64,000 nucleotides of DNA from Leucocoprinus leucothites (taxonomy: Eukaryota; Basidiomycota; Agaricomycetes; Agaricales; Agaricaceae). The DNA lies in the NCBI GenBank assembly GCA_013368445.1, contig JAACJO010000028.1:124001-188000 (forward strand). The letters run 5' to 3'. This document shows, piece by piece, positions 1-64,000 of the stretch; positions within the stretch are counted from its first letter, which is position 1; every line of letters begins with the position of its first letter. A program made the position numbers and the translations under genes. Under the pieces are notes generated by a model. That model did not search any database, was not told the DNA's origin, and worked only from the letters and a program-made list of their open reading frames with translations.

Positions 1-1539
1 CATGGACTACACGCTGTCGAAGTTGAGGTATTTGCCAATCAGGCGCTTAGCGTTAGCGCCTGACTGAGAATCCCAAAGGTCGACCCAAATGGTAGCGGTG
101 TCGGCTTTGGTGAAGTTGCGCATGATGCACACGGAGGATACATTAGCGAATGTCTCCTTGAAGGGAGACACGCGCATACGGTCGGTGATGTGTTGAGGAG
201 TGGTGCAGATGCCACTCGTGTAGTAAGGGACGTCCAAGATCTTGAGGTAAGATCTGGACCTGGGTCATCTGGTCTTCAACACGAACGGAGTGGTGAAGGC
301 CGATGGGAGGGCAGACTCGATTACCGATGTCTCGGTGTCGGTGGCGACGGAACTGGTGTACAACGAGATTGTGTTGTACGCCTTGGCGATGTTCTCGATG
401 CGGAGAGGGCTCTTCGCGCGAGTGAGGGAGTCATTGAGGAGGCGCATGGCCTTGTGGTGGAGATAGGTGATATCACCAGCATCGCCAGTGAAATCCAGGA
501 AGACTTGGCGCCGGGTGGGGCCCGACGTGGTCATGCACGGCTTCTTTGCAGAAGGTGCATCAGCGAGGGCGGCCTGATGCATCGCAGCAACGCGATCGGG
601 CTCAAGGGTGGGGTGGGACTGGGCGAGCTTGATAAGCGCTGCCGCAGATGCCGGAGTACGTGCAACCTCGGCGAACGACTTCTTGGCCGCCGACGGTGGG
701 ATGGGCGCTCGCTTGGGAGTGGGGGGTGCTTGAGTGGGTGCTTTGCCACTAGCGCAGACCTTTACAGGCGCCGGCTTGGGCAGTAGGGGGGGACAGGCCG
801 GGGCGGGCTGACGATCCGGGGGTGGTAAAGTGGGTGCCTTGGGGGAACCCATGTCGATGTCATGTGGACCCGCTGAGTCAGCGGATCCATGGGTCGCCTC
901 GTGGATGACGCGCGTCATTTTAGGGGAGGTTTCGGCTGAGAATCTCTGACCAAAGCCCCCCAAGAAATCGCCAAACGTCTCCCAACCTTCGCTGTTGAGA
1001 GCATTCGAGGTGATTGAAGTGCCGGCCATGTGCAGCTCTTCAGTATCGGCGAATGCGACAGAGGCCTTGGCTAAACAAGTAACCATGCCTTGTGCGTCTT
1101 TGACTGGGATCTCGCTAGGGTGCTCGATGGTATCCAACCATTTAAGGAAGGATATGAGGTTATTGAGGGCGCGCCTCGGGGTGAGCTCCTTCTTCTTTCC
1201 CTTGGAGGAGGACACTGACATGGGGGCCACAGGGGGAGGGGGCGTGATGGGCACGAAAGTGTGTGCACCCACGGTGTAGGGTTGGAGTGGCGATGGGACG
1301 TCAGCCACTGGAGGAGCAGGCGATGGCGACGGGACGTCAGCCATCAACTGGGAGTGGCCAGGCAACGAGACATCAGCCTGGGAGGGACCGTAGAACCCAC
1401 GCACATTGAGTGGGTTGTTGTATGGGTTGAGATGTTCGTTCTCAGACATCTCGGGGATATTGAGCTCGTCGTCGGATGTGTTGACGGACTCAGTGGAGCG
1501 TGGTGGTGGCCGGTTAGCCTTAGACTTTCGTTTACCCAT
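1..1539 (-). pseudogene. HL-1 ORF1-like gag protein, one nonsense codon, partial
   Basis: The reading frame starts at ATG 1539 (MGKRKSK, a basic N-terminus) and is open to a TGA at 267-265. It then continues in the same frame to the window edge (LKILDVPYY, WVDLWDSQSG). The product is the half-LINE ORF1-like protein: a basic start, a long Pro/Ser-rich segment, then a domain homologous to LINE ORF1. The zinc knuckles would lie left of the window. The stop lies where other copies read LKT(K/R)RPRSRS, so it is a CGA to TGA change. By analogy with LINE ORF1 the protein would bind its own RNA; this is not shown here. Confidence 0.85.
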
Positions 1540-1625
1540 GTAGAATGAGTAAGAAAACGATGAGAACTAGACATCTAATCAAACACCAACTTTCGATGGT
1601 GGTGGTAAGAGGTCAAGGAGGGATG
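1..1625 (-). mobile_element. HL-1, half-LINE (subfamily A), 3' end beyond window
   Basis: This is a minus-strand half-LINE. Its 5' terminus is the family block (reverse complement of ...GGAGGGATG) ending at 1625. It sits in the same orientation inside HL-2, whose sequence resumes at 1626. The element runs off the left edge within the ORF, so its poly(A) and left TSD are not visible. The 5' UTR between 1625 and the ATG at 1539 is about 86 nt and is of the subfamily A type shared with HL-4 and HL-9. Confidence 0.9.
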
Positions 1626-2150
1626 CATCCACTCACTGTCGAGGGCTGTATCGCCTTGGCCCTGGTTGAGAATATCCACAACCAGCCCAACAAGCGTCGG
1701 GACGAGTACGGCAGTGGTGGCCTCCGAAAGGGGGCCCTGAGGAATGCTCCCGACGAAGCGGGAGAACAAATGCAGCCCAGCAAGAGCCCGGGTCTCAACA
1801 AACTCCTCAGTTGACCCGGAGGAGACCGCAGACCGAGGTGCTGGGGGAGGAGGAGTGATGGGCACGAATGTACGTGTGCCCACTGTGTAGGGTTTCAGTG
1901 GCAACGGGACATCAGCCACTGGGGGAGCAGGCGATGGCGACGGGACATCAACCATCGACTGGGAGGGGCCAGGTGACGGGACGTCAGCCTGGGGGGGAAC
2001 GTAGAACCCGCGAACATTGTGGGGGTTGTCGTATGGGTCGAGATGTTTGTCCTCGGACATCTCGGGGATGTTGAGTTCGTCGTCGGAGGCGTTGACGGAC
2101 TCAGTGGAGCAGGGTGGTGGCCTATTAGTCTTAGATTTGCGTTTACCCAT
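1626..2150 (-). pseudogene. HL-2 ORF1-like protein, N-terminal fragment
   Basis: ATG at 2150 begins MGKRKSKTNRPPP. The frame is open for about 175 codons until HL-1 interrupts it at 1625. It contains the conserved DELNIPEMSED segment, the Pro/Ser-rich repeats with PSPAPPVADVP, and the subfamily B central segment (FSRFVGSIPQ, LNQGQGDTAL). No zinc knuckle is present in this fragment. It is interrupted, so it is non-functional as it stands. Confidence 0.8.
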
Positions 2151-2236
2151 GTAACTTCAAGTAGACGCAGTAGTATTGAGCTCTAATCGCGACACACCAA
2201 CTTTCAATGGTGGTGGTAAGAGGTCAAGGAGGGATG
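1626..2236 (-). mobile_element. HL-2, half-LINE (subfamily B), 5' part only
   Basis: This is the 5' part of a second minus-strand half-LINE, with its 5' terminus at 2236. HL-1 interrupts it at 1625/1626 and the rest lies left of the window. The 5' UTR (GTGTCGCGATTAGAGCTC) and the protein middle (GSTEEFVETRALAG) match HL-3, so both belong to subfamily B. To its right is LINE-a from 2237; the left TSD is outside the window, so its target is not proven. Confidence 0.85.
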
Positions 2237-2504
2237 GAAGAAGAAGTACCGCGGCAACGGTTTCCTTCTTTCCAAGAAAAATCGCAAATTCCTCACTCCT
2301 ACCTATGTCAAGGGAGGCACGTGGCTTCCCTTAGCTAATGAGTCACCATCACTCTGCGCTCGTATGACTCGAGCCATCCTCAATCATGCTCCGATTGGAG
2401 CTTATTGCGAGAGGTTCTTCCCCCTTGAACCAATATCCTGTCGTTGTGGCCATCGCCTGGAAACACGACATCACATTCTGTGCTATTGCCCTCTCTACCC
2501 CATC
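2237..2504 (+). mobile_element. LINE-a, left segment (3' part of ORF2)
   Basis: This plus-strand LINE segment encodes the C-terminal part of ORF2 (KKKYRGNGFLLSKKNRKF, then CRCGHRLETRHHILCYC). HL-3 interrupts it at 2504/2505 and it resumes at 7725. The TSD CCTCTCTACCCCATC lies at 2490-2504 and 7725-7739. Its 5' side is either truncated here or lies beyond HL-2 to the left. Confidence 0.9.
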
Positions 2505-2706
2505 TTTTTTTTTTTTTTTTTTTAAAAAAAATCAAGGTGACCCTGGAGGGGTCATTCATAACGCGGTGTGTGATAGCAGTCCGCACCCGACTATCTACTA
2601 CATGGAACCGATACTGCTACTGACTACGCACAAGTAAACAACTGGGAATATATACAAGTCCTGTCCGAGACAATACACAAGTCGACAGCAGAAGGGGGGC
2701 TAGGCA
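2505..2706 (-). mobile_element. HL-3, 3' terminal segment with poly(A)
   Basis: This is the 3' end of minus-strand HL-3. The poly(T) from about 2505 is the tail read in reverse. It is followed by the family tail (GATTTT, a near-perfect TGACCCCTCC/AGGGTCA hairpin, and the GCGGACTGC region). LINE-b interrupts the 3' UTR; the TSD GCAGAAGGGGGGCTAGGCA lies at 2688-2706 and 3304-3322. Confidence 0.9.
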
Positions 2707-3098
2707 CGTGGCTTCCCTTAGCCAATGAGTCACCACAACTTTGCGCTTGTATGACTCGGGCCATCCTCAATCACGCTCCAATTGGAGCTTATCGCGAGAG
2801 GTTCTTCCCCCTTGAACAAATATCCTGTCATTGTGGCCATCGCCTGGAAACACAACATCACATTTTGTGCTATTGCCCCCTCTACCCCATCTGCACTCAA
2901 TGGGTGCAATGCGCCTTCCCTCAATACGAGTTCCTTGTCAAATTCTTGAAAAAGAATCCGGCCGCTTTTGCTTTCACTAATCATGACACGTGTCCACCGC
3001 CGCTTCAAGCCCCTGTGCCCACCGAACCAAATGAAGGTGAACTATATTCTTTCATCTCTTCTCTTCTTTTCTCTTTTGAGTCAGATCTCTGTGTATAA
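2707..3098 (+). pseudogene. LINE-b ORF2 C-terminal fragment
   Basis: An open frame begins GTWLPLANESPQ and ends SFESDLCV at TAA 3096-3098. It carries the C-terminal Cys/His motif (CHCGHRLETQHHILCYC) seen at residues 1228-1244 of the intact ORF2 of LINE-g. There is no RT or endonuclease, so it is only a relic. Confidence 0.85.
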
Positions 3099-3303
3099 CA
3101 CCTCGTTCTATAGTTTCTCTCGATTCTTCTCTATTTCACTGGTCTAATCATGTATAGTCCTTGCTTTAAGCGGTCTCTGACCGCTTCGTGTACCCCAGCT
3201 TGCTGTAGTGTACCATCTGTTTGTAATATTTAGTTGAAAGCAGACTGCGATCGAGCACCGCTATATAAATACATTGATTTAAAAAAAAAAAAAAAAAAAA
3301 AAA
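2707..3303 (+). mobile_element. LINE-b, 5'-truncated LINE inserted in HL-3
   Basis: This is about 0.6 kb of LINE 3' end: the last 130 codons of ORF2, the 3' UTR with the AAGCGGTC/GACCGCTT stem (about 3170-3188), the shared 3' tail, and poly(A) from about 3280. The 19-bp TSD lies at 2688-2706 and 3304-3322. Severe 5' truncation is typical of target-primed reverse transcription. Confidence 0.92.
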
Positions 3304-3946
3304 GCAGAAGGGGGGCTAGGCATGTAACAAAATACAAAGAAACGAGACATTTACTGATATCACTGCATCTGATGGCAGGCCTTGTGGTTGGTGAGAGCCC
3401 ACCTGGCGACCGGCGATGGGTGGGGGACAATGCATTGGCACTAGGGAGCTCCCCCTAGGCCCGGGACCAACCAGCAGGACTGGAATGACTTTGCAGCCAA
3501 TCCCGATCAAAACGGTGGCACCAGAACGCGCACTTGCGGTCAGCAGCGGCATGTTCTTTGCCGCAGTTGATGCACTTGATGTGGGGACAGGGATCCCCAG
3601 CGGGTGTGGGCTGGATGGGGGGGTTAGCCTTCGGCGACCCCTTGCAGCAGGAGGAGGTGGTGCGGTGATTCTTGGACCGATGTGGCCCACTGCATTGTGA
3701 ACACCTGAGAGCACGGTTGCGACAGGTGGTGGTAGTGTGGCCCCATCGCCAGCATCATTGACACTGGGGGGTCCTGGGGTGAGCGCGTGCAGCCTTGATC
3801 ATAGACTGCACGCTGTCAAAGTTGACGTATTTGCCGACCATGCGCTTGGCGTTAGCACCTGACTGAGAGTCCCAGAGGTCGACCCAAACAGTGGCAGTGT
3901 CGGCCTTGGCGGAGTTGCGCATGATGTGCACGGAAGAGACATTTGC
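3304..3946 (-). pseudogene. HL-3 ORF1-like protein, zinc-knuckle C-terminal part
   Basis: This is the middle segment of HL-3, between LINE-b and HL-4. On the minus strand it carries the end of the ORF: ANVSSVHIMRNSAKAD, WVDLWDSQSG, then the CCHC knuckles, ending at TAG 3457-3455. Translation is broken by a TGA at 3757-3755 at PQCQ(R), where other copies have CGA. 3304-3454 is 3' UTR. The frame continues from 6262 to 7638 across the HL-4 insertion. Confidence 0.85.
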
Positions 3947-6246
3947 CATCCCTCCTTGACCTCTTACCACCACCATCAAAAGTTGGTGTTTGATTAGATG
4001 TCTAGTTCTCATCGTTTTCTTACTCATTACACATGGGTAAACGAAAGTCTAAGGCTAACCGGCCACCACCGCGCTCCACCGAGTCCGTCAACGCGTCTGA
4101 CGACGAACTCAACATCCCCGAGATGTCTGAAGATGAACATCTCGACCCCTACGATAACCCTCTCAACGTGCGAGGGTTCTACGGTCCCTCCCAGGCAGAT
4201 GTCTCGTTGCCTGGCCCCTCCCAGTCGATGGCTGACATCCCGTCGCCATCGCCCGCTCCTCCAGTGGCTGACGTCCCGTCGCCACTCCAGCCCTACACCG
4301 TTGGCGCACGCACTTTCGTGCCCATTACGCCCCCCCCCCCCTGTGGCTCCCGTGTCCGTGTCCTCCTCCAAGGGAAAGAAGAAGGAGGTCACCCCGAGGA
4401 TTGCCCTCAACAAGCTCATATCCTTCCTTAAGTGGTTGGATACTATTGAAGACCCGGCTGAAATCCCAGTCAACGACGCGCAAGGCATGGTTACCTGTTT
4501 AGCCAAGGCCTCTTACGCATTCACCAAGGAGCTGCACATGGAAGGCACCCTTATCACCTCGAACTCCTTCAACGCCCACGGCTGGGAGACGTTCGCTGAT
4601 TTCTTGGGGGGCTTCGGTCAGAGATTCTTGGCCGAGACCTCCCCTAAAGCGACGCGCATCGTCCTCGAGGCGACCCATGGATCCGCTGACTCAGTGGGTC
4701 CATGTGACATTAACATGGGCTCCCCCGAGGCGCCCACCTTACCGCCCCTGGGTCACCGGCCCACCCCGGCCCGTCCCTCCCTACCGCCCAAGCCGGCGCC
4801 TGCAAAGGCCCGTGCTAGTGGCAAAGCGCCCACTCAAGCGCCCCCCGCTCCCAAGCGAGCACCCATCCCACCCTCAGCGGCTAAGAAGTCGTTTGCCAAG
4901 GTTGCACGCACTCCGGCGTCTGCGGCAGCGCTTATTAAGCTCGCCCAGTCCCACCCCACCCTTGAGCCCGATTGCGTCGCTGCGATGCATCAGGCCGCCC
5001 TCGCTGATGTGCCTTCTGCAAAGAAGCCACGCATGACCACGTCAGGCCCCACCCGGCGCCAACTCTTCCTCGATTTCACTGGTGATGCCGGTGATATCTC
5101 CTATCTCCATCACAAGGCCATGCGCCTTCTCAACGACTCCCTCACTCGGGCGAAGAGCTCTCTTTGCGTCGAGAATATCGCCAAGGTGTACAACACCATT
5201 TCGTTGTACACCAACTCCGTCGCCACCGATGCCGAGGCATCGGTGATCGAGTCTGCCCTCCCCTCCACCTTCACCGCTCCGTTCGTGCTGAAGACCAAAC
5301 GACCCAGGTCCAGATCTTACCTTAAGATCTTGGACGTCCCTTATTACATGAGTGGTGTGCGTACCACTCCCCAACACGTCACTGACCGTATGCGGGTGTC
5401 TCCCTTCAAGGAGACATTTGCGAACATCTCCTCCCTGCGCATCATGCGTAACTCCGCCAAGGCCGACACCGCCACCGTTTGGGTCGACCTCTGGGATTCT
5501 CAGTCCGGCGCTAACGCCAAGCGCCTGGTCGGCAAGTACCTCAACTTTGACAGCGTGCAGTCTATGATCAAGGCCGCACGTGCCCACCCTGGGACCCCCC
5601 AGTGTCAACGATGCTGGCGTTGGGGTCACACTACCTCCACCTGTCGCAACCGTGCTCTCAGGTGCTCGCAATGCGGTGGACCACATCGGTCCGAGAATCA
5701 CTGCACCACATCCTCCTGCTGTAAGGGGTCGCCGAAGGCCAATCCCCCCATCCAGCCCACACCCGCTGGGGATCCCTGTCCCCACATCAAGTGCGTCAAT
5801 TGCGGCAAGGAACATGCTGCAACTGACCGCAAGTGCGCGTTCTGGCGCCACTGTTTTGATCGGGATTGGCTGCAAAGTCATTCCGGTCCTGCTGGTTGGT
5901 CCCAGGCCTAGGGGGAGCTCCCTAGTGCCAACGCATTGTTCCCCATCCATCGCCGGTTGCCAGGTGGGCTCCATCCTCAAGGCCTGCCTCCAGTTGCAGT
6001 GATAACGGTATATGTTTCTTCTCTTTGTATTTGTTACATGCCTAGCCCCCTTCTGCTGTCGTTTCGCGTACTGTTTCGGACAGGACTTATTATCTATTCC
6101 CGGTTGTTTGCTCTTGCGTAGTTGGTAGCGGTATCGGTTCCATGTAGTAGATAGTCAGGCGCGGACTGCTATCGCGCACCGCGTTATAAATAGCAACCCC
6201 TCCGGGGTCGCACTTGATTTTCAAAAAAAAAAAAAAAAAAAAAAAA
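3947..6246 (+). mobile_element. HL-4, complete half-LINE (subfamily A)
   Basis: This is a full-length 2.3-kb half-LINE. It starts with the family 5' block CATCCCTCCTTGACCTCT at 3947, has an ATG at 4033, a stop at 5909-5911, about 310 nt of 3' UTR with the GCGGACTGCTATCGCGC tail and ACCCCTCCGGGGT hairpin, and poly(A) to 6246. The TSD GGAAGAGACATTTGC lies at 3932-3946 and 6247-6261, inside HL-3. Both ends are present and no RT is encoded, so the ORF1-only structure is genuine. Confidence 0.95.
4033..5911 (+). pseudogene. HL-4 ORF1-like gag protein, one frameshift
   Basis: The ORF starts at MGKRKSKANRPPPR (4033) and ends ...GWSQA at TAG 5909-5911, about 626 codons in all. It carries the basic N-terminus, DELNIPEMSEDEH, Pro-rich repeats, the KGKKKEVTPR...LISFLKWLDTIED segment and the LINE-ORF1-homologous domain. 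Three Cys/His knuckles follow near the end (CQRCWRWGHTTSTC, CSQCGGPH, CVNCGKEH). A run of 12 C at about 4330-4341, where other copies have CCCCCTCCCCC, adds one base and shifts the frame. Otherwise the gene is open. Sequencing error in the homopolymer is possible. Confidence 0.88.
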
Positions 6247-7724
6247 GGAAGAGACATTTGCAAATGTCTCCTTGAAGGGAGACACACGCATGCGGTCAGT
6301 GACGTGTTGAGGAGTGGTACGAACACCACTCGTGTAGTAAGGGACGTCCAAGATCTTAAGGTAAGATCTGGACCTGGGTCGTTTGGTCTTCAGCACGAAC
6401 GGAGCGGTGAAGGTGGAGGGGAGGGCAGACTCGATCACCGATGCCTTGGCATCGGTGGCGACAGAGCTGGTATACAACGATATGGTGTTGTACGCCTTGG
6501 CGATGTTCTCGATGTGGAGAGGGCTCTTCGCGCGAGTGAGGGAGTCATTGAGGAGGCGCATGGCCTTGTGGTGGAGGTAGGTGATGTCACCGGCGTCGCC
6601 AGTGAAATTGAGGAAGAGTTGACGCCGGGTGGGGCCCGACGTGGTCATGCGCGGCTTCTTTGCAGAAGGCGCATCAGCGAGGGCAGCCTGATGCATCGCA
6701 GCGATGCGATTGGGCTCGAGGGTGGGGTGGGACTGAGCGAGCTTGATGAGCACTGCTGCAGATGCCGGGGTACGTGCGATCTTGGCGAACGACTTCTTAG
6801 TCGCCGAGGGTGGGATGGGTGCTCGTTTAGGAGTGGGGGGCGCTTGAGTGGGCGCTTTGCCACTAGCGCGGGCCTTTGCAGGCGCCGGCTTGGGCGGTAG
6901 GGGGGGACGGGCCGGGGCGGGCCGACGATCCGGGGGCGGTAAAGTGGGCGCCTTGGGGGAGCCCATGTCAATGTCACGTGGGCCCGCTTTGTCAGCGGAT
7001 CCATGGGTCACCTCGTGGGTGATGCGCGTACGATTAGGGCCGGCCCCCACGACTCTGTGGGCACAATCCTGTACGAAATCCGCAAATGTGTCCCATCCCT
7101 GGGCACGCATTCGCTCGCTTTCGAGGGCCGTGTCGCCTTGGCCCCGGTTGAAAATCTCAGCAACCAATGCAACAAGCATTGGCACGAGTACGGTGATGGT
7201 GGCCTCTGGAAGGGGCCTCTCTTGAGGAACATTCCCAACGAATCGGGAGAAGAAGCGCAGCCCAGCAAGAGCCCAAGTCTCAACAGACTCCTCAGTTGAC
7301 CCGGAGGAGACCGCAGACTGAGGTGCTGGGGGAGGAGGGGTGATGGGCACGAACGTGCGCGTGCCCACGGTGTACGGTTTCAGTGGCGACGAGACGTCAG
7401 CCACTGGGGGAGCAACAGGCGATGGCGACGGGACGTCAGCCAACGACTGGGAGGGGCCAGGCGACGAGACGTCAGCCTGGGGGGGACCGTAGAACCCGCG
7501 AACGTTGCGGGGGTCGTCATATGGGTCGAGATGTCCATCCTCGGACATCTCGGGGATGTTGAGTTCGTCGTTGGAGGCGTTGACGGACTCGGTGGATCGG
7601 GGCGGTGGCCTATTAGACTTAGATTTACGTTTACCCATGTAATTACAAGTAGACGCAGTAGTATTGAGCTCTAATCGCGACACACCAACTTTTGATGGTG
7701 GTGGTAAGAGGTCAAGGAGGGATG
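6247..7724 (-). mobile_element. HL-3, 5' segment (subfamily B)
   Basis: This is the 5' half of HL-3. The 5' terminus is at 7724, next to the right TSD copy (7725-7739) in LINE-a. HL-4 interrupts it at 6246/6247. The whole HL-3 footprint is 2505-7724 and it holds HL-4 and LINE-b. Its 5' UTR matches HL-2. Confidence 0.93.
6262..7638 (-). pseudogene. HL-3 ORF1-like gag protein, N-terminal two thirds
   Basis: ATG at 7638 begins MGKRKSKSNRPPPR; the upstream in-frame ATG-like extension lies in the 5' UTR and is not needed. The frame is open to the HL-4 insertion. The subfamily B centre (GSTEESVETWALAGLRFFSRF, FNRGQGDTALESERMRAQG) replaces the KGKKKELTPR...FLKWLDTIE block of subfamily A. The flanks (ADVPSP repeats, THGSADKAGPRDIDMGSPKAP) stay alike. 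The C-terminus continues at 3946-3455. Confidence 0.87.
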
Positions 7725-8150
7725 CCTCTCTACCCCATCCGCACTCAATGGGTGCAATGCGCTTTCCCTCAATACGAGTTCCTCGTCAAATATTTGAAAA
7801 AGAATCCGGCCGCTTTTGCTTTCACTAATCATGACACACGTCCACCGCCGCCTCAAGCCCCTGTGCCCGCCAAACCAAATGAAGGTGAACTATATTCTTT
7901 CATCTCTTCTCTTCTCTTCTCTTTTGAGTCCGATCTCTGTGTATGACACCTCGTTTCATAGTCTCTTTCGAGTCTTCTCTATTTTCCTGGACTAATTGTG
8001 TATAGTCTATGTCTTAAGCAGTCTCCGACTGCTTCGTGTACCCCAGCTTGCTGTAGTGTACCATCTGTTTGTAATATTTAGTTGAAAGCGGACTGCGATC
8101 AAGCACCGCTATATAAATTCATTGATTTAAAAAAAAAAAAAAAAAAAAAA
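7725..8150 (+). mobile_element. LINE-a, right segment (3' end and poly(A))
   Basis: This segment continues LINE-a after HL-3. ORF2 ends at TGA 7944-7946 (SFESDLCV). The 3' UTR carries the stem AAGCAGTC/GACTGCTT at 8016-8034, then the shared tail, then poly(A) 8129-8150. It sits inside the 3' UTR of LINE-c, whose sequence starts at 8151. Confidence 0.92.
8016..8034 (+). other. 3' UTR stem-loop of LINE-a
   Basis: AAGCAGTC-TCC-GACTGCTT forms a perfect 8-bp stem with a 3-nt loop about 100 nt before the poly(A). Other LINE copies have AAGCGGTC/GACCGCTT, so this copy differs at two paired positions in a compensating way. A role in template recognition by the RT is inference. Confidence 0.7.
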
Positions 8151-10974
8151 TTGACTATACACAATTAGTCCAGCAAAATAGAGAAGACTCGAGAGAGACT
8201 ATAGAACAAGGTGTCATACACAGAGATCAGGCTCAAGAGAAAAGAGGAGAGAAGAGATAAAAGAATATAGTTCACCTTCATTTGGTTCGGCGGGCACAGG
8301 GGCTTGAGGCGGCAGTGAATGCGTGTCATGATTGGTGAAGGCAAAAGCAGCTGGATTCTTTTTCAAGAACTCGATGAAGAACTCATATTGAGGGAAGGCA
8401 CATTGCACCCATTGAGTGCGGATCGGGTAGAGTGGGCAATAGCACAAGATGTGATGTCATGATTCTAGGCGATGGCCACACCGACAGGATATTGGTTCGA
8501 GGGGGAAGAATCTCTCACGATATGCTCCAATCGGAGCATGATTTAGGATGGCCTGAGTCATGCGAGCGCATAGTGATGGTGATCCATTGGCTAAGGGAAG
8601 CCACGTGCCTCCCTTGACATAAGTGGGAATGAGGAACTTGCAATTTTTCTTGGAGAGAAGGAAACCATTGCCGTGGTACTTTTTCTTCCAAAACGTAGAC
8701 TCCCAGGATTTCTGGCAATTGTTGGTGGCTTTGTGTCATAGAAAGTCGAGGGTGGCACCCGTGTGAGAAGGGGCGTGTATGCGCGTGGAGGTGACGTCAT
8801 TATGGACTTTGAGATGGGGTTTCCAACACCATTTGGAGGGAATGTCCCAGAAGTTGATGGATCGTGATGGTTTGTCTGCAAGCCAGTCGAATAGGAGTCG
8901 GCATACTTGAACAGATTGTGACTGACTTGAATGGATAGAGGGATCGACTGCCAGCTTGGCTGCTGGAAGACAATCGGTAATGAATATGATGTGATCACAT
9001 TGAAGAGATATGGCTTTAGCAATGCTGATGCGGATGGAATATAGTTCGGCGTCCATAGAAGAAGCCTTGCCGCTTGCTTGTTTTGCATGGGACACTTGCC
9101 GTCCGCTGCGATATAAGTGTGCTGCCAAAACCGCCTGAAGGGAACCTACAAGGGGAACAGAGGCATCAGTGATGACTGAAATACAATTATGATTCGAAGA
9201 AGAAGAAGTAAAGATTGAATCAAGAGATGATACATGCTTGTACATTTCTTGTTTGTCCAAGTGATTACAAGGGTGAAAATGAATGGAATCAGAATAGATG
9301 TCCATGAGGCGAGAACCAGGCTTGGATTCGGGAGCGAAAGGGGAAAAAGAATCAGACAGATGAGAGAGAGAACTATCTACATCAATAATAGGGCCTTTGA
9401 CTTTAGCTTTTTTGGCCATAGTGAGAAGACAAAGTGATTGGGGATGAGGGGATGAATTAAGAGAAAAACGGTCTGATAAAAGAGATCGTAATGCATGATT
9501 AGAAGGTAACGTAGAGACTCGATACAATGAGCGAATAGCTAATTTATGAAGGTGAAGGTGAATTGGAATGAGACCAGCGATACTTTCAACTCCACCAGAT
9601 GGAGATGTGCGAAAAGCACCAGTAATCCAAATAGCTGCGTGTCTTTGCATGGACAAGAGGGACTTGAGTAGCACCTTGTTATGAGCACCTTCAAAATACC
9701 ATAATCGAAAACCATATGTTGCCACTGGGACAACACATGATCTGTATAGAAGTCATTTTTGGAGGGGAAGGAGACCACGGGTGGAGTTACCTAGCATACC
9801 CATAGCTTTTACAGTGGATAATGCCTTGGTAGAGTAATAGTGAACGTGTTCTTGGAAAGAGAGCCGATGATCAAAGTAAAATCCAAGATAGTGCCAGAAT
9901 CGTTTAGGATGGAGTATGGGACCGCTGACTTTAGATAAGTCTAGAGGAGGGTTTGAGTCGTTATGGCGACAAGAGAAGTGGAAGACTTCAGATTTGTCGT
10001 GTTCGATGATTAATCCGAGGTCAGTGCAAATGGAGTTAATGATGGCGTAAGCTGCTTTAAGGGAAGAGGTTGTGTCAGTGTAGTTCTTCGCTTGAGATAT
10101 ACAAAGCCCATCATCAACAAAAGATAGGAGGGAGGAGGAGATAGATTGTAATCGAGCGCGTTGCTCGAACATGAACATGAGAGGCACCAAATAAAGTGCC
10201 GATAGTATGGGAGAAAGAGCCGAGCCTTGCCCTACGCCAACATCCGCGTTATGAGCATCAGATAGGAAGGTATTCCACATATACTGAGTCGATCAACCTA
10301 TGAGGTAGTGAGAAAAGAAATTGACGAGCTCAGGGGTGAATCCTTGGTGTCGTAGAATGTTAGTGAGGATATCATGGTTGAGGGATGGGACAAATTGGGC
10401 GATGTCGAAGGCACAGACGCTAGTGATCATACCTTTGGCCCAACTGGTCCGGATGATATGGGTGAGGAAGACACCAGCATCCTTGGTAGAATGCTGAATA
10501 ATTCCACCCATTTGATTTGGATGTAAGATTTCTAAGGATACCGCTTCAAATTGCATATGGCGTGTGATCATCTTTTTGATTAATTTGCCTAAGGTGTTTA
10601 GTAGAACAATAGGATGAAACATTTTTGGGGTGTCATAGGCTGGTTTATTCAGCTTGGAGATGATGATGGAGACCGAGTCTTTGAAGTGACTCAGCCAATA
10701 AGAGAGATGTACACACGCATTAGCGATAAGTATGATGTTCTTTAGGCAATCGTTATGAGCAACGATAGACTTCAGATGTTTCCATGAGACGTGATCAGGG
10801 CCGGGTGCTGAGGAATTAGCGCAAGATTGTAGGGATTCCATGAGTTCAAGGGCAGAGAAGTTCGCCCAAGATCGAGGAGGGAGGGTTTTCATTTCATTCA
10901 GAATCTGAGGGCTTACCGGTCGGCCCGACACAGAATTATATGACGAGTGGAGCGCATTCCACAAGTCCAGCAGG

Positions 10975-10975
<1 letters not shown>
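8151..10975 (-). pseudogene. LINE-c ORF2, RT to RNase H part, decayed
   Basis: This is the minus-strand ORF2 of the old LINE-c. The 3' UTR fragment lies at 8151-8213, with the stop at about 8214. Rightwards, which is towards the N-terminus, come the Cys/His motif, RNase H (VITDASVP, DAELYSIRI, ITDCLPAAK), RT (SFVDDGLCIS, GVGQGSALSPILSALYL) and the RT entry region. The reading frame is continuous, but TGA stops occur at 8457, 8736, 9753 and 10293, each where intact copies have an arginine codon (CGA, or CGG at 9753 in LINE-d). HL-5 interrupts it at 10975/10976. LINE-a is inserted in its 3' UTR. Confidence 0.88.
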
Positions 10976-11005
<30 letters not shown>

Positions 11006-11632
11006 TCAAGAGTGACCCCGGAGGGGTCACCAGTTTATAACACGGTGCACGATAGCAGTCCGCACCCGACTATCTACTACAGGGAAACCGATACTGCTAC
11101 CGACTACACAAGAGCAAATAACTGGGAATACATAATAGTCCTGTCCGAGACAATACACGAGACGACAGCAGACGGGGGCTAGGCATGTAACAAATACAAA
11201 GAGACGAAACATAAACCATTATCACTGCAACTGGAGGCAGGCCTTGAGGATGGTGCCCACCCAGCGACCAGCAATGGATGGGGGATGATGCGTTGGCACT
11301 AGGGAGCTCCCCCTAGGCCCGGGACCGACCAGCAGGACCAGAATGACTTTGCAGCCAATCCCAATCAAACCGGTGGTGCCAGAACGCGCACTTGCGGTCA
11401 GTTGCAGCATGTTCTTTGCCGCAGTTGACACACTTGATGTGGGGACAGGGATCCCTGGCGGGTGTGGGCTGGATGGGGGGGTTTGCCTTCGGCGACCCCT
11501 TGCAGCAGGAGGAGGTGGTGCGGTGATTCTCGGACCGATGTGGCCCACCGCATTGTGAACACCTGAGAGCGCGGTTGCGACAGGTGGTGGTAGTGTGGCC
11601 CCATCGCCAGCATCGTTGACACTGGGGGGTTC
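10976..11632 (-). mobile_element. HL-5, 5'-truncated half-LINE in LINE-c
   Basis: This is about 0.66 kb of half-LINE 3' end: poly(T) at about 10978-11003, the GACCCCGGAGGGGTC hairpin, the shared tail, the 3' UTR, and an ORF fragment from 11632 to TAG 11313. The TSD CAAGTCCAGCAGGT lies at 10962-10975 and 11633-11646 inside LINE-c ORF2. The 5' truncation falls just before the first zinc knuckle. Confidence 0.92.
11313..11632 (-). pseudogene. HL-5 zinc-knuckle fragment
   Basis: An open frame begins at TPQCQRCWRWGHTTTTC and ends GPAGRSRA at 11313. It holds all three Cys/His knuckles (CQRCWRWGHTTTTC, CSQCGGPHRSENH, CVNCGKEHAATDRKC). It has no start codon of its own; an apparent longer ORF simply runs on into LINE-c sequence. 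Confidence 0.85.
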
Positions 11633-12220
11633 CAAGTCCAGCAGGTTGTTGCAAGGGCATCCTTGGTACATAATGCCCTCAATGGCAGGGAGTTTCCGTT
11701 GTTTGACCCATTCCATAAGGTCCCAGGGTTGTTTGTTGTTTGAGGCGATTTCATGAATACGCTCATCAAAGAAAGAGCGCTTGGCAGTTCGTGTAGCCAT
11801 CCTAAATGCTTGCCAGTCTTTCCTGTCTTTTGATTTTCGATACGCAAGTAGAGTCTCAGAACAGTGGGGGGTCCACCATTCTTTTGACCGGTTAGTGATC
11901 CAAATGGTTTTCGAGTTTGAATTCCAAGAATCTAATAGAATACTAGAGATAGAGTGGGAAATAATATCCAAGCATGAGGTGGAATGAATGTTCGAACAGT
12001 CCAAGGCCGAAAGATGCTCTGAGACCTGAGAAATGAAAGCGGTCTCTTCATCACTATCTTTTGGAAGTACACGTTTTTTATAATTGATATAATCTGGGCG
12101 AATTGGAAGATCCATAAGCAAAGGTGCGTGATCCGAGGGTAGTCTCGAATTTGCATCAATGATATGTGAAGTGGAAATGTTTGCACAAAAAATGAGATCG
12201 ATAACCATATTATCATAATT
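11633..12220 (-). pseudogene. LINE-c ORF2, endonuclease C-terminal and linker part
   Basis: This is the LINE-c segment between HL-5 and LINE-d. On the minus strand it encodes the end of the endonuclease (LIFCANIST, LPSDHAPLLMDL, holding the SDH active-site triad) and the linker to RT (ITNRSKEWWTPHCSETLL, RPWDLMEWV-like). It is open in this segment. It continues at 19235 on the other side of LINE-d; the TSD (A/G)TATTATCATAATT lies at 12207-12220 and 19222-19235. Confidence 0.88.
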
Positions 12221-12304
12221 CATCGCATCCTCCTTTCCCTCTAACCACCATCATCGATTTCTTTGAAGGTGTTTTACAATACTCTGACTACGAATTCTAT
12301 CACT

Positions 12305-15055
12305 ATGACTGTACCATCCCCTTGGGCTGACCTTAAGGGTACCCCTCCGCCGTCCTCGGACCCTATGAACATCGCCGGCACTGAAACACGTGTCTTATTC
12401 AACAAGCGCGAACGACCTACATCGCCCGCACTGTCCATCAAATCAACCAGGCATTCTATTCATGACGACGCCAAGTCTGCTGCCTCATCTAGAGCTGGCT
12501 CTGACAATGAAGGAAGTGGTGAGAGCGAATCTGATTCGTCTGACTCCTCTACCCCCTCCTCTCCCATTATTGCGCATGGTGCGCCCTCACAGGCAATCCT
12601 GCCTTCTTCTCCTAGAACTCCCCCTCCATCGTCTCGCGCTAAACAAGCTCGCGCTCGTGATGCGGCCCGTCGGTTGGACATCACACCTAAAGCCATCTCA
12701 AGAACGGCGTCAATGGGTGCCTATGATGGCTTCAAACTACCTATTCCCTTCCGTCCTTACGGTGAGGGATTTGTAGGTGAGTTAAAAACACCAGATCCTC
12801 TGAATTTGAACTCTCGCGGGGACGCGTGGAGCGACCAAGAGGATGGGATAATGAACAATGGGGAACCAACCACTCGGTTCTTTGGACCCCCACCCACCTT
12901 AAGGCTGCCTCACGCGATCCATGGATCCGCTGAGTCAGCAGAACCTGTGCCATCCGGCACTCCGGCTACTTTCTTTGCCGGGTCATCGAGTTTAAATGAC
13001 GTCACACCTGACATCACACATGATGTCACTGGTGATGTCATGACACAGCCACAGGAGTCCAGGCCTTCACAGCCACAACTCCCGGATCTCAAGGATCCAT
13101 CAAACACAGCCACCGAAGAAACTCTTATCGTCAGTGAAGCTGCTTTCAAAGCGCTTGAGGCGCTTAATTATGCGACAAACTTCTTTAAACACAGAAACGC
13201 TCTGGACATAAATCCGGGTGGGAAAGACCATAGGTTTCCCCAAATGGGGGAACCCATTTACTGTTTGTTAACATCTATGTTTAATTCAGGCTGGGACCGC
13301 CTACCCATCAATGGTGAAAGTGGTCTCACTATCATCGAAGCGCTAAGGCAATACCTTAGTCCCCCCCCAGACGTACCCATGACTGACTCCTCCCCCCCTC
13401 CTCAGGGTAAGGGTAAGGGAAAGAAAGCACGTAAGTCATCTGTTCCAATCAACCCTACCCCCCGTTTCCCTCCCGGCATTGTCGTCGGACAAACTAACTC
13501 CACAGGTCATATCGATAACGACGCCATGAACATCGATCAAGCCCCTCCCGCTGAGGGCATCCTTCCTATCCCCCAAAATGACGTTTTGTCTTCTGGTAAA
13601 GCACATGACGTTTCGTCTGTGTTAAACTCGCAAAAGGCAAAGAATGACGTTACGTCTTCTAAACCTAATGCTGGTTCCATCCGAGTATCTCGGGCTCCTC
13701 CCCCTCCTTCCCATCACGTGACTCCTAGGAACGGGAATGGAAATTTTGAGCGTTCAGTTGGGTGTTCTGCTTCTGACGGCCAGGCTCTGCCATCCAAACT
13801 TAATCAAAGCGCCTCTGACATGCCACCCCCCATTCCCCAACCCGACCGTAAGGCATCCATCAAACCCCTTACGGAACATTTCAATAAGAAGACGTCGTTT
13901 GCTGATGCCGCCCGACGGGGTGTCCAGCCGACCTCATCCACTTCAAACCCATCCAGTATTGACGGGGTTAAGATGCGAGAAATGATACTCGCCTTCCCTG
14001 ACCTTTCCTACGACAAAGTCCTTGCTATGTACAAGGCCGGTTTTGGAAGCGCTCAATCTCAAGCGCCTGAACCGACATCGACCACAAGCGCTATACGCGC
14101 TAAACCAAAAATGACGACTCATGGCCCTACACGCCGCCAAGTCCTTATTCCCTTCGAAGGCAGTATCCTTGCTGATCGAATAAAAGATTTCCACAAAGCG
14201 TCCGAATTCTGTAACCGTGGTCTCATTGCCGCTCAATCCAAACTTCGCGTTGAATCTGTTCGTGAATCGTATAATGGCATTTCAATTGCCACCTCGGGTG
14301 TTGCTACTCCGACTGACCTCGATACCATCAAGTCTTGGCTTAAAAAAGCCTGGCAACTAGGAGACGCCATCCCTATTGAGCCTCGCCTCCCACAATCTAA
14401 ATCATTCTTGAAAATCGTAGGCATCCCTTATTGGGTAGCCAATTCATCTAATCCTCTTTCCCCTGCATTCGTCGAACAAGCCCTTGGGCAATCGTCGTTA
14501 TTCGAAAATGTCATTCTCGCTGCCCACCCTCGCGTCATGAAAGCGTCCCCTAAATCAGACACAGCTGTCGTGTGGTTTGATATATGGGATTCCCAAAACG
14601 GTACTAAGGCCAAGACGTTGGTCAACCGTACTGTTAATTTCGGCCGCCATATCGGCACTATTCGTGCAACTAGTATGCACCCAGGTGTGGCACAGTGCAG
14701 GAACTGCTGGCGGTGGGGTCACCCCACTCATGCTTGTCGCGCCCTTGGCGCACGCTGTCAAATCTGTGGTGGCCCTCATCGCGTTGAGAATCACCGATCC
14801 ATGGCCTGGTGTTGTAAGGCCAATCCTAAATCTTCCCCCCCTCGTGACGCCACCCCTGATGGTATCCCGTGTCCTCATCTCGAGAACTTCAAGTGCCTTA
14901 ATTGTAAAGGCGATCATCACGCTAATGACAACAAATGTCCATTCTGGAGAAATAGGTTCGACCGGACCTGGCACTCTAACAAGGCGGCCGAATCACGCAC
15001 TGCACGTGCTGTTCGCGCTAATTCCAATCGCTCCGGTGGCGGAGTTGCTGTCTAA
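12305..15055 (+). CDS. LINE-d ORF1 gag-like nucleic-acid-binding protein
   Basis: The ORF is open and encodes about 916 aa. I start it at ATG 12305 (MTVPSPWADLKG); a longer reading uses an upstream TTG, which is unlikely. The N-terminal half is Ser/Pro/acidic-rich (GSGESESDSSDSSTPSSP). A KMTTHGPTRRQVLIPF block starts the domain shared with the half-LINEs (WFDIWDSQNG). Cys/His knuckles lie at residues 798-880 (CRNCWRWGHPTHAC, CQICGGPHRVENH, CLNCKGDHHANDNKC). By family knowledge such ORF1 proteins package the element RNA; the function here is inferred. Stop TAA and the ORF2 ATG are separated by two bases. Confidence 0.92.
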   Translation: MTVPSPWADLKGTPPPSSDPMNIAGTETRVLFNKRERPTSPALSIKSTRHSIHDDAKSAASSRAGSDNEGSGESESDSSDSSTPSSPIIAHGAPSQAILPSSPRTPPPSSRAKQARARDAARRLDITPKAISRTASMGAYDGFKLPIPFRPYGEGFVGELKTPDPLNLNSRGDAWSDQEDGIMNNGEPTTRFFGPPPTLRLPHAIHGSAESAEPVPSGTPATFFAGSSSLNDVTPDITHDVTGDVMTQPQESRPSQPQLPDLKDPSNTATEETLIVSEAAFKALEALNYATNFFKHRNALDINPGGKDHRFPQMGEPIYCLLTSMFNSGWDRLPINGESGLTIIEALRQYLSPPPDVPMTDSSPPPQGKGKGKKARKSSVPINPTPRFPPGIVVGQTNSTGHIDNDAMNIDQAPPAEGILPIPQNDVLSSGKAHDVSSVLNSQKAKNDVTSSKPNAGSIRVSRAPPPPSHHVTPRNGNGNFERSVGCSASDGQALPSKLNQSASDMPPPIPQPDRKASIKPLTEHFNKKTSFADAARRGVQPTSSTSNPSSIDGVKMREMILAFPDLSYDKVLAMYKAGFGSAQSQAPEPTSTTSAIRAKPKMTTHGPTRRQVLIPFEGSILADRIKDFHKASEFCNRGLIAAQSKLRVESVRESYNGISIATSGVATPTDLDTIKSWLKKAWQLGDAIPIEPRLPQSKSFLKIVGIPYWVANSSNPLSPAFVEQALGQSSLFENVILAAHPRVMKASPKSDTAVVWFDIWDSQNGTKAKTLVNRTVNFGRHIGTIRATSMHPGVAQCRNCWRWGHPTHACRALGARCQICGGPHRVENHRSMAWCCKANPKSSPPRDATPDGIPCPHLENFKCLNCKGDHHANDNKCPFWRNRFDRTWHSNKAAESRTARAVRANSNRSGGGVAV

Positions 15056-15057
15056 AT

Positions 15058-18000
15058 ATGTCTGGTAAGAACAATCATATATCGTCTGTTCGTATCTATT
15101 CGCAGAACGTAGGACGCTCGTACACCCTAGTTGATACTATTCTTGAGTCCAGGAAGCTGGATTTTGATATTATTTTTCTACAGGAACCTCCTTGGAACCA
15201 CATTCGTAAAGCACCCTCTACGACTAACCCTGAAGGGGATGACGTCATTGGTGCTCCTATCCATCCAGAATGGCTATGTATGGCTTGCCCTACTAAGCCT
15301 AACGGTCCTCGTCCACGTACTTTAACTTACGTTCACAGACGATTATCTCGTATGAGACCCATTCTTCGACAAGAGTGGGTGAATCATAGGGACATTCAAA
15401 TCCTAGGTTTATTTAACAAGGGTAATTATATTCATCTACTCAATGTATACTCTGATTCGTCGTCATCGGCGATAAATTTCCTTTCTACAAATTTCATCGA
15501 TATTCCTAATATAATATACATGGGAGGCGATTTCAATTGTCGCTCTCCAGAATGGGATTCTTTAGCCTCCCATGTCCCTCAGTCCGCAACAACTCTGACG
15601 GAGTTAGTAGACTGTTTCAATCTTTCTAGGTCTGAACCGACCATTTGTTCTCCAACCCATTTTTCGCCCATTGCAAATCATGACAATATGATTATCGATC
15701 TCATTTTTTGTGCAAATTCTTTCACATCACATATCATTGATGCAAATTCGAGACTACCCTCGGATCACGCACCTTTGCTTATGGATCTTCCAATTCGCCC
15801 AGATTATATTAATTATAAAAAGCGTGTACTCCCGAAAGATAGCGATGAAGAGGCCGCCTTTATTTCTCAGGTCTCAGAGCGTCTTGCGGCTTTAAATTGT
15901 TCAAACATTCATTTGTCTTCGTGTCTGGACAACATTTCCCATTCCATTTCTAGTATTATATCTGATTCTTGGAATTCGAACTCTAAAACTGTATGGATCA
16001 CTAACCGGTCGAAAGAATGGTGGACTCCTCACTGTTCTGAGACTCTACTTGCGTATCGAAAATCAAAAGATCGAAAAGACTGGTGAGCGTTTAGATCGGC
16101 CACGCATGCCGCCAAGCGCTCTTTCTTTGACGAGCATATTCATGAAATCGCTTCAACTAACAAACGACCTTGGGACCTTATGGATTGGGTCAAACAACGA
16201 AAACTTCCTGCAATCGAGGGCATTCGATATCAAGGACGCCCTTGCAATGACCTTCCGGACTTGTGGAGCGCCCTCCACTCGTCATACAACTCCGCGTCGG
16301 GACGACTGGTAAGCCCTCAAATTCTAAATGAAATGAAATCTCTCCCCTCTCGTTCCTGGGCAAACTTCTCTGCCCTTGAGCTTTCTGAATCCATACGCTC
16401 TTGCGCTAACTCCTCAGCGCCCGGACCTGACCACGTATCATGGAAACACTTAAAGTCTATCATTGCTCATAACGATTGCTTGAAAAACATTATTCTTATC
16501 ACCAATGCGTGCGTACGTCTCTCTCATTGGCCGAATCACTTCAAAGATTCGGTTTCCATCATCATTCCCAAGCCAAATAAACCGGCCTATGATACTCCTA
16601 AATCGTTTCGCCCCATTGTCCTACTAAACACTTTAGGGAAACTAATCGAAAAAATGATCGCGTGCCGTATGCAGTTTGAAGCAGTATCCTTAGATATACT
16701 TCATCCAAACCAAATGGGTGGAGTCATCCAACGATCTACTGAGGACGCAGGCATTTTCCTCACCCACATCATCCGAGCCGGTTGGGCCAAAGGTATGATC
16801 ACTAGCGTTTGCGCTTTTGACATCGCCCAATTTTTCCCTTCCCTTAATCACAAAATTCTTTCTAACATCCTTCGACGCCAAGGGTTCGCCCCGGAGCTCG
16901 TAAAATTCTTCTCTCACTATCTCACAGGTCGATCGACTCAATACATGTGGAACACCTTTCTATCTGACGCTCATGACGCGGATGTTGGCATAGGGCAAGG
17001 ATCGGCTCTTTCACCCATTCTATCAGCGCTTTATTTAGCGCCTCTTATGTTCATGTTTGATCAACGTGCTCGTCTACAATCCATCCCCTCCTCTCTTCTA
17101 TCATTTGTTGATGATGGGCTTTGTATTTCCCAAGCGAAGAATTATACTGACACAACTTCTTCTCTTAAAGCAGCTTACTCCATCATTAATTCTATTTGCA
17201 CCGACCTCGGACTAGTTGTTGAACATGACAAGTCTGAAGTTTTTCACTTTTCTCAACGCCACAACGACACAAACCCTCCATTAGACTTGTCTGAAGTCAG
17301 TGGCCCTATCCTTCATCCCAAGCGTTTCTGGCGATACTTAGGATTTTATTTCGACCGCCGACTATCATTTCAAGAACACGTTCGATACTATTCCACCAAG
17401 GCATTATCCACTGTGAAAGCTATGGGTATGCTAGGTAATTCCAATCGCGGCCTCCTTCCCCTTCAAAAGCGGCTTTTATATAGGTCATGCGTTGTCCCAG
17501 TGGCAACATATGGCTTTCGTCTATGGTACTTTGAAGGCGCTCGGAATAAGGCGCTTCTCAAGTCCCTCTCATCAATGCAAAGGTGCGCTGCCATATGGAT
17601 TACTGGCGCTTTTCGAACGTCTCCATCCGGTGGTGCTGAAAGTATTGCTGGACTCATTCCCATTCACCTCCATCTTCGTAAATTAGCCATTCGTTCATCG
17701 TATCGAGTATCTACTTTACCTTCTAATCACGTGTTACATTCCCTTTTGTCTAACCGTTTTTCTCTTGATTCTATCCCTCATCCCCAATCGCTTCAACTTC
17801 TTACTCCGGCCAAAAAAGCTAAAGTAAAAGGCCCTATTATTGATGTAGATAATTCTCTTTCTCATCTTTCCGATTCCTTTTCTCCTTTTAATCCTGTTTC
17901 CAAACCTGGTTCTCGTCTCATGGACATCCATCCTGACTCCATTCATTTTCATCCCTGCAATCGTTTGGACAAACATGAGATGTACAAACATGTATCGTCT

Positions 18001-19011
18001 CTCGATTCAGTATTTACCTCCTCTTCTCTAGACCGTAATTGTATTTCTGTTGTCACTGATGCTTCTGTTCCACTTGTAGGTTCCCTTCAGGCGGTTTCGG
18101 CGGCACATTTATATCGCGGCGGACGACAAGTGTCCCATGCAAAACAAGCAAGCGGTCGGGCCTCGTCCACAGACGCTGAACTCTACTCTATTCGCATAGG
18201 CATCGCTAAGGCTATATCCCTTCAATGCGACCACATCATCCTCATCACCGACTGTATCCCAGCAGCCAAGCTGGCAGTTGACCCATCCATTCATTCAAGC
18301 CAGTCGCAATCGATTCAAGTTTGTTGACTTCTATCCGATTGGCTCTCAGCTAAACCATCCCGATCCATTGACTTCTGGGACGTTCCTTCCAAATGGCGAT
18401 GGAAACCCCGCCTTAGAGTCCACAATGACGTCACCTCCACACGCATACACGCCCCTTCTCATATGGGTGCCACCCTTGACTTCCTTCGACGCAAAGCCAC
18501 TAACGACTGCCAGAAATCCTGGGAGACTACATTTTGGAAGAAGAAGTACCGCGGCAACGGTTTCCTTCTATCCAAGAAAAATCGCAAATTCCTCATCCCG
18601 ACCTACGTCAAAGGAGGCACGTGGCTTCCTTTAGCCAATGAGTCACCATCTCTATGCGCTCGTATGACACGAGCCATCCTAAATCATGCCCCTATCGGAG
18701 CTTATCGCGAGAGGTTTTTCCCCCTCGAACCAATATCATGTCGCTGTGGCCATCGCCTGGAAACACGACATCACATCTTGTGTTATTGCCCCCTATATCC
18801 CATCCGCACTCAATGGGTGCAATGCGCCTTTCCTCAATACGAATTCCTCGTCGAGTTCTTGAAAAAGAATCCGGCTGCTTTTGCTTTCACCAATCATGAC
18901 ACGCGTCCACCGCCGCATCAAGCCCCTGTGCCCGCCGAACCAAATGAAGGTGAACTATTTTCTTTCATCTCTTCTCTTCTCTTTTCCTTTGAGTCCGATC
19001 TCTGTGTATGA
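15058..19011 (+). pseudogene. LINE-d ORF2 endonuclease-RT-RNase H, two nonsense codons
   Basis: 1318 codons in one frame, the same length as the intact ORF2 of LINE-g. It begins MSGKNNHISS with an APE-type endonuclease (SQNVGRS, LQEPPWN, MGGDFNCRSPEWD, SDHAPLLMDL). RT follows (FDIAQFFPSL, GIGQGSALSPILS, SFVDDGLC), then RNase H (VTDASVP, DAELYSIRIG, ITDCIPAAK) and a terminal Cys/His motif (CRCGHRLETRHHILCYC). It is broken only by TGA at 16084-16086 (DW-R) and 18325-18327 (VC-R), both CGA to TGA relative to sister copies. All catalytic motifs I can see are kept. Start is at ATG 15058, two bases after the ORF1 stop. Confidence 0.92.
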
Positions 19012-19080
19012 CACCTCGTTCTATAGTCTCTCTCGAGTCTTTTCTATTTCACTGGATTAATCGTATATAGTCTTTGTCTT

Positions 19081-19099
19081 AAGCGGTCTTCGACCGCTT
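19081..19099 (+). other. 3' UTR stem-loop of LINE-d
   Basis: AAGCGGTC-TTC-GACCGCTT is a perfect 8-bp stem with a 3-nt loop, about 95 nt upstream of the poly(A). It is present in all LINE copies that keep this region; loops vary (TTC, TCC, TCT). It is a candidate RNA recognition structure. Confidence 0.7.
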
Positions 19100-19152
19100 C
19101 GTGTACCCCAGCTTGCTGTAGTGTACCGACCGTTTGTATTATTTAGTTGAAA

Positions 19153-19187
19153 GCGGACTGCGATCGAGCACCGCTATATAAATTCAT

Positions 19188-19221
<34 letters not shown>
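19153..19221 (+). other. Shared LINE/half-LINE 3' tail and poly(A)
   Basis: GCGGACTGCGATCGAGCACC, then GCTATATAAATTCATTGATTT, directly precedes poly(A). The half-LINEs carry GCGGACTGCTATCGCGCACC, then GCGTTATAAAT, and end in TGATTT. This is the clearest sequence common to both families outside the coding region. It is a plausible RT recognition signal. Confidence 0.75.
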
Positions 19222-19224
<3 letters not shown>

Positions 19225-19235
19225 TTATCATAATT

Positions 19236-19853
19236 TCCGATAGACGAGAAATGGGTTGGGGAAAAAGTAGTTGGTGTAGACCTGGAAAGACTGAAACAAT
19301 CCACTAACTCCATCAGAGTTATGGCAGACTGAGGAACATGGAAGGCTAAAGGATCCCATTCTGGGGAACGGCAGTTAAAGTCGCCTCCCATGTATACTAT
19401 ATTGGGAATATCAATGAAATTTGTAGATAGGAAGTTTATCGCCAATGATAATGAGTCAGAATATATGTTAAGGAAGTGGATGTAGTTACCCTGATTAAAT
19501 AAGCCTAGGATTTGAATGTCGTGATGGTTTACCCACTCTTGTCGAAGAATGGGTCTCATACAAGATAAGTGTCTGTGAACATAAGTCAAAGTACGTGGAC
19601 GAGGGTCGTTAGGCTTGGTAGGCCTAGCCATACACAGCCATTCCGGGTGGATAGGGGCACCTATGACATCATCCCCTTCAGGGTTAGTTGTAGAAGGCGC
19701 TTTGCGAATATGATTCCAGGGAGGTTCCTGTAGAAAAATAATATCAAAGTCCAGCTTCCTGGACTCGAGAATGGTATCAACTAGGGCATAGGAGCGTCCC
19801 ACATTTTGCGAATAGATATGAACAGATGAAATATGGTTGTTCTTACCGGACAT
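19236..19853 (-). pseudogene. LINE-c ORF2, N-terminal endonuclease part
   Basis: ATG at 19853 (MSGKNNHISSVHIYSQNVGRS) starts ORF2. The frame is open to the LINE-d insertion, through LQEPPWN, DFDIIFLQEPP and MGGDFNCRSPEWD. It continues at 12220. ORF1 ends two bases upstream (19856), the same TAA-AT-ATG arrangement as in other copies. Confidence 0.88.
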
Positions 19854-19855
19854 AT

Positions 19856-21154
19856 TTAAACGGCAACTCCACCACTGGAGCGATTGGGATTAGTGCGGAC
19901 CACACGCGCAGTGCATGATTCGGCAGCTTTGTTAGAATGCCAGGTCCGGTCGAACCTGTTTTTCCAAAATGGACATTTAGTATTGTTAGCATGATGATCA
20001 CCTTTGCAATTAAGGCACTTGAAGTTCTCGAGGTGAGGACACAGGATACCATCAGGAGTGGCATCACGAGGGGGGTTTGATTTATGATTGGCTTTACAAC
20101 ACCAAGCCATGGATCGGTGGTTCTCAACACAATGAGGGCCACCACAGATTTGACAACATGCACCAAGGGTGCAACACACATGGGTGGGGTGACCCCACCA
20201 CCAGCAATTCCTACACTGTGCCACACCTGGGTGCATACTGGTTGCATGGATAGTGCTGATATGGCGACCGAAGTTAACAGTACGGTTGACTAACATCTTG
20301 GCTTTGGTACCATTTTGGGAATCCCAAATATCAAACCACACAACAGCTGTGTCTGACTTAGGGGACGCTTTCATGATGCGAGGACGGGCAGCAAGGATCA
20401 CGTTTTCGAACAATGACGATTGGCTGAGGGCTTGTTTGACAAAAGCGGGGGATAGAGGGTTGGATGAATTAGCTACCCAATAAGGGATGCCAACGATTTT
20501 TAGGAATGATTTGGATTGTGGGAGATGGGGCTCAATAGGGATAGCGTCACCCAGTTGCCAGGCTTTTTTAAGCCAAGACTTGATGGTATCGAGGTCACCA
20601 GGAGTGGCGACGCCAGAGGTGGCTATAGAAATGCCATTATATGATTCACGGACTAATTCAATGTGAAGTTTGGATTGAGCGGCAGTGAGGCTGCGGTTAC
20701 AGAATTCAGATGCCTTGTTGAAGTCTTTTATGCAGTCGGCAATGATGTTGCCTTCAAAGGGGATAAGGACTTGATGGCATGTAGGGCCATGCGTAGTCAT
20801 TTTTGGTTTAGCACGTGGAGTGCCTGCGGTCAATGTTGGTTCGGGCACTGGGGATTGGGTGTTACCAAAACCGGCCTTGTACATAGCAAGGACTTTGTCA
20901 TAAGGAAGTTCAGGGAAGGCGAGTATCATTTCTCACATCTTAACCCCATCGATGTTGGAGGAAGTGGAAGTAGATGAAGTTGGCTGGACACCCCGTTGGG
21001 CAGCGTCAGCGAACAACGTCTTCTTGTTGAAATGTTCCGTAAGGGGTTTGATGGATGCCTTACGGTCAGGGTGGGGAATGGGGGGCAGCATATCAGAGGC
21101 GTTGTTAGGATTAGGTTTGGAAGGCTGAGCCTGGCCATCAGAGGAGGGGCGCCC
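19856..21154 (-). pseudogene. LINE-c ORF1, C-terminal half
   Basis: This is the C-terminal part of the gag-like ORF1. It holds KPKMTTHGPTCHQVLIPF and the knuckle region (CRNCWWWGHPTHVC, CQICGGPHCVENH, CLNCKGDHHANNTKC). One in-frame TGA at 20935-20933 replaces the arginine of KM(R)EMILAFP. The upstream frame (ASDMLPPIPHPDRKASIKPL) runs to 21154, where HL-6 begins. The N-terminal half of this ORF is not found anywhere else in the window. Confidence 0.87.
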
Positions 21155-22097
21155 CATCCCTCCTTGACCTCTTACCACCACCATCTATTCGTATTTGGTG
21201 TTTCAAGACGTCTAGCTCTACTGCATATACTACTAGTGTTATGGGTAAACGCAAATCCAAAGCCAACCGGCCACCACCTCGCTCCACTGAGTCCGTCAAC
21301 GCCTCCGACAACGAGCTCAACATCCCTGAGATGTCCGAGGACAAACATATCGACCCCTACGACAACCCACTCAACGTGCATGGGTTCTTCAGTCCCTCCC
21401 AGGCAGACATCTCGTCGCCTGGCCCCTCCCAGTCAATGGCAGACGTCCCGTCGCCATCGCCTGCTCCCCCAGTGGCTGACGTCCCGTCGCCACTCCAGCC
21501 CTACACTGTGGGTACACACACTTTTGTGCCCATCACGTCCCCTCCCCCTGTGGCTCCCGTGTCAGTGTCCTCCTCCAAGGGAAAGAAGAAGGAGCTCACC
21601 CCGAGGCTCGCCCTCAACAAACTCATATCCTTCCTTAAGTGGTTGGATACTATTGAAGACCCCAATGAAATCCCAGTCAATGACGCGCAAGGCATGGTTA
21701 CCTGTTTAGCCAAGGCCTTGTATGCATTCGCCAGCGAGTTGCACATGAGCAGCACGCTGATCACCTCGAACTCTCTCAACACAGACGGTTGGGAGATGTA
21801 CACAGATTTCTTGGGGGGCTTCGGTCAGAGATTCTCGACCGCGACCTCCCCTAAAGTGACACGTGTCGCCCACGAGCCGACCCATGGATCTGCTGACTCA
21901 GCGGGTCCACGTGACATTGACATGGGCTCCCCCAAAGCGCCCACTTTACTACCCCCAGATCATCGGCCCGCCCCGGCCCGTCCCTCCCTACCGCCCAAGC
22001 CGGCGCCTGTGAAGGCCCGCACTAGTGGCAAAGCGCCCACTCAAGCGCCCCCTGCTCCTAAGCGAGCGCCCATCTCACCCTCGGCAGCTAAGAAGTC
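21155..22097 (+). mobile_element. HL-6, half-LINE, 3' part missing
   Basis: This is a plus-strand half-LINE with a complete 5' end (CATCCCTCCTTGACCTCT at 21155) that stops at 22097, where the tail of HL-7 begins. Its remaining ORF, 3' UTR and TSD are not found to the right of HL-7. A simple insertion of HL-7 therefore does not explain the junction. Confidence 0.85.
21241..22097 (+). pseudogene. HL-6 ORF1-like protein, N-terminal fragment
   Basis: ATG at 21241 (MGKRKSKANRPPPR) opens an uninterrupted frame of about 285 codons through DELNIPEMSED, KGKKKELTPRLALNKLISF, THGSADSAGPRDIDMGSPKAP and KRAPISPSAAKKS. It is then cut at the HL-7 junction. Apparent further codons are read from HL-7's A-rich tail and are not real. 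The zinc-knuckle part is absent. Confidence 0.85.
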
Positions 22098-24390
22098 TTT
22101 TTTATTTTATTTTATTTTTAAAATCAATGATTTATTATGCGGTGCCCGATCACAGTCCGTGCCTGCCAACATAGTACAGGACCTAAGTACCGCTACCTAA
22201 GCCAAACACTACAAAGACAGGAATATATATAGAGAGTCTTGTCCAAGTACAGTACATTACCCGACGACAAAGAAATGCAGCATAGTAACAAGATGAAACT
22301 ACAAGTCCAACTCGCAGACCTCTAACAGTAAGCTTACATGCATGTGTGGCCCCAGCAATGAAGTGACGGGGTTGGGGGATGCATTGAGGCAGGTACGCGA
22401 CCTACCCCCGGGGCTTCCTATTGTCCTCCTTGTGACGGCTAAGCCAATCACGGTCAAACCGGTGGCGCCAGAACGGGCACTTTCGATCATCAGCTGCATG
22501 GTCACCCTTGCAGTTGATACATGAGATGTGGGGACAGGGCTCCCCAGTGGGTGTGGGTAGGATAGGGGGGTTTGCCTTTGGACTCCCCTTACAACACGAT
22601 GATGTGGAGCGATGGTTCTCACTACGGTGAGGACCACCACACTGGGAACACCTGAGTGCACGGTTGTGGCAGGTGGGGGTAGAGTGGCCAAAGCGCCAGC
22701 AGCGCTGGCACTGGGGAACACCAGGGTGGGCACGGGCAGGCTTAATGACAGCCTGCATACCGTTAAAGTCGAGGTACTTGTTGAGGAGCTTCTTGGCGCT
22801 GGCTCCTGATTGAGAGTCCCATAGGTTGAACCAAATGGTGGCGGTGTCGGCCTTGGGGGAGTTGCGCATGATGCGCACAGATGAAACGTCAGCAAAAGTG
22901 TCCTTGAACAGAGACAATTGCATACGGTCAGTGATGTTGATAGGCGTGGTACGGACGCTGTTCATGTGGAAGGGGACGTCAAGGATCTTGAGATAAGACC
23001 TCGACCTGGGGCGGCACGTCTTCATCTCAAACGGGGCAGTGAAGACGGAGGGGATTACAGACTCGATAACAATGGTGTCAGAGTCTGTGGGTACAGCGGA
23101 GGTGTACAGCACGATAGTGCTGTATGCCTTGGTGATGTTCTCAATGCGCAAGGATGACTTGGCACGTGAGAGGGCGTCATTGAAGAGGCGCATGGCCTTG
23201 TGATGGAGATAAGTGATTTCGCTGGCATTGCCAGTGAAATCTAGTAAGAGTTGGCGGCGAGTAGGCCCAGCGGTGGTCATGTGTGGCTTCTTTGCAGAGC
23301 CAGCAGTGGCAGTAGCGGCCTGATGCATTGCAGCAATGTGATCAGGGTCAAGGGAGGGGTTTGCCTGTGCTAGCTTGATGAGCGACACAGGCGGCACCGA
23401 AGTGCCGGAACGGGCGGCTTCCGCAAACGAGTGCTGATGAGGCGCCAGAGCAGGAGTGGGGATGGGCGCCTTCACGGGCGCTTGAGGGGGCCACTAGCGC
23501 GCGCCTTAGAGGGCGCTTGCTTGGGCGGTACAGGAGGACGGGCCGGGGCGGCCGCAGTGCCTTGGGCGTTTGTTTGGGTGCCTCAGGGGAGCCCATGTTG
23601 ATGTCACGTGGTTCCGCTTTGTCAGCGGATCCATGGGTTGCCTCATGGGCAACGCGTGTGTCTTTAGGAGAGGCCCCGGGCTCGACGACGCAAGCGAAGC
23701 CTTGCATGAAGGAGCGAAAGGTGGTCCAGCCACAACCAGCCCACTCTTCGCCCATGGAGATGCGTGCACTACTGTGCTCGCTCATATCAAACTCGTATAC
23801 TGCACCAGCAAGGTAGCTGGCACAGGCTTTGGCAAAGTCCTCATCGAGGAGGGAATTGTCGGGGAGCTCACGCATGAAGCGCGTGAACTTCCTGAGGCCT
23901 TTGAAGGCCCGCTTGGCCGTGGCATTGTCTCCAGACACGGTCCCAGGGGAGGACGGCGCGACTGACGGCACAGCAGGGGGAGGAGGTGTGATGGGCACAA
24001 ATGTGCATGTGCCCACAGTGTAGGGTTTCAGTGGCGACGGAACGTCAGCCACTGGGGGGGTAGAAGGCGCCGGCAATGGAACATCAGCGGGCACCGAGGG
24101 AAAGGGTGAGGGCGGCTGAAAGTCAGCCCTCATGGAGGCAGCGGCAGCCTTAAAGTCCGCCATTGTGCGGAGTGGCTGGGTAGAGGTGGAGGGCCTGGGG
24201 GCCTCTGTGATGGTGTCGAGCTTGTCATCACTGGATGCAATGTCAGAGTCGAGGTCCATGTTCACGATTTCGCGAGCGACTGCTTTAGATTTACGCCTAC
24301 CCATGTTAGCTAGAGTAGAATCGGTGTATACTAGACGTCTAACTGCACACCAACTAAGAGATGGTGGTGGTAAGAGGTCAAGGAGGGATG
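22098..24390 (-). mobile_element. HL-7, full-length half-LINE (subfamily C)
   Basis: This minus-strand half-LINE runs from its 5' terminus at 24390 to an A-rich tail read as TTTTTTTATTTTATTTTATT at 22098. The tail is (TAAAA)-like rather than pure poly(A). Its 3' UTR keeps the family core (GGACTGTGATCGGGCACCGC, ATAATAAATCATTGATTTT). The right flank is HL-8 and the left flank is HL-6 on the other strand, with no matching TSD. It is the most divergent half-LINE subfamily here. Confidence 0.9.
22402..24304 (-). pseudogene. HL-7 ORF1-like gag protein, frameshifted
   Basis: ATG at 24304 begins MGRRKSKAVAREIVNMDLD, an N-terminus unlike subfamilies A and B. Then come Pro-rich ADVPLPAPSTPPVADVPSP and a helical segment (KRAFKGLRKFTRFMRELPD). 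At least two frameshifts lie between about 23490 and 23560, in the Ala/Pro-rich stretch. From about 23475 the frame is open to the stop near 22402. It includes TTAGPTRRQLLLDFTGNAS, WFNLWDSQSGASAKK and the knuckles (CQRCWRFGHSTPTC, CSQCGGPHRSENH, CINCKGDHAADDRKC). Confidence 0.85.
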
Positions 24391-25116
24391 AGCTTGATAA
24401 GTGCTGCTGCAGACACCAGGGTGCGTGCAACCTTGGCGAACGACTTCTTAGCCGCCGAGGGTGGGATGGGCGCTCGCTTAAGAGCGGGGGGCGCTTGAGT
24501 GGGCACTTTGCCACTAGCGTGGGCCTTTACAGATGCCGGCTTGGGCGGTAGGGGGGGACAGGCCGGGGTGGGCCGACAATCTGGGGGCGGTAAAGTGGGT
24601 GCCTTGGGGGAGCCCATGTCAATGTCACGTGGACCCGCTGAGTCAGTGGATCTATGGGTCGCCTTATGGGTGACGCGCATCGCTTTAGGGGAGGTCGCAG
24701 TCAAGAATCTCTGACCGAAGCCCCCCAAGAAATCTGCGTACGTCTCCCAGCCATCTGCATTGAGAGAGTTCGAGGTGATCAGCGTGCTGCTCATGTGCAA
24801 CTCGCTGGCGAATGCATACGAGGCCTTGGCTAGGCAAGTAACCATGGCCTGTGCGTCGTTGACTGGGATGTCATCGGGGTCTTCAATAGTATCCAACCAT
24901 TTAAGGAAGGATATGAGTTTGTTGAGGGCGAGCCTTGGGGTGAGCTCCTTCTTCTTCTTTCCCTTGGAGGAGGACACTGACATGGGCACTGCAGGGGGAG
25001 GGAGGGTGATGGAGTGGGGCAGTGGCCGGTTAGCCTTAGACTTTCATTTACCCATGTAAAACAGGTAGAAATACGATGAAAACTAGACGTCTAATCAAAC
25101 ACCAACTGGAGGGATG
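24391..25116 (-). mobile_element. HL-8, half-LINE 5' fragment with deletions
   Basis: This is a minus-strand half-LINE fragment. The 5' end at 25116 lacks part of the usual block (CCAACT joins directly to GGAGGGATG). The ATG is at 25055. The fourth codon is TGA (25046-25044) where other copies have CGA. A large internal deletion joins RPLPHS to ITLPPPAV. From about 24989 the subfamily A segment KGKKKKELTPRLALNKLIS is open to 24391. The 3' half is missing: HL-7 follows, but the other half does not reappear. Confidence 0.85.
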
Positions 25117-25285
25117 GCATGAGCGATTTCCGACTTGAGAGTCAAATGTAGTTCGTCTAAATCCACAGCAAAGTCGCGAGCACGAGCTGATGCGAGATCC
25201 CTCTCAGGGTGAACTGTGATATTAGGGTGGTAACCTTTATTAGCGAAGAACGGAGAGATACCAGTGGTAGTGGAAGGAGAATTAT
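25117..25285 (-). pseudogene. Gy-M integrase C-terminal fragment
   Basis: The minus strand encodes NNNSPSTTTGISPFFANKGYHPN and ARDFAVDLDELHLTLKSEI, the region after the integrase core of fungal Ty3/gypsy elements. It is separated from the core by the solo LTR. Everything 3' of this point (rest of integrase, 3' LTR) is missing on the left, where HL-8 begins. Confidence 0.85.
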
Positions 25286-25938
25286 TGTTATGTATATTGA
25301 TTATATCTAGCATTTGTTCTCTTTACAATATGAAGTCAATATTAGCTTTACTTAAGTAATATTGCAATTATGTTTTTCACTTAGTTTGCTATTGTTTTCT
25401 TTAGTTTGTTTTGACTCGTTTACTTTGCCTCATTATGACTTCTTTAGTTTTGTTTATGTTTGATGACATGTGATTATTAAATATAGCTGAGCTATATTTG
25501 GACTTACCTTGTGATCGATCAGATGATCAAAGAAGAACTTCTTTAGAAGAACTTCTAAAGCTTCTTTGACAGATCGCATCTTATATAGTTTAATTAGCAT
25601 TAAGGAAGCTGTACGCTTCTCTTCTTTCATTAGAAGCCCTTAGCCCTAGTTAATATTAGATACAGACTTGTATCATATATAAGTCATCGACATCTACCAA
25701 GGAGAAACATCATTTCTACTTGGTTAGGTGGAGACTCAATACGAGCCTTTATCTACACAAAGTCGAATTGAACTTAAGCCTTAAGATCTCAATTACCAAG
25801 TCTCTAACTCTATAATCACCGTATTATAGCTCTGACTTTGTAAACGACTTTGTCGCTTACCGAGAAGGAGTCCCCTTTGATAAGATCTACTCGATACTTA
25901 TCGCGCCAGCTTAGGACCGGGCCAGCGTCACTATAACA
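25286..25938. mobile_element. Solo LTR, 653 bp, in Gy-M integrase
   Basis: This AT-rich block begins TGTTAT and ends ATAACA, and is flanked by the 5-bp direct repeat ATTAT (25281-25285 and 25939-25943). It splits the integrase between EFAFNN and NSPSTTTG. TG...CA ends plus a 5-bp TSD are diagnostic of an LTR. It carries no ORF of note and no PBS-internal-LTR structure, so it is a solo LTR. The termini are palindromic, so orientation is undecided. It matches none of the other LTRs here. Confidence 0.8.
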
Positions 25939-25943
25939 ATTAT

Positions 25944-26771
25944 TGAAAGCAAACTCAGCTATAGGTAATAGGTTGGACCAATTACTCTGTTGGTAGTTGC
26001 AATAAATGTGCAAGTACTGTTCAAGAGTTTGGTTAGTTTGTTCAGTCTGACCGTCACCTTCAGGATGATAACCTGACGTGAAGTGTAACTTCATGTCCAA
26101 AGCTTCTCCTAGTGATTGGAAAAAGTGCGAAACAAATTCTGAACTGCGATTGGAGGTAACATTAGCAGGGATACCATGTTTGGAGAAGACATGAATGACA
26201 AAGAGTTTAGCGAGTTCTGTGGAAGTAATGGTATTGTGAGTTGGAATGAAAATCGCTTGTTTGGTTAGCCTGTCCACAATGACCAGAATTGAGTCAAACC
26301 CTGAGGACTTTGGAAGTTTTTCGATGAAATCCATAGAAATTGAATCCCAAGATCACAATGGTATGGGAAGTTGCTTGAGAGTTCCATAGGGACGATGGTG
26401 TCAAGCTTTCGATCTTGAACAGGTAACACAACCTTTGCAGTAATCCTTGACAAAGTCGCGGATATTTGGCCACGTATACTCACGGCAAACAAGTTCTAGA
26501 GTTTTGTTTTGACCGAAATGGCCAGCAAGTGCATGGTTGTGATAGTACTGCAAAATGCACAAACAAAGATCATTAGTATCGGGAACATAGATTCTACCAT
26601 CAAGTAACAAGAAACCCTTGGAGTCTTTGGACCAGCGACCATCTGGATGAGCGAAATGATCGGAAACAGAATTGTCAGTGGAAATAGTGGAAAGAATGTC
26701 TGTGCAAAGTTGCGAAATGTCCATAATAAGACCAGCACGCAGTGCAGGCATATAAAGATATGAAGCACAAA
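25944..26771 (-). pseudogene. Gy-M integrase core, inactivated
   Basis: The minus strand encodes the H2C2 zinc region (HNHALAGHFGQNKTLELVC, CKGCVTC) and the catalytic core (MDFIEKLPKSSGFDSILVIVDRLTK, GYHPEGDGQTEQTNQTLEQYL). The second catalytic Asp is replaced: the codon at 26151-26149 reads AAT in S-N-R, where a GAT would be expected. TGA stops at 26401 and 26353 fit CGA to TGA. HL-9 interrupts the frame at 26786. Confidence 0.88.
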
Positions 26772-26782
26772 TAGAAGTAGAA

Positions 26783-26786
<4 letters not shown>

Positions 26787-26819
<33 letters not shown>

Positions 26820-29090
26820 TCAAGTGCGACCCCGGAGGGGTCGCTATTTATAACGCGGTGCGCGATAGCAGTCCGCGCCCGACTATCTACTATATGGAAC
26901 CGATACCGCTACCGACTACGCACAAGTAAATAACCGGGAATATATATAAGTCCTGTCTGAGACAATACACGAATCGACAGCAGAAGGGGGGCTAGGCATG
27001 TAATACAAAGAGGAAGACATATACCGATATCACTGCATCTGGTGGCAGGCCTTGTGGTTGGTGAGAGCCCATCCGGTGACCGGCGATGGATGGGGGACGA
27101 TGCGTTGGCACTAGGGAGCTCCCCCTAGGCCCGGGACCGACCGACAGAACCGGAATGGCTTTGCAACCAATCCCGATCAAACCGGTGGCGCCAGAACGCG
27201 CACTTGCGGTCAGTTGCAGCATGTTCCTTGCTGCAGTTGACGCACTTGATGTGGGGACAGGGATCCCTGGCGGGTGTGGGCTGGATGGGGGGGTTTGCCT
27301 TCGGCGACCCCTTACAGCAGGAGGAGGTGGTGCGGTGATTCTCGGACCGATGTGGCCCACCGCATTGTGAACACCTGAGCGCACGGTTGCGACAGGTGGT
27401 GGTAGTGTGGCCCCAACGCCAGCATCATTGACACTGGGGGGTCCCGGGGTGAGCGCGCGCGGCCTTGATCATAGACTGCACGCCGTCGAAGTTGAGGTAT
27501 TTGCCGACCAGGCGCTTAGCGTTAGCGCCTGACTGAGAATCCCAAAGGTCGACCCAGACGGTAGCGGTGTCGGCTTTGGTGGAGTTGCGCATGATGCACA
27601 CGGAGGAAATGTTAGCGAATGTCTCCTTGAAGGGAGACACGCGCATACGGTCACTGACGTGTTGGGGAGTGGTACGCACACCACTCGTGTAATAAGGGAC
27701 GTCCAAGATCTTGAGGTAAGATCTGGACCTGGGTCTTTTGGTCTTCAGCGCAAACAGAGCGGTGAAGGCGGAGGGGAGGGCGGACTCGATCACCGATGCC
27801 TTGGCATCGGTGGCGACGGAGTTGGTGTACAACGAGATGGTGTTGTACGCCTTGGCGATGTTCTCAACACAAAGAGAGCTCTTCGCGCAAGTGAGGGAGT
27901 CGTTGAGAAGGCGCATGGCCTTGTGATGGAGATAAGTGATATCACCGGCGTCGCCAGTGAAATCGAGGAAAAGTTGGTGCCGGGTAGGGCCCGACGTGGT
28001 CATGCACGGCTTCTTCGCAGAAGGCGCATCAGCGAGAGTGGCCTGATGCATCACAGCGACGCAATCGGGCTCAAGAGTGGGGTGGGACTGGGCAAGCTTG
28101 ATGAGCGCTGCCGCAGACGCCGGGGTATGAGCAGCCTCGGCGAACGACTTCTTAGCCGCCGAGGAAGGGATTGGCGCTCGCTTAGGAGCGGGGGGCGCTT
28201 GAGTGGGCGCTTTGCCACTAGCGCAGGCCTTTACAGGCGCCGGCTTGGGCGGTAGAGGGGGACGGGCCGGGGCGGGCCGACGATCCGGGGGCGGTAGAAT
28301 GGGCGCCTTGGGGGAGCCCATGTCGATGTCACATGGACCTGCTGACTCAGTGGATCCATGGGTCGCCTCGTGGACGACGCGCGTTGTTTTAGGGGAGGTC
28401 TCGGCCAAGAATCTCTGACCGAAGCCCCCAAGAAATCTGCGTACGTCTCCCAGCCCTGAGCGTTGAGAGAGTTCGAGGTGACCAGTGTGCTGCCCATGTG
28501 CAGCTCCTTGGCGAATGACATCGAGGCCTTGGCTAGACAAGTAACCATGCCCTGAGCGTTGTTGACCGGGATTTCTTCCGGGTGTTTGATGGTATCCAAC
28601 CACTTAAGGAAGGATATGAGTTTGTTGAGGGTGCGCCTCGGGGTGAGCTCCTCCTTCTTTTTTCCCTTGGAGGAGGACACTGACACGGGGGCCACAGGGG
28701 GAGGGGGTGTGATGGGCACGAAAGTGCGTGCACCAATGGTGTAGGGATGGAGTGGCGACAGGACGTCAGCCACTGGGGGAGCAGGCGATGGCGACGGGAC
28801 GTCAGCCATCGACTGGGAAGGGCCAGGTGACGAGACGTCAGCCTGGGAGGGACCGTAGAACCCTCGCACGTTGAGAGGGTTGTCGTAGGGGTCGAGATGT
28901 TCATCTTCGGACATCTCAGGTAAGTTGAGCTCGTTGTCTGATGTGTTGACGGACTCGGTGGAGCCCGGTGGTGGCCGGTTAGCCTTAGACTTTCGTTTAC
29001 CCATGTATAATGAGTAAGAAAACGATGAAAACTAGACGTCTAATCAAACACCAACTTTTGATGGTGGTGGTAAGAGGTCAAGGAGGGATG
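26787..29090 (-). mobile_element. HL-9, complete half-LINE (subfamily A)
   Basis: This is a full-length 2.3-kb minus-strand half-LINE. The 5' terminus is at 29090, poly(T) starts at 26787, the hairpin GACCCCGGAGGGGTC lies just inside, and the shared tail follows. The TSD TAGAAGTAGAAAGTT (15 bp) lies at 26772-26786 and 29091-29105, inside the Gy-M pol gene. Confidence 0.96.
27125..29004 (-). pseudogene. HL-9 ORF1-like gag protein, one frameshift and one stop
   Basis: ATG at 29004 (MGKRKSKANRPPPG), stop TAG at 27127-27125, about 626 codons. One base is lost in a run of C at about 28425-28430 (five where other copies have six), shifting the frame at FLGGFG. A TGA at 27427-27425 replaces the arginine just after PQCQ in the first knuckle. 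The rest of the architecture matches HL-4: basic N-terminus, Pro-rich middle, LINE-ORF1-like domain, knuckles. Confidence 0.88.
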
Positions 29091-29105
29091 TAGAAGTAGA
29101 AAGTT

Positions 29106-31195
29106 GTTTGTTAGTAAAGACAGGTTGGAAATTGTGAGGGTTAACCGTGGCATAGCCATTATTCCCCCCTTTTGGGTAGACGTCCCAACGTCTAGTTAGG
29201 GCATCTGGTTTTGTTCCAAGCTTACCAGGTCTAAATCGAATAACAAGGTTGAACTGCAATAAGAACTTGGACCATCTGGCTTGTCTGCGCATTAGTATCT
29301 TTGTGGTAGAGAAATACTCAAGGTTCCTATGATCAGTGACCACATTGATAGGAAGCGCAGTGCCTTCGAGATAATGGTGCCAGATTTGGAATGCTTCAAA
29401 AATTGCAAGCAGTTCCTTATCATGGGTGTCATAGTTGAGCTCGGATGTGGAAAATGTACGGGAATGAAAAGCGATAGGGTGAATATCTCCATCAGGAGCA
29501 ATGATAGAGAGTATAGCTGCCAGGGTATAGTCAGAGGCATCGGTTTCCACAATAATTTGTGTATCAGGAATCCAATGGGTAAGAACTGGTGCATGCATAA
29601 AGGCCTCCTTGAGGGAGTTAAAAGCCTTGCGAGCTTTTTCATTGAAGTTCCACTGTATGTGTTTTTGCGTGAGGCAAGTTAGTGGTACAACAATATCAGA
29701 ATAACCATAAATGAAATGATGATAGAAGTTTGCGAAACCAAGGAAGGATTGTATGTCCTTGACCTTCTTCAGTTTGGGCCAGTCCTGGATAGTTTTTACC
29801 TTTTCTTCTGAGATTTTCAGACCGTCTGGAGAAAGAATGTAGCCGAGGTATTCGACTGTGTCAGTATGGAACTTGCATTTATCAGCGCAAGCATAAAGGC
29901 TGTTTTGGCACAACCTTTTAAGGACTTCACGAATGTGTTTGCGATGCGAATTAATGTCCTCTGAATATATGAGAATATCGTCAAGATAAACGGTTACGCA
30001 CATATCAAGAAGATCCTGGAAAATGTTGTTCATGAATCACTGGAAGGCAGCAGGAGTGTTGGTGAGACCAAAAGGCATCACAAGCCACTCAAATGAACCA
30101 TAGTGAGTGCGGAATGCAGTTTTCCACTCATCGCCTTCAGCAATACGAACCAAATGATAAGCATGTCAGAAATCAATCTTGGTATAGATACCGGCCTTTT
30201 GCGGAGAGTCCAGCAAGTCAGACATGAGCGGTAGTGGGTAGCAATCTTTCCTAGTGATCCAGTTAAGACCATGGAAATCAACACAGAGTCAAAGAGAGCC
30301 ATCTTTCTTTTTGATGAAGAGAACAGGAGCACCATGAGGAGAATTAGAAGGTTGAATAAAGCCAATGGAAAGATTTTTGTCAATGAATTCTCGGAGTGCA
30401 GCAAGCTCAACCTGCGAAAGCAAATAAATCATTCCAACAGGAGGAGAAGCGCCTTCCTCGAGATTAATGTGCAAGTCATAAGGTCAGTGAGGTGGAAGAG
30501 TGTCAGCATGGGATTTACTGAAAACATCCATGAATTCATGATATTCCAAAGGAACATTAGAAAGGTTGATGGGATCCTGTGAAGAAGAAGAAGCAGCTCC
30601 AGCCACAGATGAGCACCAGAGATCCAGACCAAAACCCATAGAGCCAGGTTGACGACAGACATGTGCAAATGCAGCCACGCCAATCAGTCGAACATCAGGT
30701 CGAGAAGTGGAAGAATCGGGAACTGGTGAGATTGTATCAGGAGCCAGCGATTCGGCAGAGATAGGCGCACAGACAGAAGGAGTAGCAAGATCTGATTGCA
30801 GAGTAGATTGGAAAGCGATTTGACCTGAAACCCAATCAATCAACGGATTGTAGCGGGCAAGCCAATTATGTCCAAGAACCACAGAGCAAGATGGATCAAG
30901 CCGAGTGACATAGAAGTCTGGATTTATACATTCACCAGTTGGAAACGAGATAGGGATTTTTTGCAGTTTCTGAAATGAACAAATTAGATGAACCATCAAA
31001 CAATCGCAACTCTACGGGAGGAATCGGAATAGTGGGTACACGGTATTTACGAATAAGCGAATTGTCTATGAAGCAATCAGTCAAACCACTATCAGCGAGT
31101 GTAGTAAGTGAAATAAGGAGTGAAGAAGATTTGTCCAAAAGCAATGAAGAAGTAGGTGAAATATGAAGAGAGTTTGGATTGGAAAGAGCAGACAC
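29106..31195 (-). pseudogene. Gy-M pol: protease, RT and RNase H, decayed
   Basis: This is the minus-strand Ty3/gypsy pol. In order from 31195: protease (ADSGLTDCFID), RT (KKKDGSL-LCVDF region, YLDDILIYS, LGYILSPDG, FLGFANFY) and RNase H (ETDASDYTLAAILS, VTDHRNLEYF, KPDALTRRW). One added A near 30960 shifts the frame after the protease. TGA codons at 30484, 30289, 30166 and 30037 all sit where the Gy-P copy has arginine. The RT YLDD motif survives. The frame continues across HL-9 to 26771. Confidence 0.88.
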
Positions 31196-31272
31196 GTTGA
31201 GTCGAATACTCTCTGAAGCACAGGAGAGTTCAACACGATCCTCAGTCTGTGCAGAGTTCTGAGGATTGCTCG

Positions 31273-31592
31273 CTATTTTTTCAAACTCTCAGATTGAGAG
31301 CCCGAAGGTTGCAAAGCATCCTTGGAGTCTGCATTGGCCTTGGCATTTCGCCCTTTAGGCTTGTTTGTGTTAGAAGAAGAAGAAGTAGAATTGGAATTAT
31401 TATTAGTATTACCGGACTCATTCTTGCGAGGACAGTCACGAATCATGTGGTTTCCACCACAGTATAAGCATTGTCCATTTGCGATGTGACACTGACACTC
31501 TTGAGCAGTCAGCTTACCCTCCTTGTTGAGTTTTCTGGCAAGAGGATTGGAGGGTTGTAATGAGGAAGAAGGATTTGATGATTTCTGGAATG
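31273..31592 (-). pseudogene. Gy-M gag, C-terminal zinc-knuckle part
   Basis: The minus strand encodes KLNKEGKLTAQECQCHIANG and the single knuckle CLYCGGNHMIRDC, a Ser/Asn-rich tail, and the stop TAG at 31275-31273. An A6 run directly before the stop (31281-31276 on the plus strand as T6) matches that in Gy-P. It is separated from the gag core by LINE-e. Confidence 0.85.
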
Positions 31593-32170
31593 GTTTTTTT
31601 TTATTTTTATTTATTTTTTAAATCAATGAATTTATATAGCAGTGCACGATCGCAGTCCGCTTTCAGCTAAATATTACAAACATACGGTACACTACAGCAA
31701 GCTGGGGTACACGAAGCGGTCGGAGACCACTTAAGATATAGACTATACACAATTAGTCCAGTAAAATAGAGAAGACTTGAGAGAGACTATAGAACGAGGT
31801 GTTATACACAGAGATCGGACTCAAGAGAGACTATAGAGCAAGGTGTTATACACAGAGATCGGACTCAAGAGAAAAGAGAAAAGAGGAGATAAAGGAATAT
31901 AGTTCACCTTCATTTGGTTCAGCGGGCACAGGGGCTTGAGGCGGCGGTGGATGCATGTCATGATTGGTGAAGGTAAAAGCGGCCGGATTCTTTTTCAAGA
32001 ACTTGACGAGGAACTCATATTGAGGAAAGGCGCATTGCACCCATTGAGTGCAGATGGGGTAGAGAGGGCAGTAGCACAAGATGTGATGTCGTGATTCCAG
32101 ACAATGGCCACAACAACAGGATATTGGTTCAAGGGGGAAGAGCCTCTCACAATATGCTCCAATTGGAGTG
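31593..32170 (-). mobile_element. LINE-e, 5'-truncated LINE in Gy-M gag
   Basis: This is a 3' LINE fragment: A-rich tail (read as TTTTTTTTATTTTTATTTAT), shared tail, 3' UTR, and the last 110 or so codons of ORF2 (CCCGHCLESRHHILCYC). The TSD TTCTGGAATG lies at 31583-31592 and 32171-32180. A 44-bp segment of the 3' UTR is duplicated in tandem (31781-31824 and 31825-31868, two mismatches). Confidence 0.9.
31781..31868 (-). repeat. 44-bp tandem duplication in LINE-e 3' UTR
   Basis: Two adjacent 44-bp copies (31781-31824, 31825-31868) spanning the ORF2 stop and start of the 3' UTR differ at two positions. Other LINE copies have a single unit. The copy therefore encodes the ORF2 end twice. Confidence 0.8.
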
Positions 32171-33442
32171 TTCTGGAATGATTTAGGATTGTTGGAAGGA
32201 GGATTAGAAGGTGTGTTGGACTGTTGCGATGAATTCTGCTGGCAATTGTTGTTATTGTTCTTCCCCTTGTTTTTATTCTGCTGGTTCTGCTGGTTCTGTG
32301 TATCAGGATGCATCGAAGACTGACCTGGTTTTTCACCAGTACACTTCTTTTCATGGACATGGGACCAGTAGTTGTTGTCAATTTGCATAGCGAGACGTCA
32401 CATAGCAACAAGGGAAGAGGGTTTGCCAGTAGGAGAGCTGGAAATGATGTTGGAAATGCGATCTGGAAGGCCTCGATAATAGCAGTAAACTAGAATGTTG
32501 TCGGGCCATCCCAAGATACTAACAAGTCGCGAGAACTCAATGTTATACTTGGTTATAGTCCAGTTATGACCCATGCGAAGGTGTTCCAACTCCTCCGCTG
32601 CCTCTGTCTCACAATCAAGGGCCCCAAAATTCTCGCGCAACTCGTCCGCAAACAATTGGAAATCCTGAAACCAGGAAATGACGTCCCAATCATACTCCAC
32701 TTGAAGAACCATTTGAAAGTGCTGCTGAGTGGGTCCCTTGAGAAAGGTCATCGCAAAGCTAACCTTTGCACATTCTGTAGTGAATTGCGACAGATTAGTA
32801 TTGAAGTATAAGCGGCATTGAAAAAGGAACTCGTCTAGTTTCTGAGGCTTGGAGCCATCAAATGTGTCGGGCTCTTTAGCCTGAATGTGTTCCGTTTTAA
32901 TGACAGGCTGGGGAGTATGGTTGTGATTTTCAAGATTAGTTGCAAAACAATCCATAATGTTCAGGAATTGTTCTTCAGGGTCTGGGTTTTGATGATGGCG
33001 GTGATGAGGAGGCTTGTCAGGCTCATCCTCTGGGTCACCTTCATCATCAGGATCATCATTGGGAGGACCTCCATCGCCATCTCCACCTCCTGCATCAGCA
33101 CCATCATTATCCAAATGTTCATCATCCTGACCCAAATCTTCAGGTTCAGAAAATTGGGTATTACCCTCTGGTTCTTGTGCGTTATTCTCCTCTTCTTCCT
33201 TGTTGTCTTTGTTATGGTCAACACTGACCTGGTCACACTCAGGCTGGGGTTCATCTTCTTCAGACTCATGAATAGTCCTATGCGAAGCTTCATGCCCATT
33301 TCGAGGTGGACCTGAAAACCAAGGAGTGGAAGGAGCACCACCTCTACCACGAGTAGAAGGTGCAGGTCGAGAGGGAAGTGGATGATTCTGGACAGAAATA
33401 CCACGAGTACAAGCAGTATTGCAAGTAAGTGTTGTAGACATA
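32171..33442 (-). pseudogene. Gy-M gag, N-terminal and core part
   Basis: ATG at 33442 (MSTTLTCNTACTRG). An acidic stretch (NKEEEENNAQEPEGN and GDGGPPNDDPDDEGDPEDEP) precedes the retrotransposon gag core (AKVSFAMTFLKGPTQQHFQM, ELRENFGALD). TGA at 32400-32398 replaces arginine in AM(R)RLAM. LINE-e cuts the gene at 32170. Compared with Gy-P it has many silent and CpG-type differences. Confidence 0.88.
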
Positions 33443-33808
33443 TTAAGAGAATGATACCGAAAGTTGGGAATTCTGAATATACTATCAGGATTTGTGAAAT
33501 ACCGGCGCTTACTAAGCGCGCAAAAGTTATGGAGAGGTCGGTCGTTGGCTTCAGCGTATGTGCTGCGCCCTTCCAATATTGTGTCGACTGATTTGGTCTA
33601 CGAGGAAGATGACAGACAGTGCAAATTGGAATTCAACACTGAAGGAATAATGGACAGAGAATTCAGAGTGGAATCTTAGTCAATATTCAGAATGAATAAT
33701 ACATGAGCTAGTAGCAACATATTTAAGATAACGTGAAATTGGACAAATAACATGTAAATATCACGAAGCTCACAATGCAACGATAAACGAATAAACAGAT
33801 AAATGAAA
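33443..33808 (-). repeat. Gy-M leader and inner part of its 5' LTR
   Basis: This stretch is the inverted counterpart of 34049-34412 upstream of Gy-P gag, with scattered mismatches. Homology stops near 33808. The outer part of the Gy-M LTR is absent on this side, and the Gy-P LTR begins about 12 bp later. No gene lies here. Confidence 0.7.
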
Positions 33809-33820
33809 TTGGCTTGGTGC

Positions 33821-34180
33821 TGTAATGTCACGATCTGCGATCGTGACCTCTCCGATTTGATCTCTGACTACTTTTTCGATTTCCGACTCCCGTGATTTTT
33901 CATTATCTATCATTTCTATAAATATTTCGCAGCCTGTCTCCGCTCATCATTCTATCCTTCTTTCATTTGTGCTCATATTCGTTTCTGCTATTCCATTTAT
34001 GTTTATCGTTCTCTGTCACGTCGCGTTTGTTGTTGTCTATTTACTTTTCGTTTATCTGTTTATTCGTTTATCGTCGCATTGTGAGCTTCGCGATATTTAC
34101 GTGTTATTTGTCCAATTTTGCGTTATCTTAAATACGTCGCTACTAGCTCATGTACTATTCATTCTGAATATCAACTAAGA
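33821..34180 (+). repeat. Gy-P 5' LTR (approximate)
   Basis: The LTR probably starts at TGTAATGTCACGATC (33821) or TGTCACGATC (33826). Near the start is a perfect palindrome GTCACGATC-TGC-GATCGTGAC (33827-33847). A TATA-like TATAAATA lies at 33917-33924. The right boundary cannot be fixed without the 3' LTR, which is beyond the window; CTGAATATCA near 34173 is a candidate end. Confidence 0.55.
33917..33924 (+). promoter_or_regulatory. TATA-like box in Gy-P LTR
   Basis: TATAAATA lies about 95 bp into the LTR and about 490 bp upstream of the gag ATG. It is a reasonable pol II promoter position, by motif only. Confidence 0.45.
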
Positions 34181-34412
34181 TTCCACTCTGAATTCTCTGT
34201 CCATTATTCCTTCAGTGTTGAATTCCAATTCGCACTGCCTGTCATCTTCCTCGTAGACCAAATCGGTCGACACGATATCGGAAGGGCGCAGCACATACGC
34301 TGAAGCCAACGACCGACCTCTCCATAACTTTTGCGCGCTTAGTAAGCGCCGGTATTTCACAAATCCTGACAGTATATTCAGAATACCCAACTTTCGGTAT
34401 CGTTCTCTTAAT

Positions 34413-35993
34413 ATGTCTACAACACTTACTTGCAATACTGCTTGTACTCGTGGTATTTCTGTCCAGAATCATCCACTTCCCTCTCGACCTGCACCTTCTA
34501 CTCGTGGTAGAGGTGGTGCTCCTTCTACTCCTCGGTTTTCAGGTCCACCTCGAAATGGGCGTGAAGCTTCGCGTAGGACTATTCATGAGTCTGAAGAAGA
34601 TGAACCCCAGCCTGAGAGTGACCAGGTCAATGTTGACCATAACGAAGACAATAAGGAAGAAGAGGAGAATAACGCACAAGAACTGGAGGGCAATACCCAA
34701 TTTTTTGAACTTGAAGATTTGGGTCAGGATGATGAACATTTGGATAATGATGGTGCTGATGCAGGAGGTGGAGATGGTGATGGAGGTCCTCCCGATGATG
34801 ATCCTGATGATGAAGGTGACCCAGAGGATGAGCCTGACGAGCCTCCTCATCGCCGCCGTCGTCAAAACCCAGACCCTGAAGAACGATTCCTGAACATTAT
34901 GGATTGTTTTGCAACTAATCTCAAAAATCGCAACCATACTCCCCAGCCTGTTGTTAAAACGGAACACATTCAGGCTAAAGAGCCCGACACATTTGACGGC
35001 TCCAAGCCTCAGAAACTAGACAAGTTCCTTTTTCAATGCCGCTTATACTTCAATACTAATCCGTTGCAATTCACTACAGAACGTGCGAAGGTTAGCTTTG
35101 CGATGACCTTTCTCAAGGGACCTGCTCAGCAGCACTTTCAAATGGTTCTTCAAGTGGAGTATGATTGGGACGTCATTTCCTGGTTTCAGGATTTCCAATT
35201 GTTTGCGGACGAGTTGCGCGAGAATTTTGGGGCCCTTGATCGCAAGACAGAGGCAGCGGAGGAGTTGGAACACCTTCGCATGGGTCATAACTGGACTATA
35301 ACCAAGTATAACATTGAGTTCTTGTGACTTGCTAGTATCTTGGGATGGCCCGACAACATTCTAGTTTACCACTATTATCAAGGCCTTCCAGATCGCATTT
35401 CCAACATCATTTCCAGCTCTCCTACTGGCAAACCCTCTTCCCTTGCTGCTATGCGACGTCTCGCTATGCAAATTGACAACAACTACTGGTCCCATGTCCG
35501 CAAAAAGAAGCGTACTGGTGAAAAACCAGGTCAGTCTTCGACACGTCCTGATACACAGAACCAGCAGAACCAGCATAATAAAAACAAGGGGAAGAACAAC
35601 AACAACAATTGCCAGCAGAATTCATCGCAGCAGCCCAACACACCTTCCAATCCTCCTTCCAACAATCCTAAACCATTCCAGAAATCGTCGAATCCTTCTT
35701 CCTCATCACAACCCTCCAATCCTCTCGCCGGAAAACTCAACAAGGAGGGTAAGCTGACTGCTCAAGAGTGTCAGTGTCGCATTGCAAATGGACAATGCTT
35801 ATACTGTGGTGGAAACCACATGATTCGCGACTGTCCTCGCAAGAACGAGTGCGGTAATACTAATAATAATTCCAATTCTACTTCTTCTTCTTCTAATGTG
35901 AACAAGCCTAAAGGGCGAAACGCCAAGGCCGACGCAGACTCCAAGGATGCTTCGCAACCTTCGGTCTCTCAATCCGAGAGTTCGAAAAAATAG
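34413..35993 (+). pseudogene. Gy-P gag, one nonsense codon
   Basis: ATG 34413 (MSTTLTCNTACTRG) to TAG 35991-35993, about 526 aa. Acidic N-terminal third; gag core (AKVSFAMTFLKGPAQQHFQM, ELRENFGALD); Asn/Gln/Ser-rich linker; one Cys/His knuckle (CLYCGGNHMIRDC); Lys/Ser tail. TGA at 35325-35327 replaces the arginine of IEFSR, with two C to T changes relative to Gy-M. Pol follows in the -1 frame. The run GAAAAAA (35984-35990) just before the stop is a candidate frameshift site. Confidence 0.88.
35984..35993 (+). promoter_or_regulatory. Candidate -1 frameshift site at gag-pol junction
   Basis: GAAAAAATAG: an A6 run directly before the gag stop. In the -1 frame the reading continues through the gag stop into the protease sequence, broken in Gy-P only by TGA 36062-36064, where Gy-M has CGA. 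Gy-M carries the same A6 and stop. Confidence 0.5.
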
Positions 35994-36064
35994 CGAGCGT
36001 TCCTCAGAACTCTGCACAGGCTGAGGATCGTGTTGAACTCTCCTGTGCTTCAGGGAGTATTTGA

Positions 36065-36453
36065 CTCAACGTGTCTGCTCTTTCCAATCCAAACTCTCTT
36101 CATATTTCACCTACTTCTTCACTGCTTTTGGACAAATCTTCTTCACTCCTTATTTCACTTACTGCGCTCGTTGATAGTGGTTTGACTCATTGCTTCATAG
36201 ACAATTTGCTTATTCGTAAATACTGTGTACCCACTATTCCGATTCCTCCCGTAGAGTTGCGATTGTTTGATGGTTCATCTAATTTGTTCATTTCAGAAAC
36301 TGCGAAAATCCCTATCTCGTTTCCAACTGGTGAATGTATAAATCTGGACTTCTATGTCACTCGGCTTGATCCGTCTTGCTCTGTGGTTCTTGGACATAAT
36401 TGGCTTGCCCACTACAATCCGTTGATTGATTGGGTTTCAGGTCAAATTGCTTT

Positions 36454-36454
<1 letters not shown>
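36065..36454 (+). pseudogene. Gy-P pol, protease segment
   Basis: This is the first pol segment after the gag stop, in the -1 frame. It carries the retroviral-type aspartic protease with the active-site triplet in LVDSGLTHCFID and the flap/second-half region (VVLGHNWLAHYNPLIDWVSG). HL-10 interrupts it after GQIAF; the TSD GTCAAATTGCTTTC lies at 36441-36454 and 37789-37802. Confidence 0.87.
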
Positions 36455-36489
<35 letters not shown>

Positions 36490-37788
36490 TCAGGTGACCC
36501 CGGAGGGGTCATTTATAACGCGGTGCGCAATAGCAGTCCGCGCCCGACTATCTACTACATGGAACCAGTACCGCTACTGACTACGCACACGTAAACAATT
36601 GGGAATACATAATAAGTCCTGTCCGAAACAATACTCGAGTCGACAGCAGAAGGGGGGCTGGGCATGTAAAATACAACGAAGAAACATATACCGTTATCAC
36701 TGCATCTGGTGGCAGGCCTTGTGGTTAGTGAGGGCCCATCCGTTGGCCGGCGATGGACGGGGGACGATGCGTTGGCACTAGGGAGCTCCCCCTAGGCCCG
36801 GGACCGACTGACAGAACCGGAATGACTTTGCAGCCAATCCCGATCAAACCGGTGGCGCCAGAACGCGCACTTGCGGTCAGTTGCGGCATGTTCCTTGCCG
36901 CAGTTGACGCACTTGATATGGGGACAGGGATCCCCGGCAGGTGTGGGCTGGATGGGGGGGTTAGCCTTCGGCGACCCCTTGCAGCAGGAGGAGGTGGAGC
37001 GGTGATTCTCGGACCGATGTGGCCCGCTGCATTGTGAACACCTGAGTGCGCGGTTGCGACAGGTGGTGGTAGTGTGGCCCCAACGCCAGCATCGTTGACA
37101 CTGGGGGGTCCCGGGGTGAGCGCGCGCGGCCTTGATCATAGACTGCACACCGTCGAAGTGGAGGTATTTGCTGACCAGGCGCTTGGCGTTAGCGCCTGAC
37201 TGAGAGTCCCAGAGGTCGACCCATACGGTGGCGGTGTTGGCCTTGGCGGAGTTGCGCATTATGCGCACGGAGGATACGTTAGCGAATGTCTCCTTGAAGG
37301 GAGACACACGCATATGGTCAGTGATGTGTTGGGGAGTGGTACGGATGCCACTCGTGTAGTAGGGGACGTCCAAGATCTTGAGGTAAGACCTGGACCTGGG
37401 TCGTCTCGTCTTCAGCTCGAATGGGGCGGTGAAGGCGGATGGGAGAGCGGATTCGATCACTGATGCCTCGGCATCGGTGGCGACGGAGCTGGTGTACAAC
37501 GAGATGGTGTTGTACGCCTTGGCAATGTTCTCGACACAAAGAGAGCTCTTCGCGCGAGTGAGGGAGTCGTTAAGAAGGCGCATGGCCTTGTGGTGGAGAT
37601 ATGTGACATCACCGGCGTCGCCAGTGAAGTCGAGGAAGAGTTGACGCCGGGTGGGGCCCGACGTGGTCATACGCGGCTTCTTCGCAGAAGGCGCATCGGC
37701 GAGGGCGGCCTGATGCATCGCAGCGACGCGATCAGGCTCGAGAGTGGGGTGGGACTGGGCGAGTTTTATAAGCGCCGCCGCAGACGCT
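36455..37788 (-). mobile_element. HL-10, 5'-truncated half-LINE in Gy-P protease
   Basis: This minus-strand half-LINE 3' part has poly(T) from about 36456, the ACCCCGGAGGGGT hairpin, the shared tail and 3' UTR. The ORF runs from TAG 36792 to the truncation at 37788. The 14-bp TSD lies at 36441-36454 and 37789-37802. Confidence 0.94.
36792..37788 (-). pseudogene. HL-10 ORF1-like protein, C-terminal half, open
   Basis: About 332 codons are open, with no stop or frameshift. They run from the ASAAALIKLAQSHPTLEPD region through TTSGPTRRQLFLDFTG, WVDLWDSQSGANAKR and all three knuckles to GSVSRSRA. It lacks the N-terminal half through 5' truncation. The clean frame suggests a fairly recent insertion. 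Confidence 0.87.
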
Positions 37789-37802
37789 GTCAAATTGCTT
37801 TC

Positions 37803-38621
37803 TGATCTACTCTGCAATCAGATCTTGCTACTCCTTCTGTCTGTGTGCCTATCTCTGCCAAATCGCCGGCTCCTGATACAATCTCACCAGTTCCCGATTC
37901 TTCCACTTCTCGACCTGACGTTCGACTGATTGGCGCGGCTGCATTTGTGCGTGTCTGTCGTCAACCTGGCTCTATGCGTTTTGGTCTGGATCTCCGGCAC
38001 TCATCTGTGGCTGGAGCTGCTTCTTCTTCTTCGCAGGATCCCATCAACCTTTCTAACGTTCCTTTGGAATATCATGAATTTGCAGATGTTTTCAGCAAAT
38101 CCCATGCTGACAGTCTCCCACCTCACCGACCTTACAACTTGCGCATTAATCTCGAGGAAGGAACTTCTCCTCCTGTTGGAACAATTTATTCGCTTTCGCA
38201 GGTTGAGCTTGCTGCACTCCGAGAATTCATTGACAAAAATCTTTCCATTGGTTTTATTCGACCTTCTAATTCTCCTCATGGTGCTCCTGTTCTCTTCGTC
38301 AAAAAGAAAGATGGCTCTCTTCGACTTTGTGTTGATTTCCGTGGTCTTAACCAGATCACTAGGAAAGATCGCTACCCACTACTGCTCATTTCTGACTTGC
38401 TGGACTCTCCGCAAAAGGCTGGTATCTATACCAAGATTGATCTCCGACATGCTTATCATTTGGTTCGTATTGCTGAAGGCAATGAGTGGAAAACTGTATT
38501 CCGCACTCACTATGGTTCATTCGAGTGGCTTGTGATGCCTTTCGGTCTCACCAACGCTCCTGCTGCTTTCCAGCGGTTCATGAACGACATTTTCCAGGAT
38601 CTTCTTGATACATGCGTAACT
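37803..38621 (+). pseudogene. Gy-P pol, RT N-terminal segment
   Basis: This continues Gy-P pol: the pre-RT linker ([20 protein letters not shown]), then RT fingers and palm ([52 protein letters not shown]). The frame is open to the LINE-f insertion just before the YLDD motif. The TSD GATAC(A/G)TGCGTAACT lies at 38607-38621 and 42579-42593. Confidence 0.9.
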
Positions 38622-41600
38622 TTTTTTTAATTTTTTAATTTTTTAATCAATGTATTTATATAGCGGTGCTGGATCGCAGTCCGCTTCAACTAAATATTAC
38701 AAACAAATGGTACACTACAGCAAGCTGGGGTACACAAAGCGGTCGGAGACCGCTTAAGACAAGGACTATACACGATTAGACCAGTAAAATAGAGAAGAAT
38801 CGAAAGAAACTATAAAACGAGGTGTCATACACAGAGATCGGACTCAAAGGAAAAGAGAAGAGAGGAAATGAAAGAATATAGTTCACCTTCATTTGGTTCG
38901 GCGGGCACAGGGGCTTGAAGCGGCGGTGGACGCGTGTCATGATTGGTGAAAGCAAAAGCGGCCGGATTCTTTTTCAAGAATTCGACGAGGAACTCGTATT
39001 GAGGAAAGGCGCATTGCACCCATTGAGTACGGATGGGGTAGAGGGGGCAATAGCTCAGGATGTGATGTCGTGTTTCCAGGCAATGGCCACAACGACAGGA
39101 TATTTGTTCGAGGGGGAAGAACCTCTCGCGATAGGCTCCAATCAGAGCGTGATTGAGTATAGCCCGAGTCATACGAGCGCAAAGTTGTGGTGACTCATTG
39201 GCTAAGGGAAGCCACGTGCCTCCCTTGACATAGGTAGGAATGATGAATTTGCGATTTTTCTTGGAGAGAAGGAAACTGTTGCCGCGGTACTTCTTCTTCC
39301 AAAATGTAGTCTCCCAGGATTTCTGGCAGTTGTTGGTGGCTTTGTGTCGAAGGAAGTCAAGGGTAGCTCCCGTGTGAGAAGGGGCATGTATACGCATGGA
39401 AGTGACGTCATTATGGACTTTGAGGTGTGGTTTCCAACGCCATTTGGAAGGGATGTCCCAGAAGTCGATGGAACGGGATGGTTTAGCTCTGAGCCAATCG
39501 GATAGAAGCCGGCAAACTTGAATCGATTGCGACTGACTCGAGTGAATGGATGGGTCAACTGCCAGTTTGGCTGCTGGGAGACAGTCGGTGATGAGGATAA
39601 TGTGATCGCATTGAAGGGAGATGGCTTTAGCAATGCTGATACAAATGGAGTAGAGTTCAGCGTCCGTGGATGAAGCCCGGCCGCTTGCTTGTTTTGCATG
39701 GGACACTTGTCGTCTGCCGCGATATAGATGTGCCGCCGAAACCGCCTGAAGAGAACCTACAAGTGGAACAGAGGCATCAGTAACAACTGCAATACAACTA
39801 TGATTCAGAGAAGAGGAAATGAATACTGAATCAAGAGACAATACGTGTTTATACATTTCGTGTTTGTCCGAGCGATTACAAGGGTGAAAATGAATGGAAT
39901 CAGGATAGATGTCCATGAGACGAGAACCAGGCTTGGATTCGGAAGAGAAAGGAGAAAATGAATCAGACAGATGATGAAGAGAACTATCTACATCAATAAT
40001 AGGGCCTTTGACTTTAGCTTTTTTGGCCGGAGTAAGAAGTTGAAGCGATTGGGGATGAGGGATAGAATCAAGAGAAAAACGGTCGGATAAAAGAGATCGT
40101 AATGCATGATTAGAAGGTAAAGTAGATACTCGATACGAAGAACGAATGGCTAATTTACGGAGATGGAGGTGAATGGGGATGAGGCCGGCAATACTTTCGA
40201 CACCACCGGATGGAGACGTACGAAAGGCGCCAGTGATCCATATAGCTGCGTGCCTTTGCATTGATGAGAGGGACTTGAGAAGCGCCTTATTATGAGCGCC
40301 TTCAAAGTACCATAATCGGAAGCCATATGTTGCCACTGGGACAACACATGACCTATATAGAAGTCGTTTCTGGAGAGGAAGGAGGCTGCGTGTAGAGTTG
40401 CCTAGCATACCCATAGCTTTCACAGTGGATAATGCCTTGGTAGAGTAGTATCGAACGTGTTCTTGGAATGAAAGTCGACGGTCAAAGTAGAAGCCTAGAT
40501 AACGCCAGAAGCGCTTGGGGTGAAGGATGGGACCGCCGACTTCAGACAAGTCCAGAGGGGGGTTTAAATCATTATGACGTCGAGAAAAATGGAAGACCTC
40601 GGATTTGTCGTGTTTGACGACTAGTCCAAGGTCGGTGCAAATGGAGTTAATGATGGAATACGCTGCTTTGAGAGAAGAATTTGTGTCAGTATAATTCTTC
40701 GCTTGGGAAATACAAAGCCCATCATCAACAAATGATAGAAGGGAAGAAGGGACGGATTGTAAACGAGCACGTTGGTCGAACATGAACATGAGAGGTGCCA
40801 AATAAAGCGCCGATAGTATGGGTGAAAGAGCCGAACCTTGCCCTACGCCAACATCCGCGTCATGGGCATCAGATAGAAAAGTGTTCCACATATATTGAGT
40901 CGATCGACCTGTGAGGTAGTGAGAAAAGAACTTTACGAGTTCAGGGGCGAACCCTTGGCGTTGCAAGATGTCAGTAAGAATTTCATGATTAAGAGAAGGG
41001 AAGAATTGGGCTATGTCGAAAGTGCAAACGCTCGTGATCATGCCTTTGGCCCAACCAGCCCGAATGATGTGAGTAAGGAAAACACCAGCATCTTCCGTCA
41101 ATCGCTGTATAACTCCACCCATTTGATTTGGATGAAGAACATTGAGGGATACTGCTTCAAATTGCATACATCGTGCAATCATTTTTTCAATGAGTTTACC
41201 TAAAGTGTTCAGTAGGACAATGGGACGGAACGCTTTTGGGGTATCATAGGCCGGTTTATTCGGCTTGGGAATGATGATGGAGACCAAGTCTTTGAAGTGA
41301 CTCGGCCAATGAGAGAGACGTATGCACGAATTAGCGATTAGGATGATGTTGTTCAAGCAATCGTTATGAGCAACGATAGACTTTAGGTGCTTCCATGACA
41401 CGTGGTCGGGTCCAGGCACTGAGGAGTTAGCGCAAGAATGTAAGGATTCAGAAAGTTCAAGGGCAGAGAAGTTTGCCCAAGATTGAGAAGGGAGAGATTT
41501 TATTTCATTTAGAATTTGAGGGCTTACCGGCCATCCCGACGCAGAATTGTATGATGAGTGGAGTGCATTCCACAAGTCCGGAAGGTTGTTGCAAGGGCGT

Positions 41601-42578
41601 CCTTGATATCGAATGCCCTCAATGGCAGGGAGTTTTCGTTTTTTGACCCATTCCATAAGGTCCCAGGGTCGTTTGTTGGTGGATGTGATTTCGTGAATAC
41701 GCTCCTCAAAGAAAGAGCGCTTGGCGCCACGTGTGGCCTTCCTAAACGCTCGCCAATCTTTTCGGTCTTTGGATTTACGATACGCAAGTAAGGTCTCGGA
41801 ACAGTGAGGAGTCCACCATTCTTTCAACCGGTTAGTGATCCATACAGTTTTAGAGTTCGTATTCCAAGACTCAGATATAATACTAGAAATAGAATGGGAG
41901 ATGTTGTCCAAACACGAAGTAGAATGAATGTTCGAACAATTCAAAGCCGCAAGATGCTCTGAGACCTGAGAAATGAAAGCGGTCTCTTCATCACTATCTT
42001 TCGGTAGTACACGCTTTTTATAATTAATATAATCGGGGCGAATTGGAAGATCCATAAGCAAAGGTGCGTGATCCGAGGGTAGTCTCGAATTTGCATCAAT
42101 GATATGGGGAGTGGAAATATTTGCACAGAAAATAAGATCGATAACCGTGTCATCATGATTGGCAATGGCCGAGAAATGAGTTGGGGAAGAGATGGTCGGT
42201 ATAGACCTAGAAAGATTGAAGCATTCCACTAACTCCGTTAGAGTTATGGCGGATTGGGGGACATGGGAGGCTAAGGGATCCCATTCTGGAGAACGGCAAT
42301 TGAAATTGCCTCCCATGTATATTGTATTAGGGATATTGATGAAGTTTGTAGAAAGGAAGTTTATCGCTGATGACGATGAATCAGAATATACGTTGAGAAG
42401 ATGGATATAATTGCCTCTGTTAAATAGACCTAGGATTTGAATGTCGCGATGGTTTACCCACTCTTGTCAAAGAATGGGTCTCATACGGGATAGTCGTCTG
42501 TGAACGTAAGTTAAAGTACGCAGACGAGGATCATTGGGCTTGGTAGGACGAGCCATACATAGCCATTCTGGGTGGTTA
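38622..42578 (-). mobile_element. LINE-f, 5'-truncated LINE in Gy-P RT
   Basis: This is 3.96 kb of LINE 3' part, truncated inside the endonuclease domain. The tail is not pure poly(A): read on the minus strand it is (TTAAAAAA)-like. The 3' UTR stem AAGCGGTC/GACCGCTT is present near 38740-38758. A 15-bp TSD with one CpG-type mismatch lies at 38607-38621 and 42579-42593. Confidence 0.94.
38825..42578 (-). pseudogene. LINE-f ORF2, long open RT-RNase H, endonuclease damaged
   Basis: The frame is open from 42466 down to the stop at 38825. It includes RT (SFVDDGLCIS), RNase H (VTDASVP, DAELYSI, ITDCLPAAK) and the Cys/His end (CRCGHCLETRHHILSYC, with one Cys to Ser change). Upstream, TGA at 42469-42467 replaces arginine in IL(R)QEW. 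The endonuclease Asp of GGDFN is Asn (AAT, 42307-42305), a CpG-type change. The first about 80 residues are missing through truncation, so no endonuclease can be made. Confidence 0.9.
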
Positions 42579-42593
42579 GATACGTGCGTAACT

Positions 42594-43156
42594 GTTTATC
42601 TTGACGATATTCTCATATATTCGGAGGACATTAATTCGCATGGCAAACACGTTCGCGAAGTCCTTAAAAGGTTGTGCCAAAATGGCCTTTATGCTTGCGC
42701 TGATAAATGCGAGTTCCATACTGACACAGTCAAATACCTCGGCTACATTCTTTCTCCAGACAGTCTGAAAATCTCAGAAGAAAAGGTAAAAACTATCCAG
42801 GACTGGCCCAAACCGAAGAAGGTCAAGGATATACAATCCTTCCTTGGTTTTGCAAACTTCTATCGTCGTTTCATTTATGGTTATTCCGATATTGTTGTAC
42901 CACTAACTCGCCTCACGCGAAAACACATACAGTGGAACTTCAATGAAAAAGCTCGCAAGGCTTTTAACTCCCTCAAGGACGCCTTTATGTGTGCACCAGT
43001 TCTTACCCATTGGATTCCCGATACACAAATTATTGTGGAAACCAATGCCTCTGACTATGCCCTGGCAGCTATACTCTCTATCATCGCTCCTGATGGAGAT
43101 ATTCACCCTATCGCTTTTCATTCCCGTCCATTTTCCACATCCGAGCTCAACTACAA
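42594..43156 (+). pseudogene. Gy-P pol, RT C-terminal and RNase H start
   Basis: This continues with the RT active site (VYLDDILIYSEDI), the thumb and connection (CEFHTDTVKYLGYILSPDS, FLGFANFYRRF) and the RNase H start. The first RNase H Asp is Asn (AAT 43044-43046, VETNASDY), where Gy-M has VETDASDY. The tandem HL-11/HL-12 insertion follows; the TSD GAGCTCAACTAC(A/G)A lies at 43143-43156 and 61023-61036. Confidence 0.9.
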
Positions 43157-43249
43157 CATCCCTCCTTGACCTCTTACCTCCTACCACCACCATCGAAAGT
43201 TGGTGTTTGATTAGACGTCTACTTTTCATCGTTTTCATACTCATAATAC

Positions 43250-45119
43250 ATGGGTAAACGAAAGTCTAAGGCTAACTGGCCGCCACCGCGCTCAACCGAG
43301 TCCGTTAATGCATCCGACGACGAGCTCAACATCCCCGAGATGTCCGAGGACGAACATCTCGACCCCTACGACAACCCTCTCAACGTGCGAGGGTTCTACG
43401 GTCCCCCCCGGGCAGACGTTTCGTCGCCTGGCCCCTCTCAGCCGATGGCAGACGTCCCATCGCCATCGCCTGTTGTCCCAGTGGCAGACGTCCCATCGCC
43501 ACTCCAGCCCTACACTGTTGGCGCATGAACTTTTGTGCCCATCACGCCCCCTCCCCCTGTGGCTCCCGTGTCAGTGTCCTCCTCCAAGGGAAAGAAGAAG
43601 GAGGTCACCCCGAGGAACGCCCTCAACAAACTCATCTCCTTCCTTAAGTGGTTGGACACCATCGAAGACCCGGCTGACATCCCGGTCAACGACGCGCAAG
43701 GCATGGTTACCTGTTTAGCCAAGGCCTCTTACGCATTCACCAAGGAGTTGCACATGGAGAGCACCCTTATCACCTCGAATTCCTTCAATGCCCATGGCTG
43801 GGAGACATTTGCGGATTTCTTGGGGGGCTTCGGTCAGAGATTCTCGGCCGAGACCTCCCCTAAAGCGACGTGCGTCGTCCTCGAGGCGACCCATGGATCT
43901 GCTGAGTCAGCGGGTCCACGTGACATCGACATGGGCTCCCCCAAGGCGCCCACTTTACTGCCCCCGGATCGTTGGCCCGCCCCGGCCCGTCCTCCCTTAC
44001 CGCCCAAGCCGGCGCCTGCAAAGGCCCGCGCTAGTGGCAAAGCGCCCACTCAAGCGCCCCCCACTCCTAAGCGAGCGCCCATCCCACCCTCAGCGGCTAA
44101 GAAGTTGTTTGCTGAGGTTGCACGCACCCCGGCGTCTGCGGCAGCGCTTATCAAGCTTGCCCAGTCCCATCCCACTCTCGAGCCTGATCGTGTCGCTGCG
44201 ATGCATCAGGCCGCCCTCGCTGATGCGCCTTCTGCAAAGAAGCCGCGCATGACCACGTCGGGCCCCACCCGGCGCCAACTCTTCCTCGATTTCACCAGCA
44301 ATGCCCGTGAGATCACCTACCTCCACCACAAGGCCATGCGCCTTCTGAACGAATCCCTCACTTGCGCAAAGTGCTCGCTTCGTGTTGAGAACATTGCCCT
44401 GGCGTACGACACTGTCTCGTTGTACACTAGCTCCGTCGCCACCGATGCTGAGGTATCGGTGATCGAGTCCGCTCTCCCCTCCGCCTTCAACGCTCCTTTC
44501 GAGCTGAAGACGAGGCGACCCAGGTCCAGATCTTACCTCAAGATCTTGGACGTTCCTTACTACCTGAGTGGTGCTCGCACCACTCCCAAAGACGTCACCG
44601 ACCGCATGCGGGTGTCTCCCTTCAGGGAGACATTCGCTAACGTTTCTTCCGTGCGCATCATGCGCAATTCCGCCAAGGCCGACACCGCTACCGTATGGGT
44701 CGACCTATGGGATTCTCAGTCCGGCGCTAACGCCAAGCGCCTTGTCAACAAATACCTCAACTTCGAGGGTGTGCAGTCTATGATCAAGGCCGCACCCCGG
44801 GACCCCCCAGTGTCAACGATGCTGGCGTTGGGGCCACACTACCACCACCTGTCGCAACCGCGCTCTCAGGTGTTCCCATTGCGGTGGACCACATCGGTCC
44901 GAGAATCACCGCTCCACATCCTCCTGCTGTAAGGGGTCGCCGAAGGCAAACCCCCCCATCCAGCCCACACCCGCCGGGGAACCCTGTCCCCACATCAAGT
45001 GCGTCAATTGCGGCAAAGAACATGCTGCTACTGACCGCAAATGCACGTTCTGGCGCCACCGGTTTGATCGGGATTGGCTGCAAAGTCATTCCGGTTCTGC
45101 TGGTCGGCCCCGGGCCTAG
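43250..45119 (+). pseudogene. HL-11 ORF1-like gag protein, stop and 8-bp deletion
   Basis: ATG 43250 (MGKRKSKANWPPPR), family stop at 45117-45119. TGA at 43526-43528 lies in GA(R)TFVPI, a CGN to TGA change. From 43529 to about 44792 the frame is open. An 8-bp loss at about 44793 (the RAHPGT region) then throws the zinc knuckles out of frame. Domain order is as in HL-4, subfamily A. Confidence 0.87.
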
Positions 45120-45163
45120 GGGGAGCTCCCTAGTGTCAACGCATCGTCCCCCGTCCACCGCTG

Positions 45164-45537
45164 TGTCGAAGCAGCAACGGGGAGCGTAGCGGTGAAGGTA
45201 GACGACGAGGTCAGTACTCACTTTACTAGGCAGTTAGTCTGTTATGGGAGTGTTATTGAGGTAGTGGTTGCGACTGAGAAGATACAATTGACTGTAGAAT
45301 AACGAAGAAAATACAAGGTATTTATACTAAAGAGTTCGAATATTTCTACTATTAAAGAGGGTATTACACACTCGTTTCGAGGTGGTAAAGGGTACAGGTA
45401 AAACGTATAGTGAAACATGTATAGTCCGCACGAACTATCGGTGCGTGAACATAGTGGTATCTAATAATAGAACGCATATGTCATAATTGAGAGTGAACAC
45501 TTGTATAGCAGCGTATAAACGCGCACGTGATTCAACA
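45164..45537 (-). repeat. Copia 3' LTR
   Basis: 374 bp, TG...CA ended, next to the TSD CGCTG on its left. It differs from the 5' LTR at one site that I can see, near 45512. It is directly preceded on the minus strand by the polypurine tract. Confidence 0.95.
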
Positions 45538-45550
45538 CTCCTCCTCACTC
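45538..45550 (-). other. Copia polypurine tract
   Basis: On the minus strand GAGTGAGGAGGAG lies directly before the 3' LTR start (TGTTGAATC). This is the expected position for the plus-strand primer. 45551-45615 between it and the ORF stop holds no feature that I see. Confidence 0.75.
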
Positions 45551-45615
45551 GAAATGGCGGGAGATGCATAATTGAGCGACTACGAGAGCGCTTCGTTTAA
45601 GCGGCTATAAAAGCG

Positions 45616-48600
45616 CTAAAGAAATTCGATACCCAAAGAATAAACAAATTTATTGAAGAGAATTGAACCGAGGTTTTTCGTCAGAATATCGGCAGGGTTG
45701 TTTGAGCCCTCGATAAATTCCAACTCAACGGAACCTTCTTCAACGATATCTCGGATATAGTGGTATCGTATATCAATATGCTTCGAGCGTTTTTCTTGAA
45801 CAGGGTTCTCGCTCCAGAAGATAGATCCGATATTATCACCATAGAGAATCGGAGCAGGAATTTTAAAACCTATCTCTTCGAGAAGTTGTCGAATCCACAT
45901 CAGCTGGCGGCTGCAATCAGATAGCGCCATATACTCAGCTTCAGTAGATGACAAAGCGACAGTTTTCTGCTTGCGGCTAAGCCAGCTTACAGGTCCACGC
46001 GCTATTGTAACAAAGTTACCTGTGACAGATCGTCGAGACTGTCCGTCTTGCGCCCAATCACTATCGGAACAAGCGATGACGGCCTGGTTAGAAGCTCCAT
46101 CAAAGACGAGTCGATAATTGCGCGTTGATCGCAAATATTGCAGCACATGGAGTCCAGCCCGGAAGTGCGCATTGGAAGGGGCGGCAGATTGCTGGGAGAG
46201 TTTGACAACCGCGAAGGATATGTCAGGTCTCGATCCGATCATAAGATACATCAGCGATCCGACTAACTGTTGGTAACGAGTCCTAAACTTAGGATCTACC
46301 TTATCGACATAGGGTTCGAAAATAAATCCCGATGGCAGCGGTGTGAATTTCGCGCCTTTGGGGATATCAAACTTCTCAAGAACCTTATCGAGGTATTTCA
46401 CTTGATCTACATAGAGTTTTCTCTCCTTTCGATCGCGTGATATGTTCATGCCTAGGAACTCAGAAAGTTCACCTTGGTCACGACATTCCCAAGTAGTCAT
46501 GAATTTTTGCTTCAACTCGGAGAGGAGCAGGGAATTCTTTTTACCCATAAAAAAGACATCATCCACATAAACGACCGCAAAGACACGCTCGCCGGTCTTG
46601 GGATGGGTGAAATGATAAACGCCAGCGTCGGACTTACAGCGCTTGAATCCAAGTTTCAGCATCGATGAAGTGAGTGCTTTCCACCAGGATAAGCCGGCTT
46701 GTTTTAGACCGTAGATCGCTTTGCGTAATCTCCAGACTTTCTTCTCATGGCCAGGAAGTCGGAATCCTTCTGGCTGCTCCATATAGATCTCTTCATCCAG
46801 ATCGCCATATAAATAGGCTGTTTTGACGTCAACAGAGTGAAGGTCAAAGTCCTCAAGCGCTGCAATGCCAAAAAGTAGGCGCGCGGTCTCATATCGGACA
46901 ACTGGAGAAAAGAGTTCATCAAAGTCGATTCCCTCGATCTGGGAGAACCCTTTCGCAACAAGGCGAGAGCGATAGCGATTATCGGACTTGATGTTATAAA
47001 CCCATCTATTTTTAATGGCTCTTCTTCCTTTTGGGAGATCAACGAGCTCGTATACACCTCGCTTGTGAAGCGCGTCTAATTCCTCAAGCATCGCTTTTTG
47101 CCATTTGGTTTGAGAATCAGCGTCTAAGTTCGCGATATCTCGAAACTGTTCGGGAACTGGCCCGTTGGCGCGTTGTGCGAGAAGGAAATCGACTAATTTT
47201 ACCCCCCCTTCCTTCACGAACTTCGCAAAATCGGTAGATGACGGTTTATTGTCGATACTACTATCCGGGTGAGGGATATTCCAATTTCGTAATCTGTTCC
47301 GAGCTTCCTCATCGGAAATTGCTCCAGGAATAGGTCGATATTGGGCACGATTGCGCGGTAAGTTAGGATTGAGTTCCCTATATCGTCGGATGACATCAAG
47401 AGGGTCGCTCCTATCACCATACACGTTTCCTGGTCTGTTCGGAGGTTGAACATTTCGCCTAGGACGGCTACTTTCACGTTCGGTGACCCATCGGTCGAGC
47501 CGTTCTAGTGCATCAAGGTCATCTTGGACCGAAGGTCGCGGTGGCGGTACCTCGGGTGGAGTGGGAGACCGAGCACGTTTACGTGGACCAGGTTCCTTTC
47601 GCGAAGGTCCCGGAGAAGGAGGTAACTCAACTTCTTCTTCCTCTTCTTTTGGATCGCGATCTTCCGGATCAGCGTAAGAAAGAGGTGGGCTTGGCGATCT
47701 AGGAGGTGAAGGTGTTTTAGGGCGTGGAGGAGCACGAGGTGAAGGCGCACGAGGCGGCTCTCCTCCTCGAGGTGCAGGCGGATGGTCTATATTTGGAACA
47801 TTCGGAATAGTCGAGATTGGAGGAATCTCAGCGCGAGGCGGCTCGGGGTAAACCGCGGGTTTTTGGTCTGGACATTTTGGGAACATCTTTTCATCAAAGA
47901 TGACAGTCGGCGAGATAAACTCGGCATTCCCTCGAGTATGGCGGAGAAAGATGTAATTCTTCTCCCGATCATATCCAACGAAGATCATCAGTTCAGATTT
48001 CGCAGATAATTTATTCGGGCGCATTTCGTCCGGAAGGAACACATATGCAGCACAACCGAATACTCGTAGGTGACTGATGTCAGGTTTATGTCCATGTACT
48101 AACTCAAACGGAGTTTTCCATTGGATGCGGTTCATCGATGTGCGATTGTAGATGTGGGTTGCGGTGTTAATCGCGAAATCCCACCATGAATCTGGAAGAC
48201 ACGCGTGAAGTCGCATGGCTTGTGCCTTCTCATGCAGTGTTCGATTCAATCTTTCTGCTCGCCCGTTCTGTTGATGGACGCGGGGCGCACTCGGTGTGAA
48301 CTCAATTCCTTTCACCCTAAGATAATCTTGCAGGGTACCTGCTACGAATTCTCCTCCTCGATCGGATGTAAATCGACGAATCGATTTGCCAAATTGGTTC
48401 TGAACGTAAGTTAGAAGCTCAACCATGCGGGGAGCTGCTTCAGCTTTTGATCGCAGAAGCACCACGTGGGCAAATGAGGAGTAATCGTCCAATAAGGTCA
48501 TGACCCATTTGTACTTGTGGTAAGATACGATGGGGAGCTCAAAGAGATCACTGTGAACGTGCTCAAAGGCTTCTTTTGCCCGAATTGGGTTATCGTTAAA

Positions 48601-50934
48601 GGGTTTCTGGTGCATCTTCCCTTTCATGCAGCCTGGACAAGGGCGCGAATGATCGGGAATTGAAACCTGAGGTCCATTCAGCGTGGAGTCGGTAGTTTTG
48701 CTCAACACGCGATTAGACGGATGTCCTAAACGCTGATGCCAGATATTATAGTCAGGATGTTGAGCGACGTGGCTCGAAGCATTCGAATGTACAATTCGAC
48801 ATCTTACCGTTTGTAGCGTAGGCTGCGACTCAGAACGAGGAGCCGCTGACAAAACAGCATTGCCTGACTCATCCCGAAAGATTGTACCATGTTTATCGGC
48901 CTCGCTGCGCAACCCGGATTCCAGGAGTTGACCGGCAGACATGAGGCGATCGTGCATACCCTTTACATAGAACACAGGAGACAATGAAGTCGTCGCAGTG
49001 ATCGTTTTTCCGTTATCATGGATCTCGTGTTCGATCAAGACAGTGCCTCGACCCGAAATGAATAGGGGAGCGTTTTTGTTAGCTGTCTGAATTTCACCAA
49101 ATTTCCCCATTTCGATTGTAGAGAAATCGTCCAAATAGGGTGTGAAATGTGCGGAAGCACCCGAATCAAGAATCCAAGAAGCAGCCCGTGAAGGCGCTTT
49201 CTTTCCCTTACAGTGGCAACAGAGAGCTTTCTCACACTTAGAAAGGTTCACACAGCGCGGCACAGAGGTCAAGTCACAATTTAATAAAAGCCCCATAAGG
49301 GCGACCGAAATAGTGCGCGATACAGGAGAAGTATATACAGGAGCCGGAGACGACGTAACTAGTCCGCGAAAATGTTCAGCGTGGCCAGGAGCGCTCACAT
49401 GGGAGCAGGCTCGAGCGAGGCGACAGGCCCCTTCTCGGTCGTGCTGTGGCATCACCGTATCAGTGTTAATCCAATCAGAGATAGAAGAAAAGACTTGCGT
49501 TGTCCACAACCCAGAAGTCCACCCGTCAGAATCCTCCCCCTCGGAGTCGGATTCGAGCATCGGATCAGCCGGAGGTGTCATCCTCGGCGACGGTGGGCAT
49601 TCGTCCATATCTCCTCCATAGTAAGGGATTTCCTCAATAATGGAGCCCGTCGTTTCGGCTTCGACCGCGAGGTCGGCGAGCCTTTCATCCCAGATTCTCA
49701 ACACCTTATCCTTGGTAGCTTTCGAGCTTCTGCGACGATATCCCTCGGACTGAGGAGATTCGGAGATTCGCTCCTGAAGCCGCGGTGTATTCTTTCGCGC
49801 TTCTGCAACAAGGTGGCGTGTGGATGACGAAGGGCTTGCGTTAACCGGTTCTGCCAGCGAGGCGATCCGGTTCGCGAGGAGAGGACGGTTAGCGATAGCG
49901 GGGGCAGCGAAACCGATGGCACTGGAAGCGCCATATTGAGGAGCGACGTTGGAGACTCCGGAGGTGTTGGTGGCGTCGGCATCGGTCGCAGCTTCATTAG
50001 CAGCGCCCTTACCCTTTTTGCCTCCTCTCTTACCGCGTTTTCCTTTTTTGCCATCTCCGCCGGGATTGCCAGTCTGGGGGTTACCAGGCTTCTGGCCAGC
50101 GCCTTGATTAGGAGGCTGCTGTTGCTGCTGCTGCTGCTGGGGCTGTGATCGAAACGGCCCCTGCGGTTGTTGTCCTTGCCCCTGACGTTGTTGATTGCCG
50201 GGGTTCCGGTTCTGCTGCCATTGGCCGTTGGAGCGGCCGGCGCGAGAAGCGGAAGCAGTCATCTTCTGGGACCAAGCTGCCTGGATGGCGCTACGGACCA
50301 GATCCCACGTGAGTTGGGACATTTGCGTTTGGTTCGCAAGTATTGACTGCGCTAAGGTTTCCATCCCTTGCGGGACAGCGCGAAGCAAAATCATGGCACG
50401 GATCACCTCGGGAAGTCGCGCGGTCGCGCCTTCGATCCGAGTGAAGAGAGATTCAAGCTCAGCGATGGACTGAGCCGGATCCATGTTTCCGGGGAGAGAC
50501 CAGGAGACGGCGCGGACGAAGTCGCCATAAACAGATGCAGGACCTTGGGTGCCATAGAGGCGTTGGAGACCTTCCCAAGTGGCAGTGGGATCTCCTTGGA
50601 CGATCAAATGGAGCATGGAATCTGGGACCGCTTGAATCAGCAGGCCAATCGCAGATTGCTCCAGGAAGTTCCTCCGGCGTTCTTCTTCCTGTCTGATTGC
50701 GAGAGAAGCGGCGGCTTCCTCAGCATTTGAGACGTTTCCGCTTTCGTCAATTGCCGGAGCAACGACAGCGGGAAGTGCGGGTACTAATCCGGTCGTGACA
50801 GTCCAACCCGTAAGAGGGGTTCCAGGGGTCGTGATCATAGAAAGATATCCCTGCATCCTCATGGACCAAAACTGGTAGTTCTGGGGGCCTTGAAGGACGG
50901 GAATGCGAGAAGCTCCGTTGTTGATAGAAGACAT
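45616..50934 (-). CDS. Copia gag-pol polyprotein, 1772 aa, intact
   Basis: One uninterrupted ORF from ATG 50934. Gag spans roughly residues 1-330 (PQNYQFWSMRMQGYL at the start; a Gln run near 265-273; a basic GKKGKRGKRGGKKGKG patch). I see no classic CCHC gag knuckle. The protease triplet is at 590-592 (WILDSGASAHF). The integrase zinc domain is at about 733-769 (HQRLGHPS, CPGCMKG), with core acidic residues at D795 (HSD), D858 (TSDRGGE) and E894. RT is at about 1290-1530 with YVDD at 1456-1459. RNase H is at about 1621-1740 (CSDSDWAQD, SSTEAEYMAL, YGDN, KHIDIRYHYIRD). All catalytic residues I can check are present, so it may be active. Confidence 0.96.
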   Translation of the reverse strand: MSSINNGASRIPVLQGPQNYQFWSMRMQGYLSMITTPGTPLTGWTVTTGLVPALPAVVAPAIDESGNVSNAEEAAASLAIRQEEERRRNFLEQSAIGLLIQAVPDSMLHLIVQGDPTATWEGLQRLYGTQGPASVYGDFVRAVSWSLPGNMDPAQSIAELESLFTRIEGATARLPEVIRAMILLRAVPQGMETLAQSILANQTQMSQLTWDLVRSAIQAAWSQKMTASASRAGRSNGQWQQNRNPGNQQRQGQGQQPQGPFRSQPQQQQQQQQPPNQGAGQKPGNPQTGNPGGDGKKGKRGKRGGKKGKGAANEAATDADATNTSGVSNVAPQYGASSAIGFAAPAIANRPLLANRIASLAEPVNASPSSSTRHLVAEARKNTPRLQERISESPQSEGYRRRSSKATKDKVLRIWDERLADLAVEAETTGSIIEEIPYYGGDMDECPPSPRMTPPADPMLESDSEGEDSDGWTSGLWTTQVFSSISDWINTDTVMPQHDREGACRLARACSHVSAPGHAEHFRGLVTSSPAPVYTSPVSRTISVALMGLLLNCDLTSVPRCVNLSKCEKALCCHCKGKKAPSRAASWILDSGASAHFTPYLDDFSTIEMGKFGEIQTANKNAPLFISGRGTVLIEHEIHDNGKTITATTSLSPVFYVKGMHDRLMSAGQLLESGLRSEADKHGTIFRDESGNAVLSAAPRSESQPTLQTVRCRIVHSNASSHVAQHPDYNIWHQRLGHPSNRVLSKTTDSTLNGPQVSIPDHSRPCPGCMKGKMHQKPFNDNPIRAKEAFEHVHSDLFELPIVSYHKYKWVMTLLDDYSSFAHVVLLRSKAEAAPRMVELLTYVQNQFGKSIRRFTSDRGGEFVAGTLQDYLRVKGIEFTPSAPRVHQQNGRAERLNRTLHEKAQAMRLHACLPDSWWDFAINTATHIYNRTSMNRIQWKTPFELVHGHKPDISHLRVFGCAAYVFLPDEMRPNKLSAKSELMIFVGYDREKNYIFLRHTRGNAEFISPTVIFDEKMFPKCPDQKPAVYPEPPRAEIPPISTIPNVPNIDHPPAPRGGEPPRAPSPRAPPRPKTPSPPRSPSPPLSYADPEDRDPKEEEEEVELPPSPGPSRKEPGPRKRARSPTPPEVPPPRPSVQDDLDALERLDRWVTERESSRPRRNVQPPNRPGNVYGDRSDPLDVIRRYRELNPNLPRNRAQYRPIPGAISDEEARNRLRNWNIPHPDSSIDNKPSSTDFAKFVKEGGVKLVDFLLAQRANGPVPEQFRDIANLDADSQTKWQKAMLEELDALHKRGVYELVDLPKGRRAIKNRWVYNIKSDNRYRSRLVAKGFSQIEGIDFDELFSPVVRYETARLLFGIAALEDFDLHSVDVKTAYLYGDLDEEIYMEQPEGFRLPGHEKKVWRLRKAIYGLKQAGLSWWKALTSSMLKLGFKRCKSDAGVYHFTHPKTGERVFAVVYVDDVFFMGKKNSLLLSELKQKFMTTWECRDQGELSEFLGMNISRDRKERKLYVDQVKYLDKVLEKFDIPKGAKFTPLPSGFIFEPYVDKVDPKFRTRYQQLVGSLMYLMIGSRPDISFAVVKLSQQSAAPSNAHFRAGLHVLQYLRSTRNYRLVFDGASNQAVIACSDSDWAQDGQSRRSVTGNFVTIARGPVSWLSRKQKTVALSSTEAEYMALSDCSRQLMWIRQLLEEIGFKIPAPILYGDNIGSIFWSENPVQEKRSKHIDIRYHYIRDIVEEGSVELEFIEGSNNPADILTKNLGSILFNKFVYSLGIEFL

Positions 50935-51194
50935 TCTAAAAAGAAGTCGTCAGTCAACGTTGTTCGTTAGAAGCAGCAGTGATGCGCTAATCGAGCAAGG
51001 TTTCGAACCCAAATCGCCTAAGGGCTAGGGTAAGACACAGAAATGAGAAGGGATGCTGGGCCCTTCACAAGGTACAGCGGTGGCGCTTGGAAAGCGGCCT
51101 TCCCATAACAGGTCGATCTAGTCCTTCTCAGACATCAAGCACAGCGAGCTAGTCGGCTAGTGCGATATCGAGCTGGCGATCGGGGCCCATAACC
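50935..51194 (-). other. Copia leader with primer binding site
   Basis: 260 nt between the 5' LTR and the ATG. On the minus strand it starts GGTTATGGGCCCCGATC directly after the LTR (51194 leftwards). The complement contains GGGCCCATAACC, matching the anticodon stem-loop of eukaryotic initiator tRNA-Met. That suggests priming by a half-tRNA, as known for Drosophila copia and yeast Ty5. The rest holds no ORF of note. Confidence 0.75.
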
Positions 51195-51568
51195 TGTCGA
51201 AGCAGCAACGGGGAGCGTAGCGGTGAAGGTAGACGACGAGGTCAGTACTCACTTTACTAGGCAGTTAGTCTGTTATGGGAGTGTTATTGAGGTAGTGGTT
51301 GCGACTGAGAAGATACAATTGACTGTAGAATAACGAAGAAAATACAAGGTATTTATACTAAAGAGTTCGAATATTTCTACTATTAAAGAGGGTATTACAC
51401 ACTCGTTTCGAGGTGGTAAAGGGTACAGGTAAAACGTATAGTGAAACATGTATAGTCCGCACGAACTATCGGTGCGTGAACATAGTGGTATCTAATAATA
51501 GAACGCATATGTCATAATTGAGAGTGAACACTTGTATAGCAGCATATAAACGCGCACGTGATTCAACA
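51195..51568 (-). repeat. Copia 5' LTR
   Basis: 374 bp, the promoter-side LTR of the minus-strand element. Right TSD CGCTG at 51569-51573. A TATAAATA on the minus strand lies at 51357-51350, about 210 nt into the LTR. Confidence 0.95.
51350..51357 (-). promoter_or_regulatory. TATA-like box in copia 5' LTR
   Basis: TATAAATA on the minus strand, midway in the LTR, in a plausible position for the U3 promoter. Motif evidence only. Confidence 0.45.
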
Positions 51569-51810
51569 CGCTGGCCGCCGGATGGGCCCTCACCAACCAC
51601 AAGGCCTGCCACCAGATGCAGTGATATTGGTATATGTTTTCCTCTTTTCTTTGTATTACATGCCTAGCCCCCTTCTGCTGTCGACTCCGTATTGTTTCGG
51701 ACAGGACTCGTATATATTCCCGGTTGTTTACGTGTGCGTAGTCAGTAGCGGTACTGGTTCCATGTAGTAGATAGTCGGGCGCGGACTGCTATCACGCACC
51801 GCGTTATAAA

Positions 51811-51827
51811 TGACCCCTCCGGGGTCA
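51811..51827 (+). other. Half-LINE 3' terminal hairpin (HL-11)
   Basis: TGACCCC-TCC-GGGGTCA is a perfect 7-bp stem with a 3-nt loop ending 7 nt before the poly(A). HL-13 has the same stem with loop TTT; HL-4, HL-9, HL-10 and HL-12 keep at least the ACCCC/GGGGT core. Confidence 0.7.
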
Positions 51828-51857
51828 CCTGATTAAAAAAAAAAAAAAAAAAAAAAA

Positions 51858-52608
51858 GGAGCTCACCCCAAGGCGCGCCCTCAACAACCTCATATCCTTC
51901 CTTAAATGGTTGGACACCATCGAGCACCCTAGCGAGATCCCAGTCGAGGACGCACAAGGCATGGTTACTTGCTTAGCCAAGGCCTCTGTCACGTTCGCTG
52001 ATACCAAAGAGCTGCGCATGGCTGGCACTTCAATCACCTCCAACGCTCTCAATGGTGAAGGTTGGGAGACGTTTGGTGACTTCTTGGGGGGCTTCGGTCA
52101 GAGATTCTTGGCCGAGACCTCCCCTAAAGTGACACGTGTCGTCCACGAGGCGACCCATGGATCCGCTGAGTCAGCGGGTCCACGTGACATTGATATGGGT
52201 TCCCCCAAGGTGCCCACCCTGCCCCCCCTACCGCCCAAGCCGGCACCTGCAAAGGCCCGCGCTAGTGGCAAAGCGCCAACTCAAGTGCCCCCCGCTCCTA
52301 AGCGAGCGCCCATCCCACCCTCAGCGGCTAAGAAGTCGTTTGCCGAGGTTGCACGCACCCTGGCGTCTGCGGCAGCGCTCATCAAGCTTGCCCAGTCCCA
52401 CCCCACCCTCGAGCCCGATCGCGTCACTGCGATGCATCAGGCTGCCCTCGCCAATGCGCCTTCTGCCAAGAAGCCGCGCATGACCACGTCAGGCCCCACC
52501 CAGCGCCAACTCTTCCTCGATTTCACCAGCAATGGCGGTGACATCACTTACCTCCACCACAAGGCCATGCGCCTTCTTAATGACTCCCTCACTTGTGCGA
52601 AGAGCTCT
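51858..52608 (+). pseudogene. HL-12 ORF1-like protein, first segment
   Basis: Open frame ELTPRRALNNLISFLKWLDTIEH through IDMGSPKVPTLPPLPPKPAP (a small in-frame deletion removes the PPDRRPAPARP stretch) to TTSGPTQRQLFLDFTS and LTCAKSS. LINE-g cuts it, with TSD TGTGCGAAGAGCTCT at 52594-52608 and 59581-59595. There is no start codon because of 5' truncation. Confidence 0.86.
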
Positions 52609-52812
52609 TTTTTTTTTTTTTTTTTTTTTTAAATCAATGTATTTATATAGCGGTGCTCGATCGCAGTCCGCTTTCAACTAAATATTACAAACAGATGGTA
52701 CACTACAGCAAGCTGGGGTACACAAAGCGGTCGAAGACCGCTTAAAACAAGGACTATATACGATTAGACCAGTGAAATAGAAAAGAATCGAGAGAAACTA
52801 TAGAACGAGGTG

Positions 52813-55800
52813 TCATACACAGAGATCGGACTCAAGAGAGAAGAGAAGAGAAGAGATGAAAGAATATAGTTCACCTTCATTTGGTTCGGCGGGCACAGGG
52901 GCTTGAAGCGGCGGTGGACGCGTGTCATGATTGGTGAAAGCGAAAGCGGTTGGGTTCTTTTTCAAGAACTCGACGAGGAAATCGTATTGTGGGAAGGCAC
53001 ATTGCACCCATTGAGTGCGGATGGGGTATAGGGGACAATAGCACAAAATATGATGTCTTGTTTCTAAGCGATAGCCACAGCGACAGGATGTTGGTTCGAG
53101 GGGGAAGAATCTCTCGCGATAAGCTCCAATTGGAGCGTGGTTGAGGATGGCCCGAGTTATACGAGCGCAAAGTTGTGGTGACTCATTTGCTAATGGAAGC
53201 CATGTGCCTCCCTTGACATAGGTCGGAATGAGGAACTTGCGATTTTTCTTTGAGAGAAGGAACCCGTTGCCACGGTACTTCTTCTTCCAGAATATAGACT
53301 CCCAGGATTTCTGGCAATCGTTGGTGACTTTGCGTCGTAGGAAGTCTAGGGTGGCACCTGTGTGAGATGGAGCGTGTATACGCGTGGAGGTGACGTCATT
53401 GTGGACTTTAAGGTGGGGCTTCCAACGCCATTTGGAAGGGATATCCCAAAAGTCGATGGATCGAGATGGTTTGGTTTTTAGCCAATCGGAGAGAAGCCGG
53501 CAGACTTGAATCGACTGCGACTGACTTGAATGGATGGAGGGATCGACTGCCAACTTGGCTGCTGGAAGACAGTCGGTGATGAGGATGATATGGTCGCATT
53601 GAAGGGAGATGGCCTTGGCAATGCCGATACGAATGGAGTAGAGTTCAGCGTCCGTGGACGAGGCCCGACCGCTTGCTTGTTTTGCATGAGACACTTGTCG
53701 TCCGCCGCGATATAAATGTGCCGCCGAAACCGCCTGAAGGGAACCTACAAGAGGAACAGAGGCATCAGTAACAACTGAAATACAATTACGATCTAGAGAG
53801 GAGGAAGTAAATACTGAATCGAGAGATGAAACATGTTTGTACATTTCGTGCTTGTCCGAACGATTACAAGGATGAAAATGGATGGAATCAGGATAGATGT
53901 CCATGAGACGAGAACCCGGCTTGGATACAGGATCAAAAGGAGAAAAAGAATCAGAAATATGAGAGAGAGAATTATCTACATCAATAATAGGGCCTTTAAC
54001 TTTAGCTTTTTTGGCCGGAGTAAGAAGGCGAAGTGATTGGGGATGAGGGTTAGAGTTAAAAGAGAAACGGTCAGATAAAAGAGTACATAACGCATGGTTA
54101 GAGGGTAAAGTAGAAACTCGATATGATGAACGAATAGCTAATTTACGCAAATGAAGGTGAATAGGGATGAGACCGGCAATACTTTCAGCACCACCAGATG
54201 GAGACGTTCGAAAGGCGCCAGTAATCCAGATAGCCGCACGCCTTTGCATGGATGAGAGTGATTTGAGAAGCGCCTTATTACGAGCGCCTTCAAAGTACCA
54301 AAGACGAAAGCCATACGTTGCCACTGGGACGACGCATGACCTGTATAAAAGCCGTTTTTGAAGGGGAAGGAGTCCACGATTGGAGTTACCTAGCATACCC
54401 ATAGCTTTCACAGTGGATAATGCTTTGGTAGAGTAATATCGAACGTGTTCTTGGAATGAAAGTCGTCGGTCAAAGTAAAAACCCAGATAACGCCAGAAGC
54501 GCTTGGGGTGAAGGATGGGACCGCCGACTTCAGATAGGTCCAGAGGAGGGTTTTTGTCATTGTGACGTCGAGAGAAATGAAAGACTTCAGATTTGTCATG
54601 TTCGATGACTAGTCCAAAATCGGTGCAGATGGAGTTAATGATGGAATAGGCTGTTTTAAGGGAAGATATTGTGTCAGTATAATTCTTCGCTTGGGATATA
54701 CAAAGCCCATCATCAACAAAGGATAAGAGGGAGGAAGAAACAGACTGTAATCGAGCACGTTGTTCGAACATATACATGAAAGGCGCCAGGTAAAGCGCTG
54801 ATAGAATAGGTGAAAGAGCCGATCCTTGCCCTACACCAACATCCGCGTCATGGGCGTCAGAAAGGAAGGTATTCCACATATATTGAGTTGATCGTCCTGT
54901 CAGGTAATGAGAGAAGAAGTTTACGAGCTCTGGGGCGAACCCTTGGCGTCGCAAGATGTCAGTAAGGATTTCATGGTTAAGAGAAGGGAAGAATTGGGCT
55001 ATGTCAAAAGCGCAAACGCTCGTGATCATACCTTTGGCCCATCCAGCCCGAATGATGTGAGAAAGGAAAACACCCGCGTCCTCAGTAGATCGCTGTATAA
55101 CTCCTCCCATTTGATTAGGATGAAGAACATTAAGAGATACCGCTTCGAATTGCATGCGTCGTGCAATCATTTTCTCGATGAGTTTGCCTAAAGTGTTAAG
55201 TAGAACAATGGGACGAAACGATTTAGGAGTATCATAGGCCGGTTTATTCGGCTTGGGAATGATGATGGAAACTGAGTCTTTGAAGTGACTCGGCCAATGA
55301 GAGAAACGTACGCACGCATTAGCGATCAGAATGATGTTTTTCAAGCAATCGTCATGAGCAACGATAGACTTTAAGTGTTTCCATGATACGTGATCAGGTC
55401 CCGGCGCTGAGGAGTTAGCGCAAGAACGTAGGGATTCAGAAAGTTCAAGGGCGGAGAAGTTTGCCCAAGATCGAGGAGGGAGAGATTTCATTTCATTTAG
55501 AATTTGAGGACTTACCAGTCGTCCCGACGCCGAGTTGTATGATGAGTGGAGCGCATTCCACAAGTCCGGAAGGTCATTGCAAGGGCGTCCTTGATATCGA
55601 ATGCCCTCAATGGCAGGGAGTTTTCGTTGTTTGACCCACTCCATAAGATCCCAAGGTCGTTTGTTAGTTGAAGCGATTTCGTGAATACGCTCATCAAAGA
55701 AAGAGCGCTTGGCGGCACGTGTGGCCGATCTAAACGCTCGCCAGTCTTTTTGATCTTTTGATTTTCGATATGCAAGTAAAGTCTCAGAACAGAGAGGAGT

Positions 55801-56766
55801 CCACCATTCTTTCGACCGGTTAGTGATCCATACAGTTTTAGAGTTCGAATTCCAAGAATCAGATATAATACTAGAGATGGAATGGGAAATGTTGTCCAGG
55901 CACGAAAATGAATGAATGTTTGAACAATTTAAAGCTGCAAGACGCTCTGAGACCTGAGAAATAAAGGCGGCCTCTTCATCGCTATCTTTCGGGAGTACAC
56001 GCTTTTTATAATTAATATAATCTGGGCGAATTGGAAGATCCATAAGCAAAGGTGCGTGATCCGAGGGTAGTCTCGAATTTGCATCAATGATATGGGGAGT
56101 GGAACTATTTGCACAAAAGATAAGATCAATAACCGTATCGTCATGATTGACGATGGCCGAAAAATGAGTTGGGGAAGAGATGGTCGGTATAGACCTAGAA
56201 AGATTGAAGCATTCCACTAACTCCGTTAGAGTTATGGCGGATTGAGGGACATGGGAAACTAAGGGATCCCATTCTGGAGAACGACAATTGAAATCGCCTC
56301 CCATGTAAATTATATTAGGGATATCAATGAAGTTTGTAGAAAGAAAATTTATCGCCGATGACGACGAATCAGAGTATACGTTAAGAAGATGGATATAATT
56401 ACCCTTGTTAAATAAACCTAGGATTTGAATGTCGCGATGGTTTATCCACTCCTGTCGAAGAATGGGTCTCATACGAGATAATCGTCTGTGAACGTAAGTT
56501 AAAGTACGCGGACGGGGATCATTAGACTTAGTAGGGCGAGCCATACATAGCCATTCTGGGTGGATGGGAGCACCAATGACGTCATCCCCTTCAGGGTTAG
56601 TCGTGGAGGGTGCTTTGCGAATGTGATTCCAAGGAGGTTCCTGTAGGAAAATAATATCAAAGTCCAGTTTCCTGGATTCAAGAATAGTATCAACTAGGGC
56701 GTATGAGCGTCCCACGTTCTGCGAATAGATACGAACAGACGATATATGATTATTCTTACCATACAT
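52813..56766 (-). CDS. LINE-g ORF2 endonuclease-RT-RNase H, 1317 aa, intact
   Basis: Endonuclease at residues 1-245 (SQNVGRS near 15, LQEPPWN at 41-47, MGGDFNCRSPEWD with D158 and N160, S235-D236-H237). RT at roughly 490-780 (FDIAQFFPSL with D588, GQGSALSPILSALYL near 647, FVDD at 683-686). RNase H at roughly 995-1140 (D1001 in VVTDASVP, E1041 in DAELYSI, D1065 in ITDCLPAAK, then HAPSHTG). Terminal Cys/His motif 1228-1244. The order EN-RT-RNase H is that of Tad1/I-type LINEs. Start ATG 56766, two bases after the ORF1 stop, suggests reinitiation. Confidence 0.96.
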   Translation of the reverse strand: MYGKNNHISSVRIYSQNVGRSYALVDTILESRKLDFDIIFLQEPPWNHIRKAPSTTNPEGDDVIGAPIHPEWLCMARPTKSNDPRPRTLTYVHRRLSRMRPILRQEWINHRDIQILGLFNKGNYIHLLNVYSDSSSSAINFLSTNFIDIPNIIYMGGDFNCRSPEWDPLVSHVPQSAITLTELVECFNLSRSIPTISSPTHFSAIVNHDDTVIDLIFCANSSTPHIIDANSRLPSDHAPLLMDLPIRPDYINYKKRVLPKDSDEEAAFISQVSERLAALNCSNIHSFSCLDNISHSISSIISDSWNSNSKTVWITNRSKEWWTPLCSETLLAYRKSKDQKDWRAFRSATRAAKRSFFDERIHEIASTNKRPWDLMEWVKQRKLPAIEGIRYQGRPCNDLPDLWNALHSSYNSASGRLVSPQILNEMKSLPPRSWANFSALELSESLRSCANSSAPGPDHVSWKHLKSIVAHDDCLKNIILIANACVRFSHWPSHFKDSVSIIIPKPNKPAYDTPKSFRPIVLLNTLGKLIEKMIARRMQFEAVSLNVLHPNQMGGVIQRSTEDAGVFLSHIIRAGWAKGMITSVCAFDIAQFFPSLNHEILTDILRRQGFAPELVNFFSHYLTGRSTQYMWNTFLSDAHDADVGVGQGSALSPILSALYLAPFMYMFEQRARLQSVSSSLLSFVDDGLCISQAKNYTDTISSLKTAYSIINSICTDFGLVIEHDKSEVFHFSRRHNDKNPPLDLSEVGGPILHPKRFWRYLGFYFDRRLSFQEHVRYYSTKALSTVKAMGMLGNSNRGLLPLQKRLLYRSCVVPVATYGFRLWYFEGARNKALLKSLSSMQRRAAIWITGAFRTSPSGGAESIAGLIPIHLHLRKLAIRSSYRVSTLPSNHALCTLLSDRFSFNSNPHPQSLRLLTPAKKAKVKGPIIDVDNSLSHISDSFSPFDPVSKPGSRLMDIYPDSIHFHPCNRSDKHEMYKHVSSLDSVFTSSSLDRNCISVVTDASVPLVGSLQAVSAAHLYRGGRQVSHAKQASGRASSTDAELYSIRIGIAKAISLQCDHIILITDCLPAAKLAVDPSIHSSQSQSIQVCRLLSDWLKTKPSRSIDFWDIPSKWRWKPHLKVHNDVTSTRIHAPSHTGATLDFLRRKVTNDCQKSWESIFWKKKYRGNGFLLSKKNRKFLIPTYVKGGTWLPLANESPQLCARITRAILNHAPIGAYRERFFPLEPTSCRCGYRLETRHHILCYCPLYPIRTQWVQCAFPQYDFLVEFLKKNPTAFAFTNHDTRPPPLQAPVPAEPNEGELYSFISSLLFSLESDLCV

Positions 56767-56768
56767 AT

Positions 56769-59501
56769 TTAGACAGCAACTCCGCCACCGGAGCGATTGG
56801 AATTAGCGCGAACAGCACGTGCAGTGCGTGATTCGGCTGCTTTGTTAGAGTGCCAGGTCCGGTCGAACCTGTTTCTCCAAAATGGACATTTGTTGTCATT
56901 AGCGTGATGATCGCCTTTGCAATTAAGGCACTTGAAGTTCTCAAGATGAGGACATGGGATACCGTCAGGGGTGGCGTCACGAGGGGGGGAAGATTTGGGA
57001 TTAGCCTTACAACACCAGGCCATGGATCGGTGATTCTCGACGCGATGAGGGCCACCACAGATTTGGCATCGTGCACCAAGGGCGCGACACGCATGAGTGG
57101 GGTGACCCCACCGCCAGCAGTTCCTACACTGGGCAACACCTGGGTGCATACTGGTTGCACGAATAGTGCCGATATGGCGCCCGAAGTTGATAGTACGGTT
57201 AACCAACGTCTTGGCTTTGGTACCATTCTGAGAGTCCCAAATGTCAAACCACATGACGGCTGTGTCTGACTTCGGGGATGCTTTCATAACGCGAGGGCGG
57301 GCAGCAAGGATTACATTTTCGAACAAAGACGATTGGCCAAGAGCTTGTTCGACAAAAGCGGGGGAAAGAGGATTGGATGAGTTAGCTACCCAGTAAGGGA
57401 CGCCAACGATTTTCAGAAAAGATTTGGATTGTGGGAGGCGAGGCTCGATAGGAATAGCGTCTCCCAGTTGCCAGGCTTTTTTAAGCCATGATTTGATGGT
57501 ATCGAGGTCACTCGAAGAGGCGACACTCGAGGTGGCAATAGAAATGCCGTTATACGATTCGCGGACTGATTCAACGCGAAGATTGGATTGGGCAGCAATG
57601 AGGCCGCGGTTACAAAACTCGGATGCCTTGTTGAAGTCCTTAATACGATCGGCAATGATGTTGCCTTCGAAGGGGATGAGGACTTGTCGACGTGTGGGCC
57701 CGTGAGTCGTCATTTTTGGTTTAGCGCGTATAGCGCTTGTGGTCGTTGTTGGTTCAGGCGCTTTAGATTGGGCGCTACCAAAACCAGCCTTGTACATAGC
57801 AAGGACTTTATCATAAGGGAGATCAGGGAAGGCGAGTATCATTTCTCGCATTTTAACCCCGTCAATATTGGATGGATTGAGAGTTGACGAAGTAGGCTGG
57901 ACACCCCGTCGGGCGGCATCAGCGAACGATGTCTTCTTGTTGAAATGTTCCGTAAGGGGTTTGATGGATGCCTTACGGTCAAATTGGGGAATGGGGGTTG
58001 GCATGTCAGAGGCGCTCTGATTAGGTTTGGATGGCTGAGCCTGGCCATCAGCAGAAGGGCGCCCGACTGAACGCTCAAAGTTACCATTCCCGTGATGGGA
58101 AAGCGGGGGAGGGGCCCGGGATACTCGGACAGAACTAACATTAGGTTTAGAAGACTTTACGTCATTCTTTGCCTTTTGTGAGTTTAACACAGACGATACG
58201 TCATGTGTTTTACCAGAAGACGATACGTCATTCTGGGGGATAGGAAGGATGCCCTCAGCGGGAGGGGCTTGGTCAATGTTCATGGCGTCGTGGTCAATGC
58301 AATCTGTAAGATTAGATTGCCCGACGACAATGCCGGGGGGGAATAGGGGGGTAGTGGTTGGTTTAGGAGGTTTGCTTACCTTCTTTCCCTTACCCTTGCC
58401 TTGAGGAGGGGGGGAAGAATCAGTCATAGGAATGATAGGTTGAGGGCTAAGATATTGCCTCAACGCTTCGGTGATGGTCAAACCGCTTTCGCCATTGATG
58501 GGCAAGCGGTCCCAGCCTGAATTAAACATAGAAGTCAATAGGCAATAAATGGGTTCCCCCATTTGGGGAAACCTTGGGTCATTCTCACCAGGACGCACAT
58601 TGAGAGCGACCCGATGTTTAAAGAAATTAGTAATATATTTAAGCGCCTCAAGCGCTTTGAAGGCAGCATCACTGACAACTAAAGTCTCTTCAGTGGCTGT
58701 GTTGGTTGGATCCTTGAGATCCGGGAGTTGTGGCTGTACAGGCCTAGACTCCTGTGGCTGTGTCATGACATCACCAGTGACATCATGTGTGACGTCATGT
58801 GTGACGTCATTCAAACTCGATGAACCGGCAAAGAAAGTAGCCGGAGTGCCGGATGGCACAGGTTCTGCTGACTCAGCGGATCCATGGATCGCATGAGGCA
58901 GCCTTAAGGTGGGTGGGGGTCCAAAGAACCGAGTGGTTGGTTCCCCATTGTTTATTATCCCATCCTCTTGGTCGCTCCACGCGTCCCCGCGAGAGTTCAA
59001 ATTCAGAGGATCAGGAGTCTTTAACTCACCTACAAATCCCTCGCCATAAGGACGGAAAGGAATAGGTAGCTTGAAGCCATCATAGGCACCCATTGACGCC
59101 GTTCTTGAGATGGCTTTAGGTGTGATGTCCAACCGACGGGCCGCATCGCGAGCGCGAGCTTGCTTAGCGCGAGACAACAGAGGGGGAGTTCTAGGGGAAG
59201 AAGGCATAGCTGCCTGTAAGAGCGCACCAGGCGCAGTAATGGGAGAAGAGGGGGTGGAGGATTCAGACGAGTCAGATTCACTCTCACCGCTTTCTTCGTT
59301 GTCAGAACCATTCCTGGATGGAGCAGTGGATTTAACGTCGTCATAGACAGAGTGTCTAGTCGATTTGATAGAGAGCGCGGGCGAGTTAGAGCGATCGCGT
59401 TTGTAGTTTGAGACACGTGTTTCAGTGTCAACGATGTTGATGGGGTCCGAAGACGGTGGAGGGGTGCCCTTAAGGTCATCCCAATGCGATGGTGCAGTCA
59501 T
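56769..59501 (-). CDS. LINE-g ORF1 gag-like zinc-knuckle protein, about 910 aa
   Basis: ATG at 59501 (MTAPSHWDDLKGTPPP). A reading from an upstream TTG adds 14 residues and is less likely. Acidic/Ser N-terminal region (EESGESESDSSESSTPSSP), low-complexity middle, helical conserved patches (SQKAKNDVKSS, LTEHFNKKTSFADAARRG), then the ORF1 core (KMTTHGPTRRQVLIPF, WFDIWDSQNGTKAK). Three Cys/His knuckles lie at about 792-874 and the tail is basic. Homologous along its C-terminal half to half-LINE proteins. Presumed RNA-binding partner of ORF2. Confidence 0.94.
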   Translation of the reverse strand: MTAPSHWDDLKGTPPPSSDPINIVDTETRVSNYKRDRSNSPALSIKSTRHSVYDDVKSTAPSRNGSDNEESGESESDSSESSTPSSPITAPGALLQAAMPSSPRTPPLLSRAKQARARDAARRLDITPKAISRTASMGAYDGFKLPIPFRPYGEGFVGELKTPDPLNLNSRGDAWSDQEDGIINNGEPTTRFFGPPPTLRLPHAIHGSAESAEPVPSGTPATFFAGSSSLNDVTHDVTHDVTGDVMTQPQESRPVQPQLPDLKDPTNTATEETLVVSDAAFKALEALKYITNFFKHRVALNVRPGENDPRFPQMGEPIYCLLTSMFNSGWDRLPINGESGLTITEALRQYLSPQPIIPMTDSSPPPQGKGKGKKVSKPPKPTTTPLFPPGIVVGQSNLTDCIDHDAMNIDQAPPAEGILPIPQNDVSSSGKTHDVSSVLNSQKAKNDVKSSKPNVSSVRVSRAPPPLSHHGNGNFERSVGRPSADGQAQPSKPNQSASDMPTPIPQFDRKASIKPLTEHFNKKTSFADAARRGVQPTSSTLNPSNIDGVKMREMILAFPDLPYDKVLAMYKAGFGSAQSKAPEPTTTTSAIRAKPKMTTHGPTRRQVLIPFEGNIIADRIKDFNKASEFCNRGLIAAQSNLRVESVRESYNGISIATSSVASSSDLDTIKSWLKKAWQLGDAIPIEPRLPQSKSFLKIVGVPYWVANSSNPLSPAFVEQALGQSSLFENVILAARPRVMKASPKSDTAVMWFDIWDSQNGTKAKTLVNRTINFGRHIGTIRATSMHPGVAQCRNCWRWGHPTHACRALGARCQICGGPHRVENHRSMAWCCKANPKSSPPRDATPDGIPCPHLENFKCLNCKGDHHANDNKCPFWRNRFDRTWHSNKAAESRTARAVRANSNRSGGGVAV

Positions 59502-59580
59502 AGTAGTATAATTCGTAGTCAGTGTGTATGTAGACACCGTCAAAGAAATCGATGATGGTGGTTAGAGGGAAAGGAGGATG

Positions 59581-59789
59581 TGTGCGAAGAGCTCTCTTCA
59601 TGTTGAGAACATCGCCAAGGCATACAACACCATCTCGTTGTACACCAGCTCCGTCGCCACCGATGCTGAGGCATCGGTGATTGAGTCCGCCCTCCCATCC
59701 GCCTTCACCGCCCCGTTCGAGTTGAAGACGAGCCGCCCCAGGTCCAGATCTTACCTCAAGATCTTGGACGTCCCTTACTACATGAGTGG

Positions 59790-59790
<1 letters not shown>
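59581..59790 (+). pseudogene. HL-12 ORF1-like protein, second segment
   Basis: Open frame continuing after LINE-g: HVENIAKAYNTISLYTSSVATDAEASVIES, interrupted by LINE-h after PYYMSG. TSD TACTACATGAGTGGC at 59776-59790 and 60117-60131. Confidence 0.86.
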
Positions 59791-59841
<51 letters not shown>

Positions 59842-60116
59842 CAATGTATTTATATAGCGGTGCTCGATCGCAGTCCGCTTCAACTAAATATTACAAACAA
59901 ATGGTACACTACAGCAAGCTGGGGTACACAAAGCGGTCGGAGACCGCTTAAGACAAGGACTATACACGATTAGACCAGTAAAATAGAGAAGAATCGAAAG
60001 AAACTATAGAACGAGGTGTCATACACAGAGATCGGACTCAAAGGAAAAGAGAAGAGAGGAAATGAAAGAATATAGTTCACCTTCATTTGGTTCAGCGGGC
60101 ACAGGGGCTTGAAGCG
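59791..60116 (-). mobile_element. LINE-h, very short LINE insertion with 46-nt tail
   Basis: A 0.33-kb 5'-truncated LINE: the 46-nt poly(T) at 59791-59836 is the tail, followed by the shared tail motif, the 3' UTR with the 8-bp stem, and the last about 15 codons of ORF2. 15-bp perfect TSD. Its 3' UTR closely matches LINE-f, so both stem from one subfamily. The long pure tail suggests a recent event. Confidence 0.94.
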
Positions 60117-60686
60117 TACTACATGAGTGGCATCCGTACCACTCCCCAACACGTCACCGACCGTATGCATGTGTCTCCCTTCAAGGAGACATTTGCAAAT
60201 GTTTCCTCTGTGCGCATCATGCGCAACTCTGCCAAGGCTGACACCGCCACCGTTTGGGTCGACCTCTGGGATTCTCAGTCAGGCGCTAACGCCAAGCGCC
60301 TGGTCGGCAAATACCTCCACTTCGACGGCGTGCAGTCCATAATCAAGGCCACGCACGCTCACCCCGGGACCCCCCAGTGTCAACGATGCTGGCATTGGGG
60401 CCACACTACCTCCACCTGTCGCAACCGCGCACTCAGGTGTTCACAATGCGGTGGGCCACATTGGTCTGAGAATCACCGCACCACCTCCTCCTGCTGTAAG
60501 GGGTCGCCGAAGGCTAACCCCCCCACTCAGCCCACACCGGCCAGGGAACCCTGTCCCCACATCAAGTGCGTCAACTGCGGCAAGGAACATGCTGCAACTG
60601 ACCACAAGTGCATGTTCTGGCGCCACCGATTTGATCGGGATTGGCTGCAAAGTCATTCTGGTCCTGCCGGTTGGTCCCGGGCCTAG
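60117..60686 (+). pseudogene. HL-12 ORF1-like protein, zinc-knuckle segment
   Basis: Open frame from YYMSGIRTTPQHVTDRM through WVDLWDSQSGANAKR and three knuckles (CQRCWHWGHTTSTC, CSQCGGPHWSENH, CVNCGKEHAATDHKC) to GPAGWSRA, stop TAG 60684-60686. 60687-61022 is 3' UTR, hairpin and poly(A). Confidence 0.87.
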
Positions 60687-61036
60687 GGGGAGCTCCCTAG
60701 TGTCAATGCATCATCCCCCATCTATCTCCAGTCGCCGGATGGGCTTTCACCAACCACAAGGCCTGCCACCAGATGCAGTGATATCGGTAAATGTCTCGTT
60801 TCTTTGTATGTCGTTACATGTCTAGCCCCCTTCTGTTGTCGATTCGTGTATTGTCTCGGACAGGACTTATTATCTATTCCCGGTTGTTTACTTGTGCGTA
60901 GTCGGTAGCGGTATCGGTTCCATGTAGTAGATAGTCGGGCGCGGACTGCTATCACGCACCGCATTATAAATTGGCAACCCCTCCGGGGTCGCTCTTGATT
61001 TTAAAAAAAAAAAAAAAAAAAAGAGCTCAACTACGA

Positions 61037-61540
61037 CACCCATGACAAGGAACTGCTTGCAATTTTTGAAGCATTCCGAATCTGGCGCCATTATCTTGAA
61101 GGTGCTGCGCTACCCATAGGAACCTTGAGTATTTCTCTACCACAAAGATACTAATGCGCAGACAAGCCAGATGGTCCAAGTTCTTATCGCAGTTCAACCT
61201 TGTTATTCAATTTAGACCTGGTAAGCTTGGAACAAAACCAGATGCCCTAACTAGACATTGGGACGTCTACCCAAAAGGGGGGAATAATGGCTACGCCACG
61301 GTTAATCCTCACAATTTCCGACCTGTCTTTACTAACGAACAACTTTCTACTTCTATTCATGCTTTGTATCTTTATATGCCTGCACTGTGCACTGGTCTTA
61401 TTATGGACATTTCGCAACTTCGCACAGACATTCTTTCCGCTATTTCCACTGACAATTCTGTTTCCGATCATTTCGCTCATCCAGAGGGTCGCTGGTCCAA
61501 AGACTCCGAGGGTTTCTTATTACTTGATGGTAGAATCTAC
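61037..61540 (+). pseudogene. Gy-P pol, RNase H end and integrase start
   Basis: Gy-P resumes after the tandem insertion: [19 protein letters not shown], then [17 protein letters not shown] and [26 protein letters not shown] 19-bp deletion at 61117/61118, bounded by the microhomology CAT, removes the VTDH RNase H motif and shifts the frame. HL-13 interrupts the sequence; TSD GATGGTAGAATCTAC at 61526-61540 and 63836-63850. Confidence 0.88.
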
Positions 61541-63835
61541 CATCCCTCCTTGTCCTCTTACCACCACCATCGAAAGTTGGTGTTTGTTCTGAGGCATCCT
61601 TACATCGTCTATCTACAGTAATATGGGTAGGCGCAAGTCTAAAGCTACTGCCAATCAGTTTGCCGCGTTCAAATCCGAGTCCTCCGCCGTCTCTGGTGAC
61701 GAGCTCAACATTGCCGAGATGGCCAAAGATGACCACCTCGACCCCTACGACAACCCACTCAATGTGCGTGGGTTCTACGGTCCCTCCCAGGCTGACGTCT
61801 CGTCGCCTGGCCCCTCCCAGTCAATGGCTGACGTCCCGTCGCCATCGCCTGCTCCTCCAGTGGCTGACGTCCCGTCGCCACTCCAGCCTTACACTGTGGG
61901 TGCACGCACTTTCGTGCCCATCACGCCCCCTCCCCCTGTGGCCCCCGTGTCAGTGTCCTCCTCCAAGGGAAAGAAGAAGGAGCTCACCCCGAGGCGCGCC
62001 CTCAACAACCTCATATCCTTCCTTAAGTGGTTGGATACTATCGAACACCCAGAAGAAATCCCGGTCGACGACGCACAGGGCATGGTCACTTGTCTGGCCA
62101 AGGCCTCGTATGCATTCGCTAAGGAGCTGCGCATGAGCGGCACCCTCATCACCTCGAATTCTCTCAACGCCAACGGCTGGGAGACATTCGTGGATTTCTT
62201 GGGGGGCTTCGGTCAGAGATTCTCGGCTGGGACCTCCCCTAAAGCGACGCGCGTCGCCCACGAGGCGACCCATGGATCCGCTGAGTCAGCGGGTCCACGT
62301 GACATCGACATGGGCTCTCCCAAGGCGCCCATTCTACTGCCCCCGGATCGTCGGCCCGCCCCGGCCCGTCCCCCCTTACTGCCCAAGCCGGCACCTGCAA
62401 AGGCCCGCGCTAGTGGCAAAGCGCCCACTCTAGCGCCCCCCGCTCCTAAGCGAGCGCCCATCCCACCCTCGGCAACTAAGAAGTCGTTCGCCGAGGTTGC
62501 ACGCACCCCAGCCTCTGCGGCAGTGCTTATCAAGCTCGCCCAGTCCCACCCCACCCTCGAGCCCGATCGCGTCGCTGCGATGCATCAGGCCGCCCTCGCT
62601 GATGTGCCTTCTGCAAAGAAGCCGCGCATGACCACGTCAGGCCCCACCCGGCGTCAACTCTTCCTTGATTTCACTGGCGAAGCCGGTGACATCACCTAGC
62701 TCCACCACAAGGCCATGCGCCTTCTCAACGACTCCCTCACCTGCGCAAAGAGCTCTCTTCGTGTTGAGAACATCGCCAAAGCGTACGACACCATTTTGTT
62801 GTACACTAGCTCCGTCGCCACTGATGCCGAGGCATTGGTGATCGAGTCCGCCCTCCCTTCCGCCTTCACCGCCCCATTCGAGTTGAAGACGAAACGCCCC
62901 ATGTCCAGATCTTACCTCAAGATCTTGGATGTTCCTTACTACACGAGTGGTGTGCGTACCACTCCCCAACACGTCATCGACCGTATGCGGGTGTCCCCCT
63001 TCAAGGAGACATTCGCAAACGTCTCCTCCGTGCGCGTCATGCGCAATTCCGCCAAGGCCGACACCGCTACCATTTGGGTCGACCTCTGGGATTCTCAGTC
63101 CGGCGCTAACGCCAAGCGCCTGGTCGGCAAGTACCTCAACTTCGACGGCGTGCAGTCCATGATCAGGGCCGCGCGTGCTCACCCCGGGACCCCCCAGTGT
63201 CAACGATGCTGGCGTTGGGGCCACACTACCACCACCTGTCGCAATCATGCGCTCAGGTGTTCACAATGCGGTGGGCCACATCGGTCCGAGAATCACCGCA
63301 CCACCTCCTCCTGCTGTAAGGGGTCACCGAAGGCCAACCCCCCCATCCAGCCCACACCCGCCGGGGATCCCTGTCCCCACATCAAGTGCGTCAACTGCGG
63401 CAAGGAACATGCTGCAACTGACCGCAAGTGCGCGTTCTGGCGCCACCGATTTGATCGGGATTGGCTGCAAAGTCATTCTGGTCCTGCCGGTCGGTCCCGG
63501 GCCTAGGGGGAGCTCCCTAGTGTCAACGCATTGTCCCCCGCCCATCGTCAGTCGCCGGGTGGGCTCTCACCTACCACAAGGCCTGCCATCTGATGCAGTG
63601 ATAACGGTTTATGTTTCATCTCTTTGTATTTTACATGCCCAGCCCCCTTCTGTTGTCGATTCGAGTATTGTTTCGGACAGGACTTATTATCTATTCCTGG
63701 TTGTTTACTTGTGCGTAGTCGGTAGCGGTATCGGTTCCATGTAGTAGATAGTCGGGCGCGGACTGCTATCGCGCACCGCGTTATAAATGACCCCTTTGGG
63801 GTCACCTGATTTAAAAAAAAAAAAAAAAAAAAAAA
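61541..63835 (+). mobile_element. HL-13, complete half-LINE (type element)
   Basis: 2295 bp from CATCCCTCCTTGTCCTCT (61541) to poly(A) 63813-63835, with a perfect 15-bp TSD (61526-61540, 63836-63850) in Gy-P. Content: 82-nt 5' UTR, one ORF of 628 codons, 306 nt of 3' UTR with hairpin TGACCCC-TTT-GGGGTCA at 63788-63804 and the shared tail (63758-63812). No endonuclease or RT. It proves that an ORF1-only unit transposes as such. Confidence 0.97.
61623..63506 (+). pseudogene. HL-13 ORF1-like gag protein, one nonsense codon
   Basis: ATG 61623 (MGRRKSKATANQFAAFKSESS), stop TAG 63504-63506. The N-terminus resembles subfamily C (MGRRKSKA), but from DELNIAEMAKDDHLDPYDNP onward it is subfamily A, a mosaic. 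Then ADVPSP repeats, KGKKKELTPRRALNNLISF, TTSGPTRRQLFLDFTGEAG and knuckles at about 526-606. The only defect is TAG at 62697-62699 (TAC to TAG in IT(Y)LHHKAM), not a CpG change. A readthrough or correction error cannot be excluded. Confidence 0.9.
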
Positions 63836-63850
63836 GATGGTAGAATCTAC

Positions 63851-64000
63851 GTTCCCGATACTAATGATCTTCGTTTGCGCATTTTGCAGTACTATCACAA
63901 CCATGCACTCGCTGGCCATTTCAGTCAAAACAAAACTCTAGAACTTGTTCGCCGTGAGTATACGTGGCCAAATATCCGCGACTTTGTCAAGGATTACTGC
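63851..64000 (+). pseudogene. Gy-P pol, integrase zinc region, continues past window
   Basis: VPDTNDLRLRILQYYHNHALAGHFSQ and TLELVRREYTWPNIRDFVKD, the start of the integrase H2C2 zinc domain. Open to the window edge. The rest of Gy-P integrase and the 3' LTR must lie to the right. Confidence 0.88.

Follow-up and report, generated by a model that had tools for sequence, protein, structure and literature searches.

An ORF1-only retrotransposon family under protein selection, HL, probably relies for its copying on the ORF2p that the LINE resident beside it supplies in trans, to judge from the sequences of both. It was characterized in a window of 64,000 nt (positions 124001-188000 of contig C28, in an assembly of 47 Mb and 110 contigs), within 264 kb of C28 examined and in the genome at large. 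We infer trans-mobilisation by the LINE on an indirect basis, namely the ends and the target signature that both share. ORF1-only elements are a known kind (HAL1, HeT-A and perhaps HaTad); unusual in HL are an ORF1 lineage that is foreign to the helper as against termini that are shared with it, the swapping of modules within ORF1, and the confinement, together with the helper, to centromere-like islands. A Gag-only element that is selected in several subfamilies without Pol offers a natural test of the role of ORF1p in cis preference, and the sharing of end motifs despite different ORF1 lineages points to RNA features that the reverse transcriptase (RT) may need.

Structure and insertion sites of HL units

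HL-13 is a non-LTR unit of 2,295 bp with the following parts.

61541..63835, + strand: HL-13, complete ORF1-only element with 5' motif, ORF1, 3' UTR, poly(A) and 15-bp target site duplication (TSD)
61526..61540, + strand: upstream TSD copy (GATGGTAGAATCTAC), perfect over 15 bp, its empty site found elsewhere
63836..63850, + strand: downstream TSD copy (GATGGTAGAATCTAC)
61541..61573, + strand: 5' terminal motif, common to the full LINE, CATCC(C)TCCTTnnCCTCTnACCACCAnCATC
61623..63506, + strand: ORF1 frame (MGRRKSK...RSRA) with one in-frame TAG at 62697-62699
62628..63183, + strand: RRM-like stretch of ORF1, in tandem, with approximate bounds
63198..63431, + strand: zinc-knuckle region with three Cys/His clusters, from sequence and alignment
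63757..63780, + strand: 3' stem-loop (CGCGG-AC-TGC-loop-GCA-CCGCG), common to the LINE, with A-U as the outer pair in the latter
63789..63803, + strand: additional hairpin GACCCC..GGGGTC, carried by many HL copies and absent from the 7 LINE tails examined
63813..63835, + strand: poly(A) tail, 23 nt

The element starts with the letters CATCCCTCCTTG, and its 3' UTR is ~330 nt long. Both an RRM fold and Cys/His knuckles are found in HL ORF1; no Pfam family scored above the cut-off for it, no match was found in a PDB sequence search, and an AlphaFold model of the full ORF1 from a 6-row alignment had a mean pLDDT of 38. A plasmid search gave no match, and scans of viral contigs found no relative. 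Other HL copies of the window to which we refer are listed below.

3947..6245, + strand: HL-4, complete, exact 15-bp TSD GGAAGAGACATTTGC, sitting inside a subfamily B HL
26791..29090, - strand: HL-9, complete, exact 15-bp TSD AACTTTCTACTTCTA
22098..24390, - strand: subfamily C copy of complete length, its TSD partners at another HL-C copy
6247..7724, - strand: 5' part of a subfamily B copy, split by HL-4 from its 3' part at 3305-3943
43157..45160, + strand: subfamily A copy, split by a long insert (45161-51575) from its 3' end at 51576-51857

The preliminary description of this DNA had named HL-13, HL-4 and HL-9 as complete units of ~2.3 kb with poly(A) and TSDs and with neither endonuclease nor RT, which we confirmed: all three TSDs are exact over 15 bp, and endonuclease and RT are absent from the three units. 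Each was also said to hold one zinc-knuckle ORF; the frame is indeed there, but it is interrupted in all three, by the in-frame TAG in HL-13, a frameshift in HL-4, and both a frameshift and a stop in HL-9. Intact ORF1s, with neither stop nor frameshift, encode 614-635 aa and occur in 14 of 37 aligned copies. Pre-insertion (empty) sites for the three units are present elsewhere in the 264-kb stretch of C28, that of HL-13 matching the 200-bp joined flank at 96.5% identity over 200/200 bases, ungapped. Poly(A), TSDs and empty sites, with no LTRs, mark HL as non-LTR. In the window there are 8 occurrences of the 5' motif and 16 of the 3' motif, the latter with LINE ends included, against a mean of 0.00 in 100 shuffles each. 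Thirteen HL copies had been counted in the window, a number that our hand count lowers to ~12 distinct elements, some of them split by later insertions.

In total, 36 near-complete units were extracted, 19 from C28 and 17 from other contigs; among 20 loci outside C28, L041 was unused (5' end with 6 mismatches). The units measure 2,254-2,333 bp, no ORF2 was found in any of them, and by eye and tree they form about five groups: A (with the L040/L042 branch), B, C, D (e.g. L029) and E (L032, L037). For the codon alignment (n = 37), L034 was left out as a duplicate of L033, and L038 and L039, whose 3' ends are unclear, were added. TSDs of at least 12 bp flank 14 of 16 distinct HL units outside C28 and 7 of 8 LINE copies on C28, and TSDs of at least 10 bp flank 13 of 19 HL copies on C28; in HL as in the LINE, 15 bp is the most frequent TSD length.

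Two HL-C copies, at window 22098-24390 and C28:94301-96595 (L010), lie in opposite orientation without TSDs of their own, and the 5' flank of each resembles the 3' flank of the other with ~1 mismatch (by eye). Such apparently swapped TSDs could reflect an inversion of ~54 kb by crossover between the two HL, a possible event as read from the flanks. The split HL-A copy encloses one uninterrupted reading frame (1,772 aa, window 45616-50934, - strand) whose protein looks Copia-like by eye.

The ORF1 lineages of HL and the resident LINE differ

Two full-length LINE copies lie in the window.

52608..59580, - strand: full LINE, the proposed helper, ORF1 at 56769-59501 and ORF2 at 52813-56766, both open
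12226..19216, + strand: second full-length LINE, ORF2 broken by stops

ORF2 of the candidate helper has endonuclease and RT matches and a sub-threshold match to RNase H. The copy at 52608..59580 is 99.67% identical to a full copy at C28:104057-111029, with both ORFs open in both, and two such near-identical open copies point to recent LINE activity, as far as sequence can tell.

HL copies could have arisen from the neighbouring LINE by an internal deletion that removed ORF2, and have multiplied as ordinary dead ends, i.e. a strict HAL1-type origin. The C-terminus of ORF1 is indeed homologous (44% identity between an HL-C copy and the LINE), as had been claimed, the terminal motifs are shared, and HL and LINE occupy the same islands. 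In the ORF1 tree, which has long branches, the LINE instead groups with P0007, P0008 and P0011 (support 100/99), and HL lies beside P0002-P0006, P0009, P0010 and P0012; with the same caution on long branches, an AU test rejects HL and LINE ORF1 as one group (p = 0.0008). Thus, HL is not a simple deletion of the neighbouring LINE, and we rejected that candidate: the proteins are homologous, but they belong to separate ORF1 lineages. ORF1 of unbroken LINE copies is 910-925 aa long against the 614-635 aa of HL, and selection on ORF1 persists across HL subfamilies (see below). Together these data make an origin by deletion improbable.

Mammalian HAL1 (half-L1), which had been named as the known parallel, is described as a derivative of L1 in the part of the source cited (PMC5753468). 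The parallel holds for the ORF1-only build and fails for an ORF1 derived from the co-resident LINE; it is imperfect because HL ORF1 belongs to another lineage than that of its neighbour, with which it shares short end motifs.

HL and LINE share terminal motifs and a target signature

HL and LINE begin with related 30-nt motifs, and both end in a stem-loop, then a TAAAT and TGATT stretch, and then poly(A). The HL tails of L045 and L047 match a LINE tail from TATAAAT through poly(A). Hence the 5' and 3' ends that had been described as HL's own are well defined, but they are not wholly its own, since both terminal motifs are common to the full LINE.

Across 12 chosen tails, 96.7% of the cells in the 3' stem are paired, and one pair changes from C-G in HL to A-U in the LINE. 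Covariation in this stem depends on that single pair, because 6 of 10 pairs never vary; its score was reached by 1 of 500 shuffles, and the number of compensatory pairs was reached by 321 of 500 and so is not above shuffles. Folding z scores were -3.1 for HL-13, -2.9 for the LINE, -1.4 for the L045 type and -0.93 for the C type, the last folding little better than shuffles.

Insertion sites were compared at tails of at least 10 A, which comprised 22 of 25 HL, 5 of 8 HL-C and 17 of 21 LINE motif matches. The first non-A base after the tail was G in 16/22 HL, 4/5 HL-C and 14/17 LINE cases, against a background of 39%; with four interrupted tails excluded the counts were 14/20, 4/4 and 13/16. This G-after-tail signature is common to HL and LINE, and it is weak and short.

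No ORF2 follows HL ORF1

On C28, ORF2 follows 0 of 46 HL ORF1 ends (43 of which reach the ORF end) versus 15 of 16 LINE ORF1 ends. In this analysis 22 of the 46 HL ends reached the ORF end without the strict 3' motif within 460 bp, and UTR similarity was used instead; 9 of the 52 ends in the UTR-similarity list were LINE ORF1 ends (56-59% identity, inside LINE copies), and their removal left 43. Of these, 41 continue into the HL 3' UTR and the other two hit LINE sequence immediately, as expected of nested insertions.

For the genome-wide search, 150 of 859 candidate HL ORF1 ends and 150 of 305 candidate ORF2 starts were scored. No same-strand scored ORF2 start lies within 1 kb of any of the 150 scored HL ends; within 1.5 kb there are two, at 1.08 and 1.30 kb, and the one on C28 belongs to a neighbouring LINE. 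With 150 of 859 HL and 150 of 305 ORF2 candidates scored, a rare ORF2-bearing HL could have escaped. An ORF2-bearing relative, the finding that would have spoken against an ORF1-only family, was thus absent from the 264-kb stretch of C28 and from the scored genome matches.

These counts bear on a further explanation, that HL is the shortened form of a second ORF2-bearing LINE with an HL-type ORF1 and 3' UTR, a TAHRE-like master that is extant or recently lost. HL ORF1 sits in the tree with the ORF1s of other sources named above, three of which (P0006, P0009 and P0010) are on contigs of 5-8 kb with room for an ORF2, and the genome searches were not exhaustive; no such master appeared among the 150 scored HL ends genome-wide or the 43 on C28, and all 36 near-complete units, from about five groups, are without ORF2. 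We therefore consider a master of this kind unlikely, and favour an ORF1-only family served by the resident LINE.

In one public gene model, P0001, which is named endonuclease/exonuclease, a piece of LINE endonuclease is fused to an HL ORF1 truncated at its 5' end. It was considered as an HL master and rejected: the endonuclease piece precedes the HL piece, the reverse of the ORF1-ORF2 order, and because of this order P0001 is best read as a gene model, probably an annotation error, that spans a nested insertion.

Selection on HL ORF1

Pairwise dN/dS (NG86) was 0.18-0.42 for all 91 pairs of the 14 intact ORFs, with dS up to ~1.2. Because NG86 ignores transition bias and the intact copies are a chosen set, we added tree-based counts of all 37 copies, broken ones included, in which synonymous changes, sorted into 12 classes with regard to CpG context, supplied the expectation. 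For the C-terminal half of ORF1 (codons 301-658), terminal branches gave a non-CpG omega of 0.14 and internal branches one of 0.23. For CpG transitions on terminal branches omega was 0.78, nearer to neutral, and such transitions made up 548 of 1,074 terminal-branch changes (37 copies, codons 301-658). This share suggests methylation decay after insertion, and so a cytosine methylation of the islands that is read here from substitutions. The N-terminal part of ORF1 is less constrained, with N/S ratios of 1.13 on terminal and 1.48 on internal branches versus 2.41 expected.

Among control frames of HL ORF1, 4 of 5 gave non-CpG omega of 1.55-3.15; antisense frame 2 gave low values (0.26/0.38), a probable effect of third codon positions that fall on the same bases in this frame and in the sense frame. 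For the LINE (8 copies), terminal/internal omega was 0.17/0.18 in ORF1 and 0.13/0.10 in ORF2. These data show that the C-terminal half of HL ORF1 is under frame-specific purifying selection, much like the resident LINE. The proposal that long ORFs kept across diverged subfamilies reflect selection on the protein is borne out by both measures, the pairwise dN/dS and the C-terminal non-CpG omega. With dN/dS well below 1 and no ORF2-bearing member found, a true ORF1-only lineage is supported. Moreover, each HL lineage retains its own ORF1, and hence ORF1p probably acts mainly on its own RNA.

Over the whole ORF1, N/S was 1.18 on internal and 0.91 on terminal branches, i.e. internal branches are not more constrained, and therefore much of the terminal-branch divergence arose in replicating lineages. 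This pattern does not fit a simple master-copy picture.

Constraint of this strength, together with the narrow interval in which HL is confined on each large contig, could also mean that HL ORF1 serves the host, e.g. at centromeres, and that the selection reflects a host function. There is precedent for a fungus co-opting pieces of LINE ORF1: in barley powdery mildew, according to the part of the source cited (PMC4641428), a portion of a LINE ORF1 gave rise to the large EKA gene family. From what that part relates, EKA genes are co-opted effectors from truncated LINE copies, whereas HL are complete ORF1-only elements with their own ends and TSDs. In HL the constraint is seen in many copies and not at a single locus, and the family numbers hundreds of scattered copies that are decaying and bear TSDs and poly(A) tails, all of which argues for selection at the level of the element; a host function is thus highly improbable, and we retain selection on HL as a mobile element.

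The copies B_L038 and B_L039 have the same three stop positions (373, 561, 639). They were considered as a broken HL multiplied in trans, which was rejected: because target site and flanks are identical, they are one insertion that was duplicated. Stops at positions 290, 302, 373, 455 and 558 also recur in non-duplicate copies; recurrent CpG decay is likely, since the stop is TGA at all five, against CGA or a different CGN codon in other copies. Positions 373 and 455 show conflicting patterns in one B subclade, where some copying of broken HL may have occurred.

Exchange of an N-terminal module

A stretch of ~85 residues in the N-terminal part (ORF1 alignment columns 128-215) has been exchanged between HL lineages. 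In DNA identity, L042 and L040 agree at 95% in the C-terminal part versus 58% in the module, and HL B and A at ~90% versus 41%; HL B and L036 agree at 74% in the C-terminal part and at 80% in the module. Within one module type the stretch is constrained (pN/pS 0.18-0.41). It is our speculation that the module decides which ORF1p molecules co-assemble.

A model of HL copying and its known parallels

In our model, an HL transcript would begin at CATCCCTCC and would be translated into an ORF1p of the form RRM-RRM-zinc-knuckle, which would coat its own RNA (cis preference). The resulting particle would take up LINE ORF2p via the common 3' end, in which the stem-loop is the predicted recognition site, and target-primed reverse transcription would then insert HL at an A/G-rich site. 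HL would thus be a satellite with a Gag of its own and a borrowed Pol. As HL ORF1 is of another lineage than that of its helper, the family probably arose when a gag that was foreign or orphaned became combined with ends usable by the LINE.

In SINE-LINE pairs the non-autonomous partner bears the 3' tail of its helper. SINEs are non-coding, whereas HL encodes an ORF1p of its own that is under selection. Another likeness is found at Drosophila telomeres, where HeT-A, the most abundant element of the set with TART and TAHRE, has gag without Pol and likely obtains Pol from a partner, according to the passages cited (PMC5537684). As far as those passages go, the two systems are alike in that a gag-only element is abundant, its Pol would come from a partner, and apparently one chromosomal domain is occupied. 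They differ in that HeT-A forms head-to-tail arrays that extend chromosome ends, whereas HL occupies internal sites with TSDs and is nested in both orientations, and in that the HeT-A set includes TAHRE, whereas no TAHRE-like HL with Pol appeared among the 150 scored of 859 HL candidates. Among the literature matches listed, judged by the openings of their abstracts, no description of a complete ORF1-only LINE of fungi was found.

HL and LINE occupy centromere-like islands

On the 264-kb stretch of C28, HL covers 34.9% and full LINE 49.1%, together ~84%, and in the window they cover 33.5% and 39.8%. Searches of the genome gave 318 matches to the HL 5' motif (at most 2 mismatches in 30), 123 to the LINE 5' motif (at most 3 in 36) and 240 to the common 3' motif (at most 1 mismatch), with 0 matches to each reversed control. 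On 22 of 23 contigs, the 150 HL and 150 ORF2 scored matches fall in common stretches. On the seven contigs of >1.2 Mb for which a length was available, all scored matches fall within 3.5-8.2% of the contig, and adding the motif matches listed (the first 100 per motif) extends the spans to at most 9.3% (C10). The HL/LINE interval is internal on C1, C2, C5, C7 and C10, lies near a contig end on C6 and C13, and fills 29-60% of the small contigs C20, C28, C32 and C33.

We read these islands as putative centromeres by analogy with Agaricus bisporus, of the same family, where the cited passages report one repeat cluster of 110-280 kb per chromosome that is read as the centromere (PMC7473861); the 110 sequences of the present assembly are contigs and not chromosomes. 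If the islands are centromeres, the C28 stretch, which consists to ~84% of HL and LINE, bears on how mushroom centromeres are built. In the same passages, four HaTad non-LTR families are found only in, and in all, the A. bisporus clusters (PMC7473861). By analogy with HAL1, the name may stand for half-Tad, and HaTad may be the same thing as HL in a relative, a comparison by cluster location and name only, as these passages give neither a definition of HaTad nor an account of its ORFs. Nor do they treat selection, shared ends or ORF1 phylogeny, all three of which are analysed here for HL. In protein searches, no match named Agaricus was seen among the matches listed, most of which are nameless.

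A bolder proposal is that HL and LINE together make up a centromere retrotransposon in two parts, comparable at the centromere to HeT-A/TART, in which the abundant Gag of HL, a foreign gag lineage with LINE ends, would carry both RNAs to centromeric chromatin, the LINE would supply Pol, and the swappable ~85-residue modules would keep rival Gags apart. We put this forward tentatively and think it rather doubtful in this full form; copying of HL in trans by the LINE is the narrower reading that we prefer.

Between ~120 and 148 kb of C6, HL and LINE matches are mirrored on opposite strands about C6:134,316, and the scores of L033 and L034 are identical; therefore this region is a large palindrome or an assembly hairpin. 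ORF2 matches with identical scores are also paired in inverted order within C40 and within C38, and are common to C24 and C86, which hints at further duplications or redundant contigs.
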